Source of the DNA: Candidatus Rokubacteria bacterium CSP1-6
GTDB lineage: Bacteria > Methylomirabilota > Methylomirabilia > Rokubacteriales > CSP1-6
DNA: 38,863 nt
Assembly (NCBI GenBank): GCA_001443385.1
Contig: LDXP01000018.1
Coordinates: 1 to 38,863 of the forward strand
Direction: 5' to 3'
In this document: in pieces, positions 1-38,863 of the stretch
Position numbering within the stretch: position 1 is the stretch's first letter
Layout of the letters: each line of letters starts with the position of its first letter
The notes under the pieces: model-generated
What the model was told of the DNA's origin: nothing
What the model saw: only the letters and a program-made list of their open reading frames with translations
Databases searched by the model: none
Program-made: the position numbers and the translations under genes

Positions 1-899
1 AAAACGAACCCCCCGCCCTCCCGCGGCCGGTCGATCGTCCACCCGGTGAAGCAGCGGGCGACCTCGACCACGTCCTTCTGGGTGTAGCCCCCGTCCACCC
101 CGAGCGTGTGGAGCTCCATCAGCTCGCGGGCATAGTTCTCGTTGAGCCCCTTCGGGCCCTTGCCCCCGGGCCGGCTGGGGAAGTCGCTCTTCACGCTCAT
201 CCAGTTATCCAGATAAAAGAGCATCGCCGGGTGGCGGGCCGTCGCCAGGACCAGGTCCCTGAACTTGCCGAGGGCATGGGGGCGGATGGCGTCCCGCTCG
301 TAGGAGACGAGCATCCACTTCACCGCCCCCTTCCCCGCGAACACGTTGAAGTGGTTGAACCAGAAGTCCACCATGACCTCTTCCAGCTGCCGCTCGCTCT
401 CGATGGCCCGGATCAGTTTGGCGGACTGGAGCTCCCCGATGATCCGGATGGGGCGCTTCTCCGGTGGGAACATCTCCATCATCTCGGCCCGGCTCAGCTC
501 GCCGGTGGCGATCTTCTGGCGGAGCTTCGGGTCGGGCTGGGGGAACTCCCTCATCAGCTCCGCGCTGGTCATGGTCAGGGTCGTCAGGTTCTTCAGCTTC
601 TGCTCCACCGCCCGGTCGGGGATCGCTTCGGGGTAAAGCTGCTGCTGAAGGTAGGCGGCGAGCCCCATGCCCTCGACCCGCTCCACGTCGCCGGGGCGGG
701 GGCCGTAGCCGAGACGGTTCAGGACGTGGAGGATTTTCTGCTCCTCCATGAGCGGCGATGCGGGAAGGGTGATCTGGACAGCCGCGGGAGATGAGGCCGA
801 GACACCCGGGGGAGGCGCCGCGGCCGTCACCCCCGACCAGGCCGCTAGGGCGAGGACCCCCAGGGAAGCCAGCGTCACACGAAGCCAAGTTCGGGCCAT
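1..899 (-). CDS. DUF1800 family protein, partial (3' end outside window)
   Basis: The reading frame opens with ATG at 899 and runs off the left edge, giving about 299 codons. Residues 1-28 look like a signal peptide (basic start, then a Leu/Ala-rich core ending near an Ala-Ala-Ala stretch), so the protein is probably exported. Diagnostic DUF1800 (PF08811) segments are visible: FWFNHFNVF, LNENYARELMELHTLG, and ARCFTGW close to the window edge. Function in the family is poorly defined; its genes usually sit beside a DUF1501 gene, which would lie outside the window. The start lies 57 nt beyond the stop of the alcohol dehydrogenase gene on the same strand, so co-transcription is possible but not shown. 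Confidence 0.9.
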   Translation of the reverse strand, partial: MARTWLRVTLASLGVLALAAWSGVTAAAPPPGVSASSPAAVQITLPASPLMEEQKILHVLNRLGYGPRPGDVERVEGMGLAAYLQQQLYPEAIPDRAVEQKLKNLTTLTMTSAELMREFPQPDPKLRQKIATGELSRAEMMEMFPPEKRPIRIIGELQSAKLIRAIESERQLEEVMVDFWFNHFNVFAGKGAVKWMLVSYERDAIRPHALGKFRDLVLATARHPAMLFYLDNWMSVKSDFPSRPGGKGPKGLNENYARELMELHTLGVDGGYTQKDVVEVARCFTGWTIDRPREGGGFV

Positions 900-956
900 C
901 TCCACCCTCCTTGGCCGGTTAGACGGGGGCGTGTCTCCCCTTGTTTACACTTCCGC

Positions 957-1961
957 CTAGGGGATGACGGCGACTTTGATGGACTCGGGGGAGCGGTGGG
1001 CGGCGAACGCTTCCTGGATGGCGTCCAGGGCGAAGCGGTGGGTCACCAGCGCCTCCACCTTCACCGCGCCGGCCTTGAGCAGCCGCATGGCCTCGGGGAA
1101 CTCGTCTTGATAGATCATCGAGCCCAGGAGCGTCAGCTCCCGCCTCACCACCCAGAAAAAGTGAACCCGGGAGGGCTCGTGAGGCAGTCCGGTCAGGACC
1201 ACGCGGCCGCCGGGGCGCGCGAGCTCCAGGGCCTCCTCCACGGCCTCCGGGGTCCCCGCGGTCTCCACGACGAGATCGACCCCCTCGCGCCCTGAAAACT
1301 TGCGCGCCGCTTCCGCCCCGGGACCGGTCGTAAGGCTGTGAACCGCCTCGGCGCCGAGCTCTCGGGCCAGGGACAGCCGCCGGTCGCTCCGGCTCACGGC
1401 CAGGACGCGCGCGCCCCGCGCTTTCAGGACCTGTACGGCGAGAAGCCCGAGCGTGCCGGCCCCCAGCACCGCGGCGGTCTCTCCCTGCCGCACGGCGCCA
1501 CGCCCGGCGGCACGAACCACGACAGCGAGGGGCTCCGTCAGCAGGAGCTGCTCGGGGCGAAGGCCCGGAGGCGCCGGCCAGCAGCAGCGCGCGGGGATCC
1601 GCGCCAGCTCGGCGAACCCCCCGTCCACGTCGATGCCCACGGCGGTCCGCGACAGGCAGAGGTTCCGGTTTCCCTCGCGGCAGAGGGCGCAGGCGCCGCA
1701 CGAGTAGTTGGGCTCCACCGCCACGGCGTCGCCGGGCTTCACGTTGAGGACGCCGGGTCCCACCGCAACCACGTCCCCGATGAATTCGTGGCCCATGATC
1801 AGCGGGTACCGGACCGGCCGATCGCCGGCCCAGATGCGGAAGTCGGTCCCGCAGAGCCCCGCCGCCCTGACGCGGACGAGGGCCTGGCCGGCCGACGGCG
1901 CCGGATCCGTCGCCGCTTCGACGCGCAAGTCTCTGGGGGCGCGGAGGACTGCCGCTTTCAT
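957..1961 (-). CDS. zinc-dependent medium-chain alcohol dehydrogenase
   Basis: A 334-residue NAD(P)-dependent MDR alcohol or polyol dehydrogenase. The catalytic-zinc Cys is in GLCGTD (about residue 37) and the GHE motif follows in IMGHEFIGD. The structural-zinc lobe has the four-cysteine pattern CGACALCREGNRNLC (about residues 93-107). The Rossmann nucleotide-binding motif is GAGTLGLLAVQ (about 167-177). It is the last gene of the run beginning at 9314 and starts 9 nt after the CoA-transferase stop. That context suggests it oxidises an alcohol, or reduces an aldehyde, arising from the acyl-CoA pathway encoded upstream. The substrate cannot be read from sequence; sorbitol/threonine-dehydrogenase-like enzymes are the closest style. 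Confidence 0.9.
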   Translation of the reverse strand: MKAAVLRAPRDLRVEAATDPAPSAGQALVRVRAAGLCGTDFRIWAGDRPVRYPLIMGHEFIGDVVAVGPGVLNVKPGDAVAVEPNYSCGACALCREGNRNLCLSRTAVGIDVDGGFAELARIPARCCWPAPPGLRPEQLLLTEPLAVVVRAAGRGAVRQGETAAVLGAGTLGLLAVQVLKARGARVLAVSRSDRRLSLARELGAEAVHSLTTGPGAEAARKFSGREGVDLVVETAGTPEAVEEALELARPGGRVVLTGLPHEPSRVHFFWVVRRELTLLGSMIYQDEFPEAMRLLKAGAVKVEALVTHRFALDAIQEAFAAHRSPESIKVAVIP

Positions 1962-1970
1962 GGGGCCACT

Positions 1971-4430
1971 CTACCTGAGCACGCCTTCGGCGATCAACTG
2001 ATGGACCTCGGGCCCGCTCATGCCGAGAAGCTCGCCGAGGACCTCCTGGGTATGCTCGCCCAGGCACGGCGCGCGGCGCAGCCGCCCCGGCGTCCGGGAA
2101 AACCGGAACGGCCACGCCTCGTACGGGGCGCGGCCGATCTCGGGATGCTCGATCCACTGGAACGCGCCGCGAGCGGCCAACTGCGGATCCTTGTGGAGGT
2201 CGGCGCAGGACTGGACGACGCCCGCCGGAATGCCGAGCCGCTGGAGGCGCCGGGCCAGGGCCCGGGCTTCCTGGGCGATGGTCCACCGTCCGATCAGGCG
2301 GTCCAGTTCCTCCGCGTTGCCGCGCCGCGCCTCGGGCATGGCGAAGTCGGGCCGCCCGCACCACTCGGGCTTCCCCATCGCCCCGCAGAGCGCCTGCCAC
2401 TCGGCGTCGTCCCCGCAGGCGATGACGCACCACTGGTCGCTGCCCGCGCACGGGTAGGCGTTGTGAGGGGCCGCCCGATCATCCGCGTTGCCGCGGCGCG
2501 CCGTCACTCTGCCGTTGACGGTGAAGTCGAGAATCGCCGGGGCGAGGAAGTGCAGACTCGCCTCGAACTGGGAGAGGTCCACGTGCTGGCCCTCGCCCGT
2601 CCGGCGTCGGTGATCCAGCGCCGCCAGGAGCGCCGCCGAGGCGAAGTGATGGGCGACGAAGTCCGTGTAGGCGCCGTAGATCATAGACGGCTCCCTGTCG
2701 GGCCAGCCGGTGACCGCGTAAAAACCCGCGAGGGCCGCCGCCAGGGAGCCGTAGCCGGCGTAGTGGGAATGCGGGCCGGTCTGCCCCTGCTGGCACGTGG
2801 AGAGCAGGATGATGTCCGGCTTGAGCGCCTTGAGGTCGGCGTACCCCAGCCCCCAGCGGGCCATAGTGCCGGGCGTGAAGGACTCCACCACCACGTCGGC
2901 CCGCGCACTGAGCCGGCGGGCGATCTCCAGGCCCCTGGGATGGGAGAGGTTGAGCGCCACCGAGCGCTTGCAGGCGTTGTAGTTGGCGAAGAGCTGGCTC
3001 CGGTTGGGCCCCGCCTCGCGGTCCGCCCACGGCGGCAGGGTCCGGCCGGGATCGATGCGGAGCGCCGACTCCAGGCGGATCACGTCGGCGCCGAACTCGG
3101 CCAGGAGGCGACCGGTGATCGGCCCCGTGGCCACCCACCCGAAGTCGAGCACGCGCAGGCCCGCGAACGGCGGCGCCAGCACGTGAGGGGCCACCCACGG
3201 TCCGCCGGGGCCCGCCTGCCACTCGGCGAGGACTTCGGCCGTCTGCTCGCCGATGGTCGGGGCCGGCCGTTGCTTGACGATCGGCGTCAGGCTGAACCTG
3301 GCGAACGGGCCGGGACCCACCGCCGGCCCGTCCGCCCCGCGCCGCCCCAGGGGCAAGAAGAACTCCCGGGCCGCCAGCTGGGCGTTCTCCAGCAGATCTC
3401 GCGTGTCCGCCACCGGAGCGAGGAGGATACCGCGCTTCAGCGCCCCCTCGTACAGCTCCCGCTTCGTCTTTTGCGCGAAGAAGGCGGCCGCGGCGGCCTC
3501 GACCTCATCCAGTTCCGCCTGCCCCCGCTCGCCGGAGGCCAGGAGGTGGGCCGAGTCCCAGGCGCGCCAGTCCCGCTCGCGCATGAAGGCCGGCGCCGTC
3601 CCTTCCTCGTCCATCCAGGCCGTGAGGGCCTCCATGGCCCCCGCCCCGATGGCGCCGCCGCTGGCGATCAGCGCCACGTAGCCGTCGGCGCCGGCGAAGA
3701 TGATCCGCCGCCGAAACCCCGCGTAGCGGGCGTGGACGCCGTCCCGAAACGGAACGTAGCCGTGGAGGCTCGGCAGCCCCGTCTCGCTCATCATCGCCCA
3801 CATCATCGCCGCCTGGGCCGACACCTCGACCCACTGCCCCTCGCCCGTCTGCTCGCGCCAGTGATGCGCCACGAGCGTGCCCACGGCCGCCTGACCCGCC
3901 GCTTGGAGGTACGCCTGCGGAACGCCGATCCGCACGGGAGGCCGATCGCCATCGCCCAGGTGAAACATCATCCCGCTCATCGCCTGGACGATGAGGTCCG
4001 GCCCCTTCCAGTCCCGGTAGGGACCGGTGTGGCCGAACGGGCTGATGGACGTCAGGATGAGGCGCGGGTGGTCCCGGTGGAGCGCCTCCCAGCCGAGGCC
4101 GAGGCCATCCAGGTAGCCGGGGGGAAACGACTCGAGGAGGAAGTCGGCCCGCCGGGCGAGGTCGCGCACCCGGGCCACACCCTCCAGCGTCCCCAGATCC
4201 GCCACCAGGCTCCGACAGTTCTCGGCGTACGCCCACCAGTAGAGGCTTCGCTCGGGATCCGGCGCGTCGCCCGCGAAGGGGCCCTCGCGCCGGGCCGGAT
4301 TTCCCGCGGGAGGCTCGACCCGCACGACGTCGGCGCCGAGATCCGCCAGGATCTTCCCGCACAAAAGGCCGCGGGCGTCGGTCAGGTCCAGAACCCGGTA
4401 GGCCGCCAGCGGCCCGCTCGCCTGCGTCAT
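1971..4430 (-). CDS. tandem (fused) family III CoA-transferase, CaiB/BaiF type
   Basis: At 819 residues this is twice the usual ~400. Two complete CoA-transferase III domains (PF02515) lie head to tail: residues ~8-405 (opening YRVLDLTDARG) and ~420-819 (opening LRVLDFGWVATGP). Each has its own TGEGQ loop. In domain 2 the family's catalytic Asp, which forms the acyl-aspartyl anhydride, is present as Asp590 (GAYTDFVAHH). In domain 1 the aligned position, 21 residues before TGEGQ, is Tyr174 (PQAYLQAAG), so this half is probably inactive or structural. Family members are interlocked dimers, so the fusion may act as a built-in heterodimer. The gene starts 12 nt after the selenoprotein stop. Substrate is unknown. 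Confidence 0.93.
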   Translation of the reverse strand: MTQASGPLAAYRVLDLTDARGLLCGKILADLGADVVRVEPPAGNPARREGPFAGDAPDPERSLYWWAYAENCRSLVADLGTLEGVARVRDLARRADFLLESFPPGYLDGLGLGWEALHRDHPRLILTSISPFGHTGPYRDWKGPDLIVQAMSGMMFHLGDGDRPPVRIGVPQAYLQAAGQAAVGTLVAHHWREQTGEGQWVEVSAQAAMMWAMMSETGLPSLHGYVPFRDGVHARYAGFRRRIIFAGADGYVALIASGGAIGAGAMEALTAWMDEEGTAPAFMRERDWRAWDSAHLLASGERGQAELDEVEAAAAAFFAQKTKRELYEGALKRGILLAPVADTRDLLENAQLAAREFFLPLGRRGADGPAVGPGPFARFSLTPIVKQRPAPTIGEQTAEVLAEWQAGPGGPWVAPHVLAPPFAGLRVLDFGWVATGPITGRLLAEFGADVIRLESALRIDPGRTLPPWADREAGPNRSQLFANYNACKRSVALNLSHPRGLEIARRLSARADVVVESFTPGTMARWGLGYADLKALKPDIILLSTCQQGQTGPHSHYAGYGSLAAALAGFYAVTGWPDREPSMIYGAYTDFVAHHFASAALLAALDHRRRTGEGQHVDLSQFEASLHFLAPAILDFTVNGRVTARRGNADDRAAPHNAYPCAGSDQWCVIACGDDAEWQALCGAMGKPEWCGRPDFAMPEARRGNAEELDRLIGRWTIAQEARALARRLQRLGIPAGVVQSCADLHKDPQLAARGAFQWIEHPEIGRAPYEAWPFRFSRTPGRLRRAPCLGEHTQEVLGELLGMSGPEVHQLIAEGVLR

Positions 4431-4442
4431 TCCGCGTGGGCT

Positions 4443-5234
4443 CTACGCCTCTGCCGGTTCGTGGAAGGCTTCCTCTTCCCAGGAGTCCGTCGGATCGTCC
4501 TCGCGCCACCGGACGGGGACGCGGAGCAGGGTCCCGCCCTCTGTCGCGGTCTCGAGCAGTCGGAGCGCCTCCTTGAGGATCGCCCGCTGACCCACCGGGT
4601 TGTCCGGCTTCCCGCACTGATGGCCGAGGGGAAAATTGACAAACACCGCGCGCGGCGGCCTCAGCAGGGTCGTGATGTCGAGCGCCGAGGACATGGAGAC
4701 CGTCGGGAGCCCGGCCTCCTCGAAGACTCGCGCCATCAGTCCCACGGACTGGTGACAGAGCTGTCAGACGGGAACCAGCAGCGCGGCATCCACCGCCAGA
4801 GCCCGGAGCCGCTCGAGGAGCGCCGGGGCCATCTCCTTCTGGAGGCGAGTACGCATGAAGATCCGCCCCATGAAGGTGAAGGCCGGCGAGGCCAGCTCTC
4901 CGACGAATCCCTCCGCCGCCAGCTCCCTGAGGCGCGAGACCGGGAAGACCGTGTTGACGTCGGTGACCGCCTTGGCGTTCTTCGAGAAGTGGCTGATCCT
5001 GAGATCCCGAGGATCGACGTCGGTGGGAATCTCCCGCCAGGTAAGGTCGTTCTTCACGTCGTCGAAGGGCGCCTGGTCCTTTCGATAGACGCCGCTCGAT
5101 GAGAGGAGCGCGATCCGGCACCGGGAAAGCGGCTTGGGCAGCGGCGTCAACGGGCTCGTCTCGTAGGTGGACCATTGATACGGCGGGTGATCGGGAAAGT
5201 GCAGCCGCACCTGCTCGATATAGCGAACCGGCAT
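4443..5234 (-). CDS. GrdB/PrdB-like reductase, selenoprotein with UGA = Sec157
   Basis: The frame from ATG 5234 to TAG 4443 encodes 263 residues with a single in-frame UGA at 4766-4764. Both sides read as one protein of the glycine/sarcosine/betaine/proline reductase selenoprotein B family (PF07355): before it FTFMGRIFMRTRLQKE and ALLVPV; after it QLCHQSVGLMARVFEEAG, then RAVFVNFPLGHQCGKP. Decoding UGA as selenocysteine gives U-Q-L-C, a redox U-x-x-C motif. A hairpin suited to a bacterial SECIS follows. The start has a good SD (AGGGGAG). The gene sits 22 nt after an SDR and 12 nt before a CoA-transferase, so it is probably an operon reductase with a thiol or carbon-heteroatom substrate. Ordinary gene callers would split it. 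A pseudogene is the alternative, but the conserved frame argues against it. Confidence 0.88.
4737..4766 (-). promoter_or_regulatory. candidate bacterial SECIS hairpin and Sec UGA codon
   Basis: On the minus strand the UGA at 4766-4764 is followed, after 18 nt, by a hairpin. The arms CAGTCC (4751-4746) and GGACTG (4742-4737) pair perfectly around the loop GTG (4745-4743), and A-U and C-G pairs extend the stem beyond one mismatch. A G at the start of the apical loop about 16-37 nt after UGA fits the general bacterial SECIS model. This is a by-eye fold; SelB binding is inferred. Confidence 0.6.
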
Positions 5235-5256
5235 GTCGTGGCTCCCCTGAGTGTCG

Positions 5257-6018
5257 TCAGGCGGCGCTGTGGCCGCCGTCGAGATAGATCGTCTGCCCGG
5301 TCATGAAGTCGGAGGCGGGCGACGCCAGGTACACGGCCAGCGGGCCGATCTCCTCCTCGCGCCCCGTCCGTCGCAGAGGAATGTCTCGGAGCAACCGCTC
5401 CCTGAGCTTCTCGTTCGCAAAGGCATGGGCGTTCATGTCGGTGACGAACCAGCCCGGCGCGATCGCGTTGACCTGGATGTTGTGGCGGGCCCACTCCACC
5501 GCCAGCGTCCGCGTGAAGGCAACGATGCCGCCCTTCGTCGCCGAATAGACCGCGTAGTGCGGGAGCCCCACCGCCGCCAGCATCGAGGCGACATTGATGA
5601 CCTTCCCGCGCTTGGCCGCCAGGAAGTGGGGGGCCGCGGCCCGGCAGCCGTTCAGGACGCCCGTCAGGTTGGTCTCGAGCATCCGACTCCATTCCTCCGG
5701 CGGCCCCTCCGCGAAGGGTCCCACGTGCGCCACGCCGGAATTGTTGACGAGAATATCCAGGCGACCCAGGCCGGTCACGGCCCGCCCCATCAACGCCTCG
5801 ACTTCGGCGAGGATCCGCACGTCGGTGGGCACCACCAGCGCCCTGCGGCCCAGCCTTTCCACTCGATGCGCCGTCTCCTCCAGGTCGGGCTTGGAGCGGC
5901 CGGCCAGGGCGAGGTCTCCCCCCGCCTCGGCCAGGGCCAGCGCCATGGCCCGCCCCAGGCCGCGGCTCGCCCCCGTGACGACGGCGACGCGCCCGTCCAG
6001 TCGCAGCGTCTCAAGCAT
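5257..6018 (-). CDS. SDR family NAD(P)-dependent oxidoreductase
   Basis: A classical short-chain dehydrogenase of 253 residues. It has the cofactor motif TGASRGLGRA near the N-terminus, the structural NNSG (variant of NNAG) near residue 91, and the catalytic Ser-Tyr-x3-Lys set in NVASMLAAVG and YAVYSATKGG. The C-terminal substrate loop begins NAIAPGWFVTDMN. The start overlaps the acyl-CoA ligase stop by 8 nt, and the stop lies 22 nt before the selenoprotein start, so translation is probably coupled. It probably acts on a hydroxy- or keto-acyl intermediate of the pathway. It belongs to the FabG/gluconate 5-dehydrogenase-like branch; the substrate is not determinable. Confidence 0.92.
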   Translation of the reverse strand: MLETLRLDGRVAVVTGASRGLGRAMALALAEAGGDLALAGRSKPDLEETAHRVERLGRRALVVPTDVRILAEVEALMGRAVTGLGRLDILVNNSGVAHVGPFAEGPPEEWSRMLETNLTGVLNGCRAAAPHFLAAKRGKVINVASMLAAVGLPHYAVYSATKGGIVAFTRTLAVEWARHNIQVNAIAPGWFVTDMNAHAFANEKLRERLLRDIPLRRTGREEEIGPLAVYLASPASDFMTGQTIYLDGGHSAA

Positions 6019-7801
6019 AGAGCGAGTCGATGATCTTCTGGAACTTCTCGGTCACGCCCTTCCGCTTCACCTTCAGCGTCGGCGTGAGGAGGCCGTTGTC
6101 CTGGGAGAATTCCTCTGGCAGGATCGCAAACTTCTTGATCTTGGCGTAAGACTGGAGATCGGCGTTCTTCGCCTCCACGATGCGGGCGACTCGCTCCACG
6201 ACCTTCGGGTTCTTGGCCAGGGACGCCGGGTCGGTGGCGAGGATGCCCTGCTCCTTGGCGAACTTCGCCAGCTCCTCGGGGTTGAGCGTGATCAGGGCCA
6301 CCGGGTACGGCCGCCGGTCCCCGTACACCATGACCTGGCTGACGAAGGGATCGCCCTTCAGGAGGTTCTCGATGTTCTGGGGGGCGATGTTCATCCCGCC
6401 CGCCGTCACGATCAGGTCCTTCTTGCGGTCGGTGATAAACAGAAACCCGGCCTCGTCGATCTTCCCGATATCGCCCGTGTGGAACCACCCGCCCGGCTCG
6501 AACACCTCGGCGGTGGCCTCGGGCTTCTTGAAGTAACCCTTGGTGGCGATGTTGCCGCCCCGGGCCAGAATCTCGCCGTCGGCGGCGATCTTCAGCTCGA
6601 CGCCGGGCATGGCCTGGCCGACGGAGCCAAACTTGAAATTATCCTCGCGGTTGAAGGTCAGGGCCGGGCAGGTCTCCGTGAGGCCGTAGCCCTCCAGGAT
6701 GAGGATCCCCGCCGCGTGGAAGAACACCGCGATCTCCCGGGAGAGCGGGGCCCCCCCCGACACCGCAAAGCGCAACCGCCCGCCGAGGGCGTGATGGAGC
6801 TTCGCGAACACCAGCTTGTGGGCGACCCTGTGCTTCATGGCCAGCCCGCCGGGGATCGGCTGCTTCGCCTGCTGGAGCTGGCTCACCTGCCGCCCGATCC
6901 CCATGGCCCAGCGGAAAATCTTCTTCTTCACGGGCGAGCCCGCCTCCACCCCCGCCAGAATCTTCGCGTACACCTTCTCGAACACCCGCGGAACGCTGCA
7001 GATGAAGTGCGGCCGGGTCTCCTTCAGGTTGTCCCCGACCTTGTCCAGGTTCTCGGCGAAGGCGGTGGTGAGGCCCCGGTGAACCCCGATGAACCCCTCC
7101 AGGCGGGCGAACGAGTGGGCCAGCGGGAGGAAGAGCAGATGCACGTCGCCCGGGCCGATCTTGATGATCTGGGCGGTGGAGTTCAAGGAGGCGAGATGGT
7201 TTGCGTGGGTCTGGACCACCCCCTTGGGCGGGCCCGTGGTTCCCGACGTGTAGACGATGGTGGCGATGTCGTCCGGGCGGCCCGACGTGACCCGATCCGC
7301 CAGAAGGCTCTTGAGCCGCTCCGCGTTGTCTCGCCCCAGGCGGCGCAGCTCCTCCCACGTGTGCACCGAGCGCTCCCGCCCCTCGTATCCCTGGATGACC
7401 ACGATCTGCTCGAGGGTGTCCATCTTGCCTCGGGCCTCCAGGGCCTTCGCCAGCTGGGCCGGGTCCTCGACGATGAGGGTCTTGGCGCCGGAGTCGCCGA
7501 CGATGTAGGCGAGCTGCTCGGGGGTGTACGAGGGGTACACCGGAATCGTCGTGCACCCGGCCGAGAAGATCGCGAAGTCCGCCTGCACCCACTCGGGGCG
7601 GCTGGCCGAGAGCAGGGCCACCGCCTCGCCCTTCTGCCGTCCCAGAGCCAGGAGCCCGAGGGCCACTTCCCGCACGGTCTCGCCGAGCTGGCGCCAGGTG
7701 AGCGTCTCCCACTTCCCCGCGCGCTTGACCTGCTGGGCAGGGGCGTCGCCGCTCTTGTCGATCCGGCTCCAGAACATCCGCGCCAGAGTGTCGTCAGCCA
7801 T
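6011..7801 (-). CDS. long-chain acyl-CoA synthetase (AMP-forming)
   Basis: A 596-residue AMP-binding enzyme (PF00501) of the FadD15/ACSL type, forming an acyl-CoA from a carboxylic acid, ATP and CoA. Visible motifs are the P-loop YTSGTTGPPKG (about 180-190), EGYGLTETCP (about 375), GWFHTGDIG, and the hinge region DRKKDLIVTAGG. The C-terminus lacks the shorter PxTxxGK-type ending of small ligases and matches the ~600-residue long-chain class. An AAGGAG ribosome site precedes ATG 7801, only 10 nt after the previous stop. It is the second ligase of the operon, implying at least two acid substrates or chain lengths. Confidence 0.93.
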   Translation of the reverse strand: MADDTLARMFWSRIDKSGDAPAQQVKRAGKWETLTWRQLGETVREVALGLLALGRQKGEAVALLSASRPEWVQADFAIFSAGCTTIPVYPSYTPEQLAYIVGDSGAKTLIVEDPAQLAKALEARGKMDTLEQIVVIQGYEGRERSVHTWEELRRLGRDNAERLKSLLADRVTSGRPDDIATIVYTSGTTGPPKGVVQTHANHLASLNSTAQIIKIGPGDVHLLFLPLAHSFARLEGFIGVHRGLTTAFAENLDKVGDNLKETRPHFICSVPRVFEKVYAKILAGVEAGSPVKKKIFRWAMGIGRQVSQLQQAKQPIPGGLAMKHRVAHKLVFAKLHHALGGRLRFAVSGGAPLSREIAVFFHAAGILILEGYGLTETCPALTFNREDNFKFGSVGQAMPGVELKIAADGEILARGGNIATKGYFKKPEATAEVFEPGGWFHTGDIGKIDEAGFLFITDRKKDLIVTAGGMNIAPQNIENLLKGDPFVSQVMVYGDRRPYPVALITLNPEELAKFAKEQGILATDPASLAKNPKVVERVARIVEAKNADLQSYAKIKKFAILPEEFSQDNGLLTPTLKVKRKGVTEKFQKIIDSLYA

Positions 7802-7811
7802 GATGGTCTCC

Positions 7812-9314
7812 TTAAATGAGTTTCCGTAGCTCCTTGCGGAGGATCTTGCCGACCGGACTCTTGGGCAGCGACTCCACGAAGCGCACCTGCTTCGGGCACT
7901 TGAACCGGGCGAGCTTCTCCGCGCAGAACGCCATCATCTCCTCGGCGTTCGCCTCCTGGCCTGCCTTCACCACGACGAACGCCAGGACGTCCTCCCCCAT
8001 CAAGGGGTCCGGCATCCCCACCACGCCCGCCTCGGCGACCTTCGGGTGGGCGTAGAGCACCTCCTCCACCTCGCGCGGGTAGATGTTGAAGCCCCCCCGA
8101 ATGATCAGGTCCTTCTTGCGCTCCACAATGTAGAGGTAGCCGTCTGCGTCCAGCCGGCCGACGTCGCCCGTGTGGAGGCACCCGTTTTTGAGCGTCTTCT
8201 GGGTCTCCTCGGGCATCCGGTAATACCCCTGCATGACGCTGGGCCCGCGAACGCAGATTTCCCCCACCGTCCCAGCGGGAAGCTCCCGGTCCTGGTCGTC
8301 AAGGATCTTCACCTCGACGCCGGGAATCGGCTTCCCGACCGAGCCCAGACGACGCTCCATGGACAGCCGGTGGGCCGACACGACGGTCGTGGCTTCCGTG
8401 AGCCCGTAGCCTTCGAGGATCCGCCCTCCAAATTTCTTCTCGAAGGGCTCGACGATCTCCAGAGGCAACGGCGCGGCGCCCGATCCCCAGTAGATCATGG
8501 ACGAGGTGTCGAACTGCTCGGCCCCCGGGTAATTCAGCAGGTACACGAGCATCGTGGGGACGCAGGACATGGACCGGATCCTGAACTTCTGAATCGTCGT
8601 GAGGACCTCCTCGGGGTTGAACCAGCGGAGCAGCACCCCGCGCGTTCCCAAGATGTTCCCGGCATTCATCACCGTGAGGCCATAGGAGTGGGACAGGGGG
8701 AGGACCGCGAGGGACCAGTCTTCCCGGGACAGCTCATGCAGGGAGGCGGCCGAGCGGGCGTTCGAGTGCAGGTTCCCGTGCGAGAGCGCGACGCCCTTGA
8801 TCTTCCCGGTCGTGCCGGAGGTATAGAGGATCACCGCCAGGTCCCCGTCCGCCCGCTCCACGATCCCGAAGGTGTCCGGCTGCCCCTTGACAAGCTCCGC
8901 CAGGCCGAGCGTCTGGTTCCCCTCCCCGTCCACGAGCACGACGTGGCTGAGGGTGGGCAGGGCGGCGATCAGCGGCTCCACCTTCCAGACCATGTCGGTG
9001 GAGGTGATGACGACCTTGGCCTCCGAGTCCACGAGGATGTGCCTGACCTCCTCGGGGCCCAGCAGGAAGATCACCGGAACGACGACAGCTCCCAGCTTCA
9101 GGATGGCGGCGTAGCTCTGGGGGACCTCGGGGCAGTTCGGGAGCATGACGACGACGCGGTCCCCCACCCCCACGCCCAGGCCCCGGAGGGCGTGGGCCAG
9201 ACGGTTGGCGGCGCGGTGCTGCTCCCGGTTCGTGTACTCCTTCCCCTCGAACAGCAGCGAGACATACTCGCCGTACTTTTCGAGGTTTTCCTCGCCCAGT
9301 CGCGCCAGGTTCAT
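7812..9314 (-). CDS. acyl-CoA synthetase, class I AMP-binding (medium/long chain or aryl acid)
   Basis: A 500-residue AMP-forming acid:CoA ligase. The P-loop is YTSGTTGKIKG, followed by EGYGLTEATTV, HTGDVGRLDADGY, and ERKKDLIIRGGFNIYP. The C-terminal catalytic Lys is in LPKSPVGKILRKEL. It is shorter than and clearly distinct from the downstream ligase, and resembles FadD3/fatty-acyl or 4-coumarate-type ligases. It is the first gene of the minus-strand operon running to 957. The 132 bp upstream form a divergent promoter region shared with the phasin gene on the other strand. No strong SD precedes ATG 9314 (the leader is AT-rich), and no obvious promoter was assigned to it. Confidence 0.93.
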   Translation of the reverse strand: MNLARLGEENLEKYGEYVSLLFEGKEYTNREQHRAANRLAHALRGLGVGVGDRVVVMLPNCPEVPQSYAAILKLGAVVVPVIFLLGPEEVRHILVDSEAKVVITSTDMVWKVEPLIAALPTLSHVVLVDGEGNQTLGLAELVKGQPDTFGIVERADGDLAVILYTSGTTGKIKGVALSHGNLHSNARSAASLHELSREDWSLAVLPLSHSYGLTVMNAGNILGTRGVLLRWFNPEEVLTTIQKFRIRSMSCVPTMLVYLLNYPGAEQFDTSSMIYWGSGAAPLPLEIVEPFEKKFGGRILEGYGLTEATTVVSAHRLSMERRLGSVGKPIPGVEVKILDDQDRELPAGTVGEICVRGPSVMQGYYRMPEETQKTLKNGCLHTGDVGRLDADGYLYIVERKKDLIIRGGFNIYPREVEEVLYAHPKVAEAGVVGMPDPLMGEDVLAFVVVKAGQEANAEEMMAFCAEKLARFKCPKQVRFVESLPKSPVGKILRKELRKLI

Positions 9315-9363
9315 AATTATTTCAATAGGTTAGGCTGCAGCGTTTCACGATACCATGCCCGCC

Positions 9364-9415
9364 ATAACGCACCGCGAAAAATCGCTTGACAGACATTGCC
9401 GCAGTGCGTTATCCT
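9364..9415 (+). promoter_or_regulatory. sigma70-type promoter of the phasin gene with a 9-bp inverted repeat
   Basis: A perfect -35 TTGACA (9386-9391) and a -10 TATCCT (9410-9415) are separated by 18 bp. A 9-bp inverted repeat, ATAACGCAC (9364-9372) and GTGCGTTAT (9404-9412), brackets the -35 and overlaps the -10, with arms 40 bp apart. A TGCCGCA palindrome (9397-9403) lies in the spacer. PhaR proteins are known to repress phasin genes at TGC/GCA-rich sites, so these are operator candidates. Confidence 0.65.
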
Positions 9416-9446
9416 GCCCCCAGACTCACACAAGGAGGTGCCGCAT

Positions 9447-9896
9447 ATGGCAACCACGAAGAAGGCAGACGAGATGTTCGGGCAGTTCACCGGCAAGGCC
9501 GTGGAGGCGCTCACGCTCTGGGCCGACGCCAACCAGAAGATCGTCCGCGAGCTGGTGGACCTCTCCGCCAGCACGGCCAAAGAAGGGGTCCGGCTATACG
9601 CCGAGCTTCAGTCCTCGGCCGTCGAGGCCGTGAAGGACGGGCAGGACTTCCTGCTCCGCCGGCAGGCCGAGTGGCAGGATCTCCAGAAGGATCCCGCCGG
9701 CTGGTACCAGAAGAATCTGGTCGAGGGGATCGAGGAGACCCAGAAGGCCTTCAAGCTCCTGGAGGGCAACGCCCAGGCCGTCACCCAGTCCGCCGAGCGG
9801 CTTCAGGCCTCAGCCGAGCAGGCGAGCAAGGAGATCCAGCAGACCTTCGCCAGCGTGGGCGGCAGGCTCAAGACGCTTTACACCCCGGCCAACTAG
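9447..9896 (+). CDS. phasin family protein (PHA granule-associated)
   Basis: A 149-residue, mostly helical protein. The start at ATG 9447 is fixed by AAGGAGG 8 nt upstream; an earlier in-frame ATG at 9396 lies inside the promoter and is rejected. The sequence shows phasin character: an N-terminal FGQFTGKAVEALTLWADANQ, then amphipathic helices rich in Ala, Glu and Gln (FLLRRQAEWQDLQKDP; AVTQSAERLQASAEQASKEI) and no membrane segment. Phasins coat PHA granules and control their number and size. It has its own promoter and terminator and stands opposite PhaR, its usual repressor. Assignment to a specific phasin Pfam family is not certain. Confidence 0.85.
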   Translation: MATTKKADEMFGQFTGKAVEALTLWADANQKIVRELVDLSASTAKEGVRLYAELQSSAVEAVKDGQDFLLRRQAEWQDLQKDPAGWYQKNLVEGIEETQKAFKLLEGNAQAVTQSAERLQASAEQASKEIQQTFASVGGRLKTLYTPAN

Positions 9897-9920
9897 GACA
9901 GCCGCTCCGACCAAGACCGG

Positions 9921-9957
9921 CCCCCTCACCTGTAGGGTGAGGGGGTCTTTATTTTTT
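9921..9957 (+). terminator. rho-independent terminator after phasin gene
   Basis: The perfect 10-bp stem CCCCCTCACC (9921-9930) / GGTGAGGGGG (9936-9945) has a 5-nt loop and is followed by the T-rich tract TCTTTATTTTTT. It lies 25 nt after the phasin stop and runs into the last codons of the convergent phaR. Its stem is identical to the outer arm of the interspersed palindromic repeats in this window. Confidence 0.85.
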
Positions 9958-10446
9958 CCGCTTCCTCGGGATTCGACGCTCGACCGCCCGGAGTTTCTCC
10001 TTCAGCGTAGCCACCTCCTCTCGGAGGCTCTCCGCCTTCGTCTTCTCCTCCCGACCCTTCCGGGCCTCAGGCTCCCGCTCCTTCGAGGGGAGCCAGCCCG
10101 CCTTCGAGGCCCATTCCCTGAAGACGCGATCGGCATCCCGCTGGCTCGTGATGATCCCTTCCAGGCTGGTGCGGAGCGATCGCTGGACGAAGTCCTGCCA
10201 GGCTTCCCCGTGCTTGATGAGCTGGTGGAGCAGGCCCGTCGGCAGCGTGGCCCGGTGGGCCCGCTCGTTCTCCAGGAGGATCTGCGCCAGCGTCACCGAG
10301 GTCAGATCCTCCCCGGTGCCCGCGTCCGTGACCCGGATCTCCTTGCCCGCGCGGATCATCTCCTCGAGCTCTTCGAGCGTCACGTAGCGGCTTTCCTGGG
10401 TATCGTAGAGCTTGCGGTTCGAGTAGCGTTTGATGATATAGGCCAT
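9949..10446 (-). CDS. phaR: polyhydroxyalkanoate synthesis repressor PhaR
   Basis: The 165-residue protein starts at ATG 10446 with the hallmark PHB/PHA accumulation regulator domain (PF07879): YIIKRYSNRKLYDTQ, then RYVTLEELEEMIRAG and TSVTLAQILLENE. A middle PHB_acc-like segment (GLLHQLIKHGEAWQDF) and a Lys/Arg/Glu-rich coiled-coil tail follow (about 125-165). An upstream in-frame extension to 10653 lies inside phaB and has no homology character, so it is rejected. PhaR binds DNA and PHA granules and represses phasin and often its own gene. It is divergent from phaB and convergent with the phasin gene, whose terminator overlaps its 3' end. Confidence 0.93.
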   Translation of the reverse strand: MAYIIKRYSNRKLYDTQESRYVTLEELEEMIRAGKEIRVTDAGTGEDLTSVTLAQILLENERAHRATLPTGLLHQLIKHGEAWQDFVQRSLRTSLEGIITSQRDADRVFREWASKAGWLPSKEREPEARKGREEKTKAESLREEVATLKEKLRAVERRIPRKRKK

Positions 10447-10503
10447 GGCGCGCTCCGGCGCAAGTCTAACACCCCGCGTCATTCCGGGCAAGGCGCCGTC
10501 TGC

Positions 10504-10518
10504 TATACTTGCGACGCA
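10504..10518 (+). promoter_or_regulatory. candidate -10 element and TGCG-A-CGCA palindrome in the phaR/phaB divergent region
   Basis: TATACT (10504-10509) is a good -10 for phaB, but no convincing -35 lies 16-18 bp upstream. Immediately after it is the palindrome TGCGACGCA (10510-10518), around the expected transcription start. Its TGC/GCA half-sites resemble the element in the phasin promoter, consistent with PhaR control. That link is inference. Confidence 0.4.
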
Positions 10519-10549
10519 CGAAAGATGCAGAACGTAATGGAGGAGTGCG

Positions 10550-11293
10550 ATGAAGCTCAAGGGCCGCACCGCTCTCGTCACCGGCGCCTCCCGCGGCATC
10601 GGCCGGGCGATCGCTCTGGCGCTTGCAGCGGAGGGGGCCGATGTGGCCGTCAACTACGTCTCGAGTGAAGGGCCGGCCAAGGAGATCGCCGAGCAGATCC
10701 AGAAGCTGGGGCGGCGGGCCATCCTGGCGCGGGCCGACGTCGGCGACTTCCCCGACACCTTCCGGATGGCCCAGGAGGTGCTGAAGGAATTCGGCCACCT
10801 GGACATCCTCATCAACAACGCCGGCGTTACGTCGGACATGACCTTCGTGAAGATGGACCACGCCTCCTGGCGGAAGGTTCTGGCGGTCAACCTCGACGGC
10901 GTGTTCAACTGCACGAAGGCCTTCATCGACCAGATGATCAAGCAGAACTACGGCCGCGTCGTGAACATCACCTCGGTGATCGGCCAGATCGGCAACTTCG
11001 GCCAGGCCAACTACGCCGCGTCGAAGGCCGGGGTGGCGGCGTTCACAAAGTCCCTGGCCAAGGAGCTGGCCGGCAAGGGCATCAGGGTCAACGCCGTGGC
11101 GCCGGGATTCATCGAGACGGAGATGATCGAGGCGATCCCCGAGAAGGTGCGGCAGCGACTCCTGGATCAGATCCCGCTGAAGCGCTTCGGCCGGGCCGAC
11201 GAGGTCGGCCGGGCGGTGGTGTACCTGGTCTCCTCGGACGGGGACTATATCACGGGAGCGGAGCTCTCGATCAACGGCGGCCTCCTGATGTAA
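10550..11293 (+). CDS. phaB: 3-oxoacyl-ACP / acetoacetyl-CoA reductase (FabG/PhaB type)
   Basis: A 247-residue SDR that reduces 3-oxoacyl thioesters with NADPH. It has TGASRGIGRAIALAL (residues 10-24), NNAGVTSDMTF, the catalytic Ser in NITSVIGQIGNFGQ, and Tyr/Lys in QANYAASKAG. The ending GAELSINGGLLM is typical of FabG/PhaB. The start has GGAGGAG 5-7 nt upstream. FabG and PhaB cannot be separated by motif alone; the position between phaR/phasin and a phaC/phaE operon favours supply of (R)-3-hydroxyacyl-CoA for PHA, hence the symbol. Its 3' end overlaps the convergent MaoC-like gene by 23 nt, so the two coding regions share antisense sequence. Confidence 0.85.
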   Translation: MKLKGRTALVTGASRGIGRAIALALAAEGADVAVNYVSSEGPAKEIAEQIQKLGRRAILARADVGDFPDTFRMAQEVLKEFGHLDILINNAGVTSDMTFVKMDHASWRKVLAVNLDGVFNCTKAFIDQMIKQNYGRVVNITSVIGQIGNFGQANYAASKAGVAAFTKSLAKELAGKGIRVNAVAPGFIETEMIEAIPEKVRQRLLDQIPLKRFGRADEVGRAVVYLVSSDGDYITGAELSINGGLLM

Positions 11294-11849
11294 GGCGAGG
11301 GCGGCAAGCGGCGAGGACGGAGAGGCCCAGGATTGCCCAGACGCTCAGCGCCTGGGCCGCCCAGGCCCACGGCTGAAGGGCCCAGAAGGCCAGCTCGCCG
11401 GCCCCGCTCTTGTCCTCGGCGTACACGATCTGGCTCTTCGGCGGAAGCACCCAGGCCTCGCCGGCCAAGACCTCTTCGCCCCGTTGATTCACGCAGATGG
11501 TCTGGAGCCGTACGCGGTTGCGCTCCCGGACGATCTCCAGCACCTCCACTCGCGCCGTGATGGTATCGCCCGCTCTCACGGGCTTCAGAAAGTGGAGATC
11601 CTGGGTCACGTAGATGCTCCCCGGCCCCGGGAGCCGCGTCCCGATCACGCCGGAGATCAACCCGGCCGTCCAGATCCCCGGAGCGATGGGGCCCCGGAAC
11701 GCGGTTGCGGCGGCGAAGACCGGGTCCGAATGCACCGGGTTGTGGTCCCCGACAGCGTCCACGAACTCGGCGATATCCTCTTCCGACACCACCCGCGAGA
11801 GCTCGGCCGAATCTCCCACCGACAGCTCATCGATCGCGCGTCCGATCAT
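11271..11849 (-). CDS. MaoC-like (R)-specific enoyl-CoA hydratase with C-terminal hydrophobic extension
   Basis: The ATG at 11849 overlaps the PhaE stop as ATGA, giving 192 residues. Residues 1-137 form a MaoC/PhaJ hot-dog domain with the hydratase dyad Asp35 and His40 in the motif D-x-N-P-x-H (VGDHNPVHSD), then GPIAPGIWTAGLISGV and LHFLKPVRAGDTI. PhaJ enzymes make (R)-3-hydroxyacyl-CoA from enoyl-CoA for PHA synthesis, which fits last place in the phaC operon. Unusually, the usual ~140-residue domain carries about 55 extra residues; positions ~153-182 are strongly hydrophobic with many Trp and Ala (WALQPWAWAAQALSVWAILG). This may be a membrane or granule anchor. Confidence 0.85.
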   Translation of the reverse strand: MIGRAIDELSVGDSAELSRVVSEEDIAEFVDAVGDHNPVHSDPVFAAATAFRGPIAPGIWTAGLISGVIGTRLPGPGSIYVTQDLHFLKPVRAGDTITARVEVLEIVRERNRVRLQTICVNQRGEEVLAGEAWVLPPKSQIVYAEDKSGAGELAFWALQPWAWAAQALSVWAILGLSVLAACRPRLTSGGRR

Positions 11850-12424
11850 TGAGCCACCCTGTCCGCGGCGCGCCGCGCGGCGGCCGCCTCGTGATCCGCC
11901 AGGGACTTGAAGAGATCGTCCATCCGCGCCATCAGCGCGCCCAGCCGGTCCTCCAGCCCCTCGATGCGATCTTCGAGGTCCACCACCTGGCGCGCGATCC
12001 CTACCACCTGAGTGCGGGAGGGAACGCCGAGCGCCTGGAGGGTGGCCTCGGTGGACTCTTCGGCGACCTTCTTGATCGGCGCCTGAAGCGACAGCCACTG
12101 GTCGAGGTACTTGCCCAGCACCTGGGCGAAGGCCTCCGTCCCCATGGCCTGTTCCAGCACCTTCTGCCAGGCGGCGATCCACTGATCCAGGAACTGTTTC
12201 CACTGCGTGAGGAGCTCGGGAGTGGGCGGCCCCTGGGTCAGGAGCTTGGACCAGGCGGCCATGCCCTGGTCCATGAAGGGCCGCCAGAACTGGAGCGGGT
12301 CCGGGGGTTGAGCCTGGCCGGATTGGCCGATCTGGCCCACCAGCCGGGCCCAGGCCTGCGTCCCTTCCTCGATCTGCTTCTTCCAGAGGTCGAACAGCGC
12401 CTGGGTGCTCGAGTTGTCTGCCAT
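11846..12424 (-). CDS. phaE: class III PHA synthase subunit PhaE-like
   Basis: The ATG at 12424 is chosen because GAGGTG precedes it by 6 nt; a GTG three codons upstream is part of that SD. The 192-residue protein is helical and rich in Trp and Gln, with repeated WxxFxDQxxAxW-like segments (FWRPFMDQGMAAW; QWKQFLDQWIAAWQKVLEQ) as in PhaE (PF09712). The conserved segment GVPSRTQVVGIARQVVDLE follows and then a coiled coil (DRIEGLEDRLGALMARMDDL, about residues 150-170). It is shorter than the ~350-residue Allochromatium PhaE and closer to compact PhaE/PhaR-like partners. PhaE activates PhaC, encoded directly upstream. A 77-bp palindromic repeat separates the two genes. Confidence 0.85.
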   Translation of the reverse strand: MADNSSTQALFDLWKKQIEEGTQAWARLVGQIGQSGQAQPPDPLQFWRPFMDQGMAAWSKLLTQGPPTPELLTQWKQFLDQWIAAWQKVLEQAMGTEAFAQVLGKYLDQWLSLQAPIKKVAEESTEATLQALGVPSRTQVVGIARQVVDLEDRIEGLEDRLGALMARMDDLFKSLADHEAAAARRAADRVAQ

Positions 12425-12472
12425 GGCCGTCACCTCATGCCTATCCTACCGCCTTTGACGCTCTGCGCCAAG

Positions 12473-12548
12473 CCCCCTCACCCTCCCCAACTCGGATGCC
12501 CCTCACCTCTTCTCCTCTCCCCAGGGGGGAGAGGTGGGGTGAGGGGGA
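12473..12548. repeat. interspersed palindromic repeat, copy 1 (phaC-phaE gap)
   Basis: Inner stem CCTCTCCCC (12514-12522) / GGGGAGAGG (12526-12534), flanked by CCCCTCACCTC and GGGGTGAGGGGG. An extra CCCCCTCACCCTCCCC precedes it. It occupies almost the whole phaC-phaE spacer. Confidence 0.85.
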
Positions 12549-12555
12549 GAATCCC

Positions 12556-13653
12556 CTACGACCGGGGCGCTAGCCAGCTCGACACCTTGGGCCAGCAGTG
12601 AACGGACGCCCCCCGGCCGGCGATGAGGGAGATGTGGCCCCCGGGCAGCTCCACGTAGCCCTTGTCGGTGCTCCCTACCGCATCGATCAGCGCCTTCACG
12701 CAGGCTGCTGGGGCAATGTAGTCCTCCTTGGCGCCCACGACGAAGACCGGGCACCGGATCTCCCCCAGCCGCACGGGCTTCCCCCCGAGCCGCAGCTCCC
12801 CCCGGATCATCCGGTTCTGCTGGTAAAACTCCTTCACCCACTGGCGGAAGAACTCGCCGGGGAAGGCCACGTACTCGTTCGCCCACTTGTTGAGCGCCTG
12901 GAACCCCTCCACATAGGAATCATTCCACAGGTTCCACCAGAGGTTCAGCCCCGTGGTCAGGTCCATGGTGGGCCGGAGGAGCTTGAAGCCGGCCTTCACC
13001 ATGTCGGCCGGTATCTGCCCCAGCGTGTCCACGAACTTGTCGGCGTCGAAGTACCTGGGGTCGAGCCACACGCCGAAGAGCCCCACCTTGGAGAAGTCGA
13101 TCGGTCCCGCCATGTTGACGAAGTTCTTCACCGGGACCTCCGGGTGGGTGGCGATGAAGCAGGCCGAGAGTGGGCCCCCCATGCAGTAGCCGAGCACGCT
13201 CAACTCCCGGGCGCCCGAGATTTCCAGCACCTTCCGCGCCATGCGCGGGAGGATGCGGGTCACGCAATCCTCCAGCGTGAGCCGGTTGTCCTCGGGGCCG
13301 AAAACGCCCCAGTCCAGGAGGTAGAAGTCGAAGCCCTCGCGCGTCATGTGCTCGATGAAGCTCCCGCCCGGGAGCAGGTCAAAGATGTACGGCCGGCTGA
13401 TCCCCAGGTTCGGAACGAAGAGGAGCGGGGTCCGGTATTTCCGCCTGGACTCGTAGCGGTAGAGGCGCGACTTGTTCTTCCGGTAGATCTCTTGCCGCGG
13501 CGTCGGCCCCACCGACGGCTCCTTCGGGTTCGCCACCATCTCGGTGAAATTCTTCATCCGGCCGAGGTTCCGCTGCAGCTCCTCCTGCCACTGGGCGATG
13601 ACCTCAGGATCCACCCGCGGTTCGTCGGTCACCATCGTGAAGCGATCGGGCAT
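12556..13653 (-). CDS. phaC: class III polyhydroxyalkanoate synthase subunit PhaC
   Basis: At 365 residues it matches class III PhaC (~355), not class I (~590). The alpha/beta-hydrolase active site is complete: Cys157 in the lipase-like box GYCMGG, Asp311 in GAKEDYIAP, and His340 in PGGHISL. The spacing equals that of Allochromatium PhaC (Cys149, Asp302, His331). Other family segments are LLFVPNLGISRPYIFDL, FDFYLLDWGVFGPED and LNLWWNLWNDSYVEGF. It polymerises 3-hydroxyacyl-CoA at the granule surface together with PhaE. The ATG shares its A with the stop of the upstream CoA-transferase (TGATG), so translation is coupled to a CoA-transferase. Confidence 0.97.
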   Translation of the reverse strand: MPDRFTMVTDEPRVDPEVIAQWQEELQRNLGRMKNFTEMVANPKEPSVGPTPRQEIYRKNKSRLYRYESRRKYRTPLLFVPNLGISRPYIFDLLPGGSFIEHMTREGFDFYLLDWGVFGPEDNRLTLEDCVTRILPRMARKVLEISGARELSVLGYCMGGPLSACFIATHPEVPVKNFVNMAGPIDFSKVGLFGVWLDPRYFDADKFVDTLGQIPADMVKAGFKLLRPTMDLTTGLNLWWNLWNDSYVEGFQALNKWANEYVAFPGEFFRQWVKEFYQQNRMIRGELRLGGKPVRLGEIRCPVFVVGAKEDYIAPAACVKALIDAVGSTDKGYVELPGGHISLIAGRGASVHCWPKVSSWLAPRS

Positions 13654-14933
13654 CAGAGCACCCCCTTGGTCTTGAGCTCGGCCAGCCGGCCCGGACCCAG
13701 ACCGAAGTACTTCGCGTACACGTGGGCGTTATGATAGCCGAGCGGGCGGCACGCCCACTTGAGGCGGGGCGGCGTCCGGGTCATCCGCCAGACCGGCATC
13801 TGGAGCAGCAGCGGTCCGTACACGGGGTCTTCCACCCTCCGGAAGCAGCCCCGCTCCCACCAGTGGGCCTCCGTCAGCACCTTGGTGGGCGGGTTCATCG
13901 GGCCGAACACGATGATTCCCGGGCCGGGATCGGCGAGCACCTTTTCCAGTATCTCATCCGAGCTGAAGTTCATCGACCATTTTTCGATCTCGTCCCTCAG
14001 GAGAACCTCGTTCTCGGGGTTGGTGCGCTGGAGGGTGGTGTTGAAGCGGGGGTCCTTGGCCAGCTCCGGTCGTCCCATGATCCGGCAGATTGCCTGGAAG
14101 TTCGGGTCGGTGTAGCCGGCGATGAAGGCGTAGCCATCCTTCACGCGGACGAAGGTGTAGGGGAAGACGGCCAGCTCGTAGAGCCCCGTGCGCCCCCTGA
14201 TCTGCCCCGTCGCGTGGTAGAGCAGCACCGTGTACTCGAGGTAGCGCATGAGCGCCTCGGCCCCCGACACGTCGATCATCTGGCCCTGGTTCGACGTCTC
14301 CCGCCAGTGGACGGCGGCCAGCACCGCCATGGACGCCCAGGCAGCCTGAGCGTAGGCGCTGATCCAGCTGCCGACGCGGACCGGCGGTGCGTCGGGATCG
14401 CCGGTGACGTGGAGCAGGCCGGAGAGCGCCTGATCCGTCAGGTCGTATTCGCGGAGCTGCCCCGGAGCGTCGGGCCCGAACTGGCCGTACGCCGAGCACG
14501 CGACGTAGATGAGCCGCGGGTTCACCTTCGCCAGGTGGCGGTAGCCCAGGCCCAGCCGGTCTAGGTAGCCGGGCTCGAAGCCCTCGATGAGGACGTCGGC
14601 GCGCGCCGCCAGACCCTTGAGCAGGCTGCGCCCGGCCTTCTTGTCGAGATTCAGCGTGACGCAGTACTTGTTCCGGGCCTCGGCAACGAACGCCAGGCCC
14701 GTGCCGTTGGCCGTCACGTCCGCAGGACCCCACCCCCGCATGGGATCGCCTCCGGGCGGCTCCAGCTTGATAACCTCGGCCCCAAGCTCGGCCAGATAGG
14801 TCCCGGTCAGAAACGCCCCGTAATGGCCCTGGGACACGTCCAGCACGACGAGGTCGTCCAGCGCCTCGGGCAGCTCGGAGACGCGCGCGGGATCCTCCTC
14901 GCGCTTGATCCAGTCGTACCAACGCTCGCTCAC
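13653..14933 (-). CDS. family III CoA-transferase lacking the catalytic Asp
   Basis: A GTG at 14933 overlaps the preceding stop as GTGA, giving 426 residues. An upstream in-frame extension to 15644 lies within the neighbouring gene and is rejected. CaiB-type features are LVVLDVSQGHYGAFLTG, YLAELGAEVIKLEPPGGDP, IEGFEPGYLDRLGLGY, and YDLTDQALSGLLHVTGDP. The position of the catalytic Asp is Ala193 (WISAYAQAAW), and the TGEGQ loop is degraded to TSNQGQ, so by itself it is probably not active. The upstream coupled paralogue has Asp193 at the aligned position, suggesting a heteromeric enzyme like known two-subunit members. It is coupled at both ends, into phaC downstream. Confidence 0.92.
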   Translation of the reverse strand: MSERWYDWIKREEDPARVSELPEALDDLVVLDVSQGHYGAFLTGTYLAELGAEVIKLEPPGGDPMRGWGPADVTANGTGLAFVAEARNKYCVTLNLDKKAGRSLLKGLAARADVLIEGFEPGYLDRLGLGYRHLAKVNPRLIYVACSAYGQFGPDAPGQLREYDLTDQALSGLLHVTGDPDAPPVRVGSWISAYAQAAWASMAVLAAVHWRETSNQGQMIDVSGAEALMRYLEYTVLLYHATGQIRGRTGLYELAVFPYTFVRVKDGYAFIAGYTDPNFQAICRIMGRPELAKDPRFNTTLQRTNPENEVLLRDEIEKWSMNFSSDEILEKVLADPGPGIIVFGPMNPPTKVLTEAHWWERGCFRRVEDPVYGPLLLQMPVWRMTRTPPRLKWACRPLGYHNAHVYAKYFGLGPGRLAELKTKGVL

Positions 14934-16234
14934 TGGAGCAATCCTTCGCCGTTCCAGCCGTCGGGCGGTTTCGCTCCCATTCGGTCGGCCCACTTGCCGA
15001 TGACGCCGCCGGCCTCCAGCGCCCGGATCTCCTCGTCGGAGAGGCCGAGGACCTTCTTGAGGACGAACTCGTTGTGGAAGCCCACGGGCTTCCCCGCCCA
15101 CTTGATCCGGGCCGGCGTGGCGGAGAGCTTGGGCGCCGGGCCGTACTCCACCATGGTCCCGTACACCGGGTCGTCGTGCTCCCACACCGAGCGCCGGGCA
15201 CGGAGGTGGCGGCTTTCGTAGTGATCCTTCCCCGTCATTACGGGGGCGGCCGGCACGTGGTGGCGGCGGGCGATCTTCTCGACCTCCGATCGGGTGCGCT
15301 TCTCGCACCATGCCTGGATCATCCCATCGAGCCGATCCACGTCCTTCCGGCCGTTCCGCGCCAGCCCGGGCTTGCCGAGCACCCGGCACAGCCCGCGGTA
15401 CTCGGCGTCGGTCCCCGCCACCAGGGCCACATAGCCGTCCTTGCAACGGAACACGCCCGACGGGGAGAACACGGGATCGCGATTGCCCGTTTGGGGACGA
15501 TCCCGCTTGGTGAGACCCGCGTACAGCCACGTCCAGTCCATGGCGCGGAGCAGCCCCTCGCACTGGGCCATTTCGACGAACTGTCCCTCGCCCGTGCGGT
15601 CGCGCCAGCGGAGGGCCGCAAGGGCGCCCAGCGCGGACATACACGCGCCGTACCAGTCGCCGAGGTAGTTACCGATCTTCGTCGGGTGCCCCCCCGGGGT
15701 CCCCGTGATTGCCGTCAGCCCCGACACGGCCTGGGCGAGGCCGTCGTAGGAGGCGCGCCCCCGGGCGAAGGGACCCCACTGGCCGAAGCCCGTGTTGGCC
15801 ACGTAGATCAGCCGCGGGTTGACCTCGCGGAGCTGGCGGTAGCCGATCCCGAACTTCTCCTCCAGCGTCCCCGCCTTGAAGTTCTCGATCACGATGTCCG
15901 AGCGGGCCGCCAGCTTGCGGATGAGAGCCTGGCCGTCGGGCTTGTGCATGTCGATCCCGACGTGGTACTTGGAGTGGTTCATGCCGAAGAAGGCGACGGA
16001 GACGTTCTTCCAGAAGAAGGAGGCGCTGCCGAGGATCCGCGTCACGTCCCCCTGCCCCGGCATTTCCACCTTGATCACCTCGGCGCCCAGCTCGCCCAAG
16101 AAGTCGGCAGTGGCAGGGCCGAAAATGATGACCGAGAGATCGAGCACCCGGATTCCGTGGAGCGCCTCGGGCTTCTCGTGGATCCGGGCCGCGTCGAACA
16201 GCTGGGCGGCCCACTTGAAGTAGGAGTCCGTCAC
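14930..16234 (-). CDS. family III CoA-transferase (catalytic Asp present)
   Basis: A 434-residue CaiB/BaiF-type enzyme that moves CoA between acids. Family segments are IRVLDLSVIIFGPATADF, LGELGAEVIKVEMPGQGD, ENFKAGTLEEKFGIGY and YDGLAQAVSGLTAITG. The catalytic Asp193 is in NYLGDWYGAC, and TGEGQ is intact. The start is a GTG at 16234. A -10-like TACGAT (16249-16244) lies 9 nt before the start, implying a very short leader. It heads the operon CoA-transferase, CoA-transferase, phaC, phaE, MaoC and overlaps the next gene by 4 nt. It probably supplies or recovers acyl-CoA for PHA metabolism; the acid substrate is unknown. Confidence 0.93.
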   Translation of the reverse strand: MTDSYFKWAAQLFDAARIHEKPEALHGIRVLDLSVIIFGPATADFLGELGAEVIKVEMPGQGDVTRILGSASFFWKNVSVAFFGMNHSKYHVGIDMHKPDGQALIRKLAARSDIVIENFKAGTLEEKFGIGYRQLREVNPRLIYVANTGFGQWGPFARGRASYDGLAQAVSGLTAITGTPGGHPTKIGNYLGDWYGACMSALGALAALRWRDRTGEGQFVEMAQCEGLLRAMDWTWLYAGLTKRDRPQTGNRDPVFSPSGVFRCKDGYVALVAGTDAEYRGLCRVLGKPGLARNGRKDVDRLDGMIQAWCEKRTRSEVEKIARRHHVPAAPVMTGKDHYESRHLRARRSVWEHDDPVYGTMVEYGPAPKLSATPARIKWAGKPVGFHNEFVLKKVLGLSDEEIRALEAGGVIGKWADRMGAKPPDGWNGEGLLQ

Positions 16235-16356
16235 GGCGCGAGGATCGTATCACCCCGGCCTCGAGCCGCGCAAGCCGGGTGGCCCGGCGCGCCGCACCTG
16301 ATTGTGCTATCATGCCCCTTACGCACTCGCACATACCCTATACGGAGGGATCATCC

Positions 16357-17565
16357 ATGAAGATGAACCGACCCTATGTCGTCACCTGCCTGGTGCTGGC
16401 GGCCCTTGCGGGCGCCTGGCCCGGCCCGGTCCCGGCCCAGCAGCCGATCAAGATCGGCGTCGTCCAGGGGATCAGCGGGCCCTTCGAGGTGTACGCGAAC
16501 CAGATGGTCACCGGCTTCAAGCTCGGCCTCGAATACGGCACCGACGGCAAGATGGAGCTGCTGGGCCGGAAGATCGAGGTCATCATCGAGGACGACCAGC
16601 TCAAGCCCGACGTCTCCAAGCGCCTGGTCACCAAGCTGTACTCCGACGACAAGGTGGACCTGGTCGTGGGCACCACCAGCAGCGCCGCCGCGCTGGCGAT
16701 CCTCCCGGTGGCGGCCGAGTTCAAGAAGGTTCTCATCGTCGAGCCGGCGGTCGCCGACAGCATCACCGGCGAGCACTGGAACCGCTACATCTTCCGGACC
16801 GGGCGCAACTCCGGCCAGGATGCCATCTCCAACGCCCTCGCGGTCGCCAAGCCGGGTAACCTCGTTGCGACCATCGCCCAGGATTATGCCTTCGGCCGCG
16901 ACGGGGTCACCGCCTACAAGGCCGCCGTGGAGAAGCTCGGCGCCAAGGTCGTCCACGAGGAGTACACGCCGGTCCAGGCGACCGACTTCACGGCGCCCAT
17001 CCAGCGGATCATCGGTGCCATGAAGGACAAGCCGGGGGCCAAGTACGTCTTCGTGATCTGGGCCGGCAAGGGCGGCCCCTTCCCGCAGCTCGTGGCGAGC
17101 CGCCTCGACAAGTACGGGATCACCCTCACCAGCGGCGGCAACGTGCTGGACGTCCTCAAGGCCGCCAAGGCCATGAACCTCGAGGGAATGGTCGGCGCCG
17201 GCTACTACTACTACGAGATCCCGAAGAACCCGGTGAACGACTGGCTCGTCAAGGAGCACCAGAAGCGCTTCAACGCACCCCCGGATTTCTTCACCGCCGG
17301 CGGGTTCGCTGCCGCCATGGCAGTGGTCACGGCGATCAAGAAGGCCGGCGGGACCGACACGGAGAAGCTCATCACCGCCATGGAAGGCATGGAGTTCGAC
17401 ACACCCAAGGGCAAGATGATCTTCCGAAAGGAAGACCACCAGGCGCTCCAGGCCATGTACGCCTTCAAGATGGTCTCCAAGCCCGACGTCCCCTGGCTCA
17501 TCCCCCAGCTGACCAGGGAGCTGACCCCGCAAGAGACCGCGCCGCCCATCCAGAACAAGCGGTAA
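16357..17565 (+). CDS. ABC transporter periplasmic substrate-binding protein, Liv/amino-acid type
   Basis: The ATG at 16357 has GGAGGGA upstream and begins a clear signal peptide (MKMNRP, then VVTCLVLAALAGAWPGPVPA, cleavage near AQQ). An upstream in-frame ATG (16279) would bury the signal and is rejected. The 402-residue product is a Peripla_BP_6 protein (PF13458): IKIGVVQGISGPFEVY, then LLGRKIEVIIEDDQLKP, a VVGTTSSAAALAILPVA segment, and AGGFAAAMAVVTAIKKAGG. It binds a branched-chain amino acid, amide or aromatic acid for the LivGFHM genes downstream. A palindromic repeat separates it from livG, perhaps allowing higher expression of the binding protein. Confidence 0.93.
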   Translation: MKMNRPYVVTCLVLAALAGAWPGPVPAQQPIKIGVVQGISGPFEVYANQMVTGFKLGLEYGTDGKMELLGRKIEVIIEDDQLKPDVSKRLVTKLYSDDKVDLVVGTTSSAAALAILPVAAEFKKVLIVEPAVADSITGEHWNRYIFRTGRNSGQDAISNALAVAKPGNLVATIAQDYAFGRDGVTAYKAAVEKLGAKVVHEEYTPVQATDFTAPIQRIIGAMKDKPGAKYVFVIWAGKGGPFPQLVASRLDKYGITLTSGGNVLDVLKAAKAMNLEGMVGAGYYYYEIPKNPVNDWLVKEHQKRFNAPPDFFTAGGFAAAMAVVTAIKKAGGTDTEKLITAMEGMEFDTPKGKMIFRKEDHQALQAMYAFKMVSKPDVPWLIPQLTRELTPQETAPPIQNKR

Positions 17566-17598
17566 CTGAGGCGCGGCGCCGGGGGACCCTCCTCGACC

Positions 17599-17652
17599 AC
17601 CCCCTCACCCAACCCTCTCCCCCACTGGGGGAGAGGACAAAGGTGAGGGGGT
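17599..17652. repeat. interspersed palindromic repeat, copy 2 (between binding protein and livG)
   Basis: The most regular copy. Outer arms ACCCCCTCACC (17599-17609) / GGTGAGGGGGT (17642-17652) and inner arms CCTCTCCCCC (17614-17623) / GGGGGAGAGG (17627-17636) are each perfectly paired. No T-tract follows, so it is unlikely to be a classical terminator. As RNA it would form a stable stem that could attenuate or protect the message. Confidence 0.9.
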
Positions 17653-17688
17653 CCCGAAAGCGCCCCCGGCCACCGCGCCCCCTTCCCC

Positions 17689-18468
17689 ATGACCGCGGCC
17701 GACGCTCCGACCATCTCGACGCAAGACCTGACGATTCGCTTCGGCGGCCACGTGGCCGTCGATCACGTGTCCCTCGACATCGCCCCCTTCACTCTCAAAT
17801 CCATCATCGGACCCAACGGCGCCGGGAAGACGACGTTCTTCAACCTCCTGAGCGGCCAGTACCGGCCGACGGAAGGCCGCATCTTCTTCAAGGGGGCCGA
17901 CATCACGGGGCTCGGCGCCGCCGCGCGAACCCGCCTGGGGATCGGTCGCTCCTTCCAGCTCACCAACATCTTCCCCACGCTCAGCGTGCTCGAAAACGTC
18001 CGGATGGCAGTCCAGGGGCGCCGGGGGCCGGGCTTCAACGCCTGGCGCGACTACCGGAGCTTCCCTGAGCTCGAGGATCGCGCCTACGCCGTCCTCGAGA
18101 CCGTACTGCTCCAATCCAAGTGGAGTGCTCCGGCGAGCGACCTGAGCCACGGGGAGAAACGCAAACTCGAGGTCGGGATTCTCCTCGCCCTCGAGCCCGA
18201 GGTCCTGCTCCTGGATGAGCCCACAGCCGGAATGTCGCTGGAAGAGGTCCCCGCCATCATCGCCCTCATCGAGGGGATCAAGGCACGGCGGGACCGGACC
18301 ATTCTCCTGGTCGAGCACAAGATGGACATGGTGACGGCGCTGTCCGACTCGATCGCCGTCCTCCAGGACGGTCGGCTGATCGCCGACGACACGCCCGAGA
18401 ACATCAGCCAGAACTCCGAGGTCCAGGCCGCGTACTTCGGCGGCGGAGCGGGAACCCGTGCCACCTGA
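17689..18468 (+). CDS. livG: branched-chain amino-acid-type ABC transporter ATPase LivG
   Basis: A 259-residue nucleotide-binding subunit. Walker A is IGPNGAGKTTFF (about 42-53), the Q-loop region is IGRSFQLTNIFPTLSV, the signature motif is a variant LSHGEKRKLE, Walker B is VLLLDEPTAGM, and the switch His is in LLVEHKMDMV. The RSFQLTNIFP segment and the long insertion before the signature are characteristic of LivG rather than LivF. It drives import through LivHM. The stop overlaps the livF start by 11 nt. The start ATG 17689 has no strong SD. Confidence 0.95.
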   Translation: MTAADAPTISTQDLTIRFGGHVAVDHVSLDIAPFTLKSIIGPNGAGKTTFFNLLSGQYRPTEGRIFFKGADITGLGAAARTRLGIGRSFQLTNIFPTLSVLENVRMAVQGRRGPGFNAWRDYRSFPELEDRAYAVLETVLLQSKWSAPASDLSHGEKRKLEVGILLALEPEVLLLDEPTAGMSLEEVPAIIALIEGIKARRDRTILLVEHKMDMVTALSDSIAVLQDGRLIADDTPENISQNSEVQAAYFGGGAGTRAT

Positions 18469-19186
18469 GCCGCCGCCCGCGGCGCCAGCCCTCCTCGAAG
18501 TCGAGGACCTCCACACCTATATCGGCCAGCATCATATCCTCCAGGGGGTCTCCCTCCGAGCGCGCCGCGACGCCGTGACGGTCATCCTCGGGCGAAACGG
18601 GGCGGGCAAGACTACGACGATGCGGACGATCGTCGGGCTCCTGCGCCCCCGCGCGGGAGCGATCCGCTTCGAGGGACGCCCGATCCACGGCCTCCCCCCC
18701 TACGAGATCGTCCGACTCGGCATCGGCTTCGTGCCCGAGGGGCAGGGCATCTTCGCAACGCTGACCGTGGACGAGAACCTCCGCGTCGCCATGCTGGACG
18801 AGAACCCCGAGAGCCGCGACCGCCTGCCGCGGATCTTCGCGCTCTTCCCGGCCCTCGAGCGCTTCCGCCAGGCGCGCGCGGGAACGCTCAGCGGCGGCCA
18901 GAAGCAGATGCTCTCCATCGCGCGAGCCTTCGTCAACCCCAACCGCCTGCTGCTCATCGACGAGCCGTCCAAGGGGCTGGCGCCGATCATTGTCGAGCAT
19001 CTCGTCGCCGCCCTCCAGGAGATGAAGAGCCAGGTCACGGTCCTCCTGGTGGAGCAGAATTTCGCCATGGCCAGCGCGCTGGGCGACGACTTCTACCTTC
19101 TCGACGACGGGCGGACCGTGCACCACGGGCGCATGGTTGATCTCGTCCACGACCACGCGCTCAAGAAGCGGTACCTGGGCGTATGA
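18458..19186 (+). CDS. livF: branched-chain amino-acid-type ABC transporter ATPase LivF
   Basis: A 242-residue ATPase that begins at GTG 18458 inside the end of livG. It has Walker A LGRNGAGKTTTMRTIVGL, the LivF-type GIGFVPEGQGIFATLTV segment, a perfect LSGGQKQMLSIARA signature, Walker B LLLIDEPSKGLAP, and the switch His replaced by Gln in VLLVEQNFAMA, which is usual for LivF. It pairs with LivG to energise LivHM. The stop overlaps the livH start by 4 nt (ATGA). Confidence 0.95.
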   Translation: MPPEPPPAAPALLEVEDLHTYIGQHHILQGVSLRARRDAVTVILGRNGAGKTTTMRTIVGLLRPRAGAIRFEGRPIHGLPPYEIVRLGIGFVPEGQGIFATLTVDENLRVAMLDENPESRDRLPRIFALFPALERFRQARAGTLSGGQKQMLSIARAFVNPNRLLLIDEPSKGLAPIIVEHLVAALQEMKSQVTVLLVEQNFAMASALGDDFYLLDDGRTVHHGRMVDLVHDHALKKRYLGV

Positions 19187-20157
19187 GGCGCGCGGCTCCG
19201 ATCCTCGCCACAGCGGCGCTGTTCCTGCTGCCTCTCGCCTTCATGGACGCGCGCACCTACGTCACCCTGACCGTCGCCGGCCTCGCCATGGGGATGCTGA
19301 TCTTCCTCGTCGCGGCGGGGCTGACCCTCATCTTCGGGCTCATGGACGTCCTGAACTTCGCCCACGGCGCCCTCTTCTCCTGGGGCGCCTACGTCGGCTT
19401 CAGCGTCGCCCTCCTCCTCAATCAGCGTTGGGGGTGGGCGGCCGCGCCCTCCGTCCCCCTGAACGTCCTCCTCCTCGCCGCGTCCATCCTGGCGGCGATG
19501 GTCGTGGCCGTGGGTCTGGGCATCCTCCTCGAGCGCGTCATCGTGCGCCCCGTGTACGGCAGGCACATGTTCCAGATCCTGATCACCCTGGGCGCGACCA
19601 TCGTCATCGAGGAGCTGATCCGGATGATCTGGGGTCCCAACGACCAGGTCATGCCCGTCCCCCTGACCTTCCAGGGGTCCTGGGACGTCGCCGACGTCAT
19701 CGTGCTGCGTTTCCCGGTCGTGGCTATCGTCCTGGGCGTCCTCGTCTATCTCGGCATCACCCTCCTGCTCACGCGCACCCGCGTCGGGCTGATCGTCCGC
19801 GCCGGCGTCGAGAACGGCGAGATGATCCAGGTGCTGGGCCACAACATCTACCGCTACTTCACCCGGGTCTTCGCCGCGGGCTCGGCGCTCGCCGCCCTTG
19901 GGGGCGTCATGTGGGCGATGTTCAGCCAATCCGTCCGGCCCGCGATGGGGGGGGAGCAGCTCATCTTCGCGTTCATCGTCGTCATCATCGGGGGGCTCGG
20001 CAGCGTGACCGGCTCGCTCCTGGGCGCCCTCATCGTCGGGCTCTCGTACAACTACGTCGCGTTCCTCGTGCCCAAGGCCGCGATCGGGATCAACATGGCG
20101 ATCATGGTGCTGATCCTCCTGCTCCGGCCCACGGGGCTCTTCGGGGCCGGCAAGTGA
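19183..20157 (+). CDS. livH: branched-chain amino-acid-type ABC transporter permease LivH
   Basis: A 324-residue inner-membrane permease with about eight hydrophobic segments. The first lies at residues 5-20, followed by the family motif LTLIFGLMDVLNFAHGALF. The coupling-region segment NGEMIQVLGHNIYRYF and GGLGSVTGSLLGALIVGL are conserved in the BPD_transp_2 family (PF02653). The ATG at 19183 overlaps the livF stop, and the stop overlaps the livM GTG. The transported solute is set by the binding protein and is not certain to be an amino acid. Confidence 0.94.
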   Translation: MRRAAPILATAALFLLPLAFMDARTYVTLTVAGLAMGMLIFLVAAGLTLIFGLMDVLNFAHGALFSWGAYVGFSVALLLNQRWGWAAAPSVPLNVLLLAASILAAMVVAVGLGILLERVIVRPVYGRHMFQILITLGATIVIEELIRMIWGPNDQVMPVPLTFQGSWDVADVIVLRFPVVAIVLGVLVYLGITLLLTRTRVGLIVRAGVENGEMIQVLGHNIYRYFTRVFAAGSALAALGGVMWAMFSQSVRPAMGGEQLIFAFIVVIIGGLGSVTGSLLGALIVGLSYNYVAFLVPKAAIGINMAIMVLILLLRPTGLFGAGK

Positions 20158-21302
20158 GCTCGGACCGCCTCACGCCCGTCCAGCTGGCCCGCCAGGCCGA
20201 GCGGGGGCGCCGCTTTCGACAGCCCGCGCCATATCTGCGGCTGGCGTGCCTCGTCCTGGCCGCCCTGGTCCCCCTGGTGGTGCCCTCCTTCCAGGTGCTG
20301 GACCTCGCCGCGAAGATCGCGATCTTCGCCGCCCTCGTCGCGAGCTACGACGTCGTCCTCGGGTACACGGGGATCGTCTCCTTCGGCCACGCCATGTTCT
20401 TCGGCTTCGGCGCCTATGCCGTGGCGCTCTCGCTCGGCAAGTTCGGGGCGCCGACATACGCCCATCTGGCAGCGGGCTTCCTGGCGGGCGTCGCCCTCTC
20501 CGCGACCATCGCCGTGCTGATCGGAGCCTTCTCCCTCCGCGTCAAGGCGATCTTCTTCGCCATGATCACGCTCGCCTTCGCGGAGTTCGCCCTGATCCTG
20601 GCCGTCCAGCTCACCCATATCACGGGCGGCGAGGACGGTCTGAGCCCCAAGCTGCCGGGGATCTTCGCGGTGAGCTATGAGGGCGGGCGGCTCCTCGGCA
20701 TCCCCGTCACGGGGCGCCTGGTCACCTACTACTTCATCCTGGCGATCTGCCTCGCCCTCTTTCTCGTGATGGCCCGGTTCATCCACTCCCCGCTCGGCCG
20801 GACGCTCCAGGCCATCCGCGACAACGAGCTGCGCGCCGAGGCACTCGGCTTCCGGACGTTTGTCTTCCAGATCGCCTCCTCGTCCTTCGGCAGCGTCGTC
20901 GCCACGGTCCTCGGGGGCTGCTACGTGATGTGGGTCCGCTACGCGAACCCCGAGTCGGTGCTGGGGATCCACGTCATGCTGGATCTCCTGCTCATGGTGA
21001 TCATCGGCGGCATCGGCACGCTCTACGGCGGCATTATCGGCGCAACCTTCCTGTTGACGGCCCAGACCCTGCTCCCCCACCTGCGGACCGTCGCTGCCTC
21101 CGTCTTCGCCGGATCCATGATCATGCAGCGCATGACGGAGCGCTGGCTCCTCTACTTCGGGATCCTGTTCATCCTCATGGTTTTCTTCTTCCCCAAGGGC
21201 GTGATCGGCACCGTCCGGGACGCCCTCGCTCGCCGCGCCCCCTCACCTGTATCCTCTCCCCCTCACCCTGCCTCTCCCCTGAGGGGAGAGGAGAAGAGGT
21301 GA
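20154..21302 (+). CDS. livM: branched-chain amino-acid-type ABC transporter permease LivM
   Basis: A GTG at 20154 overlaps the livH stop as GTGA, giving 382 residues. An in-frame extension back to 19137 overlaps livH and is rejected. It has multiple membrane helices and the LivM hallmarks YDVVLGYTGIVSFGHAMFFG and LQAIRDNELRAEALGF, then VIIGGIGTLYGGIIGATF. The last ~20 residues (after DALARRA) are encoded by a copy of the interspersed palindromic repeat and end HPASPLRGEEKR; they are absent from ordinary LivM sequence character and are probably repeat-derived read-through. It completes the importer. Confidence 0.93.
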   Translation: MSSDRLTPVQLARQAERGRRFRQPAPYLRLACLVLAALVPLVVPSFQVLDLAAKIAIFAALVASYDVVLGYTGIVSFGHAMFFGFGAYAVALSLGKFGAPTYAHLAAGFLAGVALSATIAVLIGAFSLRVKAIFFAMITLAFAEFALILAVQLTHITGGEDGLSPKLPGIFAVSYEGGRLLGIPVTGRLVTYYFILAICLALFLVMARFIHSPLGRTLQAIRDNELRAEALGFRTFVFQIASSSFGSVVATVLGGCYVMWVRYANPESVLGIHVMLDLLLMVIIGGIGTLYGGIIGATFLLTAQTLLPHLRTVAASVFAGSMIMQRMTERWLLYFGILFILMVFFFPKGVIGTVRDALARRAPSPVSSPPHPASPLRGEEKR

Positions 21303-21331
21303 GGGGCGTCGGGTAGGGCAGGGTGAGGGGA
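21238..21331. repeat. interspersed palindromic repeat, copy 3 (overlaps livM 3' end)
   Basis: A composite copy: CCCCCTCACC, then CCTCTCCCCCTCACC, the inner inverted repeat CCTCTCCCCT (21271-21280) / AGGGGAGAGG (21282-21291), and two GGTGAGGGG arms (about 21298-21306 and 21322-21330). It encodes the livM C-terminal tail and stop. Confidence 0.85.
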
Positions 21332-21332
21332 G

Positions 21333-21361
21333 AAAAAAGGGGACCCCAGGGGGTCCCCTTT
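21333..21361 (-). terminator. bidirectional-looking terminator between livM and the SCP2 gene
   Basis: AAAGGGGACCCC (21336-21347) / GGGGTCCCCTTT (21350-21361) is a perfect 12-bp inverted repeat. On the minus strand it is followed by six T residues (21338-21333), a good rho-independent terminator for the TetR-crotonase-SCP2 run. On the plus strand only TTT follows, so it is weaker for livM. Confidence 0.8.
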
Positions 21362-21382
21362 GTCACGTGCCGGCGGCGGCCG

Positions 21383-21703
21383 TTATGTGCCGAACATGCC
21401 CCCCACCTTCATGGCGAGCCCCATGTCCCCCTTCAGCTTCAGCTTCCCGGACATGAAGGCCATCTGGCCCGACAGCTTCCCCGCCAGCATGTCCAGCCAG
21501 TCCTGGCCGGACATCGTCAGGGTCAGGCTGGGGCTGGCCGCGGCTCCGGACGCGACGGCGCACTTGCCGTCCTTGACCGTCGCGTTCCAGGTTCCCCCGC
21601 CCTCGCCGGAGATCTCGTACTGGATGACGGCGCTCACTCCTGCCGCCTTCTCCGGCTTGAAGCGGCTCGCCATCATGTCGAACGTTTCCTTGACGGTTGG
21701 CAT
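21383..21703 (-). CDS. SCP2 sterol-binding domain protein
   Basis: A stand-alone SCP2 domain (PF02036) of 106 residues. The start at ATG 21703 is chosen for AAAGGAGGAG about 7 nt upstream; a GTG two codons earlier is inside that SD. It contains AVIQYEISGEGGGTWNATV, a LTLTMSGQDWLDMLAGK segment and GKLKLKGDMGLAMKVG, the usual end of bacterial SCP2 proteins. Such proteins bind acyl-CoA, fatty acids or sterols in a hydrophobic tunnel. It is last in the run TetR, crotonase, SCP2 and is followed directly by a terminator. A carrier role for acyl-CoA or lipid is inferred from context. Confidence 0.92.
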   Translation of the reverse strand: MPTVKETFDMMASRFKPEKAAGVSAVIQYEISGEGGGTWNATVKDGKCAVASGAAASPSLTLTMSGQDWLDMLAGKLSGQMAFMSGKLKLKGDMGLAMKVGGMFGT

Positions 21704-21725
21704 AGGCACTCCTCCTTTGTGTTGG

Positions 21726-22499
21726 TTATTTCCCTTTGAACTCGGCAGGGCGCTTCTGAAAGAACGCCTGGATCCCCTCCGCCGCGTCCTCGGTCTTCAG
21801 CACTTGGACGAAGGCCCGGATCTCCGCCGCGAGACCATGATCGATGTCAGTGTTGAGCCCCTCGTCCACGACTTGAAGAATAAGCCGCGTGGCGATGGGC
21901 GCGCGCTTGCCGAGCTGGCGGGCCAGGGCCTTGGCGTCGCTGAGGGTCTCCCCTTCCTTCGACAGCTTGTTCACGAGACCCAATTGGAGGGCATCGGCCC
22001 CCGGGATCTGAGTGCCGAGGATCAGGAACTCGAGCGCCTTCGTCCGTCCGATGAGGCGCGGCAGGCGCTGGGTGCCGCCGTAGCCCGGGATGATCCCGAG
22101 GTTCGACTCGGTCTGGCCCATCCGCGCCGTTTCCTTCAGGATCCGCAGGTGGCAGGCCATGGCGATCTCGCACCCGCCGCCCGTCGCGTGCCCGTTCACC
22201 GCTGCGATCACGGGCTTGGGAAAGCGCTCGATCCGGCGCAGCACGCCGGTCCCGAACTTGAGGAACTCCTCCAGATTCCCGCCCGAGAACGCGGAGCCCA
22301 GGTCCGCGCCGCCGCAGAAGATCCGCTCTCCGGCGCCGGTGATGATCACCGACAGGACCGCCGGGTCCTTCTCCAGCTCGGTCAGGGCGGCGTCAAGGTC
22401 CCGCACCAGCTGCTCGTTGATCGCGTTGGCGGGGGGACGGTTCAGGGTGATGACGGCGTACGACTCCTCGCGGGTGAGTATCAGCGTCTCGTAGCCCAT
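21726..22499 (-). CDS. enoyl-CoA hydratase/isomerase (crotonase) family protein
   Basis: A 257-residue crotonase. Both catalytic glutamates of a true hydratase are present: one in GHATGGGCEIAMACH (about residue 114) and one in RMGQTESNLGIIPGYGGTQ (about residue 134). The oxyanion-hole segment FCGGADLGSAF is intact. The expected reaction is hydration of 2-enoyl-CoA to (S)-3-hydroxyacyl-CoA in beta-oxidation. It starts 9 nt after the TetR stop and ends 22 nt before the SCP2 start, so all three are probably one transcript under the TetR promoter. Confidence 0.92.
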   Translation of the reverse strand: MGYETLILTREESYAVITLNRPPANAINEQLVRDLDAALTELEKDPAVLSVIITGAGERIFCGGADLGSAFSGGNLEEFLKFGTGVLRRIERFPKPVIAAVNGHATGGGCEIAMACHLRILKETARMGQTESNLGIIPGYGGTQRLPRLIGRTKALEFLILGTQIPGADALQLGLVNKLSKEGETLSDAKALARQLGKRAPIATRLILQVVDEGLNTDIDHGLAAEIRAFVQVLKTEDAAEGIQAFFQKRPAEFKGK

Positions 22500-22508
22500 G
22501 GGTCCCCT

Positions 22509-23093
22509 CTATGGTTTGGCAGCGAGTCCCTTCAGGAAGATGTCCGCCACGGCCTCGGCGGTCTCGGAGAGCTTGTAGCCGCGCTTGCCCAGCACCCAGC
22601 TCGTGGCCATCTGGTCCATGGCCCCGAACAGGACCTTCCGGACGGTCTTGACGGGAAGATCGCTCCGGAACATTCCCGCCGCCATCCCCTCCTCCAGCAC
22701 CGAGGAGATCAGATCGAAGTAGCCGCTGACCTCGTTGGCCGAGGCGCCCCGGAAAAACTTCTGGCCCTGGCGGAGTTCCACCTGGACGACCTCGGCCATC
22801 TCGGAGTGGTCCTCCAAGAGCTTGAAGTGGAGGGCGATCAGGCGGCGCAGCTTCGCCACGGCATCGGGTTCCGCGGCGATGGCCTTCCGGACGGTGGCGA
22901 CGAATTCCGCCATCTTCTCGCGGAAGAGCGTGACCAGGATCTCGTCCTTGGTCTTGAAGTAGAGGTAGATGGTCCCGCTGGCGATCCCCGCCTCCTTGGC
23001 GATGTCGGAGACGCGGGAGTTGTAGTAGCCGTTGCGGGCGAAGATTCGGACGGCCGCCTCGATGATCTGCTGGTGCTTGTCCGGCTCAGGCAT
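22509..23093 (-). CDS. TetR/AcrR family regulator, FadR-like
   Basis: A TetR helix-turn-helix (residues ~8-55: IIEAAVRIFARNGYYNSRVS, then IAKEAGIASGTIYLYFKTKD) followed by a C-terminal ligand domain with LRRLIALHFKLLEDHSEMAE and RKVLFGAMDQMATSWVL, resembling acyl-CoA-responsive FadR-type TetR proteins. Upstream in-frame starts at 23129 and 23120 overlap the promoter -10, so ATG 23093 (194 residues) is preferred; 23120 is possible only if the transcript starts earlier. It heads a crotonase-SCP2 operon and probably represses it, released by acyl-CoA (inference from family and context). Confidence 0.9.
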   Translation of the reverse strand: MPEPDKHQQIIEAAVRIFARNGYYNSRVSDIAKEAGIASGTIYLYFKTKDEILVTLFREKMAEFVATVRKAIAAEPDAVAKLRRLIALHFKLLEDHSEMAEVVQVELRQGQKFFRGASANEVSGYFDLISSVLEEGMAAGMFRSDLPVKTVRKVLFGAMDQMATSWVLGKRGYKLSETAEAVADIFLKGLAAKP

Positions 23094-23104
23094 GACAGGA
23101 GTGA

Positions 23105-23314
23105 CTGAATCGCCATTCATTTGTAGCACCCGGGCGAGGGGCTGTCAAACCCAAAAAATCCCCACGGGCCGGGGCCCACGTCCAGCGGGTGGAGGCGGCG
23201 GACCAGAGCTTCTACCAGGTACGAGTCGGAACCTACTCGAGCCGCCGGGAGGCCCGCCGCCTGGCCCTGCGTCTCGCCGCGTCGGGCTACCCCGTGGTTG
23301 TCATGGAGGAGTGA
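23105..23314 (+). pseudogene. SPOR-domain remnant (3' end of a lost gene)
   Basis: An open frame without a credible start runs to TGA 23312-23314. Its last ~35 residues, SFYQVRVGTYSSRREARRLA then LRLAASGYPVVVMEE, match the SPOR peptidoglycan-binding fold (PF05036: aromatic-x-V-x-V-G-x-aromatic, an Ala/Leu-rich helix, G-Y-P-V/A). The preceding KPKKSPRAGAHVQ resembles a basic linker. Upstream, the frame enters antisense of the TetR gene. It looks like the surviving 3' end of a SPOR-domain gene cut off by rearrangement. A short expressed SPOR peptide is possible but lacks an ATG. Confidence 0.55.
23106..23148 (-). promoter_or_regulatory. promoter and palindromic operator candidate of the TetR gene
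   Basis: On the minus strand a perfect -35 TTGACA (23148-23143), a 17-bp spacer and -10 TACAAA (23125-23120) precede the 14-bp palindrome TGAAT-N4-ATTCA (23119-23106), which covers the expected start point. The half-sites resemble the TGAAT...ATTCA operators known for FadR-type TetR repressors, so autoregulation is likely. Confidence 0.65.
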
Positions 23315-23332
23315 ACCCGCTAGGATGCCCCC

Positions 23333-24268
23333 ATGGAGATCAAGTACCGGATCGGAATCATGCCGGGGCCGTGGCCCGCGGGACCGGGGGGTGCCGGGTT
23401 CCTCTGGGAGCTCACGGATTTCTGTGAAAAGAGCGCCATCGACTCGATCTGGCTCTCCGACCGCCTGTCTTCCCCCATCCCCGTCCCCGAAGTGATGACC
23501 ACGCTCGCCGCCATCGCCGCCCGCACCGCCCGCCTCAAGTTCGGCCCGAGCGTCCTCGTCCTCCCCTACCGGAACCCCACCGTGGCTGCCAAGGAAATGG
23601 CGACGATCGATTACCTGTCGGGCGGCCGCCTCCTCCCCGCCGTCGGGGTCGGGGTCGAACTCCCGAAGGAGTTCGAGGCCTCGGGCGTGCCGTTCGAGGA
23701 GCGCGGGCGCCGGACCGACGAAGCGATCCAGATCATCCGCCGCCTCTGGCTCGAGGACGAGGTCACCTTCCACGGCGAGTTCTACCGGCTGGATCGGATC
23801 ACGATCTTCCCCAAACCCGCCCAGAAGCCGCCGCCGATCTGGATTGGCGGCAAGAGCGAGGCGGCGATGCGCCGCGCCGGCAGGCTGGGGGACGGCTGGA
23901 TCCCGTCGTTCATCACGCCCGACGAGTTCAGGCGCGGCGTGGAGCAGGTCCAGCGCTACGCGCGCGACGCCAGGCGAGAGGTGCCGGCCGACCACTTCGG
24001 GGCGCTCATCAACTACACGTTCGCCGACTCGCGCGACGCCGCGCTGAAGCTGGCGAACGCCTACATCCCCAGGAACCGCGTTGATGACGCGACACTGGCC
24101 GCCAGCACCGCCTTCGGACCTCCCGAGGTCCTCGCCCTGAAGATCCAGGAGTACGTCGAGGGCGGCGGCTCCAAGTTCGTCCTCCGCCCGCTCTGCCCGC
24201 CCGAGCAGATGCTCGACCAGCTCTCCCACCTGGCCGAGGAGGTCATCCCGGCGTTTCACCGCCGCTGA
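23333..24268 (+). CDS. LLM class flavin-dependent oxidoreductase
   Basis: A 311-residue luciferase-like monooxygenase or F420-dependent reductase (PF00296). Segments typical of the TIM-barrel are SIWLSDRLSSPIPVPEVMT, AARTARLKFGPSVLVLPYRN, MATIDYLSGGRLLPAVGVG, FEERGRRTDEAIQIIRRLW, and PPIWIGGKSEAAMRRAGRLG. Whether FMN or F420 is used cannot be decided. It stands alone on the plus strand between a SPOR remnant and a truncated hydantoinase start, in a region that looks rearranged. No strong SD precedes ATG 23333. Confidence 0.92.
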   Translation: MEIKYRIGIMPGPWPAGPGGAGFLWELTDFCEKSAIDSIWLSDRLSSPIPVPEVMTTLAAIAARTARLKFGPSVLVLPYRNPTVAAKEMATIDYLSGGRLLPAVGVGVELPKEFEASGVPFEERGRRTDEAIQIIRRLWLEDEVTFHGEFYRLDRITIFPKPAQKPPPIWIGGKSEAAMRRAGRLGDGWIPSFITPDEFRRGVEQVQRYARDARREVPADHFGALINYTFADSRDAALKLANAYIPRNRVDDATLAASTAFGPPEVLALKIQEYVEGGGSKFVLRPLCPPEQMLDQLSHLAEEVIPAFHRR

Positions 24269-24275
24269 CGCGACT

Positions 24276-24297
24276 CCTCACCTTTATCCTCTCCAAG
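24276..24297. repeat. half copy of the interspersed palindromic repeat
   Basis: CCTCACCTTTATCCTCTCC matches the left half of the repeat family (compare copy 7), without the right arm. It provides the stop codon of the hydantoinase remnant at 24367-24284. Confidence 0.7.
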
Positions 24298-24367
24298 GCC
24301 CAAACCCACCAGCAGCGGTTCCCCCGAAGTCCACCCCGACCCGCACGGTGTATCGCTCTTCCGGCAT
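24284..24367 (-). pseudogene. hydantoinase/oxoprolinase (HyuA) N-terminal remnant
   Basis: From ATG 24367 the frame reads MPEERYTVRVGVDFGGT, matching the start of hydantoinase/oxoprolinase subunit A (ATPase-like V-G-V-D-x-G-G-T-F-T-D). Homology stops right after GGT; ten unrelated residues then lead to a TAA inside the half repeat. The normal protein is ~650-700 residues, so the gene is severely truncated, perhaps by deletion at the repeat. It lies downstream of tcuB on the same strand and may once have belonged to that operon. The match is short, so confidence is moderate. Confidence 0.5.
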
Positions 24368-24471
24368 TGTCTCGGCCCGCGCTTTGACCTCACCTGGGGC
24401 TCATGGCCCTCACTCGCGCGGCTTACCGTCCACGCGACGCGGAGAGGTGATCCCGCCTTCCATCCGATCAC

Positions 24472-25578
24472 TCACGCGCCGCTCGATCTCCTCGACTCGA
24501 TCGAATTCTGCACGAGCGCCGCATACCGAAAGGCCACGTGCGCGAACTTGCCGTATGGGAGCGTGATGAACAGGCCTCCGACGGTGCCCAGGTGCACCGC
24601 AAGCAGCGTGCCCATGGCGGGCGTCTCCCGCAGCGCCAGCAGCAGCAGCCCCGTGAGGCTCGTCAGGAACAGGAGCGCAAGAAACCCCACATCCATGCCG
24701 AGCATGGCCCGGTCGGCGGGCTGTCGATCGCTCCGCCGCTTGAGGGACAAGAGACCGCCCGCACCGACCAGCAACAGGACGCCGCCCACGGTGCCCAGCA
24801 CGACGGGCAGGCTCCCCAGCGGGTACGGCGCCTGCCAGCCCAGGACATGGTGGTAGATCGCCGCGACGGTCGTCGCGGCCAGGTCCAGCAAGAAGCCGTA
24901 GAAGACCAGGTGGTGGAGCCGCCGCCGCGCGTGGGAGAACCGCGCGTCAGGATAGGTGCAGCCGGCGCCACCGCCCTTCAGATATTCGAGCCCAAGGGCG
25001 TCACGGGTCGCGCGCACCACGGCCCTTGCGTCGATCAGTTCGCGGAGCGTCCCGCGGGTATCGCGCCAAAAGCGGACAACGCCGACCAGGAGCGCCCCCA
25101 GGGCGTACAGGAGCAGCGCGGAGGCCGGCAGCACCATCCCCGCGAAGGGAATCACCGCGTAAAACGCGCCCTCGCCGAGGTGCGTCGCGAACAGCACCGA
25201 CGGCCCCCGAAGCGCCAGGACCAGCAGCGCGACGATCGCCACGGCCGCCACCGCGATTAGCCCGACCGCCAGCCCGTTGCGCCGGAACAGCCGCGAGACG
25301 AAGCGGGGGGCGGCGTAGTCGCGGTAGGTCTCGGTTCTGAGTTCCGCGAGGACCTTGGGCACGTTGACCGCGAGCTGGTGCGGCGGCGCGTACGGACACG
25401 CGTAGTAGCAGTCGCGGCACTCGAAGCAGAGGTTGGCAAGGTAGACGAGGTCCGTGTCCGTGAACGTGCGCCGCCGCTCCATGGCCGGGAAGACCGCGCA
25501 GTAGCCTTCGCAGTAGCGGCAGGCGTTGCAGATCGCCATCTGCCGCCCCGCTTCCGCCAGCAGGTCAGGCGACAGCAC
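24472..25578 (-). CDS. tcuB: tricarballylate utilization 4Fe-4S membrane protein TcuB (CitB)
   Basis: A GTG at 25578, overlapping the tcuA end by 14 nt, gives 368 residues, close to known TcuB (~380). The N-terminus carries two Cys clusters for 4Fe-4S centres: CNACRYCEGYC (about 20-30) and CFECRDCYYACPYAPP (about 59-74). About six hydrophobic helices follow (for example LIAVAAVAIVALLVLALRG; GFLALLFLTSLTGLLLLAL). His residues in RRLHHLVFYG, and others, may bind haem. TcuB is known to reoxidise the flavin of TcuA and pass electrons to the quinone pool. An upstream in-frame extension to 25743 is antisense-like and rejected. Confidence 0.88.
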   Translation of the reverse strand: MLSPDLLAEAGRQMAICNACRYCEGYCAVFPAMERRRTFTDTDLVYLANLCFECRDCYYACPYAPPHQLAVNVPKVLAELRTETYRDYAAPRFVSRLFRRNGLAVGLIAVAAVAIVALLVLALRGPSVLFATHLGEGAFYAVIPFAGMVLPASALLLYALGALLVGVVRFWRDTRGTLRELIDARAVVRATRDALGLEYLKGGGAGCTYPDARFSHARRRLHHLVFYGFLLDLAATTVAAIYHHVLGWQAPYPLGSLPVVLGTVGGVLLLVGAGGLLSLKRRSDRQPADRAMLGMDVGFLALLFLTSLTGLLLLALRETPAMGTLLAVHLGTVGGLFITLPYGKFAHVAFRYAALVQNSIESRRSSGA

Positions 25579-26965
25579 AGCGCGCCGCCTCCCGTCCGGC
25601 GATCCGTCCGAAGACCGAGCCGATCGTGAGCCCGAAGCCGGCAAGGTACCCGCGACCCAGGACATTGCCGGCCATGATCTCGCCCGCCGCGAAGACGTTC
25701 TGCGCGGGCCGGTCGTCCTGCATGACCACCCGGGCCCGCTCATCCACGGTCACGCCCAGATACGTGAACGTGATCCCCGGCCGCAGGGGGTAAGCGTAGA
25801 ACGGGGGCACGTCCAGCCGCAGGGCCCAGTGGCTCTTGGGCGGCTCGAGCCCCTCGGTCCGGCAGCCGTCCAGGCCCGACGGGTCGTAGGGGCCCGGACG
25901 CACCGACCGGTTGAACTCAGCGACCGTCGCCTCGAGCGCGGTCGGGGCGAGCTTGAGCGCCAGGGCGAGCTCCCGGACCGAGTGGGCCGGGATCGCCGGG
26001 AACACCGAGGGCATGAACCTCTCCATGACCTTCGAGTCGAGGATCGAAAAGGCGATCTGGTCGGGCTGCCGGGCGATGAGCCCGCCCCAGATGGCATAGC
26101 GCTTGGGCCAGAGGTCCTCCCCCTCGTCATAGAAGCGGCGGGCGTGCTCGTTCACGGCGATCCCAAAGGGGATGGTGTCGAGCCGCGTGACGATGCCGCC
26201 GTCGAACTTCGGTCCGCGGGCATCGACCGCGATGGCGTGGAACTCGCGGGGGTTGCCCACGGGCCTGGCGCCGTGGTCGAGGAGCTGCCGGAGCACGCGG
26301 CCCTGGTTGTAGGGGGTGCCGCGGATCGCGAAGTTGTCGGCGGCCTCGCCCCAGTACTCCTTCAACCAGGGGATGTTGGCCTCAAACCCCCCGGAGGCCA
26401 GGATGACGGTCTTGGCGCGAATCTCGCGGGATTCGCCCTCGCGGCCGACGACGGCCGACAGAAACCGGCCCTCGCGGATGTCGAGCTCGCGCACCTCCGA
26501 GTCGTACGCCAGCTGCACGCCGAGCCTGCGGGCGGTGTCGTAGTACGCGTTGACCAGGGCCTTGCCGCCCCCGAGAAAGAAGGCGTTGGTGCGGGAGAGG
26601 TGGAGGGTGCCGTGGAGGGGGCGCTGCCACCGGATGCCATGCCGGGCCATCCATTCCCCCAGGTCGGCGGACTCGCGGATGGTGAGGCCCGCGAGCCGCT
26701 CGTTGGTTTCGCCGCCGGTGACGCGGAAAAGGTCGTCCCAGAACTCGTCCTCCGGGTACGCGCCGGTGAGATAGTCGGTGGAGCGATCGTGCAGGTAGCG
26801 GATGTCTCGGGTGTGCCGGCTGTTGCCGCCACGAAAGGCTTCGGGAGAGGCCTCCAGGAGCAGCACCTTTGCTGCGGCGCGACGGGCGGTCATGGCGGCG
26901 CAGAGAGCAGCGTTGCCGCCGCCGACCACGAGCACGTCGAAGGTGCGGGCGGCGCGGTCGCTCAC
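25565..26965 (-). CDS. tcuA: FAD-dependent tricarballylate dehydrogenase TcuA
   Basis: A GTG at 26965 yields 466 residues, matching TcuA (~467). It is a fumarate reductase/succinate dehydrogenase-type flavoprotein: FAD motif VLVVGGGNAALCAAM at the N-terminus, the E-A-S dinucleotide acceptor region LLLEASPEAFRGGNSRHTRD, AKTVILASGGFEANIPW in the middle and AAGEIMAGNVLGRGYLAGFG near the end. It oxidises tricarballylate to cis-aconitate in characterised members. No TcuC transporter lies nearby; the Liv, TRAP or other importers may replace it. Extension to 27019 is possible in frame but lacks family character. Confidence 0.9.
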   Translation of the reverse strand: MSDRAARTFDVLVVGGGNAALCAAMTARRAAAKVLLLEASPEAFRGGNSRHTRDIRYLHDRSTDYLTGAYPEDEFWDDLFRVTGGETNERLAGLTIRESADLGEWMARHGIRWQRPLHGTLHLSRTNAFFLGGGKALVNAYYDTARRLGVQLAYDSEVRELDIREGRFLSAVVGREGESREIRAKTVILASGGFEANIPWLKEYWGEAADNFAIRGTPYNQGRVLRQLLDHGARPVGNPREFHAIAVDARGPKFDGGIVTRLDTIPFGIAVNEHARRFYDEGEDLWPKRYAIWGGLIARQPDQIAFSILDSKVMERFMPSVFPAIPAHSVRELALALKLAPTALEATVAEFNRSVRPGPYDPSGLDGCRTEGLEPPKSHWALRLDVPPFYAYPLRPGITFTYLGVTVDERARVVMQDDRPAQNVFAAGEIMAGNVLGRGYLAGFGLTIGSVFGRIAGREAARCAVA

Positions 26966-26976
26966 TCCCAACCCGC

Positions 26977-27278
26977 CTACTTCGGCTCCACGTAGACCTT
27001 CATGAGGATCTTGCCCCACCCCCCCTTGTCCAGCTCTTCTCCGGGCACTCCCTCGTGATCAGTTGGCCGTTCCCGTCCATCACGAACTTCTGTCCCACCT
27101 TGTGACCCGCGTGGCACCCGTGGGTTTCGATGACCTCGGCGATGATGCGGGACTTCACGAACGCTGGGCTCTCGGTCACCATCTTCACCTTCAGTGGATC
27201 GGACCGAAAGACCTTCATCTCCTCGTCCGTGTAGCCCATGTGCTTCTGAAACCGGGCCCAGAGCTGCTCCTTGTCCAT
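26977..27278 (-). pseudogene. small CxAGHKVG-motif protein gene with apparent frameshift/internal deletion
   Basis: From ATG 27278 the frame encodes 92 residues: a helical start (DKEQLWARFQKHMGYTDEEM), then FVKSRIIAEVIETHGCHAGH and KVGQKFVMDGNGQLITRECP, before ending SWTRGGGARSS at 27000. The +1 frame over the same end reads LDKGGWGKILMKVYVEPK and stops at 26977, which looks like the genuine C-terminus of such proteins. A run of seven G (minus strand, 27025-27019) lies at the switch. Either a one-base frameshift or a deletion of the expected middle has occurred. The family is unnamed here; it resembles TIGR04076-like small proteins. It stands just upstream of tcuA, 11 nt from its start. Confidence 0.55.
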
Positions 27279-27382
27279 GGTCGACCCCTTTCTCTGGCGA
27301 CCGGACCACGAAGCCCCTTCCTCCCCGCTCCCCAATCCCCAATGCCTACCGATACAGCGCGGACGACTCCGGCGTCAACGCT

Positions 27383-28345
27383 CTACGCTGAGGTTCGAAG
27401 CAGGTCGGCCAACACGTCGGGGTCCACGTTCCCGCCCGACAGCAGGACGCCGACCCGCGCGCCCTTGGGCAGCGTGAGCTTGCCGGCGAGCAGCGCCGCC
27501 GCCGGCACCGCCCCTGTCGGCTCGACCAGGAGCTTGGCCCTGAAGAGGAGGAACCGCAGTGCCTGAACAATTTCCTCATCGCTGACGAGAAGGATCCCCT
27601 CGAGATTCTTCTGGAGAACGGGGAAGGTCAGCCGGCCGGGGCTGAGATTCCGGATTCCATCGGCGATGGTGGGCGGGGGCGGGATCGTCACGCGCTCCCC
27701 CTTCTGGAGCGAGAGCCACGTGTCGTTGGCCGTCTCGGCCTCCACGCCGAACACGTGCGTCGCCGGGTCCACGGCCTTGGCCACGGTGCTGCACCCCGCC
27801 ATCAGCCCGCCGCCCCCCACCGGCGTCAGCAGCGCGTCGAGGACGGGCACGTCCTCGAAGAGCTCGAGCGCCGCAGTCCCCTGCCCTGCCATGATGGCGG
27901 GGTCATCATACGGCGGCACCAGCACGCGACCTGTCTCGGCCTCCAGGCGGCGCGCGATCGCCTCCCGGTCCTCCTTCTGGCGGTCGTAGAACACGACCTC
28001 CGCTCCGTAGCCGCGGGTCGCCGCGAGCTTCAGGCGAGGGGCGTCGCTCGGCATCACGATGACGGCGGAAGTCCCGACGATCCGCGCCGCGAGCGCCACG
28101 CCCTGGGCGTGATTCCCCGAGGAGAACGCCACGACCCCGCGCGCCCGCTCGGCCGCGGAGAGGCTGAGGAGCTTGTTGAGGGCGCCCCGGATCTTGAAGG
28201 AGCCGGCGCGCTGAACGTTCTCGCACTTGAAGAAGACCGAGTATCCCGTGGCCTCGTCGAACGAGCGGCAGGTAATGACCGGGGTCCGGTGGATCCGGTC
28301 GCGGAGGCGTCCCGCCGCTGCCCGGACGTCGTCGAGGGTGATCAC
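27383..28345 (-). CDS. threonine/serine dehydratase-like PLP enzyme
   Basis: A GTG at 28345, 4 nt after the cupin stop, gives 320 residues; a longer in-frame start at 28606 lies in the cupin gene and is rejected. It is a fold-type II PLP enzyme: the PLP lysine is in GSFKIRGALNKL (about residue 52), with SSGNHAQGVALAA, the phosphate-binding glycine loop PVGGGGLMAG, and the C-terminal LLSGGNVD. There is no ACT domain, so it is not the allosteric biosynthetic IlvA. Threonine ammonia-lyase, serine racemase or beta-hydroxyaspartate dehydratase activities are all possible. It lies in a run with a CoA-transferase and a cupin. Confidence 0.9.
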   Translation of the reverse strand: MITLDDVRAAAGRLRDRIHRTPVITCRSFDEATGYSVFFKCENVQRAGSFKIRGALNKLLSLSAAERARGVVAFSSGNHAQGVALAARIVGTSAVIVMPSDAPRLKLAATRGYGAEVVFYDRQKEDREAIARRLEAETGRVLVPPYDDPAIMAGQGTAALELFEDVPVLDALLTPVGGGGLMAGCSTVAKAVDPATHVFGVEAETANDTWLSLQKGERVTIPPPPTIADGIRNLSPGRLTFPVLQKNLEGILLVSDEEIVQALRFLLFRAKLLVEPTGAVPAAALLAGKLTLPKGARVGVLLSGGNVDPDVLADLLRTSA

Positions 28346-28349
28346 GAGC

Positions 28350-28727
28350 CTACGCGGGCTTGAAGGGCTGAGCGGTCGTCGAGCGCTCGAGCGGCGGCGC
28401 GTAGATGACGAGGGCCTTGAGCGGGCCGGGGCCGAGGGACTCCACGCGATGGGGCATGCCGGGAGGGAAGAAGCACGCCGTGCCGGGCCCGACCTCGCGC
28501 TTGTCGTCCCCCACCTCCACCAGCGCGCGGCCCTCGACGACGTACATGGCTTGCTCGACCTCATGGGTGTGCCGCTCGGCGACTCCTCCGGGCTCGACAG
28601 TGCCAAGGACCACTTCGACCCGAGTGGAACCGTTGACGTCCTTGCCCACGAGCCGGCGGTTCACGGTTCCCGCGTGAAGGGGCGGCGCGTAGGCCGGCAC
28701 GTCTTCGGGTCGCACGATGTACTTCAT
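28350..28727 (-). CDS. cupin domain protein
   Basis: A 125-residue single-domain cupin. Motif 1 is ERHTHEVEQAMYVVEG (metal ligands His, His, Glu) and motif 2 is FPPGMPHRVESLG (His). The rest is beta-strand-like (RALVEVGDDKREVGPG). The ATG overlaps the CoA-transferase stop as ATGA, and the PLP enzyme follows after 4 nt, so all three are translated together. Small cupins of this type act as isomerases, dioxygenases or sensors; none can be chosen here. Confidence 0.88.
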   Translation of the reverse strand: MKYIVRPEDVPAYAPPLHAGTVNRRLVGKDVNGSTRVEVVLGTVEPGGVAERHTHEVEQAMYVVEGRALVEVGDDKREVGPGTACFFPPGMPHRVESLGPGPLKALVIYAPPLERSTTAQPFKPA

Positions 28728-29917
28728 AGCACCCCGTCCTTTCTCAGTCGCTCGATCTCGGCGGACGCGAGGCCAAGCAGATCGCGCAGCACCTCATCGG
28801 TGTGCTGGCCGAGCAGCGGCGGCGGGCTCGTGATCTCCCCCGGCGTCTCCGAGAATTTCACGGGAACCCCGACGAGCCTGACCTTCCCGGCGGTCGGATG
28901 GACGACCTCCTGGACCATGCCGCGATGGAGCACCTGGGGGTCCTGGAAGACGTCGCCGACGTTGTTGATGGGCCCCGTGGGAAGCCCTGCCGCGCCGAAG
29001 GCATCGACCCACTCGTCGCGCGTCCGGGCCTGGAGGCGCTCCTCGATCATCCTCACCAGCTCCTCGCGATGCTCCACGCGCTTGGCGTTCCCGTTGAAGC
29101 GAGGGTCGTCGGCCCACTCGGGCGCTCCGATCACCTCGCAGAACGTTTTCCACAGCCGCTCGTTCCCCACGCCGACCATCAGGTAGTCGTCCTTCGCCTT
29201 GAAGGCCTGGTACGGGACCACCGACGCATGGGCGCTCCCGTACCGCCCCTGGATCTCGCCCGCCAGGAGATACGAAATGGCGGCGTTCATGAGCGATGCC
29301 ACCCCGGACTCGAGGAGCGAGCATTCCACCTTCTGGCCCTGACCGGTCCGCTCACGGTGGAGGAGGGCAGCCAGGACGGCGCCGTGGGCGTAGAGCGCTG
29401 TGATCTCGTCGATCAGGGCCACCCCCACCTTCACGGGCGGGCCGTCGGCCTCTCCCGTGATGGACATGAGCCCCGTCACGCCCTGGATGATGGAGTCGTA
29501 GCCCGCCCACTCGCGCTTAGGGCCCGAGGCGCCGAACCCCGAGATCGCGCAGTAGATGAGCCGGGGGTTTTCCCGCCGCAGGGTCTCGTAGCCCAGCCCG
29601 AGGTCCTCCATCGTGCCCGGCTTGAAGTTTTCGATCACCACGTCGGCCTGGCGGACCAGCGCCTTGAGGATCTCCTTGCCGCGGGGATGTTTCAGGTTCA
29701 GCGTGACGGACTTCTTGTTGCGGTTGATCGAGAAGAAGTAGGCCGCCGACCCATCCGGCGCCACGGGAGGCGCCCACTGGCGGCTGTCATCGCCCGTGCC
29801 CGGCTGCTCGATCTTGATGATCTCCGCGCCGTAGTCGCCGAAGATCTGGGTGGCCAGAGGCCCGGCGACGATGCGCGTGAGATCGACGACTCTCAGACCG
29901 TCCAGGGGGCGCGGCAC
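28724..29917 (-). CDS. family III CoA-transferase (CaiB/BaiF)
   Basis: A 397-residue enzyme with the full family pattern: LRVVDLTRIVAGPLATQIFG, YGAEIIKIEQPGTGDDSR, NRNKKSVTLNLKHPRG, ENFKPGTMEDLGLGYE, and YDSIIQGVTGLMSITGE. The catalytic Asp lies in VGVALIDEITALYAHG, 21 residues before TGQGQ. It resembles formyl-CoA, succinyl-CoA:mesaconate or itaconate CoA-transferases. The start is a GTG at 29917. A perfect -10 TATAAT ends 6 nt before it, so the transcript may be leaderless. It heads the operon to cupin, PLP dehydratase and probably tcuA/tcuB. Confidence 0.93.
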   Translation of the reverse strand: MPRPLDGLRVVDLTRIVAGPLATQIFGDYGAEIIKIEQPGTGDDSRQWAPPVAPDGSAAYFFSINRNKKSVTLNLKHPRGKEILKALVRQADVVIENFKPGTMEDLGLGYETLRRENPRLIYCAISGFGASGPKREWAGYDSIIQGVTGLMSITGEADGPPVKVGVALIDEITALYAHGAVLAALLHRERTGQGQKVECSLLESGVASLMNAAISYLLAGEIQGRYGSAHASVVPYQAFKAKDDYLMVGVGNERLWKTFCEVIGAPEWADDPRFNGNAKRVEHREELVRMIEERLQARTRDEWVDAFGAAGLPTGPINNVGDVFQDPQVLHRGMVQEVVHPTAGKVRLVGVPVKFSETPGEITSPPPLLGQHTDEVLRDLLGLASAEIERLRKDGVL

Positions 29918-29923
29918 ACGCGC

Positions 29924-29946
29924 ATTATATCCCAGGGTGTTATACT
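29924..29946. promoter_or_regulatory. divergent -10 elements, both 6 nt from a start codon
   Basis: On the minus strand TATAAT (29929-29924) lies 6 nt before the GTG at 29917. On the plus strand TATACT (29941-29946) lies 6 nt before the ATG at 29953. Transcription would begin at or next to each start codon, giving leaderless messages; no SD is seen for either gene. Neither has a good -35. Confidence 0.55.
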
Positions 29947-29952
29947 GACGCC

Positions 29953-30906
29953 ATGCGGGTCTTCCGGCTCCTTCTCGTGGCGCTTTTCCTCGCCGGCTGC
30001 TCCGTCATCTCCATCGACTTCACACCCAGGATCCAACCGCTCCGGGAGCAGACTGTCGAGGGGACGGGCGCGGGGAAGGTTCTGCTCATGGATCTCTCGG
30101 GAGTCATCAGCGAGGAGCCGCTGATCTCGCTCGGCGCTCAGGCGCCCCGCGTCTCGATCCTCGCCCGAGTGCGCGAGGAATTGAAGAAGGCCGAGGACGA
30201 CGATCGCATCCAGGCCCTTGTCGTCCGCATCAACAGCCCCGGCGGCACGGCCACGGCCTCCGACATCCTCTACCGCGAGCTCTCGGCCTTCAAGGCGCGG
30301 AAAAAAATCCCAGTGGTCGCGGCCATCATGGACGTGGGCGCTTCGGGCGGCTACTACGTCGCGCTGGCGGCCGACACCATCGTCGCCCACCCGACCACGG
30401 TCACCGGCTCCATCGGCGTGGTGATGCTCACCCTCAACGCCGAGGGACTCCTCCAGAAGGTCGGCATCGCGCCGCTGGCGATCAAGTCGGGCGCGAAAAA
30501 AGACATGGGCTCGCCGTTCCGGGGCCTCAGCGACGAGGAGCGCCAGATCTTTCAGGGCGTCATCGACGACCTCTACGGGCGCTTCGTCTCACTCATCGCG
30601 AAGGAGCGGCGGATGCCGGAGGATAAGGTGCGGGCCTTCGCCGACGGCAGGATCTACACCGCCCGGCAGGCCAAGGAACTCGGCCTGGTGGACCGCGTGG
30701 GCTACCTCGAGGAGGCCGTGGAGGCGGCGAAGCAGGCCGCGCGGCTCTCCGAGGCGCGCGTCGTCATGTACCACCGCCCGCGCGAGTACCGCTCCAACAT
30801 CTACTCGGGCACCCCCGTCCCCGAGCCGATCCAACCGTCGCTCCTCCAGCTCTCCTCGCTCCTCATCGGCCCCGGCCCCCGTTTTCTGTATCTGTGGTGG
30901 CCCTGA
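29953..30906 (+). CDS. sppA: SppA-like S49 family serine protease, lipoprotein
   Basis: A 317-residue single-domain SppA homologue. A lipoprotein signal is clear: FRLLLVALFLAGC with Cys16 in the lipobox L-A-G-C. The S49 Ser-Lys dyad is visible: Ser131 in MDVGASGGYYVALAAD and Lys178 in AIKSGAKKDMGSPFR, with the RINSPGGTATASD strand before them. Length matches Bacillus-type SppA (~335), not the double-length E. coli protein. It cleaves remnant signal peptides in the envelope (family knowledge); a lipid-anchored form is less common than a transmembrane one. No SD is seen; the start is probably leaderless. A palindromic repeat follows its stop. Confidence 0.93.
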   Translation: MRVFRLLLVALFLAGCSVISIDFTPRIQPLREQTVEGTGAGKVLLMDLSGVISEEPLISLGAQAPRVSILARVREELKKAEDDDRIQALVVRINSPGGTATASDILYRELSAFKARKKIPVVAAIMDVGASGGYYVALAADTIVAHPTTVTGSIGVVMLTLNAEGLLQKVGIAPLAIKSGAKKDMGSPFRGLSDEERQIFQGVIDDLYGRFVSLIAKERRMPEDKVRAFADGRIYTARQAKELGLVDRVGYLEEAVEAAKQAARLSEARVVMYHRPREYRSNIYSGTPVPEPIQPSLLQLSSLLIGPGPRFLYLWWP

Positions 30907-30917
30907 TGGTGCGCCTT

Positions 30918-30964
30918 TCACTTCTTCTCCTCTCCCCTCTGGGGAGAGGTAGGGTGAGGGGGCG
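30918..30964. repeat. interspersed palindromic repeat, copy 4
   Basis: Inner arms CCTCTCCCC (30929-30937) / GGGGAGAGG (30941-30949) with loop TCT, then TAGGGTGAGGGGG. It lies directly after the sppA stop and encodes the tail of the minus-strand small protein. Confidence 0.85.
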
Positions 30965-31136
30965 GCGTCTTCTCGTAGCCGTCGCACTCTAAGACGGGCA
31001 GGCGCGGGTACTTGGGGAAGCGCGGATCGGTTTGCGATTTGGCGCAGCGCCAGAACTCAGAACCCTTCGCCGACACGACGCGGCGGCCGTGCAGGCAGTT
31101 CAGGCAGAGACCGACCCGCTTCGCTTCTTTACGCAA
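30918..31136 (-). CDS. small Cys-rich (CxxC) protein with repeat-encoded tail
   Basis: A 72-residue protein starting at TTG 31136; no in-frame ATG or better start is seen. Residues 10-52 have a likely zinc site: LCLNCLHGR (CxxC), then FWRCAKS and PVLECDGYE, with the conserved-looking block DPRFPKYPRLPV between. The last ~16 residues (TPPPHPTSPQRGEEKK) and the stop are encoded by an interspersed repeat copy, so the original C-terminus near DGYE has been replaced or extended. No function is recognised. It lies convergent to sppA. Confidence 0.6.
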   Translation of the reverse strand: MRKEAKRVGLCLNCLHGRRVVSAKGSEFWRCAKSQTDPRFPKYPRLPVLECDGYEKTPPPHPTSPQRGEEKK

Positions 31137-31172
31137 ATACGCATGCCTGACCCCAGGCCCTCCCTTTGCCTC

Positions 31173-31201
31173 TTGACACGCTCGTCACCCGGGGGTACGG
31201 T
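31173..31201 (+). promoter_or_regulatory. sigma70-type promoter of the candidate structured RNA
   Basis: A perfect -35 TTGACA (31173-31178), a 17-bp spacer and -10 TACGGT (31196-31201; 3 of 6 consensus bases including the key T, A and T). The predicted start, about 31208, is exactly the first base of the closing helix of the RNA described next. No open reading frame with an SD follows on the plus strand. Confidence 0.55.
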
Positions 31202-31207
31202 GAAATT

Positions 31208-31370
31208 GCCCTGAGGAATCGGACGCCGGTCCTAGAACCGGAGGGCCACTGGACGAGAGGCGGGTCAGTTGGGGCCGCAAGGTCCCAAAGGGCAGGTCGC
31301 TCACCTCGGCTGAACGTGCGGCCGGAGGTTGCCAGCCCAAAAGCAGACTTCCTCAGGGCTCTTCGTTTCT
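31208..31370 (+). ncRNA. candidate structured non-coding RNA (~150-160 nt), family unknown
   Basis: The 5' end GCCCTGAGGAA (31208-31218) pairs perfectly over 11 bp with TTCCTCAGGGC (31349-31359). Inside are three hairpins: CCGGT (31226-31230) / ACCGG (31237-31241); TTGGGGCC (31269-31276) / GGTCCCAA (31281-31288) capped by a GCAA (GNRA) tetraloop; and ACCTC-GGC (31303-31310) / GCC-GAGGT (31321-31329, one G bulged). A pyrimidine-rich TCTTCGTTTCT follows the closing helix. A promoter places the transcript start at its first base. The region has no credible coding frame and lies between two convergent minus-strand and plus-strand gene ends. It does not match 6S, SRP, tmRNA, RNase P or common riboswitches by eye. 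Confidence 0.6.
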
Positions 31371-31375
31371 CCGGA

Positions 31376-32158
31376 CTACCGCCCGCTCCAGCGGGGCGGC
31401 CGCTTCTCGAAGAACGCGGCGATTCCCTCTTTCGCGTCGTCGGATAACCCCACCAGCGTAATCAGTTCCCCGAGGTATTTGAGGGATTTCCCGTATTCCA
31501 TGTCCTGAATTGTGTAGGCGGCCTCCTTGGCGAGTCCCAGGGCCGTCGGGCTCAGCCCCGCCAGCTTTTCAGCCAGAGTCCGCACCGTTTTTTCCAGTTC
31601 TCCCCGCGGCACGACCTGAGTCACCAGACCGATCTCATAGGCCTGCCGCGCCGTGATCTGCTCGCCCGTCAGCACCAGCGGCAACCCCCGTTTGATTCCC
31701 ACCGACCGGAAGACTGGCGCCATGACAATCAGGGGGAGGAGACCCACTTTGATCTCGGGCAGTCCGAAGACGGCGTCGTCCGAAGCGACGAGCAGGTCGC
31801 AGCCGGCCGCCAGCCCGCAGCCGCCGGCCAGGGCGTAGCCGTGGACCTGGGCGATCACCGGCTTCCGCATCCGCGGGATCCCCTCGAGGATCTTCACGAG
31901 CCCCCCGAAGGACTCGCGCGCCTGGAGCGTCGTGCCGCGGTCGCCCAGGCCCTTGAGATCGGCGCCGGCGCAGAAGGCCTTCTCCCCGGCGCCCCGGAGC
32001 ACGGCGACCCGCACCTCCCCATCGGCCTCCAGCGCTTGCAGCGCCTCCCAGATCTCCCCCACCATGGTCTGGTTCAGGGCGTTCCGCACCTCCGGCCGGT
32101 TCAGCGTGATCGTCCCCACGCCGCCCGCCGCCTCGACCAGCACCGTCTCGTAGCTCAC
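31376..32158 (-). CDS. enoyl-CoA hydratase/isomerase family protein with one catalytic Glu replaced
   Basis: A 260-residue crotonase starting at GTG 32158, overlapping the Nudix stop as GTGA. The oxyanion segment AFCAGADLKGL and the turn GYALAGGCGLAAGCD are present, but the first catalytic Glu of hydratases is Gly115. The second, Glu135 in VFGLPEIKVGLLP, is kept. Simple hydratase activity is therefore doubtful; isomerase, hydrolase or other crotonase chemistry with one acid/base is more likely. It is the last gene of the run from 37640 and ends next to the candidate RNA. Confidence 0.9.
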   Translation of the reverse strand: MSYETVLVEAAGGVGTITLNRPEVRNALNQTMVGEIWEALQALEADGEVRVAVLRGAGEKAFCAGADLKGLGDRGTTLQARESFGGLVKILEGIPRMRKPVIAQVHGYALAGGCGLAAGCDLLVASDDAVFGLPEIKVGLLPLIVMAPVFRSVGIKRGLPLVLTGEQITARQAYEIGLVTQVVPRGELEKTVRTLAEKLAGLSPTALGLAKEAAYTIQDMEYGKSLKYLGELITLVGLSDDAKEGIAAFFEKRPPRWSGR

Positions 32159-32739
32159 CGTGGGGCCCCCTCGGGGAAGACGAGGTCGAGGAACTGCTTC
32201 AGGATCCGCGCCGTCGCTCCCCAGATCGTCTCGCCGTTGTACTCATAGAAGTAGACCGGGTGGATCTCGCCGTCTCGCTCCCACATCTCGACCCTGAAGA
32301 TGGCAGGATCCAGCAAAGCCGCGAGCGGAACCTCCAGCACGCGCTCGATCTCTTTGCCGTCGGGGATGTAGTGCACCGGCTCGCGGATCAGCCCCACGAA
32401 GGGCGTGATCACGAACTGGGTGGCCCGGGTCTCCGTGTCGTCCAGCGTCCCGAGGATCTCCACGGCCGACGGCGGCAGGCCGATCTCCTCCTGGGCTTCC
32501 CGGAGCGCGGTCTCCAGGCGCGAGCCGTCCCAGGTCTCCACGATCCCGCCCGGGAAGGAGAACTGGCCCTTGTGGTGCGCCACGTCCTCGGTCCGCTTCG
32601 CGAAGACCACGTGCGGGCCGCCCCGATTCGTCAGGAGGAGGAGCACCGCCGCAGGGATCAAGCTCTCCGAATCCACCACCCTTCGGCGGCGGTCTGCCAA
32701 CGCCGCTTCGACTTTCTTGCGAACTGCTTCCAGATCCAC
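32155..32739 (-). CDS. Nudix hydrolase, CoA pyrophosphatase type (NudL-like)
   Basis: A 194-residue Nudix protein. The CoA-pyrophosphatase signature (UPF0035) VVFAKRTEDVAHHKGQFSFP precedes the Nudix box GGIVETWDGSRLETALREAQ then EEIGL, with the metal-binding R-E-x2-E-E core. Family members split CoA or acyl-CoA into 3',5'-ADP and phosphopantetheine products. Its place between two crotonases supports an acyl-CoA or CoA clean-up role. It starts at GTG 32739 directly beside the stop of the preceding crotonase and overlaps the next gene by 4 nt. Confidence 0.92.
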   Translation of the reverse strand: MDLEAVRKKVEAALADRRRRVVDSESLIPAAVLLLLTNRGGPHVVFAKRTEDVAHHKGQFSFPGGIVETWDGSRLETALREAQEEIGLPPSAVEILGTLDDTETRATQFVITPFVGLIREPVHYIPDGKEIERVLEVPLAALLDPAIFRVEMWERDGEIHPVYFYEYNGETIWGATARILKQFLDLVFPEGAPR

Positions 32740-33519
32740 CTATCGCGCCTTGAACTGGGGCTTCCGCTTCTCGGCGAACGCCTTGGGCCCCTCCACCGCG
32801 TCCTCGGTCTGCCGGAGCGTGGCGGAGAGGAAGGCCTCCAGGCGGAGGCCGTCGGCGAGCGGCATCGTCAGTCCCCGGATGACGGCCTCCTTGGCAGCGC
32901 GCACCGCCAGCGGGCCCCGCTCGCAGAGCGTCTGGGCCCACTGGACGGCCGTAGGCATCAGCTCGGGGAGCGGGACGACCTTGTTCACGAGGCCGATCCG
33001 GTACGCCTCGGCGGCGTCGATGGTCTGGGCCATCAGGATCATCTCCAGGGCCTTCGCCAGCGGCACGGCGCGGGGGAGCCGCTGGGTCCCGCCGGCGCCC
33101 GGCATGATCGCCCAGCGCACCTCGGTCAGCCCGAAGGTCGCGTTGGGCGACGCGAGCCGGAGGTCGCAGGCCAGCGCCAGCTCGAGACCGCCGGCCAGGC
33201 AGTGGCCGTTGACGGCGGCGATCATCGGCTTCCAGATCTCGAGCCCGCGAGTGATGCCGCCCAGCCCCGCGTCCCGGTCGCGCCGCTGGCCCGGGGCGAA
33301 CGTCCGGGGGATCAATTTCTTGAGGTCGGCCCCCGCGGAGAACGCCTTCTCCCCCGCCCCCGTCAGGATCGCGACCCACGCGGTGTCGTCATCCCGGAAG
33401 CGGGTCCAGGCCTCGATCAGCGCCTCCTGGGTTTCGGGGTCCACGGAGTTCATGGCCTCGGGCCGGTTCAGGGTGATCGTCACGATCTTGTCCTTCTGCT
33501 CGTAGAGCACAGGGGGCAT
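32740..33519 (-). CDS. enoyl-CoA hydratase (crotonase) family protein
   Basis: A 259-residue crotonase with both hydratase glutamates: GHCLAGGLELALACD and FGLTEVRWAIMPGAGGTQ, plus the oxyanion-hole segment AFSAGADLKKL. It probably hydrates a 2-enoyl-CoA. ATG 33519 is preceded by GGAGGTATCC (SD GGAGG), after a 30-nt gap from the TRAP permease stop. Together with the downstream Nudix and second crotonase it suggests catabolism of the acid imported by the TRAP-TAXI system. Confidence 0.93.
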   Translation of the reverse strand: MPPVLYEQKDKIVTITLNRPEAMNSVDPETQEALIEAWTRFRDDDTAWVAILTGAGEKAFSAGADLKKLIPRTFAPGQRRDRDAGLGGITRGLEIWKPMIAAVNGHCLAGGLELALACDLRLASPNATFGLTEVRWAIMPGAGGTQRLPRAVPLAKALEMILMAQTIDAAEAYRIGLVNKVVPLPELMPTAVQWAQTLCERGPLAVRAAKEAVIRGLTMPLADGLRLEAFLSATLRQTEDAVEGPKAFAEKRKPQFKAR

Positions 33520-33549
33520 CGGATACCTCCAGTCGGATGAGTGCGGTGC

Positions 33550-35499
33550 TCAGCCCGCGGGCTGGACCTCCGGGATGGGCCGGAGCCGCTGGACCGCCCA
33601 GACAGCTCCGAGAAGCGCGAACCCGGCCACGTCGGTATAAATACCCGGCTTGATCAAGAGGAGGGCGGCGGCAACCAGGGCGAGCCGCTCCACCCAACTG
33701 GCGCGACGCACGAAAAAGCCCATGGCTCCCGCCGCCAGGGCGATCGTCCCGACGCAGGCCGTAACGGTGGCCCAGCCGATCTCGATCCACGCCCCCTGCC
33801 AGAGGAGAGCCGGGGCATACACGAACATATAGGGGACGATGAACCCCGCCAGCCCGAGCCGCGTGGCGATGATCCCCGTCCTGACCCAGTTGGCGCGTGC
33901 GATGGCCGCCGCCACGAACACGGCGGCGCAGACCGGGGGCGTGATCGCCGAGATGATGGCGAAGTAGAAGACGAAGAGGTGGGCCGCCAGCGGGAGCGTC
34001 CCGAGCTTTATCAGGGCCGGGGCCACCACCGACGCGGCCAGGACGTAGGCCGCTGTCGTCGGCAGCCCCATCCCCAGGATGATGCAGACGAGCATCGCGA
34101 AGAACAGGGCGGCAAACAGGCTCGCGCCGCTGGCCCCGATGATGAACTCCGAGAGCTTGATCCCGACGCCGGTCAGGTTGATCATCCCGATGAGAATCCC
34201 CGCCGCCGCGATCAGGGTGGCGATCAGCACGATCCCCTTCCCGCCGGCCTCGAGGGCCTGGACGATCCCCCAGCAGCGGGTGCGGAAGTCCTGCCAGGAA
34301 GTCGCGGACACCAGGAAGATGACGAGCGACGCGATGATGGACCAGAAGGTCGAGGTCCCGGCCGTGTAGCCCTGGAGGAGGAAGTACGTGAGGAGGATCA
34401 CCGGCACGAAGAGCGCGGCAGAGCGGCGCCAGGCGAAGACTTCCCGCGCCCGAGGCAGGAGAGCCGGCGGGATCGTTTCGAGCCGGAGGCGGCGGGCCTC
34501 GAAGTGGATGGCCGCCCCGCAGCCGAGGTAGTAGAGGATCGCGGGCAGCGCCGCGGCGACGGCCACCTGGGCGTACTGGATCTGGAGCAGCTCGGCCATG
34601 ATGAAGGCCCCCGCCCCCATCACCGGCGGCATGATCTGCCCGCCCGTGGACGCCGTCGCTTCCACGGCCGCCGCGAATTCGGCCTTGTACTTGAGCCGCT
34701 TCATGAGGGGGATGTTGAAGATCCCGTCCACCACCACGTTGGCCACGGCCGAGCCCGAGATCGTTCCGAAGAACGCGGAGGAAAAGACGGAGACCTTAGC
34801 GGGCCCACCGTAGGAGCGTCCGGCAATGAGCTTGGCCAGGTCCACGAAGGTCTCGCCGCCTCCCGTGTGGTAGAGGACGGCGCCGAACACGAGGAAGATG
34901 GCGACCAGCGTGGCCGAGATGCCGGTGACCGTGCCGAGGATCCCCTGGGTGGAGAGGTAGAGCAATTCCTGGATGGAGATCCAGGAGAATCCCCGGTGGC
35001 CCCAGGTCCCCGGGATCCAGGCCCCGAAGAGGGCGTAAGCGATTCCCAGGGACGCGAGGACGGTGAACGTCAGTCCGATGGTCCGCCGGGCCGCTTCCAG
35101 CGTGAGGATCGTGACGATGGTCCCGAGAACGATCGCCGTTCGGGTGGAATCGGACGGGTTCTCCATGATCCAGTTGTAGTGGACGACGATGTAGGCGAAC
35201 GCGATGAGGGCGAGGCCGGCGAAGGCCCAGTCGAAAATGGACGGGCGCCGGCCGGGAGAGCGGCCCGGGCGGGCGGGATAGAGCAGGAAGCAGAGGACGA
35301 ACGCGAAGGAGAGGTGGATCGAGCGCTGGATCAGGTCGGGGTAGGCGCCGACGAAGGGAGCGGCCGTCCAGATGTGGAAAAGGGCAAAGGCGATCGCGAC
35401 GAGGCCGGCGCTCCCGCCGATCCAGCCGGAGAGCGTCCGGGCTTCCGCCTCGTCGGTCTTGACGCCTTCGGGAAGCTGGGCCGCCTCGACGTCGGCCAC
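33550..35499 (-). CDS. TRAP transporter fused permease (DctQ-DctM, TAXI type)
   Basis: A 649-residue membrane protein with many hydrophobic helices. The N-terminal third corresponds to the small 4TM (Q) subunit and the rest to the large M subunit (DctM, PF06808). Conserved M-subunit blocks are FSSAFFGTISGSAVANVVVD, STGGQIMPPVMGAGAF, GMGLPTTAAYVLAAS and AIISAITPPVCAAVFVAA. Fused permeases are typical of TAXI-type TRAP systems, and the TAXI binding protein is encoded 139 nt upstream. It imports an organic acid using an ion gradient. The start assigned is GTG 35499 with no strong SD, so the exact N-terminus is uncertain. Confidence 0.94.
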   Translation of the reverse strand: MADVEAAQLPEGVKTDEAEARTLSGWIGGSAGLVAIAFALFHIWTAAPFVGAYPDLIQRSIHLSFAFVLCFLLYPARPGRSPGRRPSIFDWAFAGLALIAFAYIVVHYNWIMENPSDSTRTAIVLGTIVTILTLEAARRTIGLTFTVLASLGIAYALFGAWIPGTWGHRGFSWISIQELLYLSTQGILGTVTGISATLVAIFLVFGAVLYHTGGGETFVDLAKLIAGRSYGGPAKVSVFSSAFFGTISGSAVANVVVDGIFNIPLMKRLKYKAEFAAAVEATASTGGQIMPPVMGAGAFIMAELLQIQYAQVAVAAALPAILYYLGCGAAIHFEARRLRLETIPPALLPRAREVFAWRRSAALFVPVILLTYFLLQGYTAGTSTFWSIIASLVIFLVSATSWQDFRTRCWGIVQALEAGGKGIVLIATLIAAAGILIGMINLTGVGIKLSEFIIGASGASLFAALFFAMLVCIILGMGLPTTAAYVLAASVVAPALIKLGTLPLAAHLFVFYFAIISAITPPVCAAVFVAAAIARANWVRTGIIATRLGLAGFIVPYMFVYAPALLWQGAWIEIGWATVTACVGTIALAAGAMGFFVRRASWVERLALVAAALLLIKPGIYTDVAGFALLGAVWAVQRLRPIPEVQPAG

Positions 35500-35638
35500 G
35501 CCGTGCTAGCCCTCACGCCGGGCCGAGAACCGAGCAGCCCAAGGCCCGAGGGAGGAGGGCACCGGAGGCGTACGCGGTTGTACGTTGAGGATGCCCGACG
35601 ACCGAGAACGCCGGGATGCGACGGTTATCGGCACGGCG

Positions 35639-36616
35639 CTAGCGCGCCTCGGGCGGGACCAGGTGGTCGGGAACCTTCAGCCCCTTCTCCTGGTAGTACT
35701 TGATCGCGCCGGCGTGAAGCGGGGAAAGCGACAGCTCCAGCGTGACTTTGGCCATGTCCTCGGCGAGCCCCTTGAACGCCCCCTTCTGGTGCTCTTTGTC
35801 CTCCATCACCGCCTTCACGAGCTTGTACGCCAGGTCGTTGGGCAATGATTTGGGGGCCGCGAACCCGACGACCACCCCCTCGGTCCAGAATTCCCCCATC
35901 CCCTTGATGGAGCCGGCCGGCACCCGGAGCCACGGGAAGTAGGGATACTGCTCTTTGACCTTCTTGACCTGGTCATCCGAGTAGGACAGGACGCGGAGCG
36001 GCGTCGTGGTGGCGATGTCCATCATAGAGGCATCGAGCCGAAACCCGTCGGCCGCTTTGGCGTAGCCGACGATCCGCTTATCCTTGATCGCGTCCACGAG
36101 GTCCGACGCGCCTCCCCGCACCCATTCGGGCTTGATCCCCAGGTGAGTCAGCGTCGCTTCCGTCATCTTCTCCGTGGCGGTCCCGCGGAAGCCGGGGCTG
36201 AACTTCTTGCCTGTCAGGTCGGCGATCGTCTTGATCCCCGTCTCCTCCCGCACGCTGATGTACACGGCCGACACCGTGTAGTACCAAAGGTTGCGGATAT
36301 CGGCGAACGGGGTGTCCTTGAATGTGCTCTCCCCCTTATGGGCGAGATACACCTGGTCGCTGGTGATCAGGCCATAGTCGATGGTGTTCTTGAGCATGCG
36401 CTTCAGGTTGTCCACCGTGGCGCCGGTCTCGACCACAGTCACGTCCACGTCCGCCACGACGCTGTTGATGGCCTTCGCCTGCCCTACGCAGTAGGCGAAG
36501 TGACTGGAGGCGTTGGCGGTGCACCCCATGGCCAGTCTCTTCTTCTGGGCCTCCGCCTGCCCCGCCAGCGCCAGACCCAGCATTACCGTCCCCGCGACGA
36601 TCACGCGCCAGTTCAT
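35639..36616 (-). CDS. TAXI family TRAP transporter solute-binding protein
   Basis: A 325-residue exported protein. The signal peptide is MNWRVIVAGTVMLGLALAGQ with cleavage near AEAQ. TAXI features are the LAMGCTANASSHFAYCVGQA start, ETGATVDNLKRMLKNTIDYG, IADLTGKKFSPGFRGTATEK and a DGFRLDASMMDIATTTPLRV stretch. It delivers solute to the fused permease downstream. GAGGAGG precedes ATG 36616, and only 16 nt separate it from the nitronate monooxygenase stop. Two Cys in the mature N-terminus (GCTANASSHFAYC) are notable but their role is unknown. Confidence 0.93.
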   Translation of the reverse strand: MNWRVIVAGTVMLGLALAGQAEAQKKRLAMGCTANASSHFAYCVGQAKAINSVVADVDVTVVETGATVDNLKRMLKNTIDYGLITSDQVYLAHKGESTFKDTPFADIRNLWYYTVSAVYISVREETGIKTIADLTGKKFSPGFRGTATEKMTEATLTHLGIKPEWVRGGASDLVDAIKDKRIVGYAKAADGFRLDASMMDIATTTPLRVLSYSDDQVKKVKEQYPYFPWLRVPAGSIKGMGEFWTEGVVVGFAAPKSLPNDLAYKLVKAVMEDKEHQKGAFKGLAEDMAKVTLELSLSPLHAGAIKYYQEKGLKVPDHLVPPEAR

Positions 36617-36632
36617 GCTAATCCTCCTCTGG

Positions 36633-37640
36633 TTATCCCGTCAGCCGGGCCAGGACGGCCTCGGCCTCAGCCATGATCTCCTCGACCACCTGACGGGCGG
36701 GCTTGATCACGTGGATCAGCCCCGCCGACTGCCCGCAGGCCGCGCTCCCGTGCTCCACGTCCCCCAGCTCCCGGGCGCGGATGGTCGCCTCGCGCCCCAC
36801 GGCATAGATCTGGGCGGGGAACGGCTGGATCTCGTGCTCGCGCCCCTCCCAGGACTTCGTGAACGCGTTCCGGATGAGCCGGCACGGTTTGCCGGTCGCC
36901 GCCCGGGTCACCACGGTACCCTCTTCATCAATCTGGACGATCCGGTCCTTGTAATTCTGATGGCTGTACGCCTCCGGCGTCGCGATGAAGCGCGTGCCCA
37001 TCCACACCCCGGCCGCGCCGAGCGCCAGCGCCGCCACTAGGCCGCGGCCGTCGGCGATCCCTCCCGCTGCGGCCACGAGAGTCGGTGAGACGGCATCCAC
37101 CACCGCCGGAATCAGCACGAGCCCGGCCACCCGCCCCGTATGCCCCCCGGCCTCGTGCCCCTGGGCGATCACCACATCCACCCCGTTGGCCGCGTGGTCC
37201 TTGGCTTGCTTCACGTTCCCGCAGAGCGCCATCACCTTCATCCCGCGCCGATGCGCCTCGGCGGTCACCGGCCCCGGATTCCCGAGCCCGGCGATCAGCA
37301 CCGGCGCCCGCTCCTCCAGCGTCACTTCCACCCAGCCCCCGACGTCGTCGCTGAACTGCTCGGCCTCCTTGCCGGTGCTCCGAACCGCCGCGAAGAGGAT
37401 GTCCACGCCGAAGGGTTTGTCCGTGGCGTCCCGGACCTGGCGGATTGCCTTCCTCAGCTGGTCGGGCGTGTGGTAGACGGCGGCGATGACGCCCAATCCC
37501 CCGGCCTCGCACACCGCGGCCGCCAGGTCGGCGCGGGCGACGAAGCCCATCCCCGCCTGGCAGATGGGATAGCGGATTCCCAGGAGATCACAGAGCGGGG
37601 TGTGCAGAGAGAGCCTTGCCGGCATGGCGTTGGTGAGCAT
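36633..37640 (-). CDS. nitronate monooxygenase / 2-nitropropane dioxygenase family FMN enzyme
   Basis: A 335-residue TIM-barrel flavoprotein (PF03060). It has YPICQAGMGFVARADLAAAV, GGLGVIAAVYHTP, the catalytic-His region IAQGHEAGGHTGR, and the FMN phosphate segments VAAAGGIADGRGLVAAL and ALGAAGVWMGTRF. Members oxidise alkyl nitronates; others in the superfamily are enoyl reductases, and this one's context with acyl-CoA genes leaves that open. ATG 37640 is assigned; the internal ATG at 37625 is an alternative because no clear SD is seen before either. It probably leads the TRAP-TAXI operon. Confidence 0.9.
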   Translation of the reverse strand: MLTNAMPARLSLHTPLCDLLGIRYPICQAGMGFVARADLAAAVCEAGGLGVIAAVYHTPDQLRKAIRQVRDATDKPFGVDILFAAVRSTGKEAEQFSDDVGGWVEVTLEERAPVLIAGLGNPGPVTAEAHRRGMKVMALCGNVKQAKDHAANGVDVVIAQGHEAGGHTGRVAGLVLIPAVVDAVSPTLVAAAGGIADGRGLVAALALGAAGVWMGTRFIATPEAYSHQNYKDRIVQIDEEGTVVTRAATGKPCRLIRNAFTKSWEGREHEIQPFPAQIYAVGREATIRARELGDVEHGSAACGQSAGLIHVIKPARQVVEEIMAEAEAVLARLTG

Positions 37641-37669
37641 ATCGGAAACCCGCGGCCGAGTAAAGCGAT

Positions 37670-37743
37670 CCCCCTTACCCTCCCCTCTCCCCCATCGGGG
37701 GAGAGGATAAAGGTGAGGGGGACGGGTCGTGGTGAGGGGGAGG
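37670..37743. repeat. interspersed palindromic repeat, copy 5
   Basis: Inner arms CCTCTCCCCC (37684-37693) / GGGGGAGAGG (37697-37706) with loop ATC, then ATAAAGGTGAGGGGG and a second GGTGAGGGGG (37731-37740). It fills the gap between the nitronate monooxygenase gene and the end of the substrate-binding protein gene. Confidence 0.87.
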
Positions 37744-38730
37744 CTACTGGATTACGTCGTCCGTCCGAAGGCGGAGCGATTCGGGAATCGTGAGGCCCAG
37801 GGCCTTCGCCGTCTTCAGGTTGATCACCAGCTCGAACTTGGTCGGCTGCTCTACGGGCAGGGTCGCCGGGTTGGCCCCCTTGAGGATCTTATCCACGAAG
37901 GTCGCGGCGCGGCGGCAGTTGTGACGGAGATCCACCCCATAGGCCATCAGCCCGCCCGCCTCAACGTGCTCCCTCAGCCCGTACATGGCGGGGAGACGGT
38001 GTTTCGAGGCAAGCTCCGCGATCTCGACTCGGTGGGAAAGAGACACCGGATCGGGCAGGAGGACGAACGCCCCGACGCGCCTCTGAACCATCGCCGTAAA
38101 TGCGCCGTCGAACTCGTCTGCCTTCCTCACGGCCACGAGGTGCAGTTCGACACCCAGGGCGCGGGCGGCAACCTCCATCTCCTTCACGAGCGGCGTGAGG
38201 GCCGGGTTGTCAGGATTCCGGATGACGGCCATGCGGGATACCCGGGGGACGGCCTCCCTCAGCAGCTCGAGATACTTGCCGCCGATCTCCGGACCCGCGA
38301 TCAGGGACAGCCCCGTGAGATTCCCCCCGGGACGCCCGAACCTCTCGATGAGCCCCGATCCGATCGGGTCCGCGGCGCTGGCGAAGACGACGGGCGGGGC
38401 ACCTTTCGCCTGCTTGGCGCTCTGGGCGACGACGGTCCCTGGCGCGAAGATCACGTCAACCTTGAGGCGGACCAGTTCGGCGGCGAGCTCCCCCAGCCGA
38501 TCGAACTTCCCCTCCCCCGCCCGAACCTCGAGGAAGACGCTCTTGCCTTCGATATACCCAAGCTCGGCGAGCCCCGCCCGAAAGGCCTCGTCGCAGCGGT
38601 TGACCCCATGGAGGGTGCCGACGTAGAGCATGCCTACCCGCGGCGGCCTCCCCGCCCGTTGCGCGTCGGCGGCGAGCGGTGCCGCCAGGAGAGCCAGTGC
38701 GACGATTGTCCAGAGGGGTTTGACTTTCAT
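37744..38730 (-). CDS. ABC transporter substrate-binding protein (ABC_sub_bind, TrpX-like)
   Basis: A 328-residue exported binding protein (PF04392). The signal peptide is MKVKPLWTIVALALLAAPLA with cleavage near ADAQ. Family blocks are FRAGLAELGYIEGKSVFLEV, LAAELVRLKVDVIFAPGT, PVVFASAADPIGSGLIERFG, and the near-invariant ending PTKFELVINLKTAKALGLTI followed by PESLRLRTDDVIQ. No matching permease or ATPase is in the window, so it is an orphan binding protein, common in this family in soil bacteria. GAGGGA lies just before ATG 38730. Repeat copies flank both ends. Confidence 0.93.
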   Translation of the reverse strand: MKVKPLWTIVALALLAAPLAADAQRAGRPPRVGMLYVGTLHGVNRCDEAFRAGLAELGYIEGKSVFLEVRAGEGKFDRLGELAAELVRLKVDVIFAPGTVVAQSAKQAKGAPPVVFASAADPIGSGLIERFGRPGGNLTGLSLIAGPEIGGKYLELLREAVPRVSRMAVIRNPDNPALTPLVKEMEVAARALGVELHLVAVRKADEFDGAFTAMVQRRVGAFVLLPDPVSLSHRVEIAELASKHRLPAMYGLREHVEAGGLMAYGVDLRHNCRRAATFVDKILKGANPATLPVEQPTKFELVINLKTAKALGLTIPESLRLRTDDVIQ

Positions 38731-38734
38731 AGGT

Positions 38735-38787
38735 CCCTCACCCTCCCCTCTCCCCTCACCTTTATCCTCTCCCCAGCGGGGAGAGGG
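38735..38787. repeat. interspersed palindromic repeat, copy 6
   Basis: CCCTCACCCTCCCCTCTCCC, then CCTCACCTTTAT and inner arms CCTCTCCCC (38766-38774) / GGGGAGAGG (38778-38786) with loop AGC. It lies upstream of the ABC_sub_bind gene, between it and the amidohydrolase stop. Confidence 0.85.
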
Positions 38788-38800
38788 AACCGAGGCGAGC

Positions 38801-38863
38801 CTACCGGCCCGCGGCCAGCGGGTAGAGGCGCGCGCAGTTGTCCCAGAGGATCTTCGCCTTCGT
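38801..38863 (-). CDS. amidohydrolase family protein, C-terminal fragment (5' end outside window)
   Basis: Only the last 20 codons are present, entering from the right edge and stopping at TAG 38803-38801. They read AKILWDNCARLYPL before the end, which matches the usual C-terminus of amidohydrolase_2 (PF04909) proteins (K-I-L-x-x-N-x-x-R-L-Y-x-L). The call rests on this short motif alone. Confidence 0.6.
   Translation of the reverse strand, partial: TKAKILWDNCARLYPLAAGR

Follow-up and report, generated by a model that had tools for sequence, protein, structure and literature searches.

The six-gene acyl-CoA cluster

The window analyzed here, a stretch of 38,863 nt, is one contig (C18) of the 2.9-Mb, 91% complete genome of a soil or groundwater bacterium. 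ORF analysis places six genes on its minus strand between positions 957 and 9314 (Table 1), with gaps of 10, −8, 22, 12, and 9 nt. Both the genes and the gaps had been listed in a preliminary description of this DNA and were matched exactly on re-derivation, and the acyl-CoA character it gave to the gene set agrees with the family assignments by profile. Ligase a, for example, reached 507 bits against PRK06187 in the profile search (cut-off 476), and the SDR is a candidate hydroxyacyl-CoA dehydrogenase. The spacing is suggestive of one transcript. A consensus scan of the minus strand from 850 to 9500 returned no sigma-70-like site, an absence that carries no weight.

Table 1 Features of the cluster and of the genes adjoining it (positions in the window)
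Feature	Position	Strand	Remarks
Acyl-CoA ligase a	7812..9314	−	AMP-forming, PF00501 + PF13193; long-chain fatty-acid–CoA ligase subfamily
Acyl-CoA ligase b	6011..7801	−	PF00501 + PF23562, FadD11-like
Classical SDR	5257..6018	−	Gly motif from residue 16, YxxxK from residue 158
Stand-alone PrdB-type selenoprotein	4443..5234	−	GrdB superfamily, motif UQLC; optional cluster member
In-frame UGA, read as selenocysteine	4764..4766	−	TGA in 89/89 phylum loci examined
SECIS apical stem-loop	4737..4751	−	CAGUCC-GUG-GGACUG; covariation, fold
Fused family III CoA-transferase	1971..4430	−	819 aa, two PF02515 domains; BbsE-like + BbsF-like halves
Zinc-dependent medium-chain dehydrogenase	957..1961	−	Threonine/sorbitol dehydrogenase-like; previously described as a zinc alcohol dehydrogenase
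Phasin-like and polyhydroxyalkanoate regulator-like genes (names presumed)	9396..10653	+ (phasin-like, from 9396); − (regulator-like, to 10653)	Adjoin the cluster, not members

Polyhydroxyalkanoate-type genes lie by the cluster at 9396–13653, namely phasin-like, regulator-like, acetoacetyl-CoA reductase-like, MaoC, PhaE-like, and alpha/beta hydrolase genes. The names of the first two are ones we presume from general knowledge rather than from a profile match. These two, as a pair, and likewise the third are constant neighbors of the cluster in the window's genus (g1) and in two other genera (g15 and g17), with or without the selenoprotein. At the other end, a DUF1800 gene (3–749, minus strand) follows the cluster and is truncated at the contig end; genus relatives have at this place an alpha/beta hydrolase, a second SDR, or both.

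Selenocysteine in the PrdB-type protein

The PrdB-type product is a genuine selenoprotein and belongs to the PrdB/GrdB superfamily. Its UGA position is TGA in all 89 PrdB-like loci of the phylum, and the aligned protein is conserved on both sides. A six-pair hairpin with the loop GUG is located twelve bases 3′ of the UGA. Among 85 distinct rows, pair 19–27 occurs as T-A (n = 41), A-T (n = 28), or G-C (n = 15) and pair 18–28 as G-C, C-G, or A-T, which are compensatory changes at both positions. Pairing is kept in 97.5% of cells, and covariation is 0.368 versus 0.070 when shuffled and about 0 when slid (20-row sample). The search for selenocysteine machinery, which covered SelB and tRNA-Sec, found both above cut-off (385 and 70.9 bits) on contig C69 of the same genome.

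The alternative of a genuine stop codon in a broken gene has in its favor the codon itself and the window's hairpin, whose fold energy taken alone is ordinary (z −0.84). Against the same TGA in 89 loci, the conserved flanking protein, the covarying hairpin, SelB, and tRNA-Sec, its probability is negligible, and the earlier selenoprotein call is upheld.

Family membership and the missing pyruvoyl subunit

PrdB-type proteins are among the commonest metagenome selenoproteins, with 235 in the GOS survey; in marine metagenomes they go under the name “proline reductase PrdB” (PMC2398784). The phylum itself is known to have a very large selenoproteome (PMC13188914). The window protein matches the GRDB superfamily profile PF07355 marginally, at 22.7–22.9 bits against the Pfam gathering score of 22, and is about 30–36% identical to annotated PrdB on plasmids. 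Against TIGR04483 (PrdB) it scores 154.1 bits, about half the curated equivalog cut-off of 300.

Besides UxxC, the residues D92, R169, E172, T178, P194, and R195 are invariant in the family alignment, which suggests a site for a substrate and not simply a redox motif. A sequence search of solved structures gave no credible relative of the selenoprotein and hence no substrate clue. An AlphaFold2 model of high confidence (pLDDT 91) gave nothing at E ≤ 0.001 in Foldseek and, in VIA-align, only common Rossmann-like arrangements (Z ≤ 8.1) that carry no substrate information.

The TIGR04483 and PF07355 scores and the UxxC motif could be taken to indicate a classical D-proline or glycine/sarcosine/betaine reductase. 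However, the former score is under its cut-off, the partners of the selenoprotein are acyl-CoA enzymes, and PF09338, the profile of the GrdE/PrdA pyruvoyl subunit, had no matches in the three genomes of the window's genus (91–93% complete), although it detects PrdA on a Terrisporobacter plasmid, used as positive control, and matches in 15 of 56 family genomes. With no pyruvoyl subunit found in the genus, we regard a classical D-proline or glycine reductase as very unlikely. The GrdE-like genes of those 15 genomes (L191–L196 and others), none of them in the window's genus, suggest that some Rokubacteria have glycine-reductase-type systems proper.

The fused CoA-transferase

The first half of the fused transferase matches chain A and the second half chain B of benzylsuccinate CoA-transferase BbsEF (PDB 9fn0). 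In place of the catalytic Asp, half 1 has Tyr; the residue is present in half 2 and in most transferases, and the two halves are therefore unequal in the way that characterizes the BbsEF type. The “double CoA-transferase” of the preliminary description is a BbsE plus BbsF arrangement in one chain. Its double family III nature stands, and its type, BbsE/BbsF, is a known one that occurs here in fused form; the idea that a fused CoA-transferase is unprecedented was dropped, since the halves match the chains of 9fn0. DddD, the DMSP transferase, may be another fused relative.

Another two family III CoA-transferase-like genes, adjacent to each other and each on a long branch, lie at 13653–16234 on the minus strand. 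The first is without the catalytic Asp at its column, and the two resemble an unfused BbsE/BbsF-type pair.

The cluster with and without the selenoprotein

The six genes recur in unchanged order, at 84–94% identity, in the two other genomes of the window's genus, which puts the arrangement beyond chance; the six-gene form was found only in this genus (3/3 genomes). In one of the two (G001), the SDR and selenoprotein genes are separated by 456 nt that carry an antisense DoxX-like ORF, which tells against calling co-expression almost certain, as the preliminary description did. A consensus promoter scan upstream of its selenoprotein gene returned nothing; a TTGACA is visible by eye.

Two other genera carry the cluster without the selenoprotein. 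A genome of the same family (G016, genus g15) has the order ligase-ligase-SDR-CoA-transferase-dehydrogenase at 80–86% identity, with the SDR stop 2 nt ahead of the CoA-transferase start and the same phasin- and polyhydroxyalkanoate-type genes adjoining. The third genus (G018, g17) has ligase b, SDR, transferase, and dehydrogenase in order at 68–79%, and an unrelated 149-aa ORF occupies the SDR/transferase junction. In the place of ligase a, G018 carries a thiolase followed by an apparent C-terminal remnant of ligase a (L104:14100–15401); thiolase and SDR together suggest a beta-oxidation-like route.

The acyl-CoA module of two ligases, SDR, fused BbsEF-type CoA-transferase, and zinc dehydrogenase thus exists without the selenoprotein in Rokubacteriota. 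Most likely, the selenoprotein gene was inserted between the SDR and CoA-transferase genes in an ancestor of the window's genus; we infer the direction of this event, gain in g1 rather than loss elsewhere, by parsimony. Since the other cluster genes persist without it, the selenoprotein is dispensable for their basic function.

These comparisons bear on the preliminary description, in which the operon was “built around the selenoprotein”, a view that we read as a dedicated catabolic pathway with the selenoenzyme as its central, obligate step. The tight gene spacing and the conservation in three of three genus genomes are in line with such a pathway, but G016 and G018 retain the other genes, in order and at 68–86% identity, without the selenoprotein, and the closest homologues of the latter (family f5, below) sit in unrelated surroundings away from acyl-CoA genes. 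The operon is accordingly not organized around the selenoprotein, and a dedicated pathway of this kind is very unlikely. The preliminary description had named lack of this gene order in related genomes as refuting it; the order was found within the genus (3/3) but not outside it, where the claim thus fails its own check.

Occurrence of the PrdB-like family

At E ≤ 1e-30, 65 of 95 phylum genomes contain a match to the selenoprotein; a genome-contig scan with it matched only the two other genus members, and the comparison was essentially confined to the phylum. The closest homologues of the window selenoprotein, at 62–64% identity, are a group of 12 loci in 12 genomes of family f5, which we take to be the Methylomirabilis-type family; these loci lie after clpC and usually before glyA. 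Other PrdB-like genes are located between sigma-factor/TetR-type genes and rplU-obg or among radical-SAM genes. One paralogous PrdB-like selenoprotein (L071), on contig C45 of the window's genome, is preceded by sigma-factor and TetR-type genes and followed by rplU and obg, an arrangement conserved in 14 loci of the family.

No adjacent same-strand transferase occurs at 37 of the 89 PrdB-like loci, namely those in the rplU-obg and radical-SAM contexts plus six outliers, nor at the 12 f5 loci, and the family must therefore have a wider role or several roles. Several of the transferase-less loci have unrelated neighbors, and two alphaproteobacterial plasmid homologues have no transferase neighbor.

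Recurrent pairing with family III CoA-transferases

An adjacent, same-strand family III CoA-transferase within 200 nt is found in 25 of 89 PrdB-like loci versus 9 of 528 control genes, which were more distant genes of the same loci (Fisher p 7e-16, inflated by the relatedness of the loci). Collapsed to independent contexts, which we counted ourselves on the tree and in the lists of genes, the figure is about 5 of 17 (binomial p ~8e-6). Genes were called by a simple script that had learned codon usage from the window, with which single neighbors may be missed. Rokubacteria are rich in family III CoA-transferases, and some pairing is expected.

Seven changes of pairing label are needed on the PrdB tree. 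In the transferase tree, the partners are spread over five separate branches: a downstream group with 4-nt overlap (15 loci), L066/L068, L069/L129/L130 with an N-terminal B12-binding domain, L157/L160, and the window's fused form. Every paired transferase has the active-site Asp, which the fused form carries in half 2. In the 15 overlapping two-gene units the pair stays while the flanking genes vary. The L160 unit contains two acyl-CoA dehydrogenases and two enoyl-CoA hydratases, and in G012 an acyl-CoA dehydrogenase overlaps a PrdB-like locus by 2 nt. At L069 (3370–6605), as at L129 and L130, a B12-binding domain is fused to a family III CoA-transferase that precedes the PrdB-like selenoprotein and, in L069, directly follows a methylmalonyl-CoA-mutase large-subunit-like gene.

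One half of the PrdB-like family thus pairs repeatedly with non-orthologous family III CoA-transferases, and the place of the window's selenoprotein beside a transferase is probably not accidental. The neighborhood comparison bears out the earlier suggestion that the selenoenzyme family goes with these transferases. No paper describing a selenoprotein/CoA-transferase pairing was found in the limited library searched.

The PrdB-like protein may instead be a general thiol/selenol redox protein whose insertion was neutral positioning, as could be argued from the cluster genes that occur without it, the family members in housekeeping contexts (clpC-glyA, rplU-obg), and the unrelated ORF in the same junction of G018. 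This we consider fairly unlikely, as transferase adjacency is far over the control rate in the same loci and extends to five transferase branches, and the invariant residues besides UxxC suggest a substrate site.

Proposed role

On balance, we lean slightly towards an acyl-CoA module which gained an optional selenol/thiol reductase working on the acids or CoA esters of the transferase. The ligase or the transferase would form a CoA ester, from which the UxxC selenol/thiol center would reductively remove a substituent near the carboxyl group. Sec would act as the nucleophile; a Se-S bond would then form and be reduced again by a thiol system, and the CoA thioester would provide the activation in place of the pyruvoyl group of glycine and D-proline reductases. 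The SDR and the zinc dehydrogenase may take the hydroxy/keto steps. We infer substrate, reaction, and electron donor from the neighborhood and from GrdB/PrdB chemistry.

More tentatively, the pairs of PrdB-like proteins and family III CoA-transferases might be an undescribed class of pyruvoyl-free selenoreductases in which the CoA thioester activates carboxylic acids for the reductive loss of a substituent, assembled several times around different transferases in Methylomirabilota, a proposal that is possible rather than probable. The pairing hints at an unrecognized selenium-dependent step in acid metabolism. D-proline reduction, the function usually quoted for PrdB-type proteins, requires a pyruvoyl partner, and the CoA-transferase pairing is a concrete lead on the role of some of these proteins. 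The overlapping two-gene unit is small enough for expression and assay.

Comparison with known systems

Like the window cluster, the carnitine (cai) and bbs operons combine a family III CoA-transferase with ligase, dehydrogenase, and hydratase neighbors; unlike the window, they include no selenoprotein to our knowledge. BbsEF (9fn0) consists of a chain A half without and a chain B half with the Asp, as do the window's halves, but in the window the two subunits are fused into one chain, and no benzylsuccinate pathway genes were seen beyond one SDR.

GrdB, the selenoprotein B of glycine/sarcosine/betaine reductase, is homologous to the window protein in its C-terminal part, including the Sec site. 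The window protein is without the N-terminal part of the ~430-aa GrdB, and a GrdE-type subunit was not found in the genus. With PrdB, the 26-kDa subunit of D-proline reductase, it shares PF07355, the UxxC motif, size, and Sec encoded by UGA and SECIS (PMC2398784). It differs from PrdB in that the PrdA/pyruvoyl partner was not found in the genus and in that it adjoins acyl-CoA enzymes.

Follow-up and report, generated by a model that had tools for sequence, protein, structure and literature searches.

A predicted PrdB-like selenoprotein with a conserved UxxC motif and a covarying bSECIS hairpin in Candidatus Rokubacteria bacterium CSP1-6

The window analysed here is a stretch of 38,863 nucleotides, contig C18 of the Candidatus Rokubacteria bacterium CSP1-6 genome (2.88 Mb, 91% complete). 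On its minus strand it carries a gene for a PrdB-like protein, a predicted selenoprotein of 263 codons followed by a TAG stop (4443–5234). Directly upstream, on the same strand, lies a short-chain dehydrogenase (SDR) gene (5257–6018; PF13561) which ends in an ordinary UGA stop, preceded by genes for two AMP-forming acyl-CoA ligases (6011–9314; PF00501 in both). The downstream neighbours, also on the minus strand, encode a double-domain CoA-transferase family III protein (1971–4430; PF02515 in two stretches) and a zinc-dependent dehydrogenase (957–1961; PF08240/PF00107). A polyhydroxyalkanoate (PHA) cluster is represented at 9396–13653 by genes for a PHA_synth_III_E-like protein, an alpha/beta hydrolase and an SDR.

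The minus-strand frame from 5234 to 4446 contains 263 codons and its sole interruption is a UGA at 4766–4764. ORF calling returns two ORFs in this one frame, 5234–4764 and 4745–4443, with the single TGA between them; the sequence-only reading had anticipated that standard annotation would split the gene in this way. When the TGA is read as U, a protein of 263 residues is obtained containing LLVPV-U157-QLC160-HQSVGL, which bears out the proposal that both frames form one protein with U-Q-L-C followed by HQSVGL. Sec157 is thus predicted at 4764–4766, and the codon for Cys160, the second half of the UxxC motif, lies at 4755–4757. Both residues are invariant in an alignment of 53 sequences (A1), as are D92, P98, R169, E172, T178, P194, R195, P202 and G208. 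A scan of the window for other genes with an in-frame UGA returned three weak, unsupported candidates and missed the known gene at 4443–5234, which makes it uninformative.

The codon at the Sec157 column was TGA in 101 of 104 distinct homologues (counted with their contexts, and including clostridial and proteobacterial records) and Cys in the other three. An unrelated sense codon, which the sequence-only reading had proposed to look for at this column, was therefore found in none of them. The TGA is kept in two other genomes of the genus, whose proteins are 89% and 85% identical to that of the window. A homologue is present in 67 of the 95 genomes sampled from the phylum; full-length matches carry the in-frame TGA, and matches that do not are fragments. 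A single-protein genome scan matched only two Rokuibacteriota MAGs. Judged from these alignments, the conservation of TGA in frame is far beyond chance. Purifying selection acts equally on either side of the UGA: comparison with L032, for example, gave dN 0.054 and dS 0.43 before it, and 0.075 and 0.64 after it. On a plasmid of Paraclostridium, one PrdB-like gene (L152:2971–3627) carries a TGT codon for Cys at the position that is UGA in its clostridial relatives.

A core bSECIS hairpin is predicted at 4737–4751 on the minus strand, on the evidence of compensatory changes, synonymous randomisation and the local fold. Counting from the U of the UGA, nucleotides 16–21 pair with 25–30 around a loop of 3 nt. 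This gives the stem-loop just after the UGA, with a G in the apical loop, by which a bSECIS element is recognised; the loop opens with G in all 93 distinct phylum members. In the same 93 sequences the pair 19–27 is U-A in 45, A-U in 31, G-C in 15 and U-G in 2, while the pair 18–28 is G-C in 82, C-G in 9 and A-U in 2. The codon for Ser, Thr or Ala in the hairpin co-varies with the partner third base of a Gly (or Ser) codon. On average 5.77 of the 6 pairs are formed, compared with 3.83 under synonymous codon replacement (sd 0.09; the highest value in 2000 runs was 4.12). In a formal count over 36 sequences, 97.7% of cells were paired versus 84.8% in shuffles, and the covariation score was 0.312 versus 0.065, with none of 500 shuffles reaching the observed level. 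As far as sequence comparison can tell, this co-variation is not explained by protein constraint alone. The folding energy of the hairpin by itself is unremarkable (z −1.47; 19 of 200 shuffles as good), so that the case for a bSECIS element is one of covariation, not of fold energy. An Rfam scan of the window returned no match. The hairpin is broken in the Cys homologues: two proteobacterial sequences form 4 and 2 pairs, and that of Paraclostridium forms 2. Its exact geometry was not found in clostridial Sec-containing PrdB either, and so belongs to the family in this phylum.

The genome contains the machinery that selenocysteine insertion needs. A check for selA, selB, selC and selD had been proposed from the sequence, and all four were found: selC (anticodon UCA), selA and selB form one cluster on contig C69, and selD lies on contig C32, where it is itself interrupted by a UGA. 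This selD (L013:1501–2442) has its UGA within CAGUASKMGP and would encode a Sec-containing SelD. In the phylum sample selA was found in 84 of 95 genomes. The host also has two paralogues of the window protein, on contigs C19 (49%) and C45 (39%); in both, the same column, set in VPVUxxCHQSxGL, is a UGA.

The best family match of the protein is TIGR04483 (PrdB; E = 3.9e-45), which covers nearly its full length at 154.1 bits against a cut-off of 300. PF07355 (GRDB) matches just above threshold (22.7 bits versus 22). The GrdB models match weakly and only through their C-terminal part (39.5 versus 602 bits); glycine reductase GrdB was rejected as an identification on these grounds and on the length of 263 residues. 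The same NCBIfam models are matched by all 53 aligned relatives, and Pfam GRDB by 52 of them. The Pfam match stops at residue 154, three before Sec, which corresponds to profile position 345 out of 347; this end point perhaps derives from source sequences cut at the UGA. The UGSC family profile was not listed for the window protein and matched 5 of the 53 relatives weakly. On profile and motif evidence the protein is a member of the GrdB/PrdB superfamily with a UxxC motif. The sequence-only description of it as GrdB/PrdB-like consequently holds at the level of the superfamily, and does not extend to D-proline or glycine reductase. In a quickly built tree, several forks of which are open, the window protein falls in a clade of 16 rows (support 98) comprising its own genus, genome G083 and 12 family f10 genomes. 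This clade is distinct from clostridial PrdB (support 100) and from five others. Elsewhere in the collection a 397-residue PrdB-like form was seen, with a C-terminal extension and the motif UPxCTHxxGVLAR (L111, L117, L121, L123 and L136–L140).

The partner subunit of the PrdA/GrdE type (PF09338, Gly_reductase) was not found in the host genome, in the genus or in any genome of the clade, including the closed, one-contig genome G025. The same search did detect it in 20 of the phylum's other genomes, and where these also hold a short PrdB-like gene, PF09338 is located elsewhere, often beside long GrdB-like genes. GrdA (PF04723) gave no match in the genome, in a search run without a positive control. 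The lack of PF09338 supports the earlier view that the organism is not a Stickland fermenter. Together with the UGA/Cys-only column, the sel genes, the covarying hairpin and the low dN/dS, which uphold the reading of the UGA as Sec, these results make it very likely that the gene encodes a GrdB/PrdB superfamily selenoprotein in a genome with no detectable PF09338 partner.

The gene neighbourhood differs between lineages. Within the genus the gene sits between the SDR and the double CoA-transferase, whose adjoining place is conserved in the genus only; acyl-CoA ligases are upstream in the window and in one of two congeners. In G083 the gene follows an acyl-CoA dehydrogenase gene. In most of the 12 family f10 orthologues it comes directly after clpB, and in seven cases the next gene downstream is glyA (SHMT). 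Such variation means that context is not a safe guide to function and does not identify the substrate. Other clades have settings of their own. In sister clade E (motif UGLCNQAVGL; L109:6790–8975, L105, L104, L093) the genes adjoin those for an ArsS radical SAM protein, an ArsM-like methyltransferase and a VTT-domain protein, with a MerA-like FAD oxidoreductase also nearby in some loci. Clade D (L086, L090, L100, L106, L108, L120), which includes the C45 paralogue, shows a fixed order of TetR gene, PrdB-like gene, rplU, rpmA, obgE and proB-proA-nadD in up to 12 genomes.

Several other explanations of the locus can be weighed against this evidence. A pseudogene, a sequencing error, two separate genes or a genome-wide reassignment of UGA is extremely improbable. 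Two ORFs are what standard annotation would give, but the UGA recurs in separately assembled genomes throughout the phylum, and dN/dS is low on both sides of it; reassignment is opposed by the UGA stop of the upstream SDR gene and by homologues which show Cys, never Trp, at the column. The best profile match would make the protein the catalytic PrdB subunit of D-proline reductase, or of a related amino-acid reductase. Its score is about half of the family cut-off, however, and it lies outside the branch of clostridial PrdB, which has full support. The gene also has no neighbours of the prd type, in contrast to annotated plasmids, on which PrdB adjoins prdA. A PrdA missed in the unassembled 9% of the genome is argued against by the relatives, which also lack PF09338, and this identity is very unlikely.

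The sequence-only reading had taken the acyl-CoA operon as a pointer to the role of the protein. An enzyme dedicated to that pathway would be consistent with the tight spacing and common orientation that the gene shares, in the genus, with those for CoA-transferase, SDR and acyl-CoA ligases. Some members of other clades likewise have CaiB or acyl-CoA dehydrogenase genes beside them. Yet the phylum is rich in such genes, with 26 PF02515 (CoA_transf_3) matches in the host genome alone, and most f10 orthologues follow clpB instead. The pointer is therefore weak: a function read from the operon was rejected as the arrangement is not conserved outside the genus, and a dedicated acyl-CoA enzyme appears unlikely. 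The place beside clpB in family f10 favours a general stress or redox repair protein acting in the detoxification of peroxides, disulfides or electrophiles, as do the changeable context around a conserved UxxC and the occurrence of sister clade E among arsenic genes and a MerA/disulfide-reductase-like gene. The clpB adjacency may nevertheless be due to chance and clade E is a different branch, so that this role is a possibility somewhat short of an even chance.

The protein is probably a stand-alone reductase with a Sec nucleophile. A structure model of high confidence (pLDDT 93.1, pTM 0.93) places Sec157 between a strand (150–154) and a helix (158–173), with Cys160 one turn later. Searches of the PDB by sequence and by fold gave no credible relative (best E 3.3e-3, TM 0.25); the single profile match was to a designed protein and was set aside. 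On this reading SelB, bound to the bSECIS hairpin beginning 12 nt past the UGA, delivers Sec-tRNA for insertion of Sec157, and the compact, single-domain protein would work without a pyruvoyl (PrdA/GrdE) partner. Sec157 may then attack an electrophilic carbon, a peroxide or a disulfide of a small substrate; Cys160 would resolve the adduct as a selenenylsulfide, which a cellular dithiol would recycle. This sequence of attack, resolution and recycling is a tentative scheme with close to an even chance of being right. That the local acyl-CoA genes point to an acyl-CoA or carboxylic-acid electrophile is doubtful and would apply to the genus alone.

PrdB is the 26-kDa Sec subunit of D-proline reductase (TIGR04483). 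The window protein resembles it in size, in its one domain, in the UxxC motif and in the full-length profile match, but differs in scoring under the family cut-off, in having no PrdA partner, in its separate branch and in the hairpin geometry after the UGA. GrdB, GrdF and GrdH (PF07355, TIGR01918) are the selenoprotein B of glycine, sarcosine and betaine reductases. The window protein matches the C-terminal part of their profiles; GrdB, in contrast, has about 430 residues and works with GrdA and GrdE, neither of which was found here (for GrdA, within the limits of its uncontrolled search). Homologous proteins occur in the Alphaproteobacteria Roseomonas and Haematobacter as ‘Glycine/sarcosine/betaine reductase selenoprotein B family protein’. 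These bacteria are aerobic and not Stickland fermenters, and their proteins differ in that Cys replaces Sec and the hairpin is missing. The Sargasso Sea survey of 2005 (PMC1088965) and the GOS survey of 2008 (PMC2398784) already list PrdB-like UxxC selenoproteins, as an abundant ‘proline reductase PrdB’ family with Cys homologues, from surface-ocean communities not known as Stickland fermenters. The window protein, likened to these by description, not by sequence, very probably belongs to the same wide family; the protein itself is accordingly new, but its kind is not. FarB, a GrdB-like protein proposed for monofluoroacetate reduction, suggests by analogy that GrdB-like Sec proteins may act on non-amino-acid substrates; unlike the window protein, it has a proposed partner, FarE, which is homologous to GrdE, and its host is anaerobic (PMC10838667). 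A review reports that 63 selenoprotein genes were predicted in one Methylomirabilota MAG (PMC13188914).

In this groundwater bacterium an internal stop codon thus appears to be read as Sec in a small enzyme related to an amino-acid reductase subunit, without the usual partner. Standard pipelines cut such genes in two, and the conserved hairpin offers a clean signal for mending their annotation. PrdB-like UxxC genes are widespread and often labelled proline reductase; as the partner subunit was found nowhere in the clade, this label would be wrong for the clade's proteins. It is conceivable, at the level of a working suggestion, that the PrdB-like clades of the phylum are stand-alone selenoenzymes of undescribed chemistry in respiring bacteria, which may reduce substrates other than amino acids with a Sec nucleophile and no pyruvoyl subunit, their paralogues serving different substrates.

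Follow-up and report, generated by a model that had tools for sequence, protein, structure and literature searches.

6S RNA (RF00013) is a free-standing gene whose transcript has its ends joined by a helix and forms a rod with a central bubble. The Rokubacteriales RNA described here resembles it in its apparently free-standing gene, its helix-joined ends and a CTTGAC-type promoter in the same organisms, but differs from it in its predicted three-way junction, in having no sequence or model match to it, and in coexisting with canonical 6S RNA in the same genomes. PMC2864571 and PMC11109978 concern orphan structured non-coding RNA motifs detected by comparative genomics, which share with our RNA a conserved, covarying intergenic structure in one lineage; the newness of the RNA is judged against the families deposited in Rfam.

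The window, i.e. the whole 38.9-kb stretch of DNA analysed, lies on contig 18 of a 2.88 Mb Rokubacteriales MAG, and its SppA has relatives up to 93% identical in Candidatus Rokuibacteriota records. Rokubacteria are uncultured bacteria of soil and subsurface (groundwater), and no report of their own small RNAs was found in the open-licence literature. We have very little doubt that the window carries a real RNA gene under selection. The reading that we favour, and regard as fairly probable, is a free-standing small RNA, new to Rfam, that would act in trans through a three-way-junction core, likely by binding a protein or a ligand. Our confidence in it is lower than that in the gene itself, because the mechanism of action is less sure.

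The promoter and the RNA together span 31173-31359 on the plus strand; the RNA takes up 152 nt and is closed by a helix of 11 bp, P1. The 5' strand of P1, GCCCTGAGGAA (31208-31218), and its 3' strand, TTCCTCAGGGC (31349-31359), are perfectly complementary over the 11 bp and enclose 130 nt, just as the initial annotation had read this helix. An 11-bp inverted repeat by itself is unremarkable, and 13 of them at 30-160 nt spacing occur in the window versus about 4.7 in shuffles. The single sequence folds at -78.8 kcal/mol, with z = -2.35 for the plus and -0.94 for the minus strand against shuffles; this evidence is suggestive only, and it is the comparison with relatives that makes the structure convincing. 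Following the 5' strand of P1 is the conserved unpaired J12, UCGGAC[A/G] (31219-31225), identical or with one or two substitutions in all 11 members that we collected, and then the P2 hairpin CCGGU-CCUAGA-ACCGG (31226-31241), also found in 11/11, with the loop consensus CYNAG[A/C]. The variable P3 domain (31243-31338) has at its base GGGC (31243-31246) paired with GCCC (31335-31338), and includes the long arm A (31255-31302), tipped by UUGGGGCC-GCAA-GGUCCCAA, and hairpin B (31303-31329). A purine-rich linker, J31 (31339-31348), defined from the alignment, leads back to P1.

A DNA search located the segment in seven genomes beyond the window's own, and the covariance model R1, built from those eight sequences, added three short members, G032, G014 and G038 (79, 79 and 78 nt). 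The same 11 members and no others were returned by a J12+P2 pattern search of 95 genomes of the class and by a second model. The RNA is thus found in 11 of 60 Rokubacteriales genomes, across three families and in one copy per genome, a count from which very divergent members may be missing, with the model searches scoring part of the first-look candidates. Besides the window and the three short members, the set comprises G001, G002, G016, G021, G022, G035 and G037, and the member lengths are 152, 151, 150, 124, 137, 79 and 78 nt. No match was found in viral contigs and plasmids. We rejected a weak R1 match in G091 (22.6 bits), which has neither promoter nor P2 and reads as coding sequence, other P2-pattern matches with no promoter or P1, and the match L026 near sppA, taken as chance.

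The members differ mainly in P3, which starts GGG...CCC. Six of them have the arm UUGGGGCC-GNNN-GGUCCCAA plus the second hairpin, and hairpin B is retained in these six long members. P3 is modified in G035 and G037, where unrelated hairpins replace hairpin B, and has shrunk to a short hairpin in G014, G032 and G038, which lack arm A and hairpin B; for G014, where the minimum-energy fold is a different one, the short hairpin is less certain. Because these short members (78-79 nt) keep P1, P2 and a P3 stem, we take P1, J12 (UCGGAC) and P2 as the core and P3 as variable. The three hairpins first noticed in the window are present there. The GNRA loop assigned to one of them holds in the window (GCAA, 31277-31280) and in most long-form relatives, but G022 has GAGG and G035 a loop of three bases. 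The proposed TGCGGCC/GGCCGCA pairing occurs in the window, in the variable part of the RNA, but it is not conserved, and it looks like chance because it is disrupted in both G016 and G022, and some members do not keep hairpin B itself.

Selection on the RNA is indicated by its identity, which exceeds that of fourfold-degenerate sites in neighbouring genes: it is 87-97% identical to its five closest members versus 34-81% at such sites in the flanking genes. Compared with G021, the window has 95% identity in the RNA and 55% (sppA) and 34% (nudix) at the fourfold sites; compared with G022, the values are 88%, 57% and 45%, respectively. The collected homologues also show covariation, which the initial annotation had named as the check on its helices. 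In the 11-member alignment A6, 97.3% of the base-pair cells are standard pairs and 13 of 50 base pairs have double compensatory changes, a level reached by none of 500 shuffles, while slid structures drop the paired share to 32-56%; A6 was fitted to the structure and its pair counts lean toward it, and an alignment made with no structure fitting has 3 double changes only, among 8 sequences. P2 is paired in every cell of the 11-member alignment, with double changes in two of its five pairs; arm A is paired in 94.9% of its cells, with G-U and compensatory changes; and pair 4 of the P3 base varies as CG/UA/AU/UG. P1 is nearly invariant, and its covariation support comes from G038, with changes of A-U to G-C, G-C to A-U and A-U to G-C; the same member has G-C to A-U and U-A to C-G in P2. 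G014, G032 and G038 lie outside the R1 training set, yet retain P1 and P2. We favour the plus strand because of the promoter and the retained G-U pairs, and discarded a minus-strand RNA on the same grounds; the minus strand folds less stably in all six ~150-nt members, but not in G037, G032 and G014. An alternative hairpin, UCGGAC-NCCG-GUCYGA, was likewise set aside: some members could form it, but its pairing is disrupted in G037 and G038, whereas compensatory changes preserve P2.

The promoter (31173-31201, plus strand) consists of TTGACA (31173-31178), 17 nt and TACGGT (31196-31201), and the first base of P1 follows after 6 nt. It is therefore aimed at the first helix base as the initial annotation claimed, and this spacing is conserved in relatives: TTGACA-17-TA[G/C]NN[T/A] stands 6-7 nt before the helix (GCCCTG) in 10 of the 11 members, and the remaining one, G038, has a looser match. 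The pattern TTGACA-N15-19-TANNNT has two matches in the 38.9-kb window, one of them being this promoter. Its -10 box is weak, and a generic sigma-70 scan did not pick it up because that box matches at 3/6 positions only. The 6S genes of the order carry a similar CTTGAC-type box upstream. From this sigma-70-type promoter we infer a transcript start at 31208. The pyrimidine-rich TCTTCGTTTCT comes right after the 3' strand of P1; no standard intrinsic terminator was found at the 3' end of the RNA, which probably lies just past P1 in this U-rich stretch. We also observed an inverted repeat, (T)TCACC-N9-GGTGA(A) (31182-31206), which spans the -10 box in six close genomes and is not seen in distant members; it could be an operator or chance.

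All members adjoin sppA and/or a CoA-pyrophosphatase-like NUDIX gene. In the window and most relatives, sppA with a divergent gene for a small cysteine-rich protein lies to the left of the RNA, and a convergent enoyl-CoA hydratase (ECH) or NUDIX gene lies to the right. The cysteine-protein gene is about 4 kb from the RNA in G016 and on a different contig in G038, and in about 20 other family genomes it meets the NUDIX/hydratase gene across a short gap with no RNA. On the SppA and NUDIX trees, 3 changes account for the presence of the RNA, versus about 8.5 with shuffled labels. Ancestral presence followed by losses would explain this pattern, because the RNA occurs in the f3/f4 genomes and in two f1 lineages; we thus infer that it was vertically inherited from an ancestor of Rokubacteriales and lost in several branches. 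Such patchy loss implies that it is not essential.

The small cysteine-rich protein (30918-31136, minus strand), with the pattern GLCxxCxH...F.RC...DPRFPKYPxLPVxxCxGY, has no Pfam or NCBIfam match, and 38 of 59 Rokubacteriales genomes have its gene, mostly beside sppA, with the RNA or not. TTACGCAAATACGCATGCCTGACCCCA (31129-31155), at the start of this gene and adjoining the promoter on its upstream side, is a dispersed REP-like repeat that is matched about 38 more times elsewhere in the genome, often in inverted pairs; G001 has no repeat there. G016 has a second promoter-like stretch, CTTGACACGCTCCTCACCGACAGGTAGCCT (start of L086, G016:C192 near 5638), very similar to the RNA promoter; it lies beside the cysteine-protein gene, at a distance of about 4 kb from the RNA, and precedes a different gene, which suggests a rearrangement.

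No known family was matched by the window RNA in Rfam searches at gathering thresholds and at E <= 10, which gave chance matches only, in agreement with its designation as a new RNA. The suggestion of an unusual 6S-like RNA did not survive. A second, divergent 6S, which would imitate an open promoter and bind RNA polymerase, would fit the size of the long form, its closed ends and its own CTTGACA promoter, but we consider it very improbable: RF00013 has no match to the RNA at gathering, at cmscan E <= 10 or in a search of the window's own genome, canonical 6S lies at other loci in 55/60 genomes of the order, including ten carriers besides the window's genome, the fold is branched, and a 6S-type bubble would not fit into the short forms of about 79 nt. 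Arm A contains the string GGUCAG...G-NNAA-GG, which recalls the letters of SRP domain IV (RF00169) and was taken as a lead only; the RNA matches neither the RF00169 model (bacterial small SRP RNA) nor SRP domain IV, and of 8 carriers tested for canonical SRP RNA, 6 have it elsewhere, the window's genome included (G000:C3). The RNase P RNA model (RF00010) does not match either, canonical copies being elsewhere in 5 of 8 tested carriers. Identity as 6S, SRP or RNase P RNA was rejected on these grounds. A 93-aa TTG ORF crosses the RNA, but members differ in length by frame-breaking amounts and hence no frame is conserved, in keeping with the lack of coding potential noted at the outset. Promoter-like sequence, covarying structure and no conserved ORF together are what an independently transcribed structured small RNA would present, and with purifying selection and the lack of an Rfam match they strongly support the structured RNA with its own promoter.

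The position between convergent transcription units and the pyrimidine-rich tail after P1 could point to a cis element, i.e. a bidirectional terminator, an antisense regulator acting on the convergent ECH/NUDIX operon, or a leader of the downstream gene. It cannot well be a leader because no same-strand gene follows, the next genes in the window and most relatives being on the opposite strand; moreover, the downstream neighbour changes (ECH or NUDIX) and the RNA does not, in genomes with no RNA the same neighbours are still there, separated by a few tens of bases, and a branched core with conserved unpaired bases is more than a terminator needs, all of which leaves a cis role unlikely. A miniature mobile element (MITE) with 11-bp terminal inverted repeats would explain the perfect ends and the presence or absence among genomes, but seems hardly credible given one copy per genome, an orthologous position in three families, a conserved promoter outside the repeats and a presence that tracks the gene trees. 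A regulatory RNA that pairs with mRNAs through J12 (UCGGAC) and the P2 loop as seeds is possible, though we would not expect it: these are the most conserved unpaired parts, and the RNA has its own promoter and convergent neighbours, but the seeds measure only 6-7 nt and are locked in the junction, the 5' end is sealed within P1, and an Hfq-type tail was not seen. A CsrA sponge was rejected, as G014 and G032 have lost the GGA of J12.

In the free-standing, trans-acting RNA that we favour, RNA polymerase would start at the first base of P1 and transcribe a gene of about 80-155 nt, ending just past P1 at the U-rich tail. Covariation shows a three-way junction in which P1 brings the 5' and 3' ends together, the conserved loop sits on P2 and P3 varies in length. 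The convergent orientation of the downstream genes makes action in trans plausible. J12, P2 and the junction core would most likely bind a protein or a small ligand, P3 being an arm at the periphery. We prefer this to pairing with mRNAs, though with modest confidence, on account of the sealed 5' end and of where the conserved unpaired bases lie, namely in the junction and in a short loop.

A small RNA gene kept at one locus across three families, and outdoing its neighbours' synonymous sites in conservation, is under selection, and the two lengths in which it occurs (about 79 and about 150 nt) reveal its working core. We speculate, as a rather doubtful further step, that Rokubacteria may have in it a trans-acting RNA of a new class, with a three-way-junction core that would sense a ligand or titrate a protein; if true, this would be a riboswitch-like binding core free of any mRNA, with a removable P3 domain. 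The genomes that lost the RNA provide a natural comparison set for its partner.
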